From contig JAJEKV010000057.1 in NCBI GenBank assembly GCA_021234155.1, positions 7,164,623-7,228,622 on the forward strand: a stretch of DNA of 64,000 nt. Direction: 5' to 3'. The notes beneath the pieces are model-generated. The model searched no databases. It saw only the letters and a list, made by a program, of their open reading frames with translations, and had not been told where the DNA came from. Origin of the DNA: Isoetes taiwanensis (lineage: Eukaryota > Streptophyta > Lycopodiopsida > Isoetales > Isoetaceae). Made by a program: the position numbers and the translations under genes. This document shows, piece after piece, positions 1 to 64,000 of this stretch (position 1 is the first letter of the stretch; each line of letters begins with the position of its first letter).

Positions 1-2340
1 ATAGGGAGTATATTATATTCAAAGAAAAATATGGAGAAGAATTGAAGAAACCAAGCAAAATCTCTAGAACTAAAGGAAGCGTGTCTTTGTGGAGTCTTTG
101 CCTCAAATATGACGAGGCTAACAAAAGGGGTCTCTCATACCACATGACAACTGGTTTCAATTAGCCTTCAGAGGAGGCGGAGTAAGTTTCTTTTGTATTC
201 GGAATACCCCCGCAACCATCCCATCGACATTGCTTGTTCTCTTGCAGATATGGGACACGCAAAAGCGAAATATTTAGCATGTTTGAACGTGGTGAACTGA
301 AAAGTAAAGGAAAGGTCGCCGAGAAGAAAAAGGGTTCTGACGTCCCTAAAAAGGAAATGACCATAACTGTGTGGAGAGAAATGCAGGGCTTTACAGACCT
401 CGACATACTCGAAAGGCTTCTGCAGAAGGTTGTGGACAAAGAATTCACGCTTGAAGAAATGTCAAAAGAGCTGCACAAGTAAGAACTACAAAACATTCTT
501 TCCCGCTTTTGTTAGTTTGGACGTAGTGTATTCCAGAATACACTACGTCTTAATTTGTAAAACAAAGTGTATTCCGGAATACACTTTGGCTTCGGAGTGT
601 TAGCCAAAGTGTATTCCGGAATACACTTTAGCTTCAAGGAGGCAACCAAAGTGTATTCCGGAATACACTTTGGCCTTGGATTGTTAGTTAAAGTGTATTC
701 CGGAATACACTTTAGCTTCGAAGGGTCAACCAAAGTGTATTCCGGAATACACTTTGGCTTGCATGCCTCGGCCACAGCGTATTCTCGAATACCCTTTGTT
801 TACAAAATTTGAGATGCGTGTTCCAGTAAACCGTACTTCCTGTCGAGATGTTTCTTTTCCATGTTTTCGCCCTAATTTAACGTTTTTCTAATGTGGTTTT
901 GTTTTACAGCCAAAAAAATGTCATCACATGTCAAACATGCTTGATGGAACAACTTAACGTTGACAGCTGGGACAGATGTAAAGAACTTTACCCCATCGCA
1001 ACCTCGAACGAAAGGATAGTACAATACGCTCCTAATTTTGAAATTTGGGTAAGTTTAAGAGTTTCTTGTTTTTGGGTTTCTTGTGTTACAAAGGCGATTG
1101 TTTTCGCGAGTAAAAAGAAAAATAAGGACTGGGAGGGCTTCATGCATCTTGTCGGGACGGTAGCGTGAGGAGAGGGCGGCTCTTGGACAAAGGCGTGTTT
1201 TGGACAATGAGCCCTCCGAAGTACGAACACTTTACAATGTTTGATCAAAACAACATGTTACAGTATAGTACACGGTGGATCGCACCAAACCGGGTAAAAC
1301 AATAAAGCCCCAAGATTTTACGTTGGTAGTAGCTGACCTTCCTTACGGTTCAAGCTCAAAGGCGGCCCTTCTGACGACCAGCCTTTTAAGAACTCGAGTT
1401 TAATGCATTCGTCGGCGGCATAAAGAAGATTACCACGGCAAAACATTGGAGGTTGGTTGTATTTCACTCCGGCATGCAGGCGGCCTTGTGGAAGCCAATT
1501 TCAAGACTCATTTTGGTTCCCCACGCAAATTTGGTTATGAAAACATGGTTTGGTAAGCAATTATTCGGAAAACGTTTTCTATACGGAATATGTTAGGAGT
1601 TTCTATTCCGGAATACGTTTCTTTTCTGGCGTACTTAAACCCTCTCTTATGTTTTTGTTCTTAAGGTACAAAACAAACATAAATTACCATGGCGGAGGCC
1701 CTAGGCATTGAGTAAGGTCGAATATCTCCACATTCGCTTCTTGGAGTTTTGATGGAAAGCGTGCAATGGAACACTTCAACACGGCGGCGTGCGGAACTTT
1801 TCGAGCGTGTTGGAGTTTCCGGCGGTTTTTTGCGAAGCTGCGGGACCCTAGTGCGCAGGGAAGAATAGTGAATCACTATCGAAGCCCACGAAGTTGATTA
1901 ACCATCTTCTGGACATGTTCTCACGTCCAGGAGATTGGGTGCTCGACGCATTTTCTGGCTCTGGTACAACTATTGCTTGTGCACTTAAGAAGGGCCATGA
2001 ATTGTGTTGCCATTGATATTGATAAAGGATTTTGTCGGTTTCATCAAAATGAGGCTTTACGCTTTACCAACTCTACGGGGCGAGAATCAAGAGTTTGGGG
2101 CAAAGTCTAATTCTGATTTTGCTAAGATGACATCTTGAATCTGACCTCCTTCACAAGCTCCTTGGATGCCGAAGCTACTTTTTGAGTGAAAGAAGTAGCT
2201 CTTGCTGCCTTACGAGAATCAACTACCGACGACAGCGAGAAGCCTAAGTCACGAGGAAAAAGGTGAAAAGATAGCAAATGAGACCAAGCAGAGAGCAGTA
2301 AGAAAAATGAAGAAGACTACAATTTAGATCTTTGACAGAC
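1..2340 (+). pseudogene. Decayed intron-containing gene with N6_N4-type DNA methyltransferase motifs
   Basis: Several coding blocks with plant-like splice sites are visible: a block ending at a GTAAG donor near 187, a block at ~247-478 (acceptor TTGCAG before it, GTAAG after it) encoding a Lys/Glu-rich segment, and a block at ~910-1048 (acceptor TTTTACAG, donor GTAAG). A later block carries D-L-P-Y-G (1334-1348), resembling catalytic motif IV (DPPY) of amino-methyltransferases. The last block reads KPTKLINHLLDMF, then D-A-F-S-G-S-G-T-T (1945-1971), the SAM-binding motif I. Motif IV before motif I is the permuted order of beta-class N6-adenine/N4-cytosine enzymes. Frames are broken between blocks, and one extra T near 2000 shifts the frame just before a VAIDID strand typical of this fold. 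The family methylates the exocyclic amino group of adenine or cytosine in DNA. Which base is modified, and whether the gene is alive, cannot be told. The 5' end may lie outside the window. Confidence 0.6.
523..797. repeat. Seven-unit 42-bp tandem array of palindromes (intronic)
   Basis: Five units starting at 564, 606, 648, 690 and 732 each contain a perfect 24-bp palindrome with half-site AAAGTGTATTCC. The period is exactly 42 bp. Diverged copies flank them at 523 and 774. Spacers are 18 bp, similar but not identical. The array lies in the inferred intron 479-909 of the methyltransferase-like gene. Related TATTCCGGAATA-like motifs recur in the same gene near 205 and 1600. Each unit can form a 12-bp hairpin in RNA or a cruciform in DNA. 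Confidence 0.9.
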
Positions 2341-3248
2341 CTTATGCTATGGTTAAGCCACTGATATTTATTATTGATTACCATTTTTGATGTAACACAA
2401 AAATAGTAAAGAAATTATTATTGTTATTTTTTCTAAATTTGTGCTTTTTGTACATCCACCTACAAATAATTTTGTACTCAAATCTCACTTTTGCTATTTC
2501 CACGTGCTTCACTCCAAAAAACCAAAGTCGTGTCCACAAAATACCCCAAAAATAAGCCCAAAAAAAACCTGATACTCCTCAAACTTTCAACCTCTCTTAA
2601 AAAAGGCCATTTTTTAAAATGACGTGATTTTTTTAAAGGAATCTTTGAAACGGGAGTGCTGCAACACTCCCGTTTAATTTGCAACCTTGTTATGATGCAA
2701 TGCTATCACATCTATGAAAAACAACGTTAACCATTTATTGCCTTAACCATTTTTCTTGTCACGTAAACAACGTAAAGGGTGAACAAACAACACCAACAAA
2801 AAGGGCCAAATGTACCACTAAGAAACCACTAACAAGCAATAGAATTTCAACTCTTAAAACATGCTCAAAACGTCCTAAAACAACTACACCAATTAAAACC
2901 AAATCTCCCCTTCTAACCAAACTTCCCCAATGTTATATGGCAACCAAACCACTGGACGACTATGTCACGAAATACCTAACATTCAAATTCACGAGCACAT
3001 GCAACTCTAGCAAGCAAAACCCAAGACCAAATTAGAGAAGAAACCTTCAAAATCTCACGCCCTAACTCTTAGTTAGGTTATAACATTATCCCACTTCTAA
3101 AAAATGTTGGTTGCTTGGTTGGTTTGTTGCCAAATCTTATGTTTTACTCATTCCTCGACGTTGTTTCAGTAACCAAAAACAAATCCAATACGTAATCTGT
3201 CTTTTTATAGACTATACAGTGCCTTGTGAACACAGATTTAACATTAAC
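2341..3248. other. AT-rich intergenic stretch with one perfect hairpin
   Basis: I see no gene here. A hairpin with an 11-bp perfect stem and 6-nt loop lies at 2648-2675 (arm AAACGGGAGTG). It may be the edge of an old transposon; no target duplication was found. Confidence 0.5.
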
Positions 3249-3290
3249 TTGTAACGATTGCCCGGCATTGCCGGGCATAAATACAAATAT
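3249..3290 (-). mobile_element. Candidate Helitron 3' terminus (minus strand)
   Basis: On the minus strand, TTTATGCCCGGCAATGCCGG is completed by GGC to form a GC-rich hairpin, followed about 10 nt later by CAAG and then T. This resembles the 3' end of the better supported Helitron at 59968-61987. The terminal CAAG is not the canonical CTRR, and no 5' end was found to the right, so this is a remnant at best. Confidence 0.35.
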
Positions 3291-4324
3291 AAGTTAATGC
3301 GTGTGGTTTGATTGAATAGTTGATGTCAGATTGAATGAGCAAATTAGATATTGAAAGGTATAATATTCAAGTTCGAACATACCATATGAAGATGATATTA
3401 CCTATTATCTGTTATATATGGAAAGATAAGATTTGGCTATGTGCATCGAACTGTAAATTCTAAGTTGAGGCTCTATGGGATGGCATGGTGCCATGTAGAT
3501 GTTGTTGTGGATGTAGATGTGTGAATTTGAAAGTTTGAATGGTTCGGGGACTGCCTTTTTAGACACATTATGGCTGAAGTGTATGAATAATTGTTCACAT
3601 CATGGTCAATTTCTACTTGTTTTTCTAGTGAGGACACACATATTGGCAATGGTATTTTCATCAAGGATTGCTAAGTGGCATTCTCATGTAGCACAAAAAG
3701 ATGCATTGATTTTTACAGAAACAATAATATGGCATATTCCCTAAAAGTTTTTCATGAACTTGTTTTGGATGGGTGTACAATGAGCAATGAGCAAAGCTAG
3801 TGTTAGCATGACCATAACTAGTATACTCATGCACTACCACATCTCACCACAAATAGTATACTCTTACACTATAGAGATGAGAAAGCTCCAAGGAAAACAT
3901 GTTTCTTAAAAAATAAAGCAAGATAATTATCATAAATTTTGTTGCACTACCTGGAAAAAGATGGAAAGTAGGTATCTAATGAGCTAAAATAAATTATTGT
4001 TTTAGCGTGTGGTTATTTTTGTGGTGGGAGAGTCTTTATAGTCATGCCAAAGCACCATTTATGGTGCAACATTTAAGATAAGATAAGATAAATTTTTACG
4101 TCCACGGGAGACATGTATGCATGTATGTATTACGAACAAAAGTGTCGAGTCCAAATAGACAATGAGCACATTCTTGAGCTAAGAAAATGACAACCTACAT
4201 TCATATCATTTACACGACTCCACACAAACAAGATCCAACACATGAAAACACACTTTCGAGCTACCAGAGGGCAACCCGTCGTGCGCAGCACCTTGTTTAG
4301 CTTTTGTTCATGGAAAGAGAAGTT
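3291..4324. other. Intergenic, nothing recognised
   Basis: AT-rich sequence with no convincing coding region. It holds a short GATAA-type microsatellite near 4075-4095. A motif near 4265-4292 (GAGGGCAACCC then GTGCGCAGCACCTTG) recurs inverted at about 53855-53885, so these are two ends of a dispersed repeat. Confidence 0.5.
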
Positions 4325-4498
4325 CCTCTTGCTCTACCAACAAACAGAAGTTTTCCAGAAGTTTTTTACTGTCAAATTTTGCCATCAAAAATAAATTTCG
4401 AAATGCTAATTAATTTACATTCCAACCAAAAGCAAAGTCTATGCACCACCAAAGAAGTAACTTCATCACCAAAAGCTCAACTGACAATCCTAAATGAG
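4325..4498 (+). repeat. Left end of duplicated unit A, up to the ATGAG target site
   Basis: 4325-4450 matches 45913-46025 in the same orientation. About 4450-4498 matches the reverse complement of 49825-49870. The segment stops at ATGAG (4494-4498), the target duplication of the gypsy element that follows. It shows where unit A starts and gives the left side of the occupied site. Confidence 0.85.
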
Positions 4499-6036
4499 TG
4501 TGACGGTCCAGAGGAATATACGCCATAAATACGTATATTCCTGGACCATTATCCACGTGGCCTTAACCTATTGGGCACCCGCCACCCAGGACGCACCCGA
4601 TTGGTGCCACGTGGCATCCTAGGTGGACCTAACTTATATAGGCTGGAACCCTAACCCTAGGCCTCTTTCCAGCCCTAGCACCCAGAGACTCATCTACTGC
4701 GTTGAAACCCCGTTTGAACATCGCGTCTAACGTGGCATAGGACCGGTGCGGCGGCCCGTAGGGTAGACTTCGTTCTTGGAGCAAGAGCAGCATCCGTGAG
4801 TCGAAGACCATGGAGGCACCGGATCGGAGGGAGAGCATCGGGAGGCGGTATGTAGAGTAGTAGTTGTGATAGCTCATCCGGAATTAGCATTCCGGATGTG
4901 CTAGTATCTTGTATCTAGAGTAGAGCCATCCTAGAACCCGTATTCAACATCTTGAACCCTAATCAATGAACCCTAACCATTAGTTAGATTTGTATGATTA
5001 GGTTAAGATGTTCTTCTCATGATCATACTTAGGATATGATGATTATGTGATGTTGGTTGATCATGTTTGCTCCTCTTGTATTGGGAAGGGGGGTAGAGAC
5101 CTAGGGCCATATGTAGTATGCTCCTAGAGTAGATCCCTTAGTTCCTATTAGTTGCGGCCTGTGCATAGGAGCCCACCAGGCTATCGAGGCTATGACGAGA
5201 CTCAGCACCACATAACGGGGCTAGATGGAATGTGGAGGGAGGATCCCTGCCGAGTGGGGGCTTCGGGGGATCCCATAGTGGGCTAGGCTTATGGTCGGTC
5301 ACTTCGTGTGGGCCGAGCATGGGTCTGACACCTCCTGGGGCAATGGTGACGCCCTGCCTCTCGAGAGCTGCAAGTGTTGGCTTGGCTCTCATTTTGGGGG
5401 GTTAAATCGGGTACGAATCGTGTGTCGCCCGCGATTCTCTAGCCGCCACGGAACCTCTAGACCACTGGGAAGGGGAGATGCAACCCTTCTCCCTCATCGG
5501 ACCGAGGGAGATGCAACACTGGAGTAGTCAGATGGGTGATGCCATGGGATTTGCGTGTCCGGAAGGCTAGAGTCATGCGAGCCTGATTTAGCCCATCCGC
5601 AAAGTATGCACAGGAGGTGCGGATGGAGTGGTCAACCCTAGCCATTGTTCTATGCCGACCCCGCCATTGCCATGACTCGGTGCGCTCTATCTTGAGGCCC
5701 TAGCGGTCGGGTCATCCTCCTTATGAGTCCGGGCACGGGTAGGAGCTCTCATGTTTTACGGTTTATGCTTATCATCTTTGTAGTGATATATGTGAGATGC
5801 ACTACCCTTCGAGGTAGCACTTATATGTTTGATGCTAGTTCTGACATGTTATCGCTTCCGCTGTTATAGGAGCCCATAGGGGAAGGGCGCGCAAGACACC
5901 TTCGTGTTCCCTCCCCGCACTAGGGATCACCTCAGAGTGCGGGGTAGACGAAGGGCCCGTGCGGTTGTTGAGCCGGACGGGGGATTTCCTGCCAAGTGTA
6001 CGGCTGGGCGCCGTATGTTTAGCAGGGAGCGTCACA
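4499..6036 (+). repeat. 5' LTR of the H3-carrying gypsy element
   Basis: Starts TGTGACGGTC and ends GCGTCACA. It is nearly co-linear with 15737-17382 but lacks a 105-bp U3 segment present there (15784-15888). The remaining differences cluster at CG-containing spots. It holds a TATA box and telo-box motifs. Confidence 0.96.
4634..4661 (+). promoter_or_regulatory. LTR core promoter: TATA box plus telo-box repeat
   Basis: TTATATAGG at 4634-4642 is followed at 4647 by AACCCTAACCCTAGG, two overlapping telo-box units. Two more AACCCTAA units lie near 4958 and 4970. The same arrangement occurs in the 3' LTR near 15977-16004. Telo-boxes are common near plant transcription starts and are bound by TRB-type proteins. 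Their use in this LTR is inferred. Confidence 0.6.
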
Positions 6037-6037
6037 A

Positions 6038-6049
6038 TGGTATCAGAGC
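6038..6049 (+). other. Primer binding site for initiator Met-tRNA
   Basis: TGGTATCAGAGC lies one base after the 5' LTR. It is complementary to the 3' end of plant initiator Met-tRNA, the usual primer for minus-strand synthesis in plant LTR retrotransposons. Confidence 0.93.
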
Positions 6050-6615
6050 AATGTTCTTGGTTGACCAGGAACTAGCACTGACCATAACCATGAAAGTAGT
6101 CTAACAAGCCTATAGGAGGTGTGAAATAAACATTTCCACCATTGAACCGCGAAAATAGGGGAAAAAATTTTTTCTCCTAGGTAGTGGGTCAGGATTTAGG
6201 CTAAGTGTTAGACGAAGGAATGAGTGAGTCAAATTTATCTTCTAGTAAATTTGGAGTGGAAATTATGCATCAGCGTCAAGTTTCACCTAAAATGGGTCGA
6301 AGAATCATACCAATCGGAGACCCGAGTGAAAAATGGCGCAAATCCATAATTCACACTTCAAACCATTAGAAAATTCGAAAATTTAAGGTATAATACGAAT
6401 TAATACAGGATTAATACATACTTTAATAATTAAATAATTACTAAATATGGTGTAATTAATAAGGGAGGGCTAATAAATAGGGGTAATTATGGTGAGAGAA
6501 TATTCCTAGGGACCCTCCTTTTTAAATATCTGACACCTCATTCTCTCTCTCCAACTTTTCACCTCCACCTCTCTCTTACTCAGCCTTACTTCACCCATTT
6601 CCTGAACCGTAAGAT
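6050..6615 (+). other. Untranslated leader of the gypsy element
   Basis: A 566-bp AT-rich leader with no ORF. It ends in a CT-rich stretch just before the H3-like start codon. Its low GC content contrasts sharply with the GC-rich ORF that follows. Confidence 0.7.
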
Positions 6616-7734
6616 ATGGCTCGCACTAAGCAAACAGCCAGGAAGTACAAAGAGCGCCCCACCCTCTCCATGGCGCAAGCGGCAGCGGGTCGACATATCA
6701 ACAAGGTCCCCGAGCACCTTCGGCCAAAGCCAGGAGATGAAGAGTCCCCCGCCAGCAGCAGCAGCAGCAGCGACGACTCCTTTCACGATGCTGAGGAGAC
6801 GTCCAACAGCAGCAGCTCTTCGTCGGCGGGCACGCAGAGAACCGACGAGTCCCGCCACTTCGGGCCCTCGGACACTGAAGTGGAAGAACAGGAGGAGGAG
6901 CAGGCGGAAGTGCAGCAGCAGCAGCACCAAACCCAGGAGGCGGGCCCTTCAGCACCCAAGAAGAAGGGCAAGGAGAAAGTTGCAGAGTGGCCGGAAGAGA
7001 AGGCTGCTAGGAAGAAGCGGGAGCGGGAGCGGGAGCGGAGGCAGCAGGAAAGGAGGACAAAGAGGAGGAACGATGGGCCTCGCCGGACCATCGTTATAGA
7101 GGAGCCTCAACAGGAAGAGGAGGCGCAGGAGGGCGGAGATGGTGAAGAGGAGGAGGAGGAGCAGCAGGGCCCCGACGCGAGACCACCTTACCCTAAGTGG
7201 CCAGAACCACCAAAGGTGGTCAAAAAGCAAAAGGTGGGAGAGCGAGAATTCATGCTCCATCAGGATCGTGAATTCTTGCGGAAAATGAAGGCGTATCAGG
7301 AGTACCTCCGTCGCTGGACGAGGTACAATGACTGGTACTGCCGTCAGGAGGTGCAGCGGGTTGTGGAGGGCGGCAGGCCGAAGAAGAACCAACCCAAGCC
7401 ACCCCCACCTAGACCGGAAAAACCCAAAAGGGTTCACCACGGGCCGAACAGCACGTACGCCCGGGTGTTTAGGGAGATAAGGCACTTCCAGATGTGCACG
7501 AATCTCCTGATAAGGAAGGCGCCCTTCGAGCGTCTCCTTAGGGAAGTAATGCAGGAGTTCCGGACAGATTATAGGGTCATCCCTCTAATGACCCGGGCCC
7601 TGCAAGAGGCCGCCGAAGCAGAGCTGGTGCAGCTCTTCGAGGAAGGGAATCTCTGTGCCATCCATGCTAAGAGAGTTACCCTTATGCCAAAGGATATTCA
7701 CTTAGCACGGAGGATTCGCAGGGAGAGGCCCTAA
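6616..7734 (+). CDS. Retrotransposon-encoded histone H3-like protein with long charged linker
   Basis: A 372-residue intact ORF. Residues 1-10 read [10 protein letters not shown], identical to the H3 tail through K9, including R2, K4, R8 and K9; S10 is replaced by Tyr. Residues 11-41 diverge but end RPKPG, recalling the RPG just before the H3 alphaN helix. A linker of about 235 residues follows: Ser/Asp/Glu-rich (~42-95), Gln-rich, Lys/Arg-rich (~115-165), Glu-rich (~165-185), then a Trp/Tyr-containing and Pro-rich part. Residues ~276-372 form a full H3 fold: REIRHFQ (alphaN), [15 protein letters not shown] (alpha1), [16 protein letters not shown] (alpha2), [20 protein letters not shown] (alpha3) and RRIRRERP. 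By eye 37 of the last 45 residues equal canonical H3, including the Cys and His of NLCAIHAK. Canonical H3 is ~135 residues, so this looks like an H3 opened between tail and alphaN. The start is fixed by the tail match. Nucleosome incorporation, chromatin mimicry or packaging roles are inference. Confidence 0.93.
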
Positions 7735-8530
7735 GCCTCAAATTTTGTAAATTTTGTAGAAAAGTTAAAATTTTCATGTAACTGTATTTTCTTATTAATA
7801 TAAAAGTTATTTCCCTCTGTAATTAGAAAATGTTGGATGCTTGAAATCTAGGAAATAGAACCCAATTGTAGTAGAATTCTTCATAGCACGCTTAAGAATA
7901 CCTTAGAAATCATGACTACAACGAAATTTTGGCAAAAAAATCATCAAAAAAAGCAAAAATCGAGGCAACCGGGTGAGACCGCGCTAATGGCCTCTGCGTC
8001 CGCGACGCGGGCGCGTTTCACGCGGATTCACCCGACTGCCCCAAAAGCATGCTTTTAGATGTCTGTTTTGCTCAAAATAAGTTGCTAGTTAGGTTAGAAT
8101 CGGCCCAATTAGCCATGTTAGCATCTTTAAACTCCCAAAAATGACCAAAAATGGCTCCAAAATAGGCTAACCGGGTGAGACCGCGGCAAACGCGTCCGCG
8201 ACGCGGAGGCCATCCGCGCGGATTCACCCGTGTCAGCCCATTTTTGACCTAAATTAGCCAAATTTGATCCAACAAATTGCCATGTAGTGTTTCTTGCTTT
8301 GTTTTGCTTAAGTTTGCACTTCATGGTAGCTCAATTGGACACCCAGAGCCATAGAACCAAGGCCTTCCTAGGTAGGTACCTTTTTGCACGAACCCCGAGG
8401 TCAACCATAGTCTATAAAAAGAGGTCTCATTTGCCATTTTTTCTTCTACAGAACTGCTCCCAGCCCCTTAGGCGATTTTCTGATCCTTCACTGATCTTTG
8501 CAAGCCATTTTTTGCACCCTTTACTACTCA
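7735..8530 (+). other. Intercistronic region with two related GC-rich hairpins
   Basis: Non-coding and AT-rich, except for two similar GC islands at 7969-8034 and 8171-8230. Each opens with CCGGGTGAGACCGCG, contains CGTCCGCGACGCGG and closes with GCGGATTCACCCG, so its ends pair (CGGGTGA with TCACCCG). About 200 bp separate them. They could be RNA structures affecting processing or translation between ORFs, or remnants of a duplicated insert. Confidence 0.7.
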
Positions 8531-10300
8531 ATGGCGCCCAGCAACTTTGAAAGATGGTACAATGCTGCAAACCATATCCATCAGCTTCCTGTAGATCAAG
8601 CCTTCTCTGTGTTCGACCACTTGTTTGATCTTCATGCAACTCTGACTAGAACACCATACTACACAGACATTATGTGCCAATATGACCAGCAGGTCCTGCC
8701 TTGGGAAGTTAGACTGCCCCCTAGGGGAGGGAATTGGGTTTCTCTTGAGACACTCACCCAAGCCTTAGGTCGAGAGTTGGTAGGATCCAAAGGCAAGAAG
8801 CAGCTATGGGATAGGACCAGGACCATGCCCGATTACATGACCTGCAGACACAATAGGCATAGGTACCTTTTGTCTCAGACAACCCTTGCCCTTTTCATGC
8901 ACTATAAGTCAATCAACAAAGTAGGGGAACCTTCTGTTCAGCCCTTAGACTTAGCACCACTTGATACCCGTAGGGCCCAGGATCAAATCCTGAATATAGA
9001 GTCCTCTGCCTATGAATACCATGGCACGATGTCAGGGGCACCAGTTCTGCAGATCCATGAAGACTACGAGTAGTTAAAGGAGCAAAACCCAGAATGGGAG
9101 AGCAGGGAGGCAACAAGGATGCAGAGATACATGTCGAGACACGATGACGACATCAGAAGAGCTACCGAGCCACCGGTCGGCATCACAGCTCTGTCGCCGA
9201 TAGTCATCGACGGGGAGGAGTACATTTTTGCAAACGACATCCTCAACTTGTCGTATTGCCAGGAACAGGGTCTTCAAATTGACGAACTCTTAGGCATGAT
9301 AGCACATGGGAAGAGCGCAGACTTCATCGACTATTCATACCAGGAGATTCCAAGGGAGCTGGCGGAGAGACACTCTTATGCTGGGGAGACAATGTCGGAT
9401 ATAGCCGCCTATCAGTAGATAAGGGAGATCTATCGACAGCAAGAACCTATCATTTCAAAGGAGGAGTTCCAGCAGATACAGAGCACACTCTACAAACCAG
9501 GGAGGGGCCCAAGCTCCAGCCGAACAGTTCGAGCCAGGAGCATGAGGGAAGGGTCTAGCAGCATCAACTTAGACAACGCAACCAGCATGTGGAGAGATCA
9601 CGAAGATCTTATGGCAGTAGATGCCTACGGCGAAGCAGCTCAAAGGAAGGGCACTGGATCGCGAGGCACAGGGAAGGGCACGGCACTTCGCTACTATCTT
9701 CCAGCCCTTAGCCAAGGGCAAATGATAGTCTTCCACAAGGAGTTCAGCCCAAGGGGGGAAGAATCCGTGGCACTTCTCATAGCACTCTCGGGCTTCGGGC
9801 AGCACTCGAAGATATCCCGGGGGATTCACCTTTGATCAGCGTATAACCCATGAGAGTTCAACGGAGGGGTGTTTTTTGGACCATTTGCGTACGTATACTT
9901 AGGGGTGTTTTTAGGCACTAATTTGGAGCAATATCTATACACAGAGGGATCAAGTTGCCTTTTAAAATTGCGTATACAAGGGGGGTTTTTTGCTACCCTA
10001 TGAACGCAGATGCCATACCCCCCTTATGTATAAGTGCATCCCCCGGGGAAGATATACGCCCATGCAGACCACATCATCCTTTTCAACAGGGCCGTCGCGC
10101 TCCATTGCCTCGACTTTGCGAGGGGGCACCTTAGGGACGCAACACTTTCAGTGGTAGCAGCAACGGCACCAGAACTCCCGGAACCAGAAATGACCCGAGC
10201 ACTTGAAGGAAGATCGACAAGGAACATCTTGCGCAACCTCGGCAAAGGCCTGCGATTAAGGGATGTCAAGAACTTCTTCAAGCTTTCAGGAGGCCATTGA
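8531..10300 (+). pseudogene. Second extra ORF of the gypsy element, unknown function, interrupted by a MITE
   Basis: One reading frame runs from ATG at 8531 to 9835, broken only by two amber codons (TAG at 9071-9073 and 9416-9418). At 9816 a 233-bp MITE is inserted. Beyond it the same protein resumes at 10056 in the frame expected if the MITE and one target copy are ignored, and ends at a TGA near 10300. The undisturbed protein would be about 510 residues. It starts MAPSNFERWYNAANHIHQ, is rich in Arg, Gln and Tyr, and has a Ser/Arg/Gly segment around 9500-9660. I recognise no domain. Its place between the H3-like ORF and gag suggests an accessory or gag-like role, which is inference. Both stops could be C-to-T changes at CAG codons. 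Confidence 0.7.
9816..10048. mobile_element. 233-bp MITE with CCCGGGGGAT termini inside the gypsy element
   Basis: The ends are CCCGGGGGATTCAC and, inverted, CCCCGGGGGATGCAC. AAGATAT flanks both sides (9809-9815 and 10049-10055) as a 7-bp or slightly longer target duplication. Related copies occur at 17873-18082 and 49137-49352, with a weaker one near 28965-29150. It splits the second extra ORF, so it inserted after the retrotransposon or its parent copy formed. Confidence 0.85.
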
Positions 10301-10599
10301 ATAGTTGTAAAATTTTCTTAAGTTTTGTGCTAAATGTTTTCTTGTACCCCATTGTGCTAAGACATATCTACTCTAGCATGTAATCTTTATGTATTAATGA
10401 CTATTAACTGTTTTATAAATGCAAGGCCTTGTATGGTTTCCTTTATAACTAAAGATAATTCAATTACAAGTAAGATTGATCAACATCTAACCCAAATAAC
10501 ATGTATTGATGATCAATCCTTGCAGCAAGGAACTCAAGTGCAAGATCCCAAGACCAGCACCGACAACGCAATTGGGTACCAAGGAATTTGTTTGGCAGA

Positions 10600-11875
10600 G
10601 AACAAGAAGACTTTGAGCAGGATATGTCACCAGAGGCAATCAACGCAAGGCTGATGCAGATGAGGAACCAGATGCAACACTTGATCAACTGGGCGACACC
10701 TCTGATGAATGAGCAGGAAGATGGTCCTCTACCTCCACCTCCACCTTGTCTTAGGGTGGTGGCCTAAGTCCCTCGCCGGGAAGGGGAGGGCACTAAGGGG
10801 AACGTCGGGGATAGGAGAAGGAAGAGGAGAACCAGGAGCCCATCGTCATCTAGCTCCAGCTCATCGAGGCGGTTCTTCCGGTGAGGACAGCTCTAGCTCG
10901 GCCAATCGGTCAGATACACCTAGAGCAAGGAAAAAAGCAAGCAAGAAAGGCGGATGACTATCGAGAAAAAGGTGGATAGTGCTATGAGCAGCATTATGGA
11001 AGACAAGGAAGGCGGGCGGTTCTCGGGAAAGATAGATCGGGCATGGAGGTGAAGCATGGCTTGATGAAATGGAAGAATTTGGCAACTCCTACGGTATGAA
11101 AGACAAGGACATAGGGAAAGTTGCTGACTAACCTTATTGGATCGGCAAGGATCCGGTGGAAGGGATATGCTAAGTCTAACAAGTGAAGAGGAACAATTGC
11201 AGATTTAAGACCTTGACAAGGCTTTCCGTAAGCACTATGTGCCAAGGTCTCATACTAGTATGTGATCCCAGTTTTACAAGGTTGAATGTGGTAGCTTGTC
11301 AAGAGCTAAGTATAAAGAAGAATTCATGAGTCTCGTGCTCCATGTTCCCCGAGTCTCGAAGGCCAGAAGTGGATACCTACATTGAGGGATTGAACAACAA
11401 TATCAAGAGGCTTGTTAGAGCAATCAACCCAAGGTGGATTCAAGAGAGGCCTAAGATAAAGCTATAAGTTTGGAGGAGGCACCAAAGCAACTCCAGCAGA
11501 GAAGCAAATCAACCTTCAGGGGGTAAGAGTTGAGGCGTGATCGGGGGCAATATCGGGGTAAGCAATCAGCAGCTACACCATCAGGAGGCCGGCAACAAGG
11601 TAAGAGTCGAACAAAGCTTTTTGGGGACCGTAAGCCACGAGGAATGCATCAGGAGGCAATGCTCTTAAGCCGTCTCCTAGACCGATGCCGAAGGAGAAGA
11701 GACAGAATGCATTGAGAAAAAAAACTATGCTTCAGTGCTTCGGCCCGTGGCAATCAACGCATGATTGCCCATTCGTCATGCAGGCAGACCTTGGCCGGTA
11801 ACTTGTGGATTGGGATTCCCCAAACGAAGCCGGGCGAGGCGGCGACCACCTCGCCAGGAGGCCGGGACTTCATAG
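10600..11875 (+). pseudogene. gag: Degenerate gag region of the H3-carrying gypsy element
   Basis: A coding block around ATG 10624 reads MSPEAINARLMQMRNQMQHL followed by a proline run. A Ser-rich and Lys/Arg-rich stretch and pieces of a capsid-like region follow (for example AFRKHYVPR near 11220), all broken by stops and frame changes. Near 11735-11775 the sequence C-F-G-P-W-Q-S-T-H-D-C-P resembles a zinc knuckle that has lost one cysteine. Gag would form the particle that packages element RNA. This region immediately precedes protease. Confidence 0.7.
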
Positions 11876-12397
11876 ATGGTGAGTGCCACATATGTGCAAA
11901 CATTGAGTCGTGATATTGAGAATCACGACCGATCATTATCAGCGGCTGATGGGATCATAGATAGTAATCCATATGTAGTCCTCATAGATACAGGTAGCTC
12001 TCACAATTTTGCATCTCCTAGGTTGGCTGCCCTAATGAAGAACAAGGTATTGAAGTCTAAGCCAAGGCCAGTGGCTATGGCAAATGGCGCCATTCGGCAC
12101 ACTAAGGGGAGGAGGATCATCTTTGACATAGACCTTAGTGGGGCTAAGTGGCCGATGGGGGCGGAAGTCATGGATATCGGAAGATATGATCTTATAGTGG
12201 GGATGGAATTCTTGAAGCCAGCTAAAGCCATGATTGATTGCGACCGGAACGAAGTCACCATGACGGCACCAGACGGCAGCAAATTGATAGTGAAAGGTAA
12301 GAAGGTAGATTCTCTCATACAGTGTATCTCTTTGAAGCAGTTAAGGAAGAGTATAGAAAGGAATAAGGTGGTACATCTTGAGGATGGAATCAGTTGA
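11876..12397 (+). pseudogene. Aspartic protease domain (gypsy 1)
   Basis: An open stretch of 173 codons contains L-I-D-T-G-S-S-H-N-F near residue 37, the catalytic D-T/S-G loop of retropepsins, and later YDLIVGMEFL, the conserved hydrophobic-G motif near the domain's C-terminus. It would cleave the Gag-Pol polyprotein. The frame stops at 12397; the polyprotein probably continued into reverse transcriptase, so the stop reflects decay or a consensus error. Confidence 0.88.
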
Positions 12398-13244
12398 GCC
12401 AGGCAAGCAGAATGGAAGTGACCCAAAGGGGGAATCAATTGCCCAGGCAGATAGCAAGGCTTATTTCAGAGTTCAAGGATGTATTTCCAGATGAAATCCG
12501 CAGCTGCCACCTTATAGGGGTGTGGAATGTGAGATCACATTGGCTCCAGATGCGAAGCCTACCAGTAAGGCGCCATATAGAATGAGCACCCCAGAATTGA
12601 TTGAGCTCAAGAAGTAGCTTCAGGAATTGCTCGAGCTTGGGTTTATAAGAGCAAGTGTGTCTCCTTTCGGAGCACCTATACTCTTTGTGAAGAAGAAAGA
12701 TGGGAGCTTAAGAATGTGCATAGACTATCGCCAGCTCAATAAGCAGACGATAAAGAACAAATATGCATTGCCAAGGGCAGATGACCTAATGCACCAGTTA
12801 CAAGGAGCAAAGGTATTCTCTAAAATTGATTTGAGGTCAGGATACCACCAGATAAGAATAAAAGAAGAGGATATCTATAAGACCGCTTTTAGAACGCGGT
12901 ATGGTCACTTTGAGTTTACAGTAATGCCCTTTGGATTGTCGAACGCTCCAGAAACATTTATGCGCCTCATGAACGACATCTTCAGAGACTTCTTGGATGA
13001 GTTTGTTATTGTCTTCTTCGACGACATTCTAATCTACAGCAAGTCCATTGAGGAACATTGTCAGCATCTCAGGAAAGTGTTGGAAAAGTTGAGACGTCAT
13101 CGGTTGTATGGGAAGCTCTCCAAATGCCACTTTGCAACAGGCCGAGTGGAATATTTGGGCCATGTAGTAACATCCGAGGGAATCTCCACAGATCCATCTA
13201 AGATTGAGGCAATAGTTGATTGGCCAGCTCCAAGGAATGTGTAA
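12394..13244 (+). pseudogene. Reverse transcriptase domain (gypsy 1)
   Basis: A connecting segment (EFKDVFPDE near 12470) leads, after a frameshift around 12500-12600, into a 205-codon open stretch (12627-13244). It holds the Ty3/gypsy order of motifs: [48 protein letters not shown] and FFDDILIYS, where the two catalytic aspartates replace the more usual YVDD/YIDD context, then [11 protein letters not shown]. It would copy element RNA to DNA. The catalytic residues look intact although the frame breaks on both sides. Confidence 0.93.
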
Positions 13245-13830
13245 GTAAAGAAGCTTTCTTTCGGGTTGGCATGGATATTACGTAAAGTTCGTGGAAGGAC
13301 TTTTGCTAAGTGGGCATCCCTCCGGCTCGGACCTCACCAAGACCAAGAAGATTAAGGATTGGACTAGCCATTGGTTAGAGAAAGTCCAAGCTTCCTTCGA
13401 AGCTTAAGGAGGCCTTTAACAACGGCACCATTGCTTGTTCTCCGGATCCGAGTAAAGATAAGTTGGTAGCAGCGGATGCAGCAAGATAGCAACAGAGCAG
13501 ATCTTGATGCAAGAAGGAAGGGTAGTTGCCTACGACTCGGCTAAGAAGAAGATGAACGACGCCGAAAGCAACGCTACCCAACCCATGATCGGGGAGCTGC
13601 TAGCCATTGTCGTATGCTAAGGATATGGAGGCATTATTTCTTTCGGGAGGAAGTTTCAATTAGATAACCGATCACCGAGTCTTCAGTATCTTTTCACCCA
13701 GCCACTCCTCAACTTAAGGCAAAGGAGGTGGATGGAATTCCTTGAGGAGTATGATTTTGATATTATATATAAGCCCGGCAAGCTTAATGTTGTAGCAGAT
13801 GCCCTCTCCAGGAGACCATTTCAGACAAGG
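13245..13830 (+). pseudogene. RNase H region (gypsy 1), frame-broken
   Basis: Recognisable pieces in several frames: GRVVAYDSAKKKMNDAESNA, then a decayed E-L-L-A-I-V segment, then a clean stretch from 13732 with FLEEYDFDIIYKPGKLNVVA and DALSR. That last part is the usual end of the gypsy RNase H/connection region. The domain degrades the RNA strand of the hybrid during reverse transcription. Several indels lie near CG sites. Confidence 0.8.
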
Positions 13831-15030
13831 ACGCATTGTAATGCGATTTCCACTCTTTCGAGTGAGTTTGGCAAGAAGATTGAGGAGTCCTTGCCAACGG
13901 ATGTGGACTTCAAGGAGGTGTGGGAAAGCCTCTCCAAGGAAGCCAGAACAGATAAAGAGCGGGAAGCCTTCAAGCATTATAAGAAGGAAGGCAACCTGTT
14001 GTATCATAAGCATAAGTTGTGTGTGCCCGAATCATCAGGAGTAAGGAAGTTAATTCTCCATGACACACATAACAGCCCAATAGCAGGGCATGCCGGCTTC
14101 ATGAAGACCTATTTCAAGATTCGAAGTAGTTACTTCTGGCCAGGAATGAAGAGGCAGATAGCTGCATATATTTTGGGGATTGTCAGTTATGCCAGCAGAC
14201 CAAAGCGGAGCAACTTCGGATTCCAGGTGCTTTAGAGCCATTGGGGGTGCCAAATGCGAAGTGGGAGGTCATAAGCATGGATTTCATCACAGATCTCCCT
14301 AGAACTCTTCGAGGCAAGGATGCATTGATGGTTGTCGTAGATAAGTTATCTAAGATGGCACATTTTGTGCCTTGCAAGACTACTGACACCGCATTAGACA
14401 CTGCCAAGTTATTTGTAAGGGAGATTTTTAGACTCCATGGCATGCCTCGGGAGATAATATCTGATAGAGATTCTAAGTTTATGAGTGCCTTTTGGCAGGA
14501 TCTCTTTAGCTCTCCATGAGCATGGCATATCATCCCCAAACAGATGGCCAGACGGAGAGGACGAATCGGATCATTGAAGACATGCTTCGAAGTTATGTGT
14601 GGAACAAGCAGTCCAAGTGGGATGAGTACATCCACTTGGTGGAATTCGCCTACAATAGTGCCAAGCAAGAGTCATCGCAGATGTCTCCTTTCATGGTAAA
14701 TTACGGGTACCAGTGCCTAACCCCGGACACCTGGCACAATCCTGTGTCGAAGGTGGAAGTATCCCAGCAGATGTTAGGGGATATGCAGCAGTTAGTGGAG
14801 GAAGTAAGGGTTACTTATTGGCAGCAAGAAGTCGGCAGAAGAGTGTAGCCGACAAGCACAGGACCGTAAGAGAGTTCAAGGTAAGCGATAGCGTTTGGTT
14901 GAAGATCAAGGTGAAGCAAGCCAAGCTTCGGATTGGGAGTTGTAAGAAGCTTGCCCCTAGGTGGGCGGGATACGCCTTTAAGGCATTCTCTAGGCCACAC
15001 GCACCAAGAGGTGCGCATGACCATTAGGGT
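13830..15030 (+). pseudogene. Integrase (gypsy 1), frame-broken
   Basis: The N-terminal zinc domain is visible (LILHDTHNSPIAGHAGFMKT, then YFWPGMKRQI), but its second Cys pair is damaged around 14180. The catalytic core follows from 14241: VISMDFITDLPRT (first Asp), a shifted IISDRDSKFMSAFW (second Asp), and from 14516 YHPQTDGQTERTNRIIEDML (Glu). The C-terminal part has FKVSDSVWLKIKVKQAKL and KLAPRWAGY, then stops at 15027. No chromodomain is apparent. Integrase would insert the cDNA into chromatin. Confidence 0.9.
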
Positions 15031-15736
15031 CATGTGAGTGAGGAATGAGGCATGGTGGGCGATGATGGGACATCGATCGGATGATCTCTATGCCACGATG
15101 CGGGGGACGCACACCTGGCCGTAGGAGGGTCATGGTGAAGGTTAAAGTGATCATGCGTGATGATGGGATCGTGAGACGTTCCCTAGCTTCAAACCCTTGG
15201 GGCATGATGCACTAGGGGTACTCGGCACCGGGTAACCGAGTACAAGGTAGCACTCGATCATGGGCAATGATGGGAGCATCTTAAATGATCCTTAAGCTCA
15301 AATCCAAAAGGGCCATGATCTTGGGCAAGGTAGTAGGATAACCTTGAGCCAGTAGTTCGGCTCAAGGAGGTAAGGGGGGTGGTCCCCTAAAACCACAAAT
15401 TATTAACTAAACTAACGTAATGTGCTCCTTTTGCAGGCAAGTAGAAGGTGGACTTCAACGAGGAGCGCATTACGAGAAGACAGGGAGAGCCATAATTTAG
15501 ATTATGAACCCTAATAACCCTTATAATAATATTTTGAATTGTCATAAGAAATAACGTTGTCAAGGCTATATAATTTTGTATAAGTACAAATATAGCCTAA
15601 ATTTTGACTTTAACTAATAAAACTTGATTGTTGAAGTAAACTAAAGGCTATGACATGTTGTTTCTTTTGCAGGCATAAGATAGGTTCGTCACTTTAGCGC
15701 AATGCTGAGGACAGCATTGTCCTAAGGGGGGGAGAA
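15031..15736 (+). other. 3' untranslated region and polypurine tract of gypsy 1
   Basis: No convincing ORF. Two TTTTGCAG sequences near 15430 and 15665 resemble splice acceptors, so spliced transcripts are possible. 15724-15736 (AAGGGGGGGAGAA) is the polypurine tract that primes plus-strand synthesis, directly abutting the 3' LTR. Confidence 0.8.
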
Positions 15737-17382
15737 TGTGACGGTCTAGAGGAATATACGCCATAAATACGTATATTCCTGGATCCGTCACTATACAAGT
15801 CTATCTTCATAGCCTTGTATACCATAGATTGTGGCACTAGGGGGCATGGCCAAGTTATTCACATAACTTAGCCAACCATAGGTTAAGACCATTATCCACG
15901 TGGCCTTAACCTATTGGGCACCCGCCACCCAGGACGCACCTGATTGGTGCCACGTGGCATCCTAATTGGACCTAACTTATATAGGCTGGAACCCTAACCC
16001 TAGGCCTCTTTCCAGCCCTAGCACCCAGAGACTCATCTACTCGTTCGAAACCCTGTTTCGAACATCGTTTGCTGTGGCATAGACTGGTGCAGCAGCCCCC
16101 GTAGGGTAGACTCGTTCTTGGAGCAAGAGCAGCATCACGTGAGTCGAAAACCATGGAGGCACACGGATCTAGAGGGAGAGCATCAGGGGCAGGTATGTAG
16201 AGTAGTAGTTGTGATAGCTCATCTGGAATTAGCATTCCAGATGTGCTAGTATCTTGTATCTAGAGTAGAGCCATCCTAGAACCCGTATTCAACATCTTGA
16301 ACCCTAGTCAATGAACCCTAACCATTAGTTAGATTTGTATGATTAGGTTAAGATGTTCTTCTCATGATCATACTTAGGATATGATGATTATGTGATGTTG
16401 GTTGATCATGTTTGCTCCTCTTGTATTGGGAAGGGGGGTAGAGACCTAGGGCCATATGTAGTATGCTCCTAGAGTAGATCCCTTAGTTCCTATTAGTTGC
16501 GGCCTGTGCATAGGAGCCCACCAGGCTATCGAGGCTATGACGAGACTCAGCACCACATAATGGGGCTAGAGGGAATGTGGAGGGAGGATCCCCGCCGAAA
16601 GTGGGGGCCGGGGGGATCCCATAGTGGGCTAGGGCTTATGGTCGGTCACTGCGGTGGGCCGAGCATGGGTCCGACACCTCCCGGGCAATGGTGACGCCGC
16701 CTCTCGAGAGCTGCAAGTGTTGGCTTGGCTCGCTTTGGGGGGTTAAGTCGGGCACGAATCGCGGTGTCGCCACGATTCTCTAGCCGCCCACGGAATCTCT
16801 AGACCTGGGGAAGGGAGATGCAACCCTTCCCCGCCTCATCCGGACCGGGGAGATGCAACACCGAGTAGTCCCGGATGGGTGATGCCATGGGATTATGCGT
16901 GTCAGGAAGGCTAGAGTCATGCCGAGCCTCGATTTAGCCCATCCGCAAAGTATGCATGTGGAGGGGCGGATGGAGTGGTCAACCCTAGCCATTGTTCTAT
17001 GCCAGCCCTCGCCATTGCCATGACTCGGTCTGCTCTATCTTGAGGCCTAGCCAGTCAGTCATCCTCCTTATGAGTCTGAGCCTAGGTAGGAGCTCTCATG
17101 TTTTACGGTTTATGCTTATCATCTTTGTAGTGATATATGTGAGATGCACTACCCTTCGAGGTAGCACTTATATGTTTGATGCTAGTTCTGACATGTTATC
17201 GCTTCCGCTGTTATAGGAGCCCATAGGGGAAGGGCGCGCAAGACACCTTCGTGTTCCCTCCCCGCACTAGGGATCACCTCAGAGTGCGGGGTAGACGAAG
17301 GGTCCGTGCGGTTGTTGAGCCGGACGGGGGATTTCCTGCCAAGTGTACGGCTGGCGCCGTATGTTTAGCAGGGAGCGTCACA
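15737..17382 (+). repeat. 3' LTR of the H3-carrying gypsy element
   Basis: Starts TGTGACGGTC, ends GCGTCACA, and is followed by the ATGAG target copy. It keeps 105 bp of U3 (15784-15888) missing from the 5' LTR; the deletion point in the 5' copy lies between short GA repeats. Confidence 0.96.
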
Positions 17383-19747
17383 ATGAGTCCGCCAAGGAAT
17401 ATCAAATAAGTCATTAAAGAACGTGAACAACCCAAAGGATATGTAAGATGCAAAAGGGCATTGTCGATATTTTCTTGAGCCGGTGTTTAGTTCTACCTGG
17501 TGTTCAAAATGCCCTTAAAATTTTCCTAGATTTCATCAGTTCAAGTGAATTTCTCAAGATTCCCTAGGATTCTATAATATTCCATGAAGATTCCTTGAGA
17601 CCTCTAAAGATTCCATATATTCCCTTAAATCCCTTGAAAATCCTAAGTTTCCTTCATAATCTGTCAAACTCTCTTCAGATTCTCTAAGGTTCTCTCATGA
17701 TGTCGCAATGTTCTAATACGACAAAGTGATGCCAAATAATACTCAATTTGTAAGCATTAAATGGAATCGTAATTACTATATTACGTGTCATTCAAGCTTA
17801 AAAAATGTGATAACTCTTTTAAATGTTACTCTTTTATTTTTCTTAACATATGTTATAAAAGTGGTGCCATGCCTCGAGGAATGCACTTATACATAAGGAG
17901 CATATGGCATTTGTGTTTGAAAGGTAGCAAAAGATCTCCTCCCTATACAGAATTTGCATTAGACCAGTGCTTAAAAGCATCCCTAACCCCTAAGTACACA
18001 TACAAAAAATGGTCTCAAAACAATCCCATCCCTTGAGCTCTCTTGAATTATACGCCAAATAAAGGTGAATCCCTCGAAGATTATATATCAATATTAACGT
18101 GAGCACTCCAAATAGACTATCATGTGACAACTCTCATGTTAAGATAGCACATGGCAATTGAGACCTAAATGCCAATTTGTTGAAGGTAGTGCAATAACAA
18201 GCAACCACATTATTTGTAGCCTATTTGCTTTAGGCATAACAATATTCTAATGACTGCGCAAGCAACCACAAGATATGCATACCCTAACCAAACATGCCAA
18301 AAAGCTTTAAGAACCTTGGAGTTCCAGACTAGATATGGCTAATCCACATTCTTTTATTGGACAATACTTACTCCAAGCAATTTCCACAACTGCACCTCTC
18401 ATTGCCATGCCAAACAAAAATATGAAATGTGGCAATGTTCCTTTTTTAAGTTTTGTGATGCTGAAATTAATGTACACAGTTGATATAGATTAGGTATGAG
18501 CAACTTTACCTAGTGATTAGTTGGTTCTAGATTTTATCTAGTAGTAGTACAGACAGATGTTCATGAACTCGATGAGGGCCAGCTTGATGTTGTAGTACAA
18601 CTGAGGTTTGATCTAGCAAGTCATAACGCCTCTATGAATTTATGTCTAAATACAAATATCTAGCATTAATAACAGGGGATCCCTTTGTATTTTGTATACT
18701 TTTCAATATGACTTTTGCTACGATTTAGTGGTGTATTCGAGTTTTTATACTAATGCATACATCAAAAGTGAGCACTGTAGTTCATGTTAAAATTCCACTT
18801 TCCTAATGGTTTAGCCTCATGTTTGCATAGCTTGTTGCATCTTTAAGTTCTTAATCAAGAGGCTCACATGCATATGCCGAGCTCTTACTTTCTAGAGTAA
18901 GGCTTATAAACTATAGGGCCTATAAACTATCCAGTTTCATTCTTTGATTCACAGAAGGAGAAGCTCTGATTGGTAGGGAAGCGGCACAAGAAAATTTATT
19001 TGGAGCTTCGAATCTCCTTCCCTGATGGTCGGTCGCGTAGTGAGAGTTCTATTTAACCGTCCTATGAACAAGCAGCAGTGGTATGCATATATATTGGGCA
19101 ATTATTTTTGCCTCTACAGAAAGCAAGTGCATCATTACTGAAAATTACAAGCAATACCAGCTTAAGCATCCAAAGTGGAACGAAACAACATTGCCTTAAT
19201 ACCAATAATAATTCTAGACCCAGTTTGAGTCGTGCCTAGCGGGCTTTTCCAAACGAAGAATATCAGAATTTATTGCTTTTTGCAGGGTAAGTAGTGCTAA
19301 CAGGTTAGAGCCTAGATTTGTACTTTTTGATATTCAATTGGAGCTTTCCATTATGTGCTTAAACCGTGAACATATATTCTATGCATAGTTGGGTCGACCT
19401 ACCAACCTAAATGTGGATTTCTTGCCGACCTACCGACCCATTCTGCCAAAATCCAAATTTGTAGTTTAATGCAGATAGTTCATAAACAACCTTCAATACA
19501 TCTATAACGACTACTACTCCTGATTAAACAGAAAATAGATGAACTTAAACTAAGCAACTTATAGTGTTACGAACAGAATTACAGGTGCATGAATTAGAAC
19601 ATGGCATAAAAGGGAATGAAGAGATACGTAACTACAAGAAAAAAAAGGGGGCAGAATGAAATATGCTATTAAGAATTAAAAGATAAGGCAAATAAGATGT
19701 TCTCAAGAATTAATATTTGCACTCGAATTTATAGTGCATGCTGCAGG
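17383..19747 (+). repeat. Unit A, first-half segment (matches inverted 47459-49829)
   Basis: Resumes unit A after gypsy 1 and aligns, reverse-complemented, with 47459-49829 over its whole length. It ends at GCAGG, the target of the copia element. No gene is supported. A region near 17440-17760 (repeated ATTCC/TTCCTT-rich text) recurs near 30420-30730 and 50480-50740. Confidence 0.9.
17873..18082. mobile_element. MITE copy, CCTCGAGGAATGCAC / GGTGAATCCCTCGA termini
   Basis: The inverted ends and internal text match the MITE at 9816-10048 in reverse orientation, and its paralogue at 49137-49352. Presence in both units shows it inserted before the segmental duplication. Confidence 0.75.
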
Positions 19748-20257
19748 TGTTGGATATCGGGCAGTATCTAAGCAAGCCCATCATGCATTTCACCTGCACT
19801 TATGAGGTCTCCCCAAAGCGGCCCAAGCTCAGAAATGGCGCCTACTCGGGTCCCCCGAGATATCTATCAAAGTCCACCTCTACAAAGACTCCACCGATTT
19901 TCTTTGTGCACCCGGATGTCGGCACTCCACCGGATGCTAAGATCTTCCCTCTCGCTGACGCTATAATCCAGAAGCCTTCTGATTCAGAGATCTTCACTCA
20001 GATGCTCTATCTCTCTCTGCTTTATCTTCTGTGAATCGCTGAAGAAATCTTTCGATCTACCCGCTGCCCAACTTCCGATAGCCTCAATCTGAGCTTTGAG
20101 CTTCCCCTAAATGATTCTTTGCCTCCACCTCCTGTCTCCCGATCGCTGCCAAGGAACTCCCTTTTATATCCTTCTGTTACACGCTTTCCAGAAGCATGTT
20201 TTTTGCTTCAGGATGCCACGTATTTTGTAAAGGCTACATATGCCATGTATTCCAACA
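19748..20257 (-). repeat. Copia 3' LTR (left copy)
   Basis: A 510-bp copy, followed at 20258-20270 by CTCCCCCTTAGCC, the complement of the element's polypurine tract. It aligns with 24292-24792; differences include CG-adjacent indels. Confidence 0.93.
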
Positions 20258-20291
20258 CTCCCCCTTAGCCTTTACAATCCACGACTCCTAC

Positions 20292-20543
20292 TTAACTTTT
20301 GGCACTCAACAGCTTGGGTCCAGAAAGGACTTTTGTAAACATATCAGCTTGTTGCAATTTTGTGGGAATATATGCCACATTTATTTCTCCTTTTTCTACC
20401 TCATCTCGTATGAAATGATGGTGTATTTCAATGTGCTTACTTCGAGAATGATGGACTGGATTCTTGGTCATTGCCACTCCACTTTTATTATCACAATATA
20501 GAATGGTAGCGCTTGTCAGCTGACATCCCAACTCTTTGAGCAT
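20292..20543 (-). pseudogene. Copia RNase H, C-terminal part
   Basis: Encodes SATILYCDNKSGVAMTKNPV, HSRSKHIEIHHHFIRDEV and ADMFTKVL, hallmark copia RNase H sequences. It is separated from the rest of the domain by the 813-bp insertion at 20563-21375; both sides would be in register without it. Confidence 0.88.
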
Positions 20544-20562
20544 TCTACGCAGCCAAATTATT

Positions 20563-21375
20563 TGAGCATTCTATGCAGCCATACCTCTGTGGGGTTGCAG
20601 CACCTTGCTTGAGGAAGATGGAAGGCAATATCTTCTGGAAACGAAGAGGCCCCTCCCATAGTAGTTGTGGTTGTAGAGAAGTATGCGATATTTTTCTTCT
20701 TAGCCTGTACTTGGAACTAGGTGCACGAACTGTAGTACTCTTGCCTTAATGAAGAGGTTGAGGCTGCTATTGTAATGGAGTATGGGACTACTATATATCG
20801 GTGGAACTCTGGTTTGATCCTCCATAGTACTGAGTTTGTGGGAAGAAGCGGAGTACAGACTCTTTCGGTTTGAACTTCAGGGTGGTGGTACTATCCTCTG
20901 GAAAAGGATCATAGCTGCTGTAGTACTATGAGCAGCGGAAGAGGATGGATCAGCTGGACCTCCTACCTAGTATGGACTTCCATTGTCTATGACGAGACTA
21001 CTTCTCTAGGTAAATCATTCGGGCTGTTCTTCATGATCAAGAGTAGTAGCTTTGATGGGCTCCATAGTCATAAGCAGCTTTCCATAGTAGTTGAAGCATG
21101 TGGGAAGATGGTAACGCCTTACAGTACTGTGGAGGTTGAGAAGGGGCTGCCCATCTATCTGCAATTACGGTGAAGAGGTTGAGGGAGCTTGCCATAGTAC
21201 ACAGTTATGGCTCTACATCGACCTCTAGCATTGTGTTTGCTTTGCATCGTGTGCTAATTCTTCCGATCTAGTGACCAAGAGCATTGTATACTTCCTATCT
21301 GGCCTATTGTGGAGCCCACAAGAAGGTTGTGTACCTTGTTTTTATATTAATCAAAAAATTCTTACCCTCAAAAAA
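20563..21375 (+). mobile_element. 813-bp retroposon-like insert in the copia RNase H
   Basis: AAATTATT is duplicated on both sides (20555-20562 and 21376-21383) and the insert ends in an A-run, as expected for a SINE- or mRNA-like retroposon on the plus strand. It has no inverted termini. Its first ~19 bases nearly repeat the copia sequence just upstream (20539-20557), suggesting template switching during insertion. CATAGTA/TAGTAC motifs recur inside. No coding region was recognised. Confidence 0.7.
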
Positions 21376-21383
21376 AAATTATT

Positions 21384-22309
21384 TCAGAGGCTGCCTGCGA
21401 TACCGCCACATATTCTGCTTCAGCGCTACATTCGGCTACACCCATATTTTTCGGGCACATCTTACTACAGATTTTCATACCTGGTGCAATGGGCGTTGTC
21501 GATATATTGCAATCCATCATCCTAAATCGAATCAAAGCTTTCTTAATATTTTGCTCTTGTGTCAAAAAAAGCTCCCCTTTTCTCCTATCTCTCATAACCT
21601 CCATACCCAACAATTTCTTAAGCTCACCCAGTTCGGACATTTGAAATCGTCCTTTCAAGGACGCTTGACATCTTTCCAGATACAATTTGTCATTACTAGC
21701 CATCACACAATCATCAACATAAAGTGCCATGATTAAGCACTTGTCTCCTTCTTCCCACATGTATAAATTGCCTTCCGTCTTCAATTTTCTAAATCCTATG
21801 GAAAGTAAAAAGTTATTCATGCATATGTACCATTGTCTAGATGCTTGTCTTAGGCCATAAACTGCTTTTCTCAATCTACAGACCATATTCTTTCCTTGCT
21901 CGTATCCTTCAAGCTGCTCCATATAAATTTCTTCTTCTAAGTCTCCATTCAAGAATGTTGTCTTCACATCCCTGTGCTCTATTTCCATATCATTTTGAAC
22001 TGCTAATGCTATCAAGGTTCTCAGACTAGTCACCTTGACTATAAATGAGAATGTATTTGTATAGTCTACTCCTGCTTCCTGAGTATACCCTTTTGCCACT
22101 AGACATGCTTTATACCTTTCTATCGAACCATCAGCATTCCTCTTTATTTTAAATAGCCATTTACTCCCTACCACATTCTTGCACTTAGGGCGTGGTACTA
22201 GCTCGTAGGTTCCTGTTTCTTTAAAGGACTTCAACTCGTTTTCCATAGCCTCCTTCCATTTTAGAGAATCTGGTCCCATCATGGCTTGCTCCACTGTCCT
22301 GGGCTCCAC
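21384..22309 (-). pseudogene. Copia reverse transcriptase
   Basis: An open stretch of ~310 codons contains WKEAMENELKSF, SKWLFKIKRNADGSIERYKA, LVAKGYTQEAGVDY, HRDVKTTFLNGDLEEEIYM, VYGLRQASRQW and the catalytic MALYVDDCVMAS. It then passes, apparently through an internal deletion, directly into SAEAEYVAVSQAASEI of RNase H, where the 813-bp insert begins. Reverse transcriptase motifs are well preserved. Confidence 0.93.
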
Positions 22310-22862
22310 TATGCAAGATATTATCTTTGGCTTTGGAACTCTTTTTGTTCTACCATAAAGTTCTAAGTTCGGCTTTAAGACGCTCTATCTCATTGCGACG
22401 TGCATATCTTCCCCTTGCTCCACTTTCAATATCTTCTTGCATTCTCTGATGTGCATCGTCTTGCCCTTCAATTGGCGCACTATCGGCTTCTGAAGTTTCA
22501 TGCATCTCCTCCCGCTCTATGCGGCGCACTATTGACTTCTATGGTCTCATGCACCTCATTCGGTTCATCATCTGTGTCAACATCTATTACTATGTCTGGT
22601 TTCTCTACTATCTTCTCATTTTCGTTCTCCGCATTGTCTCCAAGAAAGTCTGTCGGTATCCATTATTCTTCTTCTTGCTTTGTCAATGTCTTCCTGTCTT
22701 TATACAATAATTTCTCGTCAAATTCAACGTCTCTGCTATGTAAATTTTGTGTGTCACCGGGTCATACAACCTATAGCCATTCGTTTCCTCGTCATATCCT
22801 ACTAAGAAAGTGGGGATACTGTGATCACCCAGCTTTCCTCGCAGCTCCTCTGGCACCAACAT

Positions 22863-23480
22863 TTAGGCTAAGCATCCATAAACCCTCAATCGATGGACAG
22901 ACTGTCTTTTTCTAGACCATGTCTCTTCAGGAACGGCTCCCTTTAATGCAGATGTCGGCAACCTATTCTGCACATAGCAAGCAGTGGCTACTGCTTCTCC
23001 CCACAAAAAATTGGGTAATCCTGCATGCTTCAGCATGCATCTGGCCGCATCCATAATGTTGCGATTTTTACGCTCTGCCACACCGTTTTGTTGAGGTGTA
23101 TATCGACACGTGTACTACCTCTTGATTCCATGCATCTGATAGAATTTTATAAATTCTCCTGACCTATATTCACCTCCAAAGTCTGTCCTTAAAGGTTTTA
23201 CTCGTGAAAACGTCTCACGTTCCACCTCTGCAATATAAAGTCGGAAAGCATCGAACACCTGAACTTTTGAGCGGAGATAATAACATTTGGTGCGCCTGCT
23301 AAAATTATCTATAAAAGTAGCAAAATAGGATTTGCCCCCAAGACTCTGTACTTGCATGGGTCCACACACGTCAGAGTGCACCAATTCAAGCAACTCAGTC
23401 ACTCGTCGTCCTTTATTTTTAAAAGGAAGTCTAGTTTGCTTTCCTAGCATACAAGCCTCACACATGCTCTTCATCATCAA
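22863..23480 (-). pseudogene. Copia integrase core
   Basis: Contains MCEACMLGKQTRLPF, ELVHSDVCGPMQ (first Asp), PLRTDFGGEYRS (second Asp), a stop near 23118, then NRNIMDAARCMLKHAGLPNF and FLWGEAVATACYVQNRLPT after the catalytic Glu region (GVAERKNR). One in-frame stop or shift splits the domain. The block 22310-22862 between integrase and reverse transcriptase is acidic connector-like and frame-broken. Confidence 0.9.
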
Positions 23481-23991
23481 ATGTCAACCCATCTAACAAT
23501 TTATGTTTTTTTGCAATTTTAATACTGTTGTAATTTACATGTGCCATCCTAAGGTGCCAAATATGCAGATCATTCATGATCAAAACTTTGTTAATAGTAT
23601 CTACGTTCAATTCAAACAAATTTCCATTTTTTTGAGCCTCAAAGGTTTTCATACCCTCTTTTATAAATTTGCATCCAGTCTTGTGAAATCTCAACTCAAA
23701 ACCATCATCCACTAAATTGGCAACAGAAATGAGATTGAATGACATACCCAGCGCATATAACACATTTGGCACATTAAGAATTGCTTTACCTTCCTTTACC
23801 AGTTCCAGAGTTCCACGTCCATGAACTTCTTGAAGAACTCCATTTCCCATCTGGACCACTCCAGGGTTTTCGTCATTTTTAACCTGCCGCAACATCTCAG
23901 GTGTGCTTACCACAGAAACCTCGGCTCCAGAATCTATGGTTAATACACCATTGTTCCTTCGACAATTAGCAATTGCTCCAATCGCCCCCAA
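23458..23991 (-). pseudogene. Copia protease and GAG-pre-integrase domain
   Basis: Contains LTIDSGAEVSVVS (catalytic Asp), then LNVPNVLYALGMSFNLISV and the pre-integrase zinc-binding segment LHIWHLRMAHVNYNSIKIAK. It overlaps the integrase block by a frame change near 23460. Upstream (23992-24278) only decayed gag 3' sequence remains. Confidence 0.9.
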
Positions 23992-24278
23992 TTTCTCCTC
24001 CTCAATTACTAGTTTCTTTTAATTATATTTAAACACCTGCCGTTTAGAATCACGGCTCCACCTTTTCTCTCTTACATGCAATAATAACGCACTTTGCATG
24101 CTTGCTATGTTGAATGCTCCCTGTACTGTGCCAATCAGCTATCTCTTAACTTCAGCAAATCCGGAATGTCAAAATCCGACCAAAACTTTTGTCTACTCCT
24201 TTCCACTAATTCGCACTTCCTTGCAGAATAAGTTCCCGAATCTGAACCGATACGTTGCACCAGCCCAGATCGATTTCA

Positions 24279-24290
24279 GCTCTGATACCA
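24279..24290 (-). other. Copia primer binding site
   Basis: The minus strand reads TGGTATCAGAGC one base inside the 5' LTR (24292-24792). This is the same initiator Met-tRNA primer type as gypsy 1. Confidence 0.92.
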
Positions 24291-24291
24291 C

Positions 24292-24792
24292 TGTTGGATA
24301 TCAAGCTGTATCTAAGCAAGCCAATCATGCATTTCACCTGCTCTTATGAGGTCTCCCGATAGCCCAAGCTCTGCAACAGACAGCTACTCTGGTCCCCGAT
24401 ATCTATCAAAGTCCACCTCTACAGCACTCACTGATTCTGTTGTACCAGATGTCGGCACTCCACCAGATGCTAAGATCTTCCCTCTCTGCCAGACGCTATA
24501 ATCCAGAAGCCTTCTGATTCAGAGATCTTCACTCAGATGCTCTGTCTCTCTCTGCTTTATCTTCTGTGAATCGCTGAAGAAATCTTTCGATCTACCCGCT
24601 GCCCAACTTCCGATAGGCTCAATCTGAGCTTTGAGCTTCCCCTAAATGATTCTTTGCCTCCACCTCCTGTCTCTCGACCACTGCCAGGGAACCCCCTTTT
24701 ATATCCTTATGTTACACGCTTTTCGGAAGCACGTTTTTTGCTTCAGGATGCCACGTATTTTGTAAAGGCTATATATGCCATGTATTCCAACA
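24292..24792 (-). repeat. Copia 5' LTR (right copy)
   Basis: A 501-bp copy of the copia LTR, with ends as in the left copy. It abuts the primer site. Confidence 0.93.
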
Positions 24793-25194
24793 ACCGGTTA
24801 TTGATTTATCTCTACGGAAGATGTTATTGATTTATCTCTATGGAGGATGTAGAAGAAACAACAGTTCATATTATTTTTCAAGATCTTAACTAGTAGGTTA
24901 TATAAATCTATGTAGCAAATTAAGTATAGCACATCGAGACTAGAATAGGAAATGCTTCTTAACAATACAAAGATAATGCAAAGAGGGCAAAAAAAATTGG
25001 GATCAGGGTCTCATGGCCTTTGGTAAAAATAAGTGTGCAATCGAGCTAAGAATAGAACTCTATTCTAAATAGCATATAGAGTTTTTTGGATTGCACACTG
25101 TTTAGGGGCAATTTGTTAGGGAGAGGGTGGCTTTGGGCATCTTTAAGCATATCTAATAATCTAACGGCTACAATTCCTAGTTCTTTTCTTGGCA
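24793..25194 (+). repeat. Unit A, segment between copia and Helitron
   Basis: Aligns reverse-complemented with about 46343-46424 plus 47140-47463 of unit B. Unit B carries an extra ~0.7 kb insert in the middle. No gene is seen. Confidence 0.88.
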
Positions 25195-28100
25195 TCTTAT
25201 ATTATAATGTTTTAGTGCAAGTAATGGACCACGCCCTAGATCCAGCGGCTGAAATTGAATCACTAAGTCTATGGTTGAGATTCGATGTGGTTGAGTTTAG
25301 GGCTATGGCGACCGATGGCTCTTACAAAAAGCAGCGGGCGGGATCGCCCTAGATCCAGCGGCTGAAATTGAATCACTAAGTCTATGGTTGAGATTCGATG
25401 TGGTTGAGTTTAGGGCTACGGCGGCCGATGGTTCTTACAAAAAGCAGCGGGCGGGAAACCATCTGGATTGTTTGGCTTTTGATTTATGGATTTTAGAACC
25501 GGGCTCATGTCGGTCCCATTGATTTTGAGAGGCATGGCATAGGCTTTCTAGATGTAAGCATGTTAATAATCATCGTTGTAGATTAATTTTCGAAGGATGA
25601 TTAGGGTTTGGCGCTTGGAGTCCGGATGTAAGCATGTTAATGGAGTCCGGATGTAAGCATGTTAATAATCATCATTGTAGATTAATTTTCGAGGGATGAT
25701 TAGGGTTCGACGCATGGAGTCCGACGTTCTTTATGACATGGCAGTAATCTTTGGTGTAGATGTATAGTAGCAGTAGCAGCGGGTCTGGATCGGATGCATG
25801 GGCTATGATGTTGTGCAGAACTGGGGCAGTCAAAAAATTTGAAGCTGGATTCTACTAAGTTAGGTTCAACGGAAATTTTGAAGCTGGGTTCTACTAGGTT
25901 TAGCGAAAATACAGGGCCATGGAAAATCCGGGACAACATGTGGAATCTCCGGGGCAATTGATCTGGGCTGTTTCTTAACCAAGGATGTAAAGCACTGGGC
26001 AGAGCAGAGAACCGGTGATGGCTCCAACAGCTTCTTTGTGACAATCTCAAGATCCATCAGCCACAAGCTGCATGTTCATTTTGCCCTAATTTCGTTTTCA
26101 GTAGGCTCTCCTTGCTATGCCATATTTTTTTCATTCTTGAGTCATCTGCATATAAAAAGCAAGCAAAAGATGCAACCACAAAGGAAGCGACCTACATATC
26201 CTCTTGGACAAAGTTGACAAAAGATGCACAGTTTAATGAGTTGGACGGTAAGATGATTTGCTTGGAAGGTTTTATTTAGAACTGTGCCAAGGCTGTATCC
26301 ACCATCAAGTTTTATTATGAGAGCTTATTTTGGGTTCGAGGTACCTCCTACTTTGCTTAAAGAAATTCACAAAAGGAGCTCCTTGCAACGAAGAGAGCCA
26401 TATCTTTAGTAAAAGGTACATTGCTTTAACCAAAGGATCTGCTTTTTGGAATGACTTGATAATTAGAAAGTCAAAGACACTTATAAACTATGAATAATCG
26501 CTTATTGTAAACTGTTGATGTGATCACAGGGCATGCGAATAACTGCTGCTTTATCCTTGCATCAAGGAGGAGCATATCTTTAGTAAAAGGTATCATGCTT
26601 TAACAAATAGATTATTTTCGAAATGTATTTGTATTTAAAAATTCGAAGGCTCTTATAGATTGTATAAATGCTCATTGTAACTGTTTGATTTTCATACTTC
26701 TGCGTCAAAATTTGTGTAAATGTTTGCAAGCATGGGGAGAGGTCAGTTTGTCTTCTTTTCAAGCATCCTATATAGCGGAATTTCATAGACGGTTAAAGTG
26801 CAGTTCCAACAATGAACGAAAAAGCATTTTATACAATTTTTTTCTTTCTGGCAGTTAGGGTGCTTGCACTGTTTTCTTAGCAATGAGCGTCAATTGTTTT
26901 TGGAGCATCCGGCATGCATTAGGTTACATGTGAGAAGCCAGAAGGCTTGATTCTTCCAATCCAAAGTTGAGTGGCTGATATGCTCCCCTTCTACTTTTGC
27001 ATTTTTGCTAAGTTGCATTTGCATTTTTATCAGTTGCGTCTGTATTTCCATGCATTTCGATTTCAGAATCTTTAACCACGCAAATTTTAATTTGGGTTGT
27101 GGCATATGTAGGGCATTACTGGCAGCAGTAGTCCCATAATAACCTATGTAAACGACATTTATTCCTAGCCTTTATCTTCGGGGCAACATCGACATTTTTT
27201 CTCTCACGATCAAGGTAAAGAAGTCCATTTTGGTTGCACTAGCTTTGTTATTGGGCTTATTTTGGATTAAAAGATAGATCACATCTTGCCTTTGGGCTGC
27301 TCATTTATTATCTTTCCTGCAATTTCAAAATGGTGTGTTGCATTTATTGTTTATCAGAAATAGAGCCCATCCAATTATTATTGTTCCACCATGATTTTAT
27401 TCTTCTCATGGGAGAGAGTTGCTATAGCCAGCAAGAGTAGATGATGAAGAAGGCATCTGCATCGATTTTAGACGAACTTAGTAAGCATTTTGAGAACAAA
27501 AGACTGTGTATAGCAGTTGTCTTAACAATTGGATAAAGTACAATATCAGGTCCAGTTTTTCAATTTTGGCAGCACCGAACTACACACCGAACTACAGGAA
27601 AATATTTTGGAAACTCCATTCATGCAGATCTTAAATTGCTAAGTCGTGCATCAACAACATAGCATGCAATTTTGATTAGGGCTAAGACAACATTGGCGTC
27701 CATGACATTAGAGACTGAAGTTGAAAATTGTTTGATTTTACTCTTTTAACCAAAAGCGTGGGCGATGAATAGTATTTACTGTTATGTGGAATTACTGTTC
27801 ATTTGTTTGAATTATAGCAGTATGAATGTCGTTGAACTTATGCATGATATTGCGGGTTTTAGATGCAGGAATAAATGCAGCCAAAGTTGAATAAAAAGCT
27901 GGTGATCAGGATATCTACACAAGCAACTTTTCTGAGATGCATTATGGCCAGTTGATAAGCTGAGATTTATTGAAACATCCATTCAAGCTAAAATAGCTAA
28001 GGCAACCTTGAGCTTGAAAATTTTCCTCTTATGTTTTTACTTCAATGGCGTTTCTTATTCTTGCAACTGCCTATTGCAGACAATGGCATTGCACGTCAAT

Positions 28101-29347
28101 GGAGCTTGATTGGGTTCTCAACTAAGCAAATTGAAGCATACAAGCAAATTAAAGCATACATGTCATTAACAGGTTTTTAGTTAACTATTTGGAGATATAT
28201 GGGTCTCTTGGATTATGACAAAGCTTTCTACTACTAATATCTTTACTAGCTAAGCTCTGGGACGTACAAGCCATTTTTAAAAATCTGTATAGGTTATTAG
28301 ATAGGCAAATTCATGGATGTATTCATGGTTCAATTCTACCAACTTATTTATGTAGAGTGTTAGTTTCAGACAAATAATGGCCCAAGTTTGGCGATATATA
28401 CAAATCTTGATATATACAAATCCTGATAAGGGCAAAGCATATGCAACATTTGTGGCCAAATCACGTCCAAATCATAGAAACAAAATCTGATACATACACC
28501 CATGGAATACAACATCCTCATGTATTGCTTCATATGAGGAACTTTTGGAATTGGAGGTACGAAGGAGGAACATTTTTGTATGGACATAATATTGCATTTG
28601 TGTAGTTGCAATTTTAAAAAATAATGAGTAATGGTGAATCATACCACGATACATTTTGCAATAGCATGGATTATGATGGCAAGTAAAATATGTAGTATGA
28701 AAGCATGCTTTATGTTGACATGAAACTAACCATGGGGTATTTTTGCATGGATTATTGTAGCAAATAAATATATTTGGTGAGAATTTTATTTCAGAGATAT
28801 ATACATGGTAATATTGGATGGGCAATGGCAGTGAATTATTAAAAATTATTTATTTCAAGATTGCTTTGGTTCATGTGTTATAAGTTCCACACTCTCACCA
28901 CTAGCGGGTGCAAAGTGGGTTGAGGTAACCAAGACACCAACATGTACAAGACACCAACATGTACAGCTTCCTTTAAAAGCATGTTTGACAATGGAATTTG
29001 CACTAGGCAAGTGCCAAAAAGCTCCCCTAAACCTTAAGTATACATATGGAATGGATTGAAAAACCCCATGCTGGTCACTTAAGTGGTTTCTATGCCTTCC
29101 CTATGAATCTCCACTGGAGCCTAAGGTTCATCGTTAATTATTCCACGGGATTAATACCTCTCTAGAAGGAATCTGACAACCTTGCCATGAGAATATTCAT
29201 GAGCAACTGCAATACATTATTCGATGTTCAACGCAGCACTTAGTTTCTTCAAAACAAAGACCTTTGTAACTCCCAAAATAACACAAGCTATATTGCCACT
29301 TAATAGGATCAGACCATTAGCCCAGCAACGCTGGGCACCCTAACTAG
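25195..29347 (+). mobile_element. Non-autonomous Helitron, 4153 bp
   Basis: Begins TCTTATATTATAATG directly after A and ends in hairpin GCCCAGCAACGCTGGGC, then CACCCTAACTAG directly before T: the 5'-TC, 3' hairpin plus CTRR and A|T insertion rule of Helitrons. Unit B has the empty site between 46342 and 46343, with no target duplication, as expected. I see no Rep/helicase, so it depends on another element. Inside are tandem duplications: ~113 bp at 25232-25457, ~90 bp around 25555-25735, and a diverged pair near 26380-26690. 26700-29300 holds no recognised gene. A diverged MITE copy lies near 28965-29150. Confidence 0.9.
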
Positions 29348-32300
29348 TTGTATAATAATTTGTAAGTTTTTATTGCCCAACGGGGCAAGCCCTTGTTTGA
29401 TGGTGTAATATGGGGGACTAGGAATATTCCCTAGATTGCGTCAAGGGAAGTTCATAGGGTGTACCCAGTATTTTCCAACCATCGATTTCATTTTTTTTGG
29501 CTTCATGTATTCTTACATTTTACATCATGTGGCTGTTGAACTGACCTATTTTTCAATTATTTGACAGGCAGCATGTTTGACAGGCGAGTCCTTTTTGTTA
29601 TCTAGAAAAACATCATTATTGGTGAGAGGTTTTCCGTCCTTGTCATTCGAGAGAGTTTTTCCAGATTTTGGCATATGACATATGTACCCGATTCTTTTTC
29701 AATGCAAATGATGTGTGGCAGCTGGATATCCCTCACAATAGTCGGGTCGTGCATGGAGAAGCAAAACCTCGATTATTATTTGATAGGCATGTTTGTAAAG
29801 TAGTCCTTTTTGTTATCTAGAAAAACATTATTATCGGTGAGAGGTTTTTCGTCCTTGTCATTCGAGAGAGTTTTTCCAGATTTTGGCATGTACCCGATTC
29901 TTTTTCATTGCAAATGATGTGTGGCAGCTGGATATCCCTCACAATAGTCGGGTCGTGCATGGAGAAGCCAAACCTCTCTTTTTCTAATCGATCACAACTA
30001 AAGGTGGTCAATACCTCTCTATTCAATAGGCCAAATGTTCTTCATTGATGATAAAATTCCAATTCTATTCTATTCTATATTCACAACAGTTTGAGTATCA
30101 ACCACATGCTTTTGCCTTGATTAGAGTCATTGAAGAAACCCCTCTTTTGCTATGAAATCGACATGGTGATAATAAGGACGAGCTCTGCAGATCATTTTGA
30201 GATCTGAAAATGTAATATGTTAAGAATGCCAATTGCATTTATATGCTACGTCATGAGGCTGGATCGATAAGAGATAATGTTCCAAGAAAGCTTTAGTTAA
30301 CAATATGATAACGATAACAAACACCTCTCTTTACCAACTCACTTATTGGTTTGATTTGTATCGGTTCCAAAACAGTGCAAAAGACATCCTTAAACACATG
30401 AGATTTCAATTGTCGTGTTTTGGTGATATTTTGTCGAGCTAGTGTCTAGTTCTACCTGGTGTTCAAATGCCCTAAAAATTTTCTTAGATTTCATCAGTTC
30501 AAGTGGATTTCTCAAGATTCTCTAGGATTCTATGATATTCCATGAAGTTTCCTCGAGACCTCTAAAGATTCTTTATATTCCCTCAAATCCCTTGAAAATC
30601 CTAAGTTTCCTTCATAATCTGTTAGACTTTCTTCAGATTCTCTAAGGTTCTCTAAACCATGATGCCGCGATGTTCCAATACGATAAAGCGATGCCAAATA
30701 ATACCCACTTTGTAATCATTAAATGCAATCGTAATTACTATTCATTTGTGAGAAGATTGGAAGGATGTGCAACCTCAGTCATATTTCTCTCTCACTGGCA
30801 TGCGTCTTCAGTAGCTCTCAACGATTCAGAATAAAGTCCTCGAGCTCAATGTTTTAGCTCTTTTAGTTTCTAATGACATTCTCTAACATATAAGCTTTAT
30901 GTTCTCTTCATCATGTGCAATTAATTCTGACGTATCTTATATATTGATGGTAAGCTTATGTTTCTCCTCTAAATATTGCAGGCTACAGCATATATCTACT
31001 TTTCAACGATGGAGAATACCTCCTAGGGGTTTCCCAAATGGAGGGTTTCTAGAGTGTTTAAGTAGTAACACGCCTTTAGATATCCTATTTACCTTCGTTT
31101 TCAATGAATAGATGGTAAATGGACTTCTAGAGCTAAGGGACAAGTGTCTCGGGCAGTTAGCAACTGCTGGGATCTTGCCCTATTTGTAGCTTAGCTTACA
31201 CGTTCCTTGCATCAGCGTTGTTGTGTGCATCTCCACACTGGAATTTTCCTGAGCTATCTTCCCCTCCCCCTCCCCCCGCCCCCTTTCTTTTTTCCTGTTT
31301 CTGCTGATACATTAGAGTCTTGCTCCAATTTTCCTGCTTGAGCTTGCCTGTCTGACCTTTTTTTGGTTATTACTAAATTGATCGATATGTTTATGGAGCC
31401 TTGGTGGCTTATATCGATATGGGATTGTTGGCTTATGGTTTTATAGCCTTGGTGGCTTGTTCATGGTTGAAAGCCTTGGTGGCTGTTTTATGGTTTTAAA
31501 GCCTTGGTGGCTTATGTTTGTAGCCTTGGTGCCGGTGGGCCCAGGGTCTTGTCTTACTCGTGTTATTCTTTTGCAGCCGGTCTGACCTACTTTGGTTTTT
31601 ACTAAATTGATCGATATGGTTATGGAGCCTTGGTGGCTTGTATTGATATGGGACTGTTGGCTTATGGTTTTACAGCCTTGGTGGCTTGTTTATGGTTGAA
31701 AGCCTTGGTGGCTCTTTTATGGTTTTTAAGCCTTGATGGCTTATGTTTGTAGCCTTTGGTGCCAGTGGGCCCGGGGTCTTGTCTTACTCGTGTTATTCTT
31801 TTGCAGGATGACGCAGTTGAGTTTGCAGTTTTGGATGGTATAAATACCCCTTTCGATCGAGTTCTGATATAGTTGGCAGTTCACATCTGCATGTGGCTTT
31901 CCTTTTTCAACGTATCTGTAAACCCAAAAAGGCCTGTAGGCATGAGGGTTCTTTTTCTTTTCTACTGTGTATAACATCTCTTAGATGGTTGTTTATCTTT
32001 AGGGTTTCCTTCAAAACTCGAAAGGGCGAGGTTTTCATCCCGGGGATAAGCTTCTCTCTTAGAGCATGTTACATGAGCATGAGCATATGTTTCAGCGTGT
32101 TTCTGTTTATGGAGATGCCCACAAGGCCATGTTTCTGTTTATGGAGATGCCCACAAGGGCCATTTTGTCAGCATGTTTCTGTTTATGGAGATGCCCACAA
32201 GGGCCATTTTGTCCATCTTGTCGCTATAGCTCTAGAAATACTGGATTTGGAGTATTATACTAGTGGGAACTCTTTTTGAGTTGTCTGGCCTTTCTTTTGT

Positions 32301-32652
32301 AAATTTGGTCTAAGTATGTCAGTAGATGGTTAAAACGTAGTAAAGTCACCAAAGAAACTACAAGTAGTTTCATAATTTTACCCCAAACTTGTTCAAAACA
32401 CTAAATTTGACACTGCACCAGTCTCAAAAGCACATTGCTACAGAATGATGGTGGCATCAGGAAATGCAATATCTATTGTATTCCTAGGAATCATAGTAGA
32501 GATCTTGGCACTAGAACCCCTCCCCCACCCCCTTCCAAAATATAATGTTAATAAATGTGGAATGATTAAGAACGAAGGCGGTCTTCATCAATTGCTATAA
32601 CCAATCAATGTTATGATTTCAGCAGCCAACATACAATTAATTATCAAAGGTA
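29348..32652 (+). repeat. Unit A: end of first half and start of second half
   Basis: 29348-~29680 matches 46026-46342 inverted. From about 29885 the sequence matches 49866-53700 in direct orientation, so the inversion breakpoint of unit B lies here. A 215-bp tandem duplication (units from 29588 and 29803) straddles it. No complete gene is seen in 29348-31071. Confidence 0.88.
31072..32237 (+). other. Segment present only in unit A, with gene-fragment features
   Basis: Unit B passes directly from the equivalent of 31071 to that of 32238. The segment has a short frame at 31108-31185 (MVNGLLELRDKCLGQLATAG), a 230-bp tandem duplication (31351-31807) packed with AGCCTTGGTGGCTT motifs, each copy ending CTTTTGCAG like a splice acceptor, then a possible terminal exon (DDAVEFAVLDGINTPFDRVL, stop near 31871). 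Three near-identical GTTTCTGTTTATGGAGATGC repeats start at 32099, 32131 and 32175. It may be a captured host-gene 3' end; the gene is not recognised. Confidence 0.5.
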
Positions 32653-32657
32653 ACTCC

Positions 32658-35093
32658 TGTTGCCCCTTTTTGGGCAACATGGACCAACATGATACTTAGA
32701 GTTTCAAGATTGGAAGATATTTGTTGAAGTTTGGAAGACATGTGGTTAGCTTTTGAGGTTTCATCTTAAGTTATTTCCTATCACTCATGGGGTAAGAGTT
32801 AGTGCTATTTTGATCCTGCTAGAGTTTGGAAGAAATTTGTCCAAGATTGGAAGACCCTTGGGATCTTGCTTATATAGCCTAATTCTTTCCTTTGAGGAAG
32901 TTTTTCTAAGTTACATTTTTATTTCTTGAAGACCAGGCAAAGGATATAGCAAGTTATACAAGGAGCTACAAAGCATTTTGCTCAAATTCATTTATATGGA
33001 GCTTAATTGAGTTGCACCAATGGTTTAGGAGTCACACTTATGAAGATGGTCACTCGGGAATTGATATTTGCTCTTATATTGGCCTTGAAGTTTGGAAGAT
33101 TTTTTTTAGAAGATTGGAAGACCCTTAGGCCTTGAGCAAAACTATGTTCATCATAAGGTATGATTTGAGCTTTTGAGATAAGATCATGTGCTCTGAGGGG
33201 GTTTCCATCCTTCATCTATTCCACCTTTCCATACCTCACTTCCACCTTTTCATACCCTCTTCCATTACTTCACTACCTATATTTTTATTGGCCTCACCAT
33301 CACTTGTAAATTGCTCTCAAAAGATCATAAAAACCTCAAGAGCAATGGAGTTTGATTTTTACCATCATCTCATCCTTCTAAACCCCACCATAGCTTTTTC
33401 CACCATTTTTCCATTTGTTTTATGATTTTTTTCCACCATTTCCAAGTTTGAAAATCCATTGACCAAGGTCAAAAGGGCCAAAATTTCGAGTATTTCAGTT
33501 TGACACGGAAACCCTCAGATTTGAAGCTTGACCAAAATGAGCTAAATTGGCTTTTTAAAAATCAAAAAAAAAGACCTTGGGAAGCCTCTCAAAATTTATT
33601 TCTTGGGATCGTGCGGAGAAATATAAAAATAAAACCTATTCTAGCCTATATCTACCCTATCACTATTTTCCACCTCGGCTTAAATTCCACCTCAGCCCCC
33701 ATTGGTCCCGTGGCGGCGTGCGGGGCCTCGAACACGGTGGCACAACCCTTACTGCGTGTACGCAAATTCAATAAAGGCGACTCGGACTTTTCAATTTATA
33801 TCCTTATCTTCGGAACTATTTAGGCACGTGGGATATATCGAGCCTTGCAAAAACCCTAAACTTACGGAACACGCTAAATCGGCTGATTGGTGCCCAAATC
33901 GATTGAATCCGCCCTTTTGCTCGATTCATCCTCCTAGACCTTTTCGAAACCCACGGAACTCTCGTGGCACTTGATCTATAGAAACTTGCTCAAATTTGGT
34001 AGGAAATCACTCAATAGAAATTTGGTTTTGGGAAGGGCGATTTTTAATCCAAGAATGCGAGATCATTTTTTTACCCCCTCGGAGATATACCTACGTGATG
34101 CGGGGCGATTTCTATATTCACGATATTCTCTTGATACATTTCTACCTCAAATTACGCTAATCCTGCTTTCGAGATTGAAGATTGATTTGTATTTTGATTG
34201 AAGACAGACTACTGTTGTGGCTTATTTGATATCAAAACTCCTCTTGCTACTCAAATTATCTTATTATTTTCTCTTTTCGATAATTTTTGGGTTTTTGAAG
34301 TTGACAATGCCTTGGGATCTGTTCTCAAGCATTATCACAGGTATTACTTGGCGAGAATTCTAAACTCTGTGATATCTTATGATTTGAATGCATATTCATT
34401 TACTGGACAAATAGTGTTTCCATCTTCTTTTGTTTCAAGTTGTTACTTTTGTCTAAACTAATAGAAACCAGATATTTAAAGTAGAATCCAAATTAAATAG
34501 TCGTGTCCCATTCTTTAAAAGGTTTGAGTATTGCTTATATGTAAAGAAAACAAAGAAAAATAGTTTTTCCATAAGCTGTCATAAAGCTGTGATGTAAATC
34601 GAGACTTTGGCCCATCTCATTAAATATCATAGTGTTTGCTTGTCAAGAAAACCTTATGCACATGATCTAGAGTTTATTTTGAATTTGTTTATACAAATTC
34701 CAACTCAAGATTCATCACCAAACTATATTTGCAAATTTTGGCTCTCTGTTTTGGCATTGACCAATTTTTTCTTGAACTTTGACATAGATTTTCTTGGCCT
34801 TCCTCTATCCAAATCGAGTCGGACTTTCACCGGTAGCTTCCTCCACTTGTCTATAAACCATACCAAAAATCAAAACTCAAAAATCTTAAAGGGTGTGACT
34901 GCTAAACTGATTTTTTGTTCGGCGATTTTTTGCTTGAGGGGATTTGTAGTGATTTTGAGAAATCTAGCATTTCAAATTGAGTTCTTTTGCTTTATATGAT
35001 GAGGATTGATCACCCTAAGTGATCTGGAGGTCTGACCAGGTTTGTTTGCACTTCCTTTGAGGTTAGACTAAAATTCCAGGTTTTAGGCTAACA
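32658..35093 (+). repeat. 5' LTR of gypsy 2
   Basis: Near-identical to 42438-44874. Starts with an inverted repeat (TGTTGCCC and GGGCAACA separated by a short T-run). The remaining differences concentrate at CG sites. A possible primer site follows (TGGAAGGTCCTACAGAG from about 35097); the matching tRNA was not identified. Confidence 0.95.
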
Positions 35094-35212
35094 TTTTGGA
35101 AGGTCCTACAGAGATTTTTACACGGAAATTGAACTCAATGGCACCAAGGAAGATTTGAGTCTGCTGAACCACGAGGAGACAAATCAACCAGATTTGGTAG
35201 GAGTAAGCATGA

Positions 35213-36470
35213 GTGGCTACCGGATCTACCACTAATGCTACAAATACTCCCAACTTGCCTATTCCTCCACCGGCTCCTCTCTATCGGTCTACAAATATTA
35301 CAAATATTTCCTCTGTGCCCTCTTCTTCACAAATTCATAAACTTTTTGAACGGATCAACACCTTTCGGTCTGTTCCTCCATCAGCACCTTATCATTTTGA
35401 GTTGACTATACTGTTTCCCCCCTTGCTATGATTCTTCCATGAATGCCAACCATTTTCTAAAAACTTTGAAGACTATTATGAAGAACATGGGAGAAAGAAG
35501 GGTTCCAGGTTTGCAGAATTCATCAAATGCATGAAGGGTGATGAGGCCAGATCTTGGCTCGATTTTGAGCTGTCTATAGGTACCAAAGGGGATGAATTGG
35601 AACACAAGTTTCTATCAAGGTTTGGTAAGGCTACTTCACCCCAGGATCTTGTCTTTGAACTCAACTCATTTTCCATTAGACACGGTGAGAGTGTAAAAGC
35701 GGTATGTGGAGAGATTTAATTCTTATTTGCTAGTGTGTAACAGGGAATCGGGTTACTCATCAACATTGCACCTAGTTGCTTCCTTTATCGGAGGTTTGAT
35801 GTCTAGACCTAGGATCTATAGGAAGTTATTAAAATTACAAAAATTTGGTGAGTTGGATTCTATCCATAAAACATTTGTAAAAAATTTGTAGATCTGGCGG
35901 AACTATTAAGCTATCTTTCGATGAAGAGATCGAGAGATCCATTTTATCCTCCTCATCATGGAACTGAACATGATTTACATTTTGCTAATCTTTGCTCCTG
36001 TTTATGCGGTAAAAAAAGAAGAAGAAGTCAAGGCTGAAGAATTGGATCCTCATGTTTCGGAGATGAAATCGAGATCGATAAAAGTGTCCGAGGCACTTTT
36101 GGAAGTTACCAAACAACTTCTTGAATTAAAAAGCAGTAAAGATGCCCCACCTCACGAATGCACAAAGCTGTGGTAAACCTTACCATAGATTTGGCGGTGT
36201 TTTGCAAGGCAATGTCCTAAGTGTCATAGAAGAGGTCACTTTGGTAGAGAATGTCTGTTTGCTCTTTTTGCAAGGAAATAGGTCATGAGGAGAAGTATTG
36301 CGGTGTTAAGGCTTATTTTGAAAAACAAGATAAAGGTAAACAAATGTCAAATATAAGTTTTATTGAGACTTGTGCGGGGAGAACAGGGAAGAGCAAGATG
36401 TTATGGTTGTGCGGAGACCGTGCGAGCTCATCCAAATGCATCTACAGGTTACATTTCCACCTCATAAGGT
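35213..36470 (+). pseudogene. gag: Gag with zinc knuckles (gypsy 2), frame-broken
   Basis: Starts MATGSTTNATNTPNLPIPPP at 35213. Capsid-like segments follow: RFAEFIKCMKGDEARSWLDF, LEHKFLSRFGKATSP and ERFNSYLLVCNRESGY. Near 36205-36300 there are two zinc knuckles in different frames, C-P-K-C-H-R-R-G-H-F-G-R-E-C and C-S-F-C-K-E-I-G-H-E-E-K-Y-C, both with exact CX2CX4HX4C spacing. Gag packages element RNA. Confidence 0.85.
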
Positions 36471-36769
36471 AACATTTCAATCAGATCCTCGAGAATATAG
36501 CTCCTCCCTCTGCTCAAAGGTATAAGCAGAAAGATTACGAGTTGGATGAATTTGAATTACTTATGAAAAATTCTAAGGTTCTTGTGGATTTATTAACTCT
36601 GCTGAGAATTGCACCATCATACGAGGGGAAAAGTTGATCAAAAGCACTCCGGATATTGAAGAGGTTTTTGCTTGAAACACGCAACAATATTTACGTGGCT
36701 TTGCACGAGCAAAGCCCGAAGATCAGTGCTTTTACTTGTAGTGCTACTATAGGAACTTCCCATCTAGAC

Positions 36770-37150
36770 AAAGTTTTTCTTTGGATGGAGGTTCTTCTCT
36801 TAATGTTATGCCTTATCATGTTATGAAGGCCTTTGGATCTCAAGGTAGAAGATAATACTTCCATTGTTCTAAAATCTTTTTCAAATGCTAAAAGTTGTGC
36901 CTAAGGGAATAGTAAGAAATGTATCTCGTGAATACTGGGGGAATCATTGTCTTTGGCCACATTTGTGGTTGTTGATTTTGAAAATGTTAATCAAGCTAAT
37001 ATCTATGATCTATTATTAGGAAGGAGATGGATGAAAGCAGTGGATGCGGACACTGTATGGTGCGAAGGCACTTGCACCATTTCAATGGAGCAACTTACGT
37101 CAAGCGGCAAAACAAAGCTGATCCATCTGCTAACATTAGGTTCATAGATG
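36770..37150 (+). pseudogene. Aspartic protease region (gypsy 2)
   Basis: D-G-G-S-S-L-N-V-M-P near 36790 is the protease active-site loop in the form typical of gypsy elements, with Gly in place of the usual Ser/Thr after Asp. About 200 bp later comes YDLLLGRRWMKAVDAD, the end of the domain. It is broken by frame changes. Confidence 0.8.
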
Positions 37151-37199
37151 TGGACATACTCTGAGGAAGAAGATTTGGGTGTTTACAATTTAGGCCTGG

Positions 37200-37640
37200 A
37201 TGCTAGTATACATGAAGAGGTTGTCAACTTTGCTTACATGCATGTTGAATCTCGATCCGAAGGCAAAAAAAGCCTATCTACGGTTTGATGGAGGTATGTC
37301 AAAAAGCGGGGATTGCTTCTTCTGCTGCTATTTTGAAGGATCTGATTTTAAGTTGATGACTAAGATAGGGAGAATTCACCCTAATATTTCTTCTAATCGT
37401 GAGAATACAAAGCCCTCATTGCGGGGTTTACAAGAAGCAAGGTGTATGAGTATTTCTCATATTGTTATTTATGGAGACTCACAACTTGTTTGTAGACAAA
37501 TCTTGGGAGAATATCGAACTAAACATCAAGACATGGAGGATCACGAGTGCTCAAGCAGAGAATTATTAACTTTTTTGATCATTGGGAGATTTTACATATT
37601 CCTAGATCTAAAAATTTTGAAAAGTGACTCATTGTCTTGA
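37200..37640 (+). pseudogene. Additional (archaeal-type-like) RNase H domain upstream of reverse transcriptase
   Basis: Contains AYLRFDGGMSKSGD (first catalytic Asp in a DGG-S context) and SHIVIYGDSQLVCRQILGEY (later catalytic Asp), followed by decayed HIPRSKNFE- and DSLS-like text. This is the pattern of the second RNase H acquired by Tat-group elements. In the usual Tat layout this domain lies between the gypsy RNase H and integrase; here it lies after protease and before reverse transcriptase. Confidence 0.8.
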
Positions 37641-37809
37641 GAAAAACCCTTATGGAGTATTTGTGCGAAGGAGCTATTCAAGAGGATGTCTTAGATGAAG
37701 AGGAGCTTTCCCAATTCCATCCCATCTTAACTATCAACCTAGCACAAGAGGAATCACTTAAAGAGCTTGAAGTGCATAAAGGAGGTATATCTAGGACCAC
37801 TGCAAATGG

Positions 37810-39030
37810 GAGACTTATATAATGAAGGTGATCAAGGTAAAATGGTTGAGTTATTTGAGGATTGGGTGGATGTTTTTGCTTGGGAGTATTGAGGCTGAAA
37901 GGGGTTGATAAAAAAATTTGTGAGTTTGAAATTAAGGTTCGAGAAGATGCCAAAACTGTTATTATCGAGAAGTTGAGAAGAATTAATTCTTCACTTTTGG
38001 ATCTTATCAAACAAGAGCTGTTTAAAATGCGAGGGAATCGAGGTTTGGTAGTGCCTATTGTGAATCCTTCACGGGTTTCATGCATTGTTCGATATTAAAA
38101 AAATGGTTCTTTGAGAATTTGTGTAGATTATAGAGATCTTAATAAGGCTACTATTAAAGATTGTTATCCCTTGCCTTTTTAGAAGAAATCATTTATGCGA
38201 TGGTGGTAAATCCATGTACTCATTTTTGGGCCGGTTTCTCTGGATTTAATCGGATAAGCATCAAGCGGGGAAGATCAGCCCAAAACATCTTTCATCACTC
38301 CATGGGGAACATTTGCAATGAAAAGGATGCCTTTTGGTTTGATGAATGCCCCTGCTACATTTGAGAGGGTTATGGACATTGTTTTTGCAAGCATGACTCG
38401 AGAACAATTTAGAGTTTTTGGATGATTTATGCTTAGGTGCTTGAAGTAAGTGACCATATTTCAGAACTAACAAGGATATTTATATTGTCTTGGGGCGAGC
38501 TGGAGTTAATCTAAATCCCAAGAAGTGCATCTTTTTATCATCTAAAAGGCCAAGCTGTTAGGCCATGAAGTCTCTGCCGGGGGTCTTCAAGTAGGCTGAA
38601 GAAAAAATCATTGCCTTAAAAAAGCTTGAGGGTTCCTAAGACACTTAGAGATGTCAAAGAATTTATGGGGATGACTTCTTTTTGAGAATTTATGTGCCTA
38701 ATTTCTCTCACCATGTTAGTCCTATTTCCAAACTAACGAGTAGGCCATGTTAGTAAAAAGAAAGTAAATACAAAGGCTGTTGTTTGGGTGATGAATGTGA
38801 GAAAGCCTTTGTGCAGATTATAGAAGCTATTTGCCATGCCACTCGTTTAAAACTCGGATCTCTCCTTTGCCATTCACAGTCTATATTACTGTTACCAAAA
38901 AAGCTGTTGGAATTGCTATTTTGCAGGAAAAGCACCCCATTGCCTTTGCAAGCAAACAATGGTCTCAAACTGAAGAAAGGTATGCCAAGATTGAAAGAAG
39001 TGCAGCTGCTCTTATTTTTTGATAGAAAAG
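37810..39030 (+). pseudogene. Reverse transcriptase and RNase H (gypsy 2), heavily broken
   Basis: Pieces in several frames: [67 protein letters not shown], then AVGIAILQEKHPIAFASKQW and ERYAKIERSAAALIF of RNase H. The catalytic YxDD region near 38400 is not readable in one frame. The region cannot encode active enzyme as it stands. Confidence 0.85.
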
Positions 39031-39059
39031 CAGGGGACATCTTACGCAAAAATCTCGGA

Positions 39060-40600
39060 CCACTTTGTCTACATCTTGTGAGAATCCCATGCCTTTTTTG
39101 TATGGTAAGAAATTGGAAAAACCCAAGCTTCATAGGTGGGCTTGTAGGCTCCAATCTTATGATTTAAAAGTAAAGGTCATCCATGTCTTAAACAACCCGA
39201 GTTTGTATTTACCTGCTGCTTATTTTGAACATGAGGAAGTAGTACAAGAGGAAGAAATGACCAACCTTGTTGTAAATGGGCAAGACTTTTCAGATAAACA
39301 GGCTCAAGGTTGGCAGCAACCTATTAGAAGATTCCTCCAATATCAAGAGATACCTCCTGAATTTTCTAAAAGCCAAGCTTACAAGTTTAGACTAAAATGT
39401 TTGACTTACTCTTTGGTTGGAGATATTTTGTGCAAGGTAAACAGGGATGGTGTTCTTCTAAGGTGTGTTGATGAAGATGAGGCTGCCACGGTACTTCTTT
39501 GAGAATCATAAAGGTGTTTGTGGTGGTCATTTTGCAGCAGACACAACTGCCAAGAAGATATTAAGGTCTGGATATTTCTGGCCTCATCTATTTAGAGATT
39601 GTTATCATGTCATAAAAACTTGTCACCAATGCCAAATATTTGGTAAGAAAATTTTGCATCCTGCCCCTCTTACTGGAATTGTGTCCCCAGGTCCATTTCA
39701 AGTTTGGGGACTAGATTATGTTGGCCCTATAAATCCCCATCTTATTGACATGAATACATTGTTGTAGCCACAGATCTATTTACCAAATGGTCGAAGGAAG
39801 CGGCACCTTTGAGAAAAGCAAATGCATATACCCTTTGCTTGATTTTTACATGAAAACATTTGCTCTAGGTTTGGCATCCCTTTTAAAATTTTGGTGATAG
39901 AGGCTCTACTTTTATTAATGAGGTTATTAATTTTTCGTCTCAAGTCTCAAAATCGGGGCATGTGAAAAGCTCGACCCTATTATCCTCAAGGAAATGGCCA
40001 AAGTGAGTCTACTAACAAAGTGCTTAAGGGTATTTGCGGAAGGCGGTTTGCCAAAACCAAAAGATTGGCATTTGAAATTATATGATGCCCTTTGGGCTCA
40101 TAGAATCTTTGCTAAAAGCTGCTACTAATGCTTCTCCTTTCGGTTTGGTTTATGGAGTTGAAGCAGTTATTCTGTTGAGTTGGAAATTCCCTCATTGAGG
40201 ATGGCACTCAAATTGGACACGGAGTTTCTTGAAGCATTAAAACACAGGTATGAAGTTTTGCTAAAATTGGATGAGGATAGATTTGATGCGAGAAAATCTC
40301 AATCTACTTAAGAAAGCTAGGAGTGCGGCTGACTTTTAAAGGCAGACTCACAAGCTCCAAGATAAATTTTTCTCCATTAGAGCTGGTGCTCAAATGGAAT
40401 CTTTGCAGAATGAAGGTAAGCTATCTAAATTTGAAAATCCTTGGGAAGGTCCTTATCAGATTCTAGGAGGTTTGGCTGCTCATCTTATAGGGTGATTGAT
40501 CTTAATCTGAGGTTTAGATTTGCCAAATCCTATTAACATTCAGCATCTTAAGAGATATTGGCCTCAGCATGCATGCTTGAGCCTATTTGCTTCCACATAA
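39060..40600 (+). pseudogene. RNase H tail and integrase (gypsy 2)
   Basis: Starts with HRWACRLQSYDLKVKVIHVL (end of the RNase H/connection). The integrase zinc domain is then readable near 39500-39640 (GVCGGHFAADTTAKKILRSG, YFWPHLFRDC, TCHQCQIFGKKI), followed by FQVWGLDYVGPINP (first catalytic Asp). Downstream the frame fragments, with YPQGNGQSEST-like text near 39980 and INIQHLKRYWP near 40540 at the end. No chromodomain is seen. Confidence 0.87.
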
Positions 40601-41368
40601 TTATCTATTTTGGCTTAAATTAGGCTAATTAGTTGAAACTTTAAATTTCTTTTGAATAGATTTGCATATTTGTGGTTATGTTCTTTGGATTTGAATTGGT
40701 TTCTAGTTGTAATTCTTACTTAGGAGTTTGCTAGTGTGGTTGTATTGAAATCTCTTATAACTGTGCCATCAAGATAATTTTTCTTTGAGGTTGACTAATG
40801 TGTATTCTTTTGAAGTAAAGCCATGCTCACCAGATTAGACAAGTTTCAAAAAAAGAAGACCAGAGATTTTTCATTGATCAAAAATAAAAACATTACACAT
40901 GTTACATTTCGGATGAGTCTTTAAAAGGCTAGATCTTTTCATCAAGCCCCAATGCTATCGGTTTGGCTTTGAATGAATGGTAGGTATCTGTTTGAAGGAT
41001 CGACATCGTAGCATCAAAAGACTATTGAACTGGTAAAAAGCTTTTCATGGTGCCAAATACATAGTGTTCTTCATCCCAAAGGTTCTCTTTGAGAAGTTTA
41101 AAATGCATTTCTTTTATCATAAGAAGCATCGAGAGAGCCATAGTTATCGCTAGCATCTGTGAGAGTAAAATAATTGCCTATATCATCAAAGCCGAGCATC
41201 TGTCGACTCATGGTGGTGCTTACATAAGAAGTAGTGTATATGTAGCATCTGTATGCATTCCCTTGAAAAAATTCTGGCCCAAAGAGCCTTTGTGTCCCGA
41301 TATTGTTGAATTTGTTAGTTTTTCACGATAAGTTTTTTGTCCAAGAAAAAGCACACATTGCATGGTGC
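40601..41368 (+). other. Gypsy 2 region between integrase and antisense ORF
   Basis: AT-rich with no supported ORF on the plus strand. It separates the end of pol from the antisense ORF. Confidence 0.6.
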
Positions 41369-41770
41369 TCATGGTTCATGTCTTCTTTGAAGAGTTCTTT
41401 TTGAATCGGGGAAGCTTGTGTCAAAATTCTTACCCTCTATTATGCCTTTGTCTCGGATATGCATGTACCTTGAGTAAATTTGGCGTGGAAGAGGTTCTTC
41501 ATTAATTAAGACATTGTCCCATTCTGCATCTGTATTTACTTCTTGCACAGGTCTGATCACTCCATAAGGAATGGGAATACCTGTGGCTGGATCAATCTCA
41601 GGGAACACTCCTAAATTGTTTGGTTCAGCTGTTACATTGTCCCAGATGGGTGTGTGGTAGGAAAAAGGAGCCATGATCGGGGAAAGGAGCTCGAGATTCT
41701 TGAGCTCGAGCGAGAGAAAAAGCTGATTAGGTTTTCGATTCTCGATGGTATGAATTTTTGAAAAATTCAA
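41369..41770 (-). CDS. Antisense ORF near the 3' end of gypsy 2
   Basis: An open frame of up to 133 residues on the minus strand. A likelier start is the internal Met at about 41674 (MAPFSYHTPIWDNVTAEPNN), giving ~100 residues. Pro, Asn and Asp are frequent and there is no recognised domain. Some Tat-group elements carry an antisense gene between integrase and the 3' LTR, so position and orientation fit. Function is unknown. It is the only long undamaged frame in this element. Confidence 0.6.
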   Translation of the reverse strand: MNFSKIHTIENRKPNQLFLSLELKNLELLSPIMAPFSYHTPIWDNVTAEPNNLGVFPEIDPATGIPIPYGVIRPVQEVNTDAEWDNVLINEEPLPRQIYSRYMHIRDKGIIEGKNFDTSFPDSKRTLQRRHEP

Positions 41771-42437
41771 ATGGTTGTATGAGTAAGATTTTGAAAAAAA
41801 AAAAAATTTCCAATGGTTCTATGAGTAAGATTTTTGAATAGTTGAGGTCTAGTTAAATATGGTAGAGATTTGCTATGCTTTAACAAGTTGAGTGTTGTCA
41901 TTTCAGGTCCATCTGCTTACCACTTTCATTTGTCTTGAGTTGGCCTCTTTCCATCTAGCCTTGTTTCCTTGTGCAATCCCAAGAGTGCTAATCCTATATT
42001 GCTATTCACCTTTTATTTGCTTTTCGGGCTAATTTGCTTCTCATTGTCATATATGCGAGGTTCACTTGTTCTAAATTCTCACTTGTCTTAAGTTGACTTG
42101 CCTTCCATTTAGCCTTTGCTCCCTAATGAACTCTCAAGAGTGCTAATCCTATATTGTTATTCATCCTCTAATTAGCACTCATGCTAACTTGGTTATTATT
42201 GTCATATGTAGGTTCATCCACTTTTTCTCCATCTTCACTGTCTTGAGTTGACCTACCCTCCATTTGATCTTCTTCTCCTATCATTCACTTCATCACCCTA
42301 TGCTCTGCCCCATATTTTCCATCACTGCTTGAGTAAATCTACCCCCTCACCACCACTTGATGATATTTGAAGACCCTTGAGTTAGCATTTTTTCCTTTGA
42401 GGTGAGGGGACCAGCCTCATTCTTTCCTTTGAGGAGA
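41771..42437 (+). other. Gypsy 2 untranslated region before the 3' LTR
   Basis: Contains two diverged ~180-bp copies of a T/C-rich sequence (around 41930-42100 and 42090-42260, sharing GAGTGCTAATCCTATATT). A purine-rich GAGGAGA at 42431-42437 abuts the LTR as a weak polypurine tract. Confidence 0.6.
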
Positions 42438-44874
42438 TGTTGCCCCTTTTTGGGCAACATGGACCAACTTTATGATACTTAGAGTTTCAAGATTGGAAGA
42501 TATTTGTTGAAGTTTGGAAGACATGTGGTTAGCTTTTGAGGTTTCATCTTAAGTTATTTCCTATCACTCATGGGGTAAGAGTTAGTGCTATTTTGATCTG
42601 CTAGAGTTTGGAAGAAATTTGTCCAAGATTGGAAGACCCTTGGGATCTTGCTTATATAGCCTAATTCTTTCCTTTGAGGAAGTTTTTCTAAGTTACATTT
42701 TTTATTTCTTGAAGACCCGGGCAAAGGATATAGCAAGTTATACAAGGAGCTACAAAGCATTTTGCTCAAATTCATTTATATGGAGCTTAATTGAGTTGCA
42801 CCAATGGTTTAGGAGTCACACTTATGAAGATGGTCACTTGGGAATTGATATTTGCTCTTATATTGGCCTTGAAGTTTGGAAGATTTTTTTAGAAGATTGG
42901 AAGACCCTTAGGCCTTGAGCAAAACTATGTTCATCATAAGGTATGATTTGAGCTTTTGAGATAAGATCATGTGCTCTGAGGGGTTTCCATCCTTCATCTA
43001 TTCCACCTTTCCATACCTCACTTCCACCTTTTCATACCCTCTTCCATTACTTCACTACCTATATTTTTATTGGCCTCACCATCACTTGTAAATTGCTCTC
43101 AAAAGATCATAAAAAACCTCAAGAGCAATGGAGTTTGATTTTTACCATCATCTCATCCTTCTAAACCCCACCATAGCTTTTTCCACCATTTTTTCCATTT
43201 GTTTTATGATTTTTTTTTTCCACCATTTCCAAGTTTGAAAATCCATTGACCAAGGTCAAAAGGGCCAAAATTTCGAGTATTTCAGTTTGACACGGAAACC
43301 CTCAGATTTGAAGCTTGACCAAAATGAGCTAAATTGGCTTTTAAAAAATCAAAAAAAGACCTTGGGAAGCCTCTCAAAATTTATTTCTTGGGATCGTGCG
43401 GAGAAAATAAAAAATAAAAACCTATTCTAGCCTATATCTACCCTATCACTATTTTCCACCTCGACTTAAATTCCACCTCAGCCCCCCATTGGTCCCGTGG
43501 CGCCAGGCGGGGCCTCGAACACAGTGGCACAACCCTTCAAGCGTGTACGCCAAATTCAATAAAGGCTGACTCGGACTTTTCAATTTATATCCTTATCTTC
43601 GAACTATTTAGGCTGTGGGATATATCGAGCCTTGCAAAAACCCTAAACTTACGGAACACCTAAATCGGCTGATTGGTGCCCAAATCGATTGAATCCGCCC
43701 TTTTGCTCTCGATTCATCCTCCTAGACCTTTTCGAAACCCCTGGAACTCTCTGTGGCACTTGATCTATAGAAACTTGCTCAAATTTGGCGGAAATCACTC
43801 AACAGAAGCTGGTTTTGGGAAGGGCGATTTTTTAATCAAGAATGCGAGATCATTTTTTTACCCCCTCGGAGATATACCTCGTGATGCAGGCGATTTCTAT
43901 ATTCACGATATTCTCTTGATGCGATTTCTACCTCAAATTACGCTAATCACGCTTTCGAGATTGAAGATTGATTTGTATTTTGATTGAAGGCCAGGCTTCT
44001 GTTGTGGCTTATTTGATATCAAAACTCCCTTGCTACTCAAATTATCTTATTATTTTCTCTTTTCGATAATTTTTGGGTTTTGAAGTTGACAATGCCTTGG
44101 GATCTGTTCTCAAGCATTATCACAGGTATTACTTGGCGAGAATTCTAAACTCTGTGATATCTTATGATTTGAATGCATATTCATTGCACGGACAAATAGT
44201 GTTTCCATCTTCTTTTGTTTCAAGTTGTTACTTTGTCTAAACTAATAGAAACCGGATATTTAAAGTAGAATCCAAATTAAATAGTGGTGTCCCATTCTTT
44301 AAAAGGTTTGAGTATTGCTTATATGTAAAGAAAACAAAGAAAAATAGTTTTTCCATAACTGTCATAAAGCTGTGTGAAATCGAGACTTTGGCCCATCTCA
44401 TTAAATATCATAGTGTTTGCTTGTCAAGAAAACCTTATGCACATGATCTAGAGTTTATTTTGAAGTTTGTTTATACAAATTCCAACTCAAGATTCATCAC
44501 CAAACTATATTTGCAAATTTTGGCTCTCTGTTTTGGCATTGACCAATTTTTCTTGAACTTTGACATAGATTTTCTTGGCCTTCCTCTATCAAATCGAGTC
44601 GGACTTTCACCGATAGCTTCCTCCACTTGTCTATAAACCATACCGAAAATCAAAACTCAAAAATCTTAAAGGGTGTGACTGCTAAACTGATTTTTGTTCT
44701 GACAGTTTTTTTTGCTTCAGGGACTGTAGTGATTTTGAGAAATCTAGCATTTCAAATTGAGTTCTTTTGCTTTATATGATCGAGGATTGATCACCCTAAG
44801 TGATCTGGAGGTCCTGACCAGTTTGTTTGCACTTCCTTTGAGGTTAGACTAAAATTCCAGGTTTTAGGCTAACA
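42438..44874 (+). repeat. 3' LTR of gypsy 2
   Basis: Near-identical to the 5' LTR and followed by ACTCC. Beyond it unit A resumes and matches 53704-53780. Confidence 0.95.
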
Positions 44875-45077
44875 ACTCCAGGTGTTGCATTGTTGTCTTC
44901 AGCAGTTGTTCCATTCCATAAAAGAGGGCGATGAAATTACAATTAGTGATTTTGAAGAGATCAAATGCAGAGGCGACGATATAATCTGAAATTCCAGAAG
45001 CCATTAAAATGTTTTTAGTATAATCGGAGAGGATTCCTCGCAAGCTGCCAAGGAAAGATGCGGAATGGAAAATAATT

Positions 45078-45500
45078 TTGGCATCAGATGCGAAGCCCAT
45101 GGTAAAGCTTAACCAAAGGGCTTATTGGAAGCATTCTTCAATAAGGCCATTCTTTTGCGCTCCAATGCTTAGAATGTGCATCGACTATATAGAAGGTCCA
45201 AGAAAGACACTATTAATAATAAGTATCCATTTCCCAGAGCGGATGACCTTGATCAGTTACAAGGTGCCAAGGTATTCTCCAAAATAGAGCTGAAGTCGGG
45301 ATACCATTAAATCGGCATAAAAGAGGGGAACATACAATATTTAGAACTCGCTATGAGCGTCATGAGTTTATGTTGATGCCGTTTGGGTTGTGCAACGCAC
45401 CCATGACATTCTTCATGAATGACATATTCAAAGAATTTATGGACAAGGTCGTGATAGTGTCCTAATATACTCAAAATCCAGTATGCTGAGTCTAGGGTAG
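45078..45500 (+). pseudogene. Ty3/gypsy reverse transcriptase fragment
   Basis: Decayed text parallel to gypsy 1 reverse transcriptase: [42 protein letters not shown], then MPFGLCNAP-like text near 45380. It lies between units A and B with no LTRs in sight, so it is an old truncated copy of a gypsy 1-like element. Confidence 0.8.
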
Positions 45501-45912
45501 GCTTTTTCGATTATCTTCGGGCACACTAAGCTTATCCGTCCCTAATTGAGAGGCACTCAAAAAAACAGAGCCCAGGTATGTTTTTCTGGCTTCGCCGAAC
45601 TAGTTATTCCTTGCAAGCAATCAACCGAAGTAGCTAATGCCTGGGCAAAAAAATTTCAAGCTCTCACTGCACCTTAGTACAAAAACAGAGAATTTTTTTG
45701 TCCAAACAGGCTAATCTTTTAGTCTAGTACCTCTTAGGCAAGAAATCAAGGATTCGAGGTGTTAGGAAGCTTGGACATGACTGCATTGTTTTGATATGGC
45801 TGAAGATGCCGATTTTCCTCATTTGATCAATTCCAGGAGAAGATTGTAATGGCGCCACCGGTTAGCCAGTTTCCAAAGCAGCTGCCCAACAACAGCAACC
45901 ACCGCTAGTTTT
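45501..45912. other. Spacer between units A and B
   Basis: I see no gene or complete element in this stretch. Confidence 0.5.
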
Positions 45913-46420
45913 CTTGCTCTACCAACAAACAACTATTCCAGAAGTTTTGTACTGTCAAATTTTGCCATCAAAACTTATTTAGAAATGCTAGTTAATTTAC
46001 ATTCCAACCAAAAGTAAAGTCTATGCAAAAACCTCTCTCGAATGACAAGGACGGAAAACCTCTCATCAATAATGATGCTTTTCTAGATAACAAAAAAGAC
46101 TCGCCTGTCAAACATGCTGCCTGCCAAATAATCGAAAAATAGGTCAGTTCAACAGGCACATGATGTAAAATGTAAGAATACATGAAGCCAAAAAAATTGA
46201 AATCGTTGGTTGGAAAATACTGGGTACACCCTATGAATTGCCCTTGACTTGCAATCTAGGAAATATGCCTAGTCCCCCATATTACACTATCAAATAAGGG
46301 CTTGCCCCGTTTTGCAATAAAAACTTACAAATTATTTTACAATGCTGAGAAAAGAACTAGGAATTGTAGCCGTTAGATTATTAGATATGCCTAAAGATGC
46401 CCAAAGCCATCCTCTCCTTA

Positions 46421-47140
46421 ACAATATAGAAGTTGGGTCCGTTATTTTTAGTGGCGTGCATTTTGGTGCCGACGCGTGGCATTAGCCAATAACGCAGAAT
46501 GGAAGTTGGCTTCACGCATTCCGACTGACCGGCTGCACCGGTTAGGGCTTCGTTAGGTTTTATTTTAGGTTTACAGTCGCCGCCATCGCCAGTTCTTCCC
46601 AGATCGCTTAGGTTTTGTTTTAGGTTTACCGGAGTGCTTGCCATCGCCACTTCTTCACAGATCGAGACGGAGTTCTTACTGCGCTTGCCATCGCCATAAC
46701 AGAGCATTTTGAAGCTCGTAATAGGCTCTGTTTTTGATCCAACGCCCAATTTTTCAGAAGAAATGCTTGCCATGGCCTCGGTCTTCAGCCCAATGCCTGC
46801 TCTTCGACCTAGTTTGCATGTATTTTTTACTTCTGCACAGCTAGCAGATCTTTCAAGGTTCGAAAAATCGCAGGTTTATCGCCGGATCCGTTCAAGGGAC
46901 GAAAAATATTCATGAAACCTCGTCGGATCTTGTAAGAATGCTGTAAGTCTGCTGTAAGAATGCCCTATAAATTTGCTGGATCTGCAGAAAGGAAAATAAA
47001 CGTCCCCAACTTCTATATTGTACGGGAATGGAGGTTGGGGCCTCCATTCCGATTTCCAGGTGACCCGCCCCCGGCTAACGCCGGTCGCAGGACCCCACTT
47101 GAAAACCCGGAATGGAGGCCCCAACCTCCATCCCCTATAC
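46421..47140. mobile_element. ~0.7 kb insertion in unit B with inverted repeats
   Basis: Absent from unit A. A perfect 17-bp inverted repeat starts ACAATATAGAAGTTGGG at 46421-46437 and closes at 47005-47021. Immediately right, 47026-47137 is a second hairpin with ~27-bp arms (GGAATGGAGGTTGGGGCCTC) around a ~65-bp loop. CAA flanks both ends, a possible 3-bp target duplication. An internal tandem repeat (ATTTTAGGTTTAC-type units) lies near 46550-46680. A minus-strand frame (46381-46773) has no recognised domain. Class uncertain. Confidence 0.6.
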
Positions 47141-49136
47141 AAATTGTCCCTAAACAGTGGGCAATCCAAAAAATTCTATGTGCTATTTAGAATAGAGTTT
47201 TATTATTAGCTCGATCGCACACTTATTTTTACCAAAGGCCATGAGACCATGATCCCAATTTTTTCTGCCCTCTTTGCATTATCTTTCTATTGTTAAGAAG
47301 CATTTCCTATTCTAGTTTTGATATGCTATAATTAATTTGCTACATAAATTTTAAATAACCTACTAGTTAAGATCTTGAAAAAAAATATGAACTGTTGTTT
47401 CTTCTAAATCCTCCATAGAGATAAATCAATAACATCTTCCGTAGAGATAAATCAATAACCTGCAGCATGCACTATAAATTCGACTGCAAATATTAATTCT
47501 TGAGAACATCTTATTTGCCTTATCTTTTAATTCTTAATAGAATATTTCATTCTGCCCCCTTTTCTTCTTGTAGCTATATATGCCATGTTTTAACTCATGC
47601 ACCTGTAATTCTCTTCGTAACCCTATAAGTTGCTTAGTTTAAGTTCATCTATTTGCTATTTAATTAGGAATAGTAGTCGTTATAGATGTATTGAAGGTTG
47701 TTTATGAACTATCTGCATTAAACTACAAATTTGGATTTTGGCAGAATTGGTCGGTAGGTCGGCCTGAAATCCACACCTAGGTCAGCCTTCTCCGACCTAG
47801 GTCGGTAGGTCGACAAGGTCGATAGGTCGGCCCAACTATGCATAGAATATATGTTCACGGTTTAAGCACATAATGGAAAGCTCCAATTGAAGATCAAAAA
47901 GTACAAATCTAGGCTCTAACCTGTTAGCGCTACTTACCCTGCAAAAAGTAATAAATTCTGATATTCTTCGTCTGGAAAAGATTGCTAGGCAAGACCCAAA
48001 CTGGGTTTAGAATTATTATTGGTATTAAGGCAATGTTGTTTCATTCCACTTTGGATACTTAAGCTGCTATTGCTTGTAATTTTCAGTAATGATGCCTTGC
48101 TTTCTGTAGAGGCAAAAATAATTGCCCAATATGTACGCATAACACTGCTGCTTGTTCATAGGAAGGTTGAATAGAACCCTCACAAAGCGAACGACCATCA
48201 GGAAAGAAGATTCGAAGCTCCAAATAAATTCTCTTGTGCCGCTTCCCTACCAATCAGAGCTCCTCCTTTTGTGAATCAAAGAACGAAACCGGAAAAATTG
48301 TAGGCCCTATAATTTATAAGCCTTACTCTAGAAAGTAAGAGCTTGACATATGCATGTGGGCCTCTTGATTAAGAACTTAAAGAGGCAACAAGCTATGCAA
48401 ACATGGGGCAAAACCATTAGAAAAGTGGAATTTTAACATAGACTACAGTGCTCACTCTAGATGTATGCATTAGTATAAAAACACGAATACACCAATAAAT
48501 CATAGCAAAAGTCATATTGAAAGCATACAAAAATACAAAGGGATCCCCAGTTATTAATGCTAGACATAAATTCATAGAGGGTTTATGACTTGCTAGATCA
48601 AACCTCAGTTGTACTACAGCTTCAAGGTGGCCCTCATCGAGTTCATGAACACCTGTCTGTACTCCTACTAGATAAAAGCTAGAACCAACTAATGACTAGG
48701 TAAATGTTGCTCATACCTAATCTATATCAACTGTGTACATTAATTTCAGCATCCCAAAACTTAGAAAAGGAACATTGCCACATTTCATATTTTTGTTTGG
48801 CATGGCAATGAGAGGTGCATGAGTGGAAATTGCTTGGAGTAAGTTTATTTGTCCAATAAAAGAATGTGGATTAGCCATATCTATTCTGGAACTCCAAGGT
48901 TGTTAAAGCTTTTTGGCATGTTTGGTTAGGGTATGCATATCTTGTGGTTGCTTGCGGAGTCATTAGAATATTGTTATGCCTAAAGCAAATAGGCTACACA
49001 TAATGTGGTTGCTTGCTATTGCACTACCTTCAACAAATTGGCATTTAGGTCTCAATTGCCATGTGCTATCTTAACATGAGAGTTGTCACATGATGGTCTA
49101 TTTGGATTGCTCACTTTAATATTGATACATAATCTT

Positions 49137-49352
49137 CGAGGGATTCACCTTTATTCGGCGTATAATCCAAGAGAGCTCAAGGGATGGGATTTTTTTGAGA
49201 CCATTTTTTGTATGTGTACTTAAGGGTTAGGGATGCTTTTAAGCACTAGTCTAGTGCAAATTCTGTACAGGGAGGAGATCTTTTGCTACCTTTCAAACAC
49301 AAATGCTATATGCTCCTTATGTATAAGTGCATTCCTTGGGGCAGGGCACCAC
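49137..49352. mobile_element. MITE copy in unit B
   Basis: Paralogue of 17873-18082 and family member of the MITE at 9816-10048: GGATTCACCTTT near one end, AAGTGCATTCCTTGGGG at the other. Confidence 0.75.
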
Positions 49353-50747
49353 TTTTATAACATATGTTAAGAAAAATAAAAGAGTAACATTTAAAAAAGT
49401 TATCACATTTTTTAAGCTTGAATGACATGTAATATAGTAATTATGATTGCATTTAATGCTTACAAACTGAGTATTATTTGGCATCACTTTGTCGTATTAG
49501 AACATTGGGACATCGTGAGAGAGCCATAGAGAATCTGAAGAGGGTTTGACAGATTATGAAGGAAACTTAGGATTTTCAAGGGATTTGAGGGAATATAAGG
49601 AATCTTCAAATGTCTCAAGGAATCTTCATGGAATATTATAGAATCCTAGGAAATCTTGAGAAATCCACTTGAACTGATGAAATCTAGGAAAAATTTAAGG
49701 GCATTTGAACACGAGGTAGAAGTAGACACTGGCTCAAGAAATTATGGACAATGCGCTTTTGCATCTTCCATATCCTTTGGGTTACTCAAGTTCTTTGATG
49801 ACACATTTGACATTCCTTGGCTGACTCATTTAGGATTGCCAGTTGAGCTTTTGGTGATGAAGTTTTGACATGTGTACCCGATAGAGTCTTTTGCATGGCA
49901 AATGATGTGTGGCAACTGGACATCCCTCACAATAGTCGGGACGTGCATGGAGAAGCCAAACCTCTCTTTTTCTAATCGATCACAACTAAAGGCGGTCAAC
50001 ACCTCTATTCAATAGGCCAATTGGTCTTCGCGGATGATAAAAATCCAATTCTATTCTATTCTATTCTATATTCACAACAATTTGAGTATCATCCACATGC
50101 TTTTGCTTTGATTAGAATCATTGAAGAAACCCCTCTTTTGCTATGAAATCAAGATGGTATTAATACGGACGAGCTCTGCAGACCATTTTGAGATCTGAAA
50201 ATGTAACATGTTAAAGTCCTATATGTTGTAGATGGAACAATCTATCTATTTAAGGTCCTATATATTGTCCTGCTAATCTTTTAATGCCGACTGCATTTAT
50301 ATGCTACGTCATCATGAGGTCGGATCGATGAGAGATAATGTTCCAAGAAAACTATAGTTAACAATATGATAACGATAACAAACATCTCTCTTTACCGACT
50401 CACTTATTGGTTTAATTTGTATTTGTTCCAAAATAGTGCAAAAGACATCCTTAAACACATGAGATTTTAATTGTCGTGCTTTGGTGATATTTTCTCGAGC
50501 TGGTGTCTAGTTCTACCTCGTGTTCAAATGCCCTTAAAATTTTCTTAGATTTCATTAGTTTAAGTGGATTTCTCAAGATTCTCTAGGATTCTATGATATT
50601 CCATGAAATTTCCTCGAGATCTCTGAAGATTCCTTATATTCCCTCAAATCCCTTGAAAATCCTAAGTTTCCTTCATAATCTGTCAGACTTTCTTCAGATT
50701 CTCTAAGGTTTTCTAAACCATGATGCCGCGATGTTTGAATACGACAA

Positions 50748-52910
50748 CAGGGTTGGAAATTGAAGGGCTGCCCTTACCTTTTTTTTAAGGTCACCCTAAA
50801 AAGTGGACTTTCAAATTGCATGGCATAATATAAATTAGACTTTCATTTGCATTGTTAGCATAAAAGTAACAATGCGCGACCTTAATTTTTTTTTCTCCTT
50901 AAAATACTTAGATGTAACAATGCACTCGAAATATTTAACACATAAAGATTGTATGAACATTAATAAATTTCAGCTCTTCCCGGACTCAACTTACAGTTCT
51001 GAAATTTCATTTTTCAGCAAGAAGCATTGTCTTGTATTCTAGCTGCCTAAGTCGATTCAAAGTTTCTGTATTCGAGTTTGTTTCATGCATTTTGGCTGCT
51101 CAAATGGATTCAGTTGATCCAATCCTGTTGATTCGGGGCATGATTTGACGGATTCGGGGCATGATCTAATGATTCGGGACACAATTTAGAGCCGCACAGT
51201 GATCGACGTTAGAAGTATCGGAGAAAGAAAAGAGGAAAATGTTTTTTCCCAATATCATAAAGCAAGCAAATGAAATTTTTTAGAATCCAAATTTCGGTTG
51301 GCAATATTACTTGCCGCCATGCCAAACCATAATTATAATGCTATAATGTAAATGATGAATTTATTACTATTTATATATATTATTCCTTACTTCTTTCTTT
51401 GATTTCTCCAATTTTTATTTCTCTAGTATATATGGTATCTATATCGTAATAGTACATCCTATATTCGCTACATCCTATATTCGCTACATCCTAGCCATCC
51501 AAATTTGGCATATACCCAAGCACATGCCATGCCACAAAAGCACAACCGTCCAAGCAAAGTCAAGATGGGGTCAAAACCCCATTTCCACGTCAGCCTAAGG
51601 TTGATGAGCAAGTATTCCATTCAAGTCAAGTCCACAAATACACACAAGTAATAACTATAGAAGCCTGTATCACATACAGTTCCAGCAGCACAGCCGCCCT
51701 GAAGCACACCTGTGTTACTACCAAAGGAAAACAGAGAAGGACGTACCCAGATCAAGGGGAAAACCAACCCTGTTCACAAACTGCAGAACAGATTGCTGCA
51801 CCTGCCACAACAGCTCCACAACCTGTGTTACTACCAAAGGAAAATAGAGAAGGACGTACCCAAATGAAGAGAAAAACCAACCCTATTCACAAACTGCAGA
51901 ACACATTGCTGCACCTGCTACAGCAGCTCCACAACACAATAAACAAAAAAATAATATACTGAAGCACGGGGAGTTGAACCTCCTGCCCAAAAGGCAGTTC
52001 CACAAAACCTCAAGATGAAAACCTTAAGCCATGACCTCTTGAAGCCAAATAGAAACACATGTAAGCAGCTGGGAAAAAACGGCTTAAGGAAAAAACGACT
52101 TTATCAGAGCAAGCAGATCAGATTGAAGATTTCGGCTATGGCGGGAACTCCCACTGCCACACAAAAAGCCATAATCCAGAACTCACTACACCTAAACCTC
52201 TGCAAAAACCAAAATGAGAAGAAAGAATGCTTCTGAAGAAAGAAAATAAGGGCTTTTGAGTCTGCCCTGTCGGATTTTGCATGAGTCCTTCTGCCTCTCT
52301 GCCCTGAACCGCCTCTGTGCCTCTCTCCGATTTTGCATGAACTGCTTCTGCCTCTGTGCCAGATTAACTCCGCCAGTGGGTTATGGCCAAGCAGTCAAGC
52401 ATCGCCAAGCAGCCGCCCATCGAAAGCAACTGCCCCTGCATCCGCTCCACGCGCACGGCAGCCCATCGCCACGACTCTACTTCTAAAAATTAACCCTTTG
52501 CCCAAAAAAACCAATACATCCCGTTCGACCATTGCCAAACCAAAACCCAATTTCTGAGTCAGAAAAATACCATTTCTGGATACGAATACATGCCTTAACC
52601 ATGCAAAACCTTAGGTTACACGGTTCCCAAACAACATTTTGGGAACCTAATATATGGTATCTATATCGTAATAGTACAATGGTTGGTTGATACATAATAC
52701 GTATATAATACATATATTTAAAATAGGGGTATAAATGCATGGCTATGCCAAAAGTAGACTTTTTGTTGCATGGCAAATTTTTTTTTGACTTTCATTTTGC
52801 AAGGCTACGGAAAATGTAGACTTGTTTTTTAAGGTCTACTTTTTTTTGGACTTTATTTTGCATGGTTTTTGGGGTCTTGCAAGGTTTGCAACCTTCAAAT
52901 TCCAACCCTG
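50748..52910. mobile_element. Non-autonomous hAT-like transposon, 2163 bp
   Basis: The termini CAGGGTTGGAAATTGAAGG and, inverted, CAGGGTTGGAATTTGAAGG differ at one base. CGACAA flanks both sides (50742-50747 and 52911-52916), compatible with an eroded 8-bp hAT duplication. Unit A lacks it at the corresponding site near 30690, which confirms the boundaries. Subterminal TGGACTTT/GCATGG motifs recur. No transposase is seen; the inside holds a ~113-bp tandem duplication and no recognised gene. Confidence 0.85.
51709..51941 (+). repeat. ~113-bp tandem duplication inside the hAT-like element
   Basis: Two adjacent copies, starting at 51709 and 51822, begin CCTGTGTTACTACCAAAGG and differ by a few substitutions. 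Confidence 0.85.
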
Positions 52911-53780
52911 CGACAAAGTGATGCCAAATAATACTTAGTTTGTAAGCATTAAATGCAATCGTAATTACTATTTACTTGTGAGAAGCTTGGAAGGATGTGC
53001 AACCTCAATAGCTCTCAATGATTCGGAACAAAGGCCTCGAGCTCAATGTTTTAGCTCTCTTAGTTTCTAACGACATTCTCTAAGATATAGGCTTTTAAGT
53101 TCTCTTCATTGTGTGCAATTAATTCTGACGTATTCTTATATATTGATTGTAAGCTTATGTTTTTCCTCTAAATGTTGCAGGCTAGAACATATATCTACTT
53201 TTCTACGATGGAGAATACCTCCTAGGGGGCTTTCCTAATGGAGGGTTTCTAGAGTGTTTAAGTAGATATACTGGATTTGGGGTATTATACTGGTGGGAAC
53301 TCTTTTTGAGTTGTCTGACCTTTCTTTTGTAAATTTGGTCTAAGTATGTCAGTAGATGGTTAAAAAGTAGTAAACTCCCCAACGAAACTACAAGTAGTTT
53401 CATAAATTTGCCCCAAACTTGTTCAAAACACTAAATTTGAGACTGCACCAGTCTCAACAGCACGTTCCTACAGAATGATGGTGGCATCAGGAAAAGCAAT
53501 ATCTATTGTATTCCTAGGAATCATAGTAGAGATCTTGGCACTAGAACCCCTCCCCCTCCCCCATCCCATCCTCCCCTTCCAAAATATAATGTTAATAAAT
53601 ATGGAATGGTTAAGAACGAAGGCGGTCTTCATCAATTGTTATAACCAGTCAATGTTATTATTTCATCAGCCAACATACAATTAATTATCAAGGTACACAT
53701 TTAACTCCAGGTGTTGCATTGCTGTCTTCGGCAGTTGTTCCATTCCATAAAAGAGGGCAATGAAATTACAATTAGTGAGA

Positions 53781-55021
53781 TTTTATAGGTCCAGTCTATC
53801 GACATCTGAATGTCTATGATAAAAGTTTGAGTCTATCTATATATATGTAAATAACAAGGTGCTGCGCACGGAGGGTTGCCCTCCGATGTCCTGAGGGGAT
53901 GTTTGTATAGTCTCTGATGCATAGTGCTCTAAACGCAATCATGAAGTTGCAAGTGCAAAAAGTAGATTTTATTGTGACGTAAAATCAATCCCTCCAAGTT
54001 GAGAATATACAAACCTATTACTCTCGGTGCAACAGTTTTTTGTAGAATTTTTTTTCTCCAAAACAAAAAAACAAAGGAAAATAGCTTTTCTGCCAAGCGC
54101 AGTGTTTGCTCCATTTTTCCCTGGGTGACATTTTAAGCAGATAATGGTTGGGTTTTCAGGGGTGTTTATTCCCTTCTTCATTGACTATAGAGTCATTGAT
54201 TTGTAAAATGCTAATGGTTATCTGAATGGATATTGCTTGAATGGACTTAAATAACATAGAAAGGCGTACAAAATAGATGGCCATCAAGATAATTTATTAT
54301 ATGCACTCCTCAAAGCCTTGCAATCTAGTGCAAAATAAGTATTCTCTCTATTATCTATGTCCTCCTTCCAGGTTCTAGGCTATCAGATCTTATGTTCTAA
54401 AGATTCTAAATGGATGGTGGGTAGTGGCATAATCATGACAGTTGGTTATTCTAGGGGATGGAATCACCAACCGTTGGGATTGCAATCAAATTGACAAGGG
54501 CAACTTTATTTCTAAATGGAAGAGAGCCATTATGGTAAACCTAGGGTTGTAACATCGTTGCAGGAAGTAGCATCTCTTGATCTCAACACAGCATCTATCT
54601 GCTTGTAACTAATATATGCGCTTTAAAAGGAAATAAATCCTCATTGCCGGATCTTGGATAGATTTGGTGAGGATGGGCCTTCACCAATTTCAAAGATAGG
54701 TTCATAAGTTGCCAAGTTTTAAAATTTCAAAACACGATGCAAGGTATTAGACTCCACGCTTACGTGGATATAATGATCATTACGAATTATTACATTTCAT
54801 CCTCATAGGTCATGTATTTAATGATGAAGCCTAGAATAAACAGCAAGTTGAGAAGGCTGCTAAAAGATTCCAACGAAATACTAGGACTGCAGCCTGAAGA
54901 TTATTCAGAACCATATGGACAATTCATTAGAAACTATACATATACACAAAAACTGCAATATAATACATGCTTTGACAAAATGTATGCATAGAACATGGAA
55001 AGCAAATTTGCAAGAAAAAGG
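53781..55021. other. Intergenic, no gene recognised
   Basis: Unique AT-rich sequence. A GC hairpin (GGAGGGTTGCCCTCC) with GTGCTGCGCAC beside it at about 53855-53885 pairs as a dispersed repeat with 4265-4292. Confidence 0.5.
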
Positions 55022-55285
55022 CTACATGTGCCCAGCATTTATCTTCTGAGACAGATCTATGATTTCACCCCTTGCCTTGAGAAGGGCTTCTGTAGTCCTA
55101 TACAACTCTCTCCTTTGCTCTTCATACTTACTCTCCAACTTTTTCAGCTTCTCATCTTTCTCTTCACAAATTCCTTCTAATTTCTTCAACATCTCATTTT
55201 TCTCTTCACAAATTCCTTCTAATTTCTTTAACATCTCGTCTTTCTCTTTACACATTTCTTCTAGCCCTTTTAGACAACTGCGACG
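55022..55285 (-). CDS. Coiled-coil terminal exon, partial gene
   Basis: An open frame follows an acceptor-like GTCGCAG near 55281. It encodes ~85 residues with a threefold 14-residue repeat of the type EKDEMLKKLEGICE, then a charged heptad-like stretch ending ...INAGHM and a stop. It should form a coiled coil. It lies ~250 bp downstream of the thymidylate kinase exons on the same strand but is probably separate, since that protein already ends. Family not recognised; partial. Confidence 0.45.
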   Translation of the reverse strand, partial: RRSCLKGLEEMCKEKDEMLKKLEGICEEKNEMLKKLEGICEEKDEKLKKLESKYEEQRRELYRTTEALLKARGEIIDLSQKINAGHM

Positions 55286-55539
55286 CTACATAATTAAAGA
55301 GCAAGAGATGTAAGTGAAAACATTGGCCCTAAAAACGTCCCTCTGGTCTAAATAAAAAAATAGTGAGTGCCCCATAAAAGATCATTCTATTTTAGCTAAG
55401 ACAAACCCAAAACAGAACCATGCAAACACGTTCTTTCTTTACAGTTGTATAAGTCAGCATATCAGGGAAAAGGTTTAACAGCTGGGTGCACATTGTTAAA
55501 CGTTATAGAGAGCAAAGTACATATTGCAGGGTCTTTCAA

Positions 55540-55990
55540 TTACACACAAGCAAAACTTGCATTCTCCCACAAACTTGATAGTGGAAGTCCATTTTGGCAC
55601 ATGCTGACAACCTTCAAGGACGTCTCTTTCATGGCATTGTGAACATCTTCCGCAGTCCCTCTGGCATCAATATCCTGTTTATGACACACAAGCAATTTAC
55701 ACGATTTGCTATTCCAATACCAGCAGTAAGAAGCATACCATCCACTTTGGCTCATGCAATTGTTGATATTTATCCGCAACCATCTTCTGAAACTCCAATC
55801 GTTCATAACATTCATTTCCATAATCTCCTCTGCTAGCTGCAACCTGAAAGATCATAATATTTAAGTAATCTGCTTTGGCTGATATGAAGCAGCATGAAAC
55901 ACCATTATTTTTTAAATTACCTCTGGTGGAATGTTGAGATAAAAAATCAAGTCTGGCTCTGGAAGTCCAACCTCAGGTGCCTGCCCATAA
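55540..55990 (-). CDS. Thymidylate kinase, last three exons (partial)
   Basis: Three exons join in frame with GT-AG introns: 55990-55921 (starts after TACTACAG; encodes YGQAPEVGLPEPDLIFYLNI), 55843-55739 (VAASRGDYGNECYERLEFQK ... EPKW) and 55674-55540 (DIDARGTAEDVHNAM ... CQNGLPLSSLW, TAA). APEVGLPEPDL, the RGDYGNECYE lid segment and the C-terminal WxxID...EDV...PL..LW pattern are diagnostic of dTMP kinase, which phosphorylates dTMP to dTDP for DNA synthesis. The N-terminal half with the ATP-binding P-loop was not found upstream, so this is a 3' fragment or a gene whose 5' exons lie beyond an insertion. Splice sites and frame are intact. Confidence 0.82.
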
Positions 55991-56149
55991 CTGTAGTAAA
56001 ATACATAAGATGGCATTTCACCAACTACACATGCGCCTAGCAGTGGTAAACCATCTTTCCTCCTTTTAAAGAAATATCCTAACAAACTAAGAATTATCTC
56101 AAGCATGTTATGGAATTATAATGACAAGCATTACCATCAATGACAACAT

Positions 56150-57310
56150 TCAGTCAGTGGCCAAATCGATTTTAATAGATGAATATGTCTTGATTATAAA
56201 CTCGATGAGACTGCATGCAATAGGGCTTGGAGATCTCCTGAGCAAATCCTGAAATAGCTTCTTAGACAATATTTTGAAGTCATTATCAACTGCAAAATCT
56301 GGTTCAGCTTTAGGGTGTTTTAGTTTTGAATCTGCTGCTTCTGATTCATCATCGCTACTAACATAGACAACTTCACTCTTAGCAACTTCACTCTTACAAG
56401 TCAAAGGCGGTTTAGCAGAAAGTTCTTCCTTGACAACATATTTTTCCTTCTCAAAGCTGCTATATTGTTCTTGCTTTACAGACAAAGGGCTAAGTGCATT
56501 CTCTGAAACAAAAGTCCTCTGTTTTTCCTCTGATTTCAAAGAAATGCATGCTTTTCCTAAAAATGCCTGTGCACTATACTCCAAAATCATACTAAGGTAG
56601 TTAGCATACTTACATTCGAATGATTTAAGCTGCTTGATGGCCCTGATTTCATCTTGCATTTTGTCACAGATATATGCAGACCAGTTGAACTTATTGCCAG
56701 TTGAACTTATTGCCTGCGACTTTGATTCTAAACCCAGCTAAGCAGAGGGCAGTAGGGAGACGAAGCATCTGAGATGATTTGATCACTATCCGATCAAATA
56801 TAAATGAAAGCAGCTCTTTGAAAACAGGATCCTGTGCTAGGGAAATATCATAACCAGTTTTTGTGCCTTTGCGAGCAGAAGGCAAAAAGCAAGAATCAAG
56901 GCCCTTAGTGTGAGACTCGCGAGCAGAAGAAATTTCGTAGCCTTCTGCCAGTTACCCAGTCCAGAACATCCTTGATCCACAACGCAACTGACCGTGCATT
57001 TACAGGGAACAAAGGGTTTTTAGCAGTCATCAACATATACTGCAACATATACTCAGTATATCCCACAAACCCACATAAACGAGGGTTTGCCCCCCCGGGG
57101 CAACCCAAAAATGTGCAATAAATAATGGACTTCAACATTCGTCCTGCACTCGTACCTAAATAAAACGATTGTCTCTATTTGCCTTGTGAGGGAAAAAAGG
57201 ATGCCAAAGATGTCGTGCAATAACAAGCTCCAACCTCGATTGCTTGCGCAGCATTCATTCAATAGAGTAATGGTAATAGTTTGAAAGGGTTCTGATTCTC
57301 TGGCTAGCAT
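56150..57310 (-). pseudogene. Unrecognised gene fragment broken by a 16-bp tandem duplication
   Basis: Open blocks on the minus strand read as one protein in pieces: FLGCPGGANPRLCGFVGYTE ... VALWIKDVLDWV (57120-56930), YDISLAQDPVFKELLSFIFD ... AGFRIKVAGNKFNW (56850-56695), then MQDEIRAIKQLKSFECKYAN ... IIKTYSSIKIDLATD (56659-56150), the last with a Lys/Glu/Ser-rich middle. A 16-bp unit (AGTTGAACTTATTGCC) is duplicated at 56683-56698 and 56699-56714, and this shifts the frame between the last two blocks. No domain is recognised. Confidence 0.5.
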
Positions 57311-59237
57311 GTTCCTATATGAAAATGAAACCCATACCCCTTATTACTCAATTCAACTATCTTCTTTTTTATACCATCAATTCCAGGACACTATATGGAG
57401 GCACATTCCCTGTTTGGAAGCATGAACAATGGAAGTTATAGCATTATTTGAGCCAATATGAACAGCGCTTAAACCTGCAACACTAGTAGGCCAGCAATCT
57501 AAGCAACATAGGTTGCACAAACAGTAGCAGCCACATCTGTGGCAACATTAGCATTGAAAGTTGTAAAAGAGGTGGTTCAATTATATCAAAAAAGAAATGA
57601 CACTTACCTTCATTTCACGAAAGATTAGATAAATAAGGCTCTAGAACTTGCAGGCCCCTAGTGCCTTTTTTGTTCATCTTTCTTATTTAAACAGGAAGCA
57701 GGTTGAGAACACATTTCAATCTGGTCGAACATGTCATACTCTAGTCACAAGATGAAGATCAATAGAGAAGGCACATTAGATGACTGTTAAAGATAAATAA
57801 AAGCACACATCTTCTAATCCGTAATAGGAATCTTAAACCTACCATCCAGTTCACTCCCATGTCTTTACTGGATGGTTTCAAATGCCATATGGTTTCAAAT
57901 AATAGCAGAATCTGACTTGTTATCTCCCATATATATGTTGGGAACGTGCTTAGTTTTCTCGTAGAAATATCCCTCGACTGTCCCTGCATGAGCTGCAGCA
58001 GACAGAATCCAGCTCAATTTTTGTGTGGCCAACATGGATACAAGGGATTAACAGTGCACCATTTCTCAAAGCATGCTCCAGCAGAATAATAAGACTGTTT
58101 CTAGATGTAAATTGTCATGCAATCAGCTAATAATTTGTGGTTTACTGAAAACAAACAAGTTCAATAAACAACTGTTTCTTGACCATTCACATTACCAAAA
58201 GCACATGTGATGCTGCATTGATGGGTAATCCAAAAGAAAATAAACAACAAACATTTACTTCAGCTTGACGGAACTTATGATCTAGGCTAGAACCAACAGC
58301 AAGAAACAAGAGAGAAACAGAGACGGAGTGAAAACTCAAAAAGTGAAAGATAATGGATTGGATGTTTTCTTTCGGTGCTACAAAAGATAGTCACATATGT
58401 GACATGTAGAGCATAGCACGTGATTACCTTAACATGCTAACTATATCCTAACCTAGTCAGCTAGAGGCATACATAAACGTATGCGAAAACATTTAAACCA
58501 GGGTCCTATGTAATAGGCTGGCACGTCAGCACATATGTTTGCTTATAACTCTTGAGAGTTATATTCTGTCACAGCTAGTTCTTTGGTTAAAGAAGACCAA
58601 ACACTGCTAAAATTATCATAGAGTAAGATTTATTATAGGATGGTGTTAGGTAAATCTCCACAACTGATTTAACATTTAGCTTCATAGTTGTAATTGCTAC
58701 AAAAGACAATGTGGATGCTTACATATCACATGTTCGCTTATAATAATTCGATTCAGCAATGCAAGAGACAAGACATAAACATCTTATATCAGACCTATAA
58801 TAAAAAATACTTACTCGTATAAACATTTGTAAAATACATTCTTACCTGGAAGGCAAGGAACTGCACATGTGCTCCAAGCTTTACTCATGCCTACACAAGA
58901 ACAAAAATGCTATTATTGATTCCACATTTTGATTAACATCTAAACGTACTGCCAAGATATTCTGATGTCTACGAAGAGCAAACATTGCTGACAAAATTTG
59001 ACATATATAATAAGAACATGCAAAGACATAACCTAGAACTTACTTTGAAAAAACTTAAGAACTGCAGGTTATAGCTGTAATCCATGTGGATGGCATCCGC
59101 CATGTAGCTGCCAAGAAGTTGCCATTGTCGAAAAGGAGCAGACAGCGCTGAACAAGATCAAATATTTTTTTTTCAAACCTCTGTTTATAAGGAGCCATTC
59201 CAAAGGAGAAGGCATTGTAATTTGAGCGAGAAAAGCT
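57311..59237. other. Intergenic or intronic, no gene supported
   Basis: AT-rich. A possible 54-bp minus-strand exon with good acceptor and donor (58904-58851, followed by GTAAG) and a Tyr/Lys-rich minus frame near 57990-57880 are too short to assign. They could be upstream exons of the minus-strand fragments at 55540-57310. Confidence 0.4.
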
Positions 59238-59780
59238 ATGTCTTGCCTAGAAATCAAGGTACTCTACTTCAGCATCAACAACAGCCACAGTTTGGGAGAA
59301 TACCCAAATTCTTTAGCAGTTAGAATATGTCGAGGTGAAGCAGTGCAGCTGAATGGAACAGAGGTTCCTTGTTCAGAAGAAGCTGTGTTGAATATGAGGC
59401 TAGATCAAGCTGATGAAGAGATGCAGAGCATCACATATGTGGGCACAGATCATGTTAGTGTAAAAGGATCATTTCAACTACAGATCCAACACCAAAAGGA
59501 GCTCCTGATGAGTGCTAGCATTCAAGAGCATGGGTCAGGTTGGAGAATAAATTGCGAAGGGGGAACAGGGGCATGGAGCTCAATGTTGAGCATGGAATTC
59601 GGCATAGTGGGAAACTCGCTTGGAGCGTCTGTAATTCTGAGCGAGACTGTAGAGGTAGTGAGAAAGAGAAGTAGAAAATCATTAGCCAAGATTGAAGAGG
59701 AAGAGCAAGAAGAAGAGCAGCGTCCAAAGCAGAGGAAGTGGAAAGGGAAGCTCCGGCAGTTGCTTAGATGGAGGCATTGA
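59238..59780 (+). CDS. At1g01500-like plant protein of unknown function
   Basis: A 180-residue ORF from ATG 59238. It begins MSCLEIKVLYFSINN and continues LNGTEVPCSEEAVLNMRLDQ, EEMQSITYVGTDHVSVKGSF and WRINCEGGTGAWSSMLSMEF, then GNSLGASVILSETVEVVRKR and an acidic/basic tail ending LLRWRH. This order (an LEI-R/K-FYV-like start, a GTEVP segment, TYVSTD-like, W-x-M/I-N/D-C, G-x-PV/SVILxxTVxxxRxR) is that of the plant family named after Arabidopsis At1g01500, whose function is unsettled. Length is slightly short of usual. It ends ~190 bp before a Helitron. It could be intact or a retained copy. Confidence 0.65.
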   Translation: MSCLEIKVLYFSINNSHSLGEYPNSLAVRICRGEAVQLNGTEVPCSEEAVLNMRLDQADEEMQSITYVGTDHVSVKGSFQLQIQHQKELLMSASIQEHGSGWRINCEGGTGAWSSMLSMEFGIVGNSLGASVILSETVEVVRKRSRKSLAKIEEEEQEEEQRPKQRKWKGKLRQLLRWRH

Positions 59781-59967
59781 TTTTGAAGTTATATCACTTT
59801 TCTCAGATCTCACAGGCCGCCATTGCATCGCCGTCCTCAATCCCTTGTCGCCACATTTTCAGGCGGAAAAATGGACTGAAAAATGGAGTGCTTTTAACTG
59901 GTTAACAAAATGAGCCAGCCATTGTATATCGACTAAAATCAATGCTTAACACTACCAATATGTTGAA

Positions 59968-61987
59968 CTAGTAATGGTACCCAGCCTTGCTGGGCATAAA
60001 TTAGGAACCTTTAATTTCTTTCTTTTTTATTCTCCCTTTTTTTTTCTAACCCCCTTCTCCCTCCCTTTGCCTTCCCTTTCCCCTTCCCCTTTTTTTCTTT
60101 CTCTTTTTCTTATCAGCTTTTTCCCTTCCTTTTTATCTTTCCCCGCTCTTCCCATTTTTCCACTACTCTCTTTCCCTTTCCTTTTCCCCTTCCTCTTCCT
60201 TTTCCTTTTCCTTTTCTCTTTCCCGTTTCTCATGCATTTTTTTCGTTCTCTTTTGCTTACCTTTTCATGTGCCCTTTTCTTCCTTTCCCCACCCTCTTCC
60301 TCTTGATCATGTGCCCTTTTCCCCATCTCTTTTCCCATTTCTCTCTCCTCTTTTCCTCATGCTCTTTTTGCTTTCCCTTCTCCTTTTTCCGCTTCCCTTT
60401 TCCTTTCAACTTTTCATTCCTTTTTCATACTTTCCCAACCCTTTTGCTTTGCGATGTTCCCTTTTTCCCTTTCCTTTCTCTTTCCCCTTCCTTTACATTT
60501 TCCTTTCCGGATTTCCTTTCGCTTTTCATATGCCTCTTTCCGTTTCCCTTTTCTCACGCCTTTTTATGTACCCTTTTCCTTCTTTCCCCATCCTCTTCCC
60601 TTTTTCCCTTTCCACTTTATCCTTTTCTTGTTTCTTTTTTTCTTTTCCCTTTCCTATACTCTTTTCCCTTTCTTTTTCTATTTCCTCACCCCTTTCCCTC
60701 TTCCCTTTTTTTCGTGCCCTTTTCTCCTTCCTCTTTTCCTCTTCCTATTCCTTGCTCCCTACCCTTTGTCTATTCTACTTTCCCCCACTATTTTTTCCTC
60801 ATTTTCCATCCCTTTCCCTCTTCCTTTTCTCGATGCTCTTTTTTGCTTTCCTTTTTCTCTTTCTTCACCCTTTCTCTTTTCCCTTTTTTCCGCCCTTTCC
60901 TTTTTTCTCTTTTTCGTTCCCTTTTCCCAAGTTCTCTTTTTCCTTTTCCCCCTCTCTTTTCTTTTTTACTTTTCTTTTCCCATAGACTTTGCAACCTTTT
61001 CTTATTTTCCCTTACCTTTTTCTCCTTTTCTCACCTTTACTTCTCACCCTTCTCATGGTGCTCTTTTTAGTTCCTTTCCCCTCGCCTATTCTATTCCTTT
61101 TTCTATTTTTCTTTAAACTTTCCATTTTCCTTTTCTCCTTCTCTTTCCTTTTTCCTCTTACCTTTCTTTTTTATTCCTTTTCCCTTTTTTCCTTTTTCCC
61201 TTTCATCGTTTTTCCTTTTCCCTCCCCTCTTCCTTTTCCCTTTTCCTTTTTCCCTTTCATCGTTTTCCTTTTCCCTTCCCTCTTCCTTTTTCCCTTTTTC
61301 CTTTCATCGTTTTTCCTTTTCCTTCCCCTCTTCCTTTTCCCTTTTCCCTTTTCCCTTTCATCGTTTTCCTTTTCCCTTCCCCTTTTCCTTTTTTCTTTTC
61401 CCTTTTACCTTTTCCCTTTTTCCTTTTCCCTTTCATCGTTTTTCCTTTTCCCTTCCCCTTTTCCTTTTTCCTTTTCCCTTTTCCTTTTCCCTTTTCCCTT
61501 TCATCATTTTCCTTTTCCCTTCCCCTTTTCGTTTCCCTTTTCCCTTTTTCCCTTTCATCATTTTTCCTTTTCCCGTCCCCTTTTCCTTTTCCGTTTTCCC
61601 TTTTTAGTTTTCCCTTTTCCCCTTTCATTTTTTCCTTTTCCCTTCCCTTTTTCCTTTTCCCTTTTCCCTTTCATCGTTTTCCCTTTTCCCTTTTCCCTTT
61701 CATCGTTTTTTCCTTTTCCTTCCCCTTTTCCGTTTCCTTTTTTCCCTTTCATCGTTTTCTTTTTCCCTTCCCCTTCCCTTCCCTTCCCTTCCCCTTTTCC
61801 CTTTTCCATTTTCCCTTTTCCCTTTTCCCTTTTCCTTTTCCTTTTTCCTTTTCCCTTTCATATTGAAGCCATAGTCAAGATGAAATTTTAGTTGAAGACA
61901 CGCACACATCATCTCCACCATTGGTCAATCAAATCCTCGACCGTCCGATTTAGGGTGCGGTCCATTACACAACATTATAATATAAGA
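59968..61987 (-). mobile_element. Helitron, 2020 bp, filled by a polypyrimidine tract
   Basis: On the minus strand it starts TCTTATATTATAATG after A, the same 5' end as the Helitron at 25195. It ends with hairpin GCCCAGCAAGGCTGGG, then TACCATTACTAG before T. It encodes nothing credible; nearly the whole interior is the C/T-rich tract. Confidence 0.85.
60010..61862. repeat. ~1.85 kb polypyrimidine/polypurine tract
   Basis: The plus strand is almost entirely C and T, built from CCCTTTTCC-type units. From ~61200 to 61760 a higher-order repeat of about 50-70 bp recurs roughly ten times, each marked by CTTTCATCG(T)n. Long frames through it are translations of simple sequence (Phe/Ser/Pro or Lys/Gly/Glu) and are not genes. 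Confidence 0.95.
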
Positions 61988-62092
61988 TACTTGTGAATGA
62001 AATTTTAACCTCCCATTGGACTAATATCTACCTTGTTGATTTGGGATTTTCTGGTGTGTTGAGAATGTTTTTGGAATATTTCTAAAGCATGA

Positions 62093-62480
62093 TCTTATTT
62101 ATAATGTTTTTAGTGCATGTAATGGACCCGCCATAAATCAACGGTGAGATTTGATCACTAATTCTATGGTTGAGATTCAATGTGGTTGAGTTTGAGACTT
62201 CTGGCCGGATGGCTCTTACAAAAAGCGTGAGGCGACCATGCGGAAGGGGCCTACCACGGTAACCAGCGGTTCGAAAGCTTTGTTTGGCTTTTGATTTATG
62301 GATTTTAAATCGGGCTCACAGCCGGTGCGGATCGGGTGCGTGAAACGTGATGTTGTGAACCTAGTAGAAGCTGGGGCGGTGGGTTCTACTAGGGTTCGAC
62401 AAAAATCTGAGGCGGTGGAAAATCCGGGACATCATGTGGAAACTCAAGGTAGTGGGCGCCATCGAGCAAAAAGCGGCGGG
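62093..62480 (+). mobile_element. Third Helitron-family copy, 5' portion
   Basis: Starts TCTTATTTATAATG after A. It shares ~350 bp of interior with the Helitron at 25195 (GAGATTCAATGTGGTTGAGT, GGCTCTTACAAAAAGC, GGAAAATCCGGGACA). No 3' hairpin/CTRR end is visible before the window ends, so it is truncated or continues beyond. Confidence 0.7.
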
Positions 62481-62743
62481 CTATGTGAGCTAGGGCAAGG
62501 ATTTGCAATCGACTATGGAAAGCATAAGCAGTTAGGTAGCTGATTTCATGCTTTGAGGAGTTGGGTCCAAGATTTGAACAACTTTCATGGCGTTATCCAT
62601 AGGAAGCGGCGTTCTGATTGACTATGGTTTCTTTGGCGTTATCCATAGGAAGTAGGGTCTATGGTTTGGCTGTGATCCCTGCTTTTGAACATCGTATTGT
62701 TTTATGTAACAATGAGGACTTGCAGGACCAGATTGAAATTGGA

Positions 62744-63047
62744 TAAAAGCATGCTACGGTGTACCACTTTTGGAACCCTCAAAAGTACCTACACTGGGTA
62801 CTTTTAAAGCGGTACTTTTCTGTTTTATTCTTTCCATTAAAATCAATCAAAAAAATTTGAATTGAGGGTCAATAATATGACAATCTATAGTACTAAAGGA
62901 TAACAATAAAAATAAATAAATTAACTCTCAAACATATTGTTTATTGCGGCATTTATGCAAGTTCCCAATACCCAGTGCTGGGTACTTTTCTGGGAGTTTC
63001 GCACTCCCTAAAAAGTACTTTAGATGGTACACCCTAGCATGCTTTTA
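62744..63047. mobile_element. ~300-bp MITE with palindromic TAAAAGCATGCTA termini
   Basis: The ends TAAAAGCATGCTACGGTGTA and TACACCCTAGCATGCTTTTA are inverted copies with one mismatch. Flanking TA fits a TA target duplication (Tc1/mariner-like), which is tentative. Inside, GTACTTTT and CACTGGGTAC-type motifs also recur inverted. Confidence 0.8.
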
Positions 63048-63079
63048 CCCAATTGTAGAAGAGCGAGTCCTTTTTTTTT

Positions 63080-63842
63080 TTGGCACATGGGTTGAACATT
63101 GATTCTATAGAGTGCATAAAGTTGTGCGAGAATGAGATCTGTTTAAATAAGGACAGCCCCAATTCGGAAAACAAGGGGTATTGTTTCAGGGCTCCTTGGC
63201 GCAAACTCTCAGTCTTTTTGTTGATTTGGCTTGCTTTTTTTTACGGTTCAGGTACTGAAGGGCACTAAGAATAACAAGGTAAATCTAAAATTCTTTGTTG
63301 ATTTAAGACATATGTTAATGGGTGTGTTTTTATTAAGGTACTCAACTTTTTATGTGGGCGGCGCTTGTCTTTGGTGGTCTTTGGACCCGATTTTCGTCAT
63401 AGCACTTCACCCGCCATTTCCTCTGGCGTCAAATTACGTTGGTCGATCGAAGCCGGAAAGTGCCACCGACAATCCGTGCGGGTTGTTGATCCGTCTTCTT
63501 GATGCGAGGTGATGGCGCTTTGTTTGGCAAGCAATTTGAAAGTAAATTTGGCGGTTTTGAAGTTCTTGAGTATAAATACCATGAATTTCTTTCTTTGCTA
63601 GATTTCTCCAATTACGTCTATGGCGGAATGGGAAGCTTTCGTGCATCGTGTGCAAGAATCAAGTTAATTTTGATGTTGCAAAGCTGCTATCTAGCCTCCA
63701 AGTTTTTCAGTCGGTGAAAATTTTTTGGCGGTTGTTCCGAATTGCGATGCAATTTGTCGACCAATCGCAAGTCTTGATTCAAAACGAGCCAACAAGTTCG
63801 GTAGAATGCAAGCGAATTTGTGCTAGATATTTACCATGGTAA
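63080..63842 (+). pseudogene. Decayed unrecognised gene with exon-like blocks
   Basis: Coding-like blocks: 63080-63200 (INIDSIECIKL-type text), a possible micro-exon at 63252-63278 between CAG and GTAAAT, and a better stretch from ~63620 (MAEWEAFVHRVQESS, a frame change, then FDVAKLLSSLQVFQSVKIFW ... ECKRICARYLPW, stop 63842). I cannot assign a family. It may be cargo of the Helitron copy starting at 62093, or a host gene. Confidence 0.4.
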
Positions 63843-64000
63843 TTGAGGATCATGATGCATTTCATTTTCATGTATCTTTGAAATGCATATTAATCTATGA
63901 GTTTGCTTTGAGCTGAAAGAAATTTGGACAAGATCGGTTACATATGGCTACATCAATTCCTATAGATTCGGGTAATTTTGAACTTACATATTTGTTGTTG

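Follow-up and report, generated by a model that had tools for sequence, protein, structure and literature searches.

hAT DNA transposons in Dothideomycete fungi have captured histone H3 and carry it in 26 to hundreds of copies, and the available sections of the report describe the extra copies as killed by RIP in six species and the event as recent in Pyrenophora (PMC6710886). The H4 of bracoviruses becomes part of host nucleosomes and exerts its effect via the tail, as set out in the accessible parts of two sources (PMC9145170; PMC5423620), and the word retrotransposon is absent from the text of the viral-histone review (PMC9145170). A screen of 121 angiosperm genomes yielded 15 extra domains, and no histone is among the domains described in the portion of that paper at hand (PMC9289625). 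The word histone is absent from a review on additional ORFs in plant LTR elements, and the main text of two Isoetes genome papers (one of them PMC8566536) makes no mention of histones. A sequence-only reading of the DNA considered here knew of no described LTR retrotransposon with an H3 gene; in agreement, no retrotransposon with its own core histone gene appeared among the papers listed by searches of open-access texts.

The window analysed, a stretch of 64,000 nucleotides from Isoetes taiwanensis, contains a Ty3 element extending from 4499 to 17382, in which the internal order between the LTRs is ORF1 (H3), ORF2, gag, PR, RT, RH and IN. ORF1 thereby precedes ORF2, which sits between it and gag. 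The features of the element are as follows.

4494..4498, no strand: left target-site duplication ATGAG, read from the sequence
4499..6036, plus strand: 5' LTR, TGTGACGG...CGTCACA, from direct repeats D1-D8 with ends read from the sequence
6038..6049, plus strand: primer-binding site (PBS) TGGTATCAGAGC, read from the sequence and from LTR-PBS junctions genome-wide
6616..7734, plus strand: ORF1 (H3 variant, 372 aa, intact), from the ORF call, Pfam, PDB match, genome copies and omega
6619..6645, plus strand: H3 N-terminal nonapeptide ARTKQTARK (residues 2-10), from copy comparison
6646..7461, plus strand: long charged linker, residues 11-282, from charge counts
7462..7731, plus strand: H3 alphaN and histone fold, residues 283-372, from Pfam, PDB, alignment and omega
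7971..8033, plus strand: GC-rich hairpin 1 in the ORF1-ORF2 spacer, from pairing across copies
8173..8229, plus strand: GC-rich hairpin 2 in the ORF1-ORF2 spacer, from pairing across copies
8531..10297, plus strand: ORF2, an orphan, with stops at 9071 and 9416 and an insertion, from comparison with copy L072
10513..11870, plus strand: gag remnant with a degenerate zinc knuckle near 11735, from comparison with other copies
11876..12397, plus strand: aspartic protease (RVP_2), Pfam 2.2e-9
12618..13244, plus strand: reverse transcriptase, Pfam 1.1e-39
13621..14969, plus strand: RNase H end and integrase remnant, the SH3/chromodomain part deleted after about 14969, from Pfam and alignment
15724..15736, plus strand: polypurine tract (PPT) AAGGGGGGGAGAA, read from the sequence
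15737..17382, plus strand: 3' LTR, from direct repeats with ends read from the sequence
17383..17387, no strand: right target-site duplication ATGAG, read from the sequence

The target-site duplication (TSD) is 5 bp long and perfect on both sides, and with it an LTR pair, a PBS and a PPT are all present, as in the structure of a Ty3 chromovirus; the element had been called a structurally complete Ty3/gypsy element at first reading, and each of these parts was found. The 5' LTR (1,538 bp) falls short of the 3' LTR (1,646 bp) by about 100 bp, and the pair, compared with LTR limits one base off those listed above, differs at 120 of 1,524 sites (K2P 0.084), a divergence that assembly errors may inflate. 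The PBS is one that we take to be of the initiator-Met tRNA type; plant chromoviruses have a PBS of the tRNA-Met type, as here. The coding pieces preserve the gag-PR-RT-RH-IN order of Ty3 chromoviruses, and gag, pol and IN are disrupted by stops and frame changes, in keeping with the earlier description of gag-pol in this copy as repeatedly broken. Because the I. taiwanensis assembly, as characterised in the accessible part of its paper, combined nanopore reads, short reads and optical mapping (PMC8566536), some of the broken frames in repeats may be assembly errors. A hAT-type carrier, with terminal inverted repeats and an 8-bp TSD, was rejected on the grounds that the carrier is an LTR element with a 5-bp TSD.

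Among the 17 window ORFs that reach 150 aa, ORF1 is the longest, with 372 codons from ATG to TAA and no internal stop; on both counts the first description was accurate, as it was on the exact ARTKQTARK start and the H3 fold. From the ARTKQTARK tip the protein passes into a charged arm of about 270 residues and then into the H3 alphaN and histone fold. By charge counts, the arm consists in order of Ser/acidic, basic, acidic and central segments, the basic segment (residues 111-160) having 21 K/R among its 50 residues. An H3-type histone fold is indicated by a Pfam Histone match (PF00125, residues 258-368, 3e-28), by a top PDB match that is an H3 (6.5e-31) and by an alignment to canonical H3 in which 59 of 87 residues are identical with no gaps. 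CENH3 is marked by a longer loop 1 and a divergent tail; a CENH3 identity was rejected because of the gapless 87-residue alignment, which bears on loop length, and the retained ARTKQTARK tail. The name CENP-A is absent among the 60 PDB matches listed of 181, all 60 being H3 types.

A search with the full-length protein returned 3,139 matches, of which the 120 listed cover 23-51% of ORF1, each with a histone domain in its listing, and residues 150-285 had no match at E<=1 among 196 candidates from 5.8 billion proteins. In viral contigs, four stretches fit a peptide pattern and none encodes a relative. AlphaFold models were too weak for a fold search, both for ORF1 with 25 H3-type proteins picked out of those 120 (mean pLDDT 53.2) and for the bare fold (mean pLDDT 47.9); the sole confident part of ORF1 is a helix at 208-251 (block means 82-96 over residues 211-250).

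For ORF2, represented by a 454-aa open stretch in L072, Pfam gave nothing at E<=10, and none of the 7,999 best candidates from 5.8 billion proteins matched at E<=1. Searches of protein sets say little about how widely ORF1 and ORF2 are distributed, because retrotransposon proteins are often absent from such sets. In the spacer before ORF2, pairing is retained in 447 of 459 pair cells in 17 distinct sequences of hairpin 1 and in 270 of 276 in 12 sequences of hairpin 2; these sequences were selected by stem motif, and pairs changed on both sides number one in hairpin 1 and none in hairpin 2. Perhaps the hairpins govern ORF2 translation. The 232 bp insertion within ORF2 (window 9816-10047) has inverted ends CCCGGGGGAT and an 8-bp duplication GAAGATAT, is absent from L072 and, by eye, looks like a MITE.

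Outside the element, the window has a tandem repeat of 42/84 bp at 525-798, built around the palindrome-like GTGTATTCCGGAATACAC, a Ty1/copia remnant on the minus strand at 21368-23991 (RVT_2 1.8e-63, Pol_BBD 3.1e-11, and gag_pre-integrs 1.7e-5, below cut-off), and a long strand-asymmetric pyrimidine tract at 60170-61860 with long low-complexity ORFs, the GC skew being -0.79 for 60001-62000.

The genome (1,658,258,908 bases in 1,110 sequences, with three matches to the plant marker matK) was searched for the 372-aa protein between the ends of this element, a check proposed with the initial reading. At least 110 copies of ORF1, 77-100% identical, were scored of 29,099 first-look candidates, and in many copies the spacing to the LTR-PBS junction and to the RT is the same; 79 of the 110 are stop-free in the matched stretch, a count based on stops and not on frameshifts, with some of the matches covering part of the ORF. 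Among 40 copies fetched with 2.8 kb upstream, the LTR start motif is present in 31, in most cases some 2,200 bp ahead of the ORF match; the exact PBS is likewise present in 31, and in 29 of them it lies 557-599 bp ahead of the match. On the downstream side, with the best 150 RT matches used for pairing, an RT match lies within 20 kb on the same strand for 30 of the 110 ORF1 matches, and 24 of the 30 fall at 5.6-6.0 kb, against 0.4 by chance; one further pair has its RT 5.8 kb away on the opposite side of the ORF.

Genome-wide, junctions of LTR end and PBS with at most one mismatch number 2,556, and the codon pattern for a decapeptide of the H3 fold occurs 595 times, with a reversed control of 0 in either case. 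The fold motif lies 1,577-1,667 bp downstream of 33 of the 100 first-listed exact junctions, the remaining 67 having no exact fold motif downstream, and such a junction precedes 33 of the 85 fold motifs compared. Forty-seven junctions on C1-C462 include 13 with an H3 start at 582-603 bp and 15 with a start or fold motif. For 17 RT matches on C1-C908, the fold motif was found 3.7-4.7 kb upstream in seven and at 9.2 kb in one and was absent in nine, two of which (on C200 and C390, both covered by the list of H3 starts) have a start 5.6-5.7 kb upstream. The motif has thus been lost or mutated in many copies. The idea had originally been held open to refutation by copies lacking the ORF, with this one a single host-gene insertion; some copies do lack a recognisable ORF, and the many copies at one fixed place contradict a single insertion.

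Other H3-containing repeats are present in the same genome. A canonical-H3 query found 15 full-length H3 genes at 96-98%, followed by a sharp drop, beyond which lie at least 135 more places, 71-86% identical, that cover H3 residues from 3-36 to 133-135. Many of them have open frames of 420-508 aa, one of 567 (e.g., C1061:1000192-1000491:-). None overlaps the 110 ORF1 matches and none has one of the 150 RT matches within 15 kb; when 29 of the 100 listed exact junctions were compared, a junction lay on the same strand about 1.7 kb upstream of one of the nine such places on C907. Starts of the form MARTKQTxRK number 1,385 genome-wide (reversed control 0), and the exact fold motif is about 1 kb downstream of 18 of the first 100 listed. 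Since these further places exist and most of the listed starts are without the exact fold motif, H3-containing repeats extend more widely than the family in the window, and two lineages of H3 ORFs, the window type and one closer to H3, may reside in one genome.

Selection was assessed on 70 of the 110 ORF1 copies, 52 of which are stop-free and entered pairwise codon counts. Summed over all pairs, dS was 0.917 and dN 0.105, giving an omega of 0.11, far from the value near 1 that had been named as evidence against the idea when dN/dS among copies was suggested as a check. By region, omega was 0.06 in the tail (residues 1-10), 0.17 in 11-40, 0.14 in 41-110, 0.06 in the basic segment (111-160), 0.18 in the acidic segment (161-190), 0.15 in the central segment (191-257), 0.09 in the linker at 258-282 and 0.07 in the H3 fold. 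When the pairs were binned by divergence (1,313 after saturated pairs were dropped from the 1,326 formed by 52 copies), omega was 0.155 at dS <0.1 (3 pairs) and 0.078 at dS >1.5 (458 pairs), and it fluctuated slightly in the bins between. The copies were picked by protein similarity, which biases them toward low dN; such a bias cannot easily yield pairs with dS near 1.9 and dN near 0.15, and cannot easily yield the 37 different codings of one decapeptide found among the 85 places compared (of 595 in total). It was concluded, with very little doubt, that ORF1 belongs to the element and that its protein is under strong purifying selection.

The 5' leader offers no neutral yardstick for these values, because it diverges less than third codon positions do (0.149 vs 0.420 in 591 pairs of 41 copies; 0.072 vs 0.248 in 224 pairs), which hints that the leader is constrained or has been homogenised by recombination. 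From the leader to the start of ORF2, divergence shows no sharp step (28 of the first 30 loci). The tail variant in which A7 is replaced by Y forms no single clade, as the common ancestor of its 21 tips spans all 70 copies in a quick midpoint-rooted tree, and this scatter suggests recombination or repeated change.

The residues kept and changed among the copies bear on what the protein does. A start (M) is readable in 65 of the 70 copies; K4 is present in all 65, and K9 and R8 in 63 each, the tail reading ARTKQTARK in 41, ARTKQTYRK in 19 and five other forms in the rest. In the fold, R63, K64, R83, H113, A114 and K115 are kept in 70 of 70 copies, C110, R116 and D123 in 69 and R72 in 68, and judged by nucleosome structure these presumably include DNA contacts and the H3-H3' interface. 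Retention of both is what an H3 variant would be expected to show. Among the changes from canonical H3, F41 has no counterpart, R40 is replaced by H, K56 by M/Q and K79 by R/V, and the SAVA of alpha2 (87-90) by L, M/T, T/S and R. The alpha2 site guides chaperones and decides the assembly pathway in other H3s, as covered in the available part of one review (PMC9145170). Because this site is changed, host chaperones may not handle the ORF1 protein as ordinary H3.

In the proposed mechanism, ORF1 derives from a host H3 that was captured by a Ty3 chromovirus family, and its protein probably pairs with host H4 and could, through the retained H3-H3' interface and DNA contacts, enter nucleosomes or tetrasomes. 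Its tail would be reduced to ARTKQTARK, with K4 and K9 and without the canonical K14-K36 segment, and displayed on a long charged arm. Nucleosomes of this kind, on the element's DNA or on chromatin close by, would make host tail marks beyond K9 hard to place, and they could keep new copies expressed or attract integration. Entry with host H4 is the simplest reading because the protein keeps much of nucleosomal H3 and drops the tail beyond K9, and there appears to be about an even chance that nucleosome entry is the selected function of ORF1.

The same residues bear on an unlikely alternative, in which the protein acts as a soluble decoy that offers an H3 tail to H3K4/K9 readers and writers, or holds H3 chaperones, and so weakens silencing. 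Such a role would fit a tail that is among the most conserved stretches, with an omega equal to that of the basic segment, the loss of the H3 tail beyond its ninth residue and the changed chaperone-recognition residues of alpha2. However, a decoy would have no need of the DNA contacts R63, R72, R83, K115 and R116 or of the H3-H3' interface, and the change of A7 to Y in 21 of 65 copies, together with a residue 10 that varies freely, would make a poor fit to classical K9 readers. Somewhat less likely again is that the basic arm and fold condense element RNA or cDNA in a virus-like particle or preintegration complex. Strong conservation of the basic segment is consistent with packaging, but the exact H3 N-terminus would be left unexplained, and a gag of this type already has a CCHC knuckle. 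The knuckle was identified by reading, with Pfam zinc-knuckle matches below cut-off, in L071, a pol stretch on C1056 whose frame is homologous to the window gag (Retrotrans_gag above and Ty3_capsid just below the curated cut-off).

L071 is open for 1,362 aa and matches protease, RT, RNase H, integrase (its core match, rve, slightly below cut-off), SH3-like and chromodomain sequences. Its chromodomain (PF00385, Chromo, 1.2e-10) lies in the open gag-pol frame of an element for which an H3 ORF is not established. The window copy aligns with L071 to about 14969 and resumes past a gap of about 474 bp that takes out the chromodomain. In L073 (C976:699950-700750), which follows the H3 copy L027 on its strand, an SH3-like part and an L071-type chromodomain are open in one frame, with the integrase core just before them in another; the RT lies 5,739 bp from the start of the L027 ORF, and the grouping rests on order along one strand. 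The sequence-only reading had proposed that H3 takes the place of a chromodomain missing from the element, which proved incorrect: a chromodomain stands at the integrase C-terminus in L071 and, after a frame change, in L073, and its absence from the window copy is a deletion. The H3-carrying family is a Ty3 chromovirus.

Nearest in the PDB to this chromodomain (VPELLLD...KWKHLP) are CHD1 chromodomains (4.6e-7), and by eye the first and the last of its cage sites carry no aromatic residue, the pattern of type II chromodomains, whose partner is unknown according to the accessible part of one source (PMC6317226). An improbable alternative is that the integrase chromodomain recognises nucleosomes containing the element's own H3. 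The H3 copy L027, its RT match 5.7 kb downstream and the open chromodomain stretch L073 follow in order on one strand, as such a pairing would predict, but the type II pattern names no partner (PMC6317226), and the frame change before the L073 stretch weakens the case for H3 and chromodomain together in one working element. More broadly, a retroelement with both an H3 variant and an integrase chromodomain could assemble its own type of nucleosome on new copies, to be read by factors of the element or of the host, and may tentatively be seen as a chromatin system that marks itself and is partly host-independent, a view that is possible though well short of probable. The idea of ORF1 as a passenger or artefact, whether through a single insertion of a host H3 gene or as a dead remnant, can practically be dismissed: gag-pol of the window copy is dead and some copies have no recognisable ORF, but many copies occupy one fixed place in the element, omega is low, LTR-PBS junctions run into the thousands (2,556) and the 15 full-length H3 genes form a separate class, and both host-gene insertion and chance were rejected on copy number, fixed position and dN/dS.

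The element probably uses ORF1 to shape chromatin, as far as sequence can indicate. If the ORF1 protein enters nucleosomes, the transposon would supply the very protein that bears silencing marks, and ORF1 would allow a direct test of which tail residues are relevant to silencing. From its architecture it also seems that H3 tolerates the addition of some 270 residues, as an arm that separates the K4/K9 tip from the fold.

Among known systems, the fungal hAT transposons are alike in having an H3 gene aboard a mobile element that multiplies it; unlike them, as far as the available sections of that report extend, where the carrier is a DNA transposon and a long added arm goes unmentioned, the carrier here is a retrotransposon and the protein is remodelled and has been under long purifying selection (PMC6710886). 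The Ty3 element of Phalaenopsis with an AlkB-type RNA demethylase ORF, as presented in the part of the paper at hand, is likewise a plant Ty3 element in which a host domain was captured as an extra ORF and kept, the domain being AlkB-type there and a histone here (PMC9289625). Bracovirus H4 and the H3 of xenomavirus and phycodnavirus share with ORF1 the condition of a parasite's core histone, often with an extended N-terminal tail, on a host-like fold, as far as the available portions of the two sources go (PMC9145170; PMC5423620). Their carriers are DNA viruses or virus-derived particles, whereas ORF1, known from sequence, resides in a retrotransposon. Finally, the PR-RT-RH-IN order, SH3-like region, integrase chromodomain and 5-bp TSD are those of plant chromoviruses as outlined in the accessible parts of two papers, and unlike the elements outlined there, this one has ORF1 and ORF2 in addition ahead of gag, the former encoding a histone (PMC3350952; PMC6317226).
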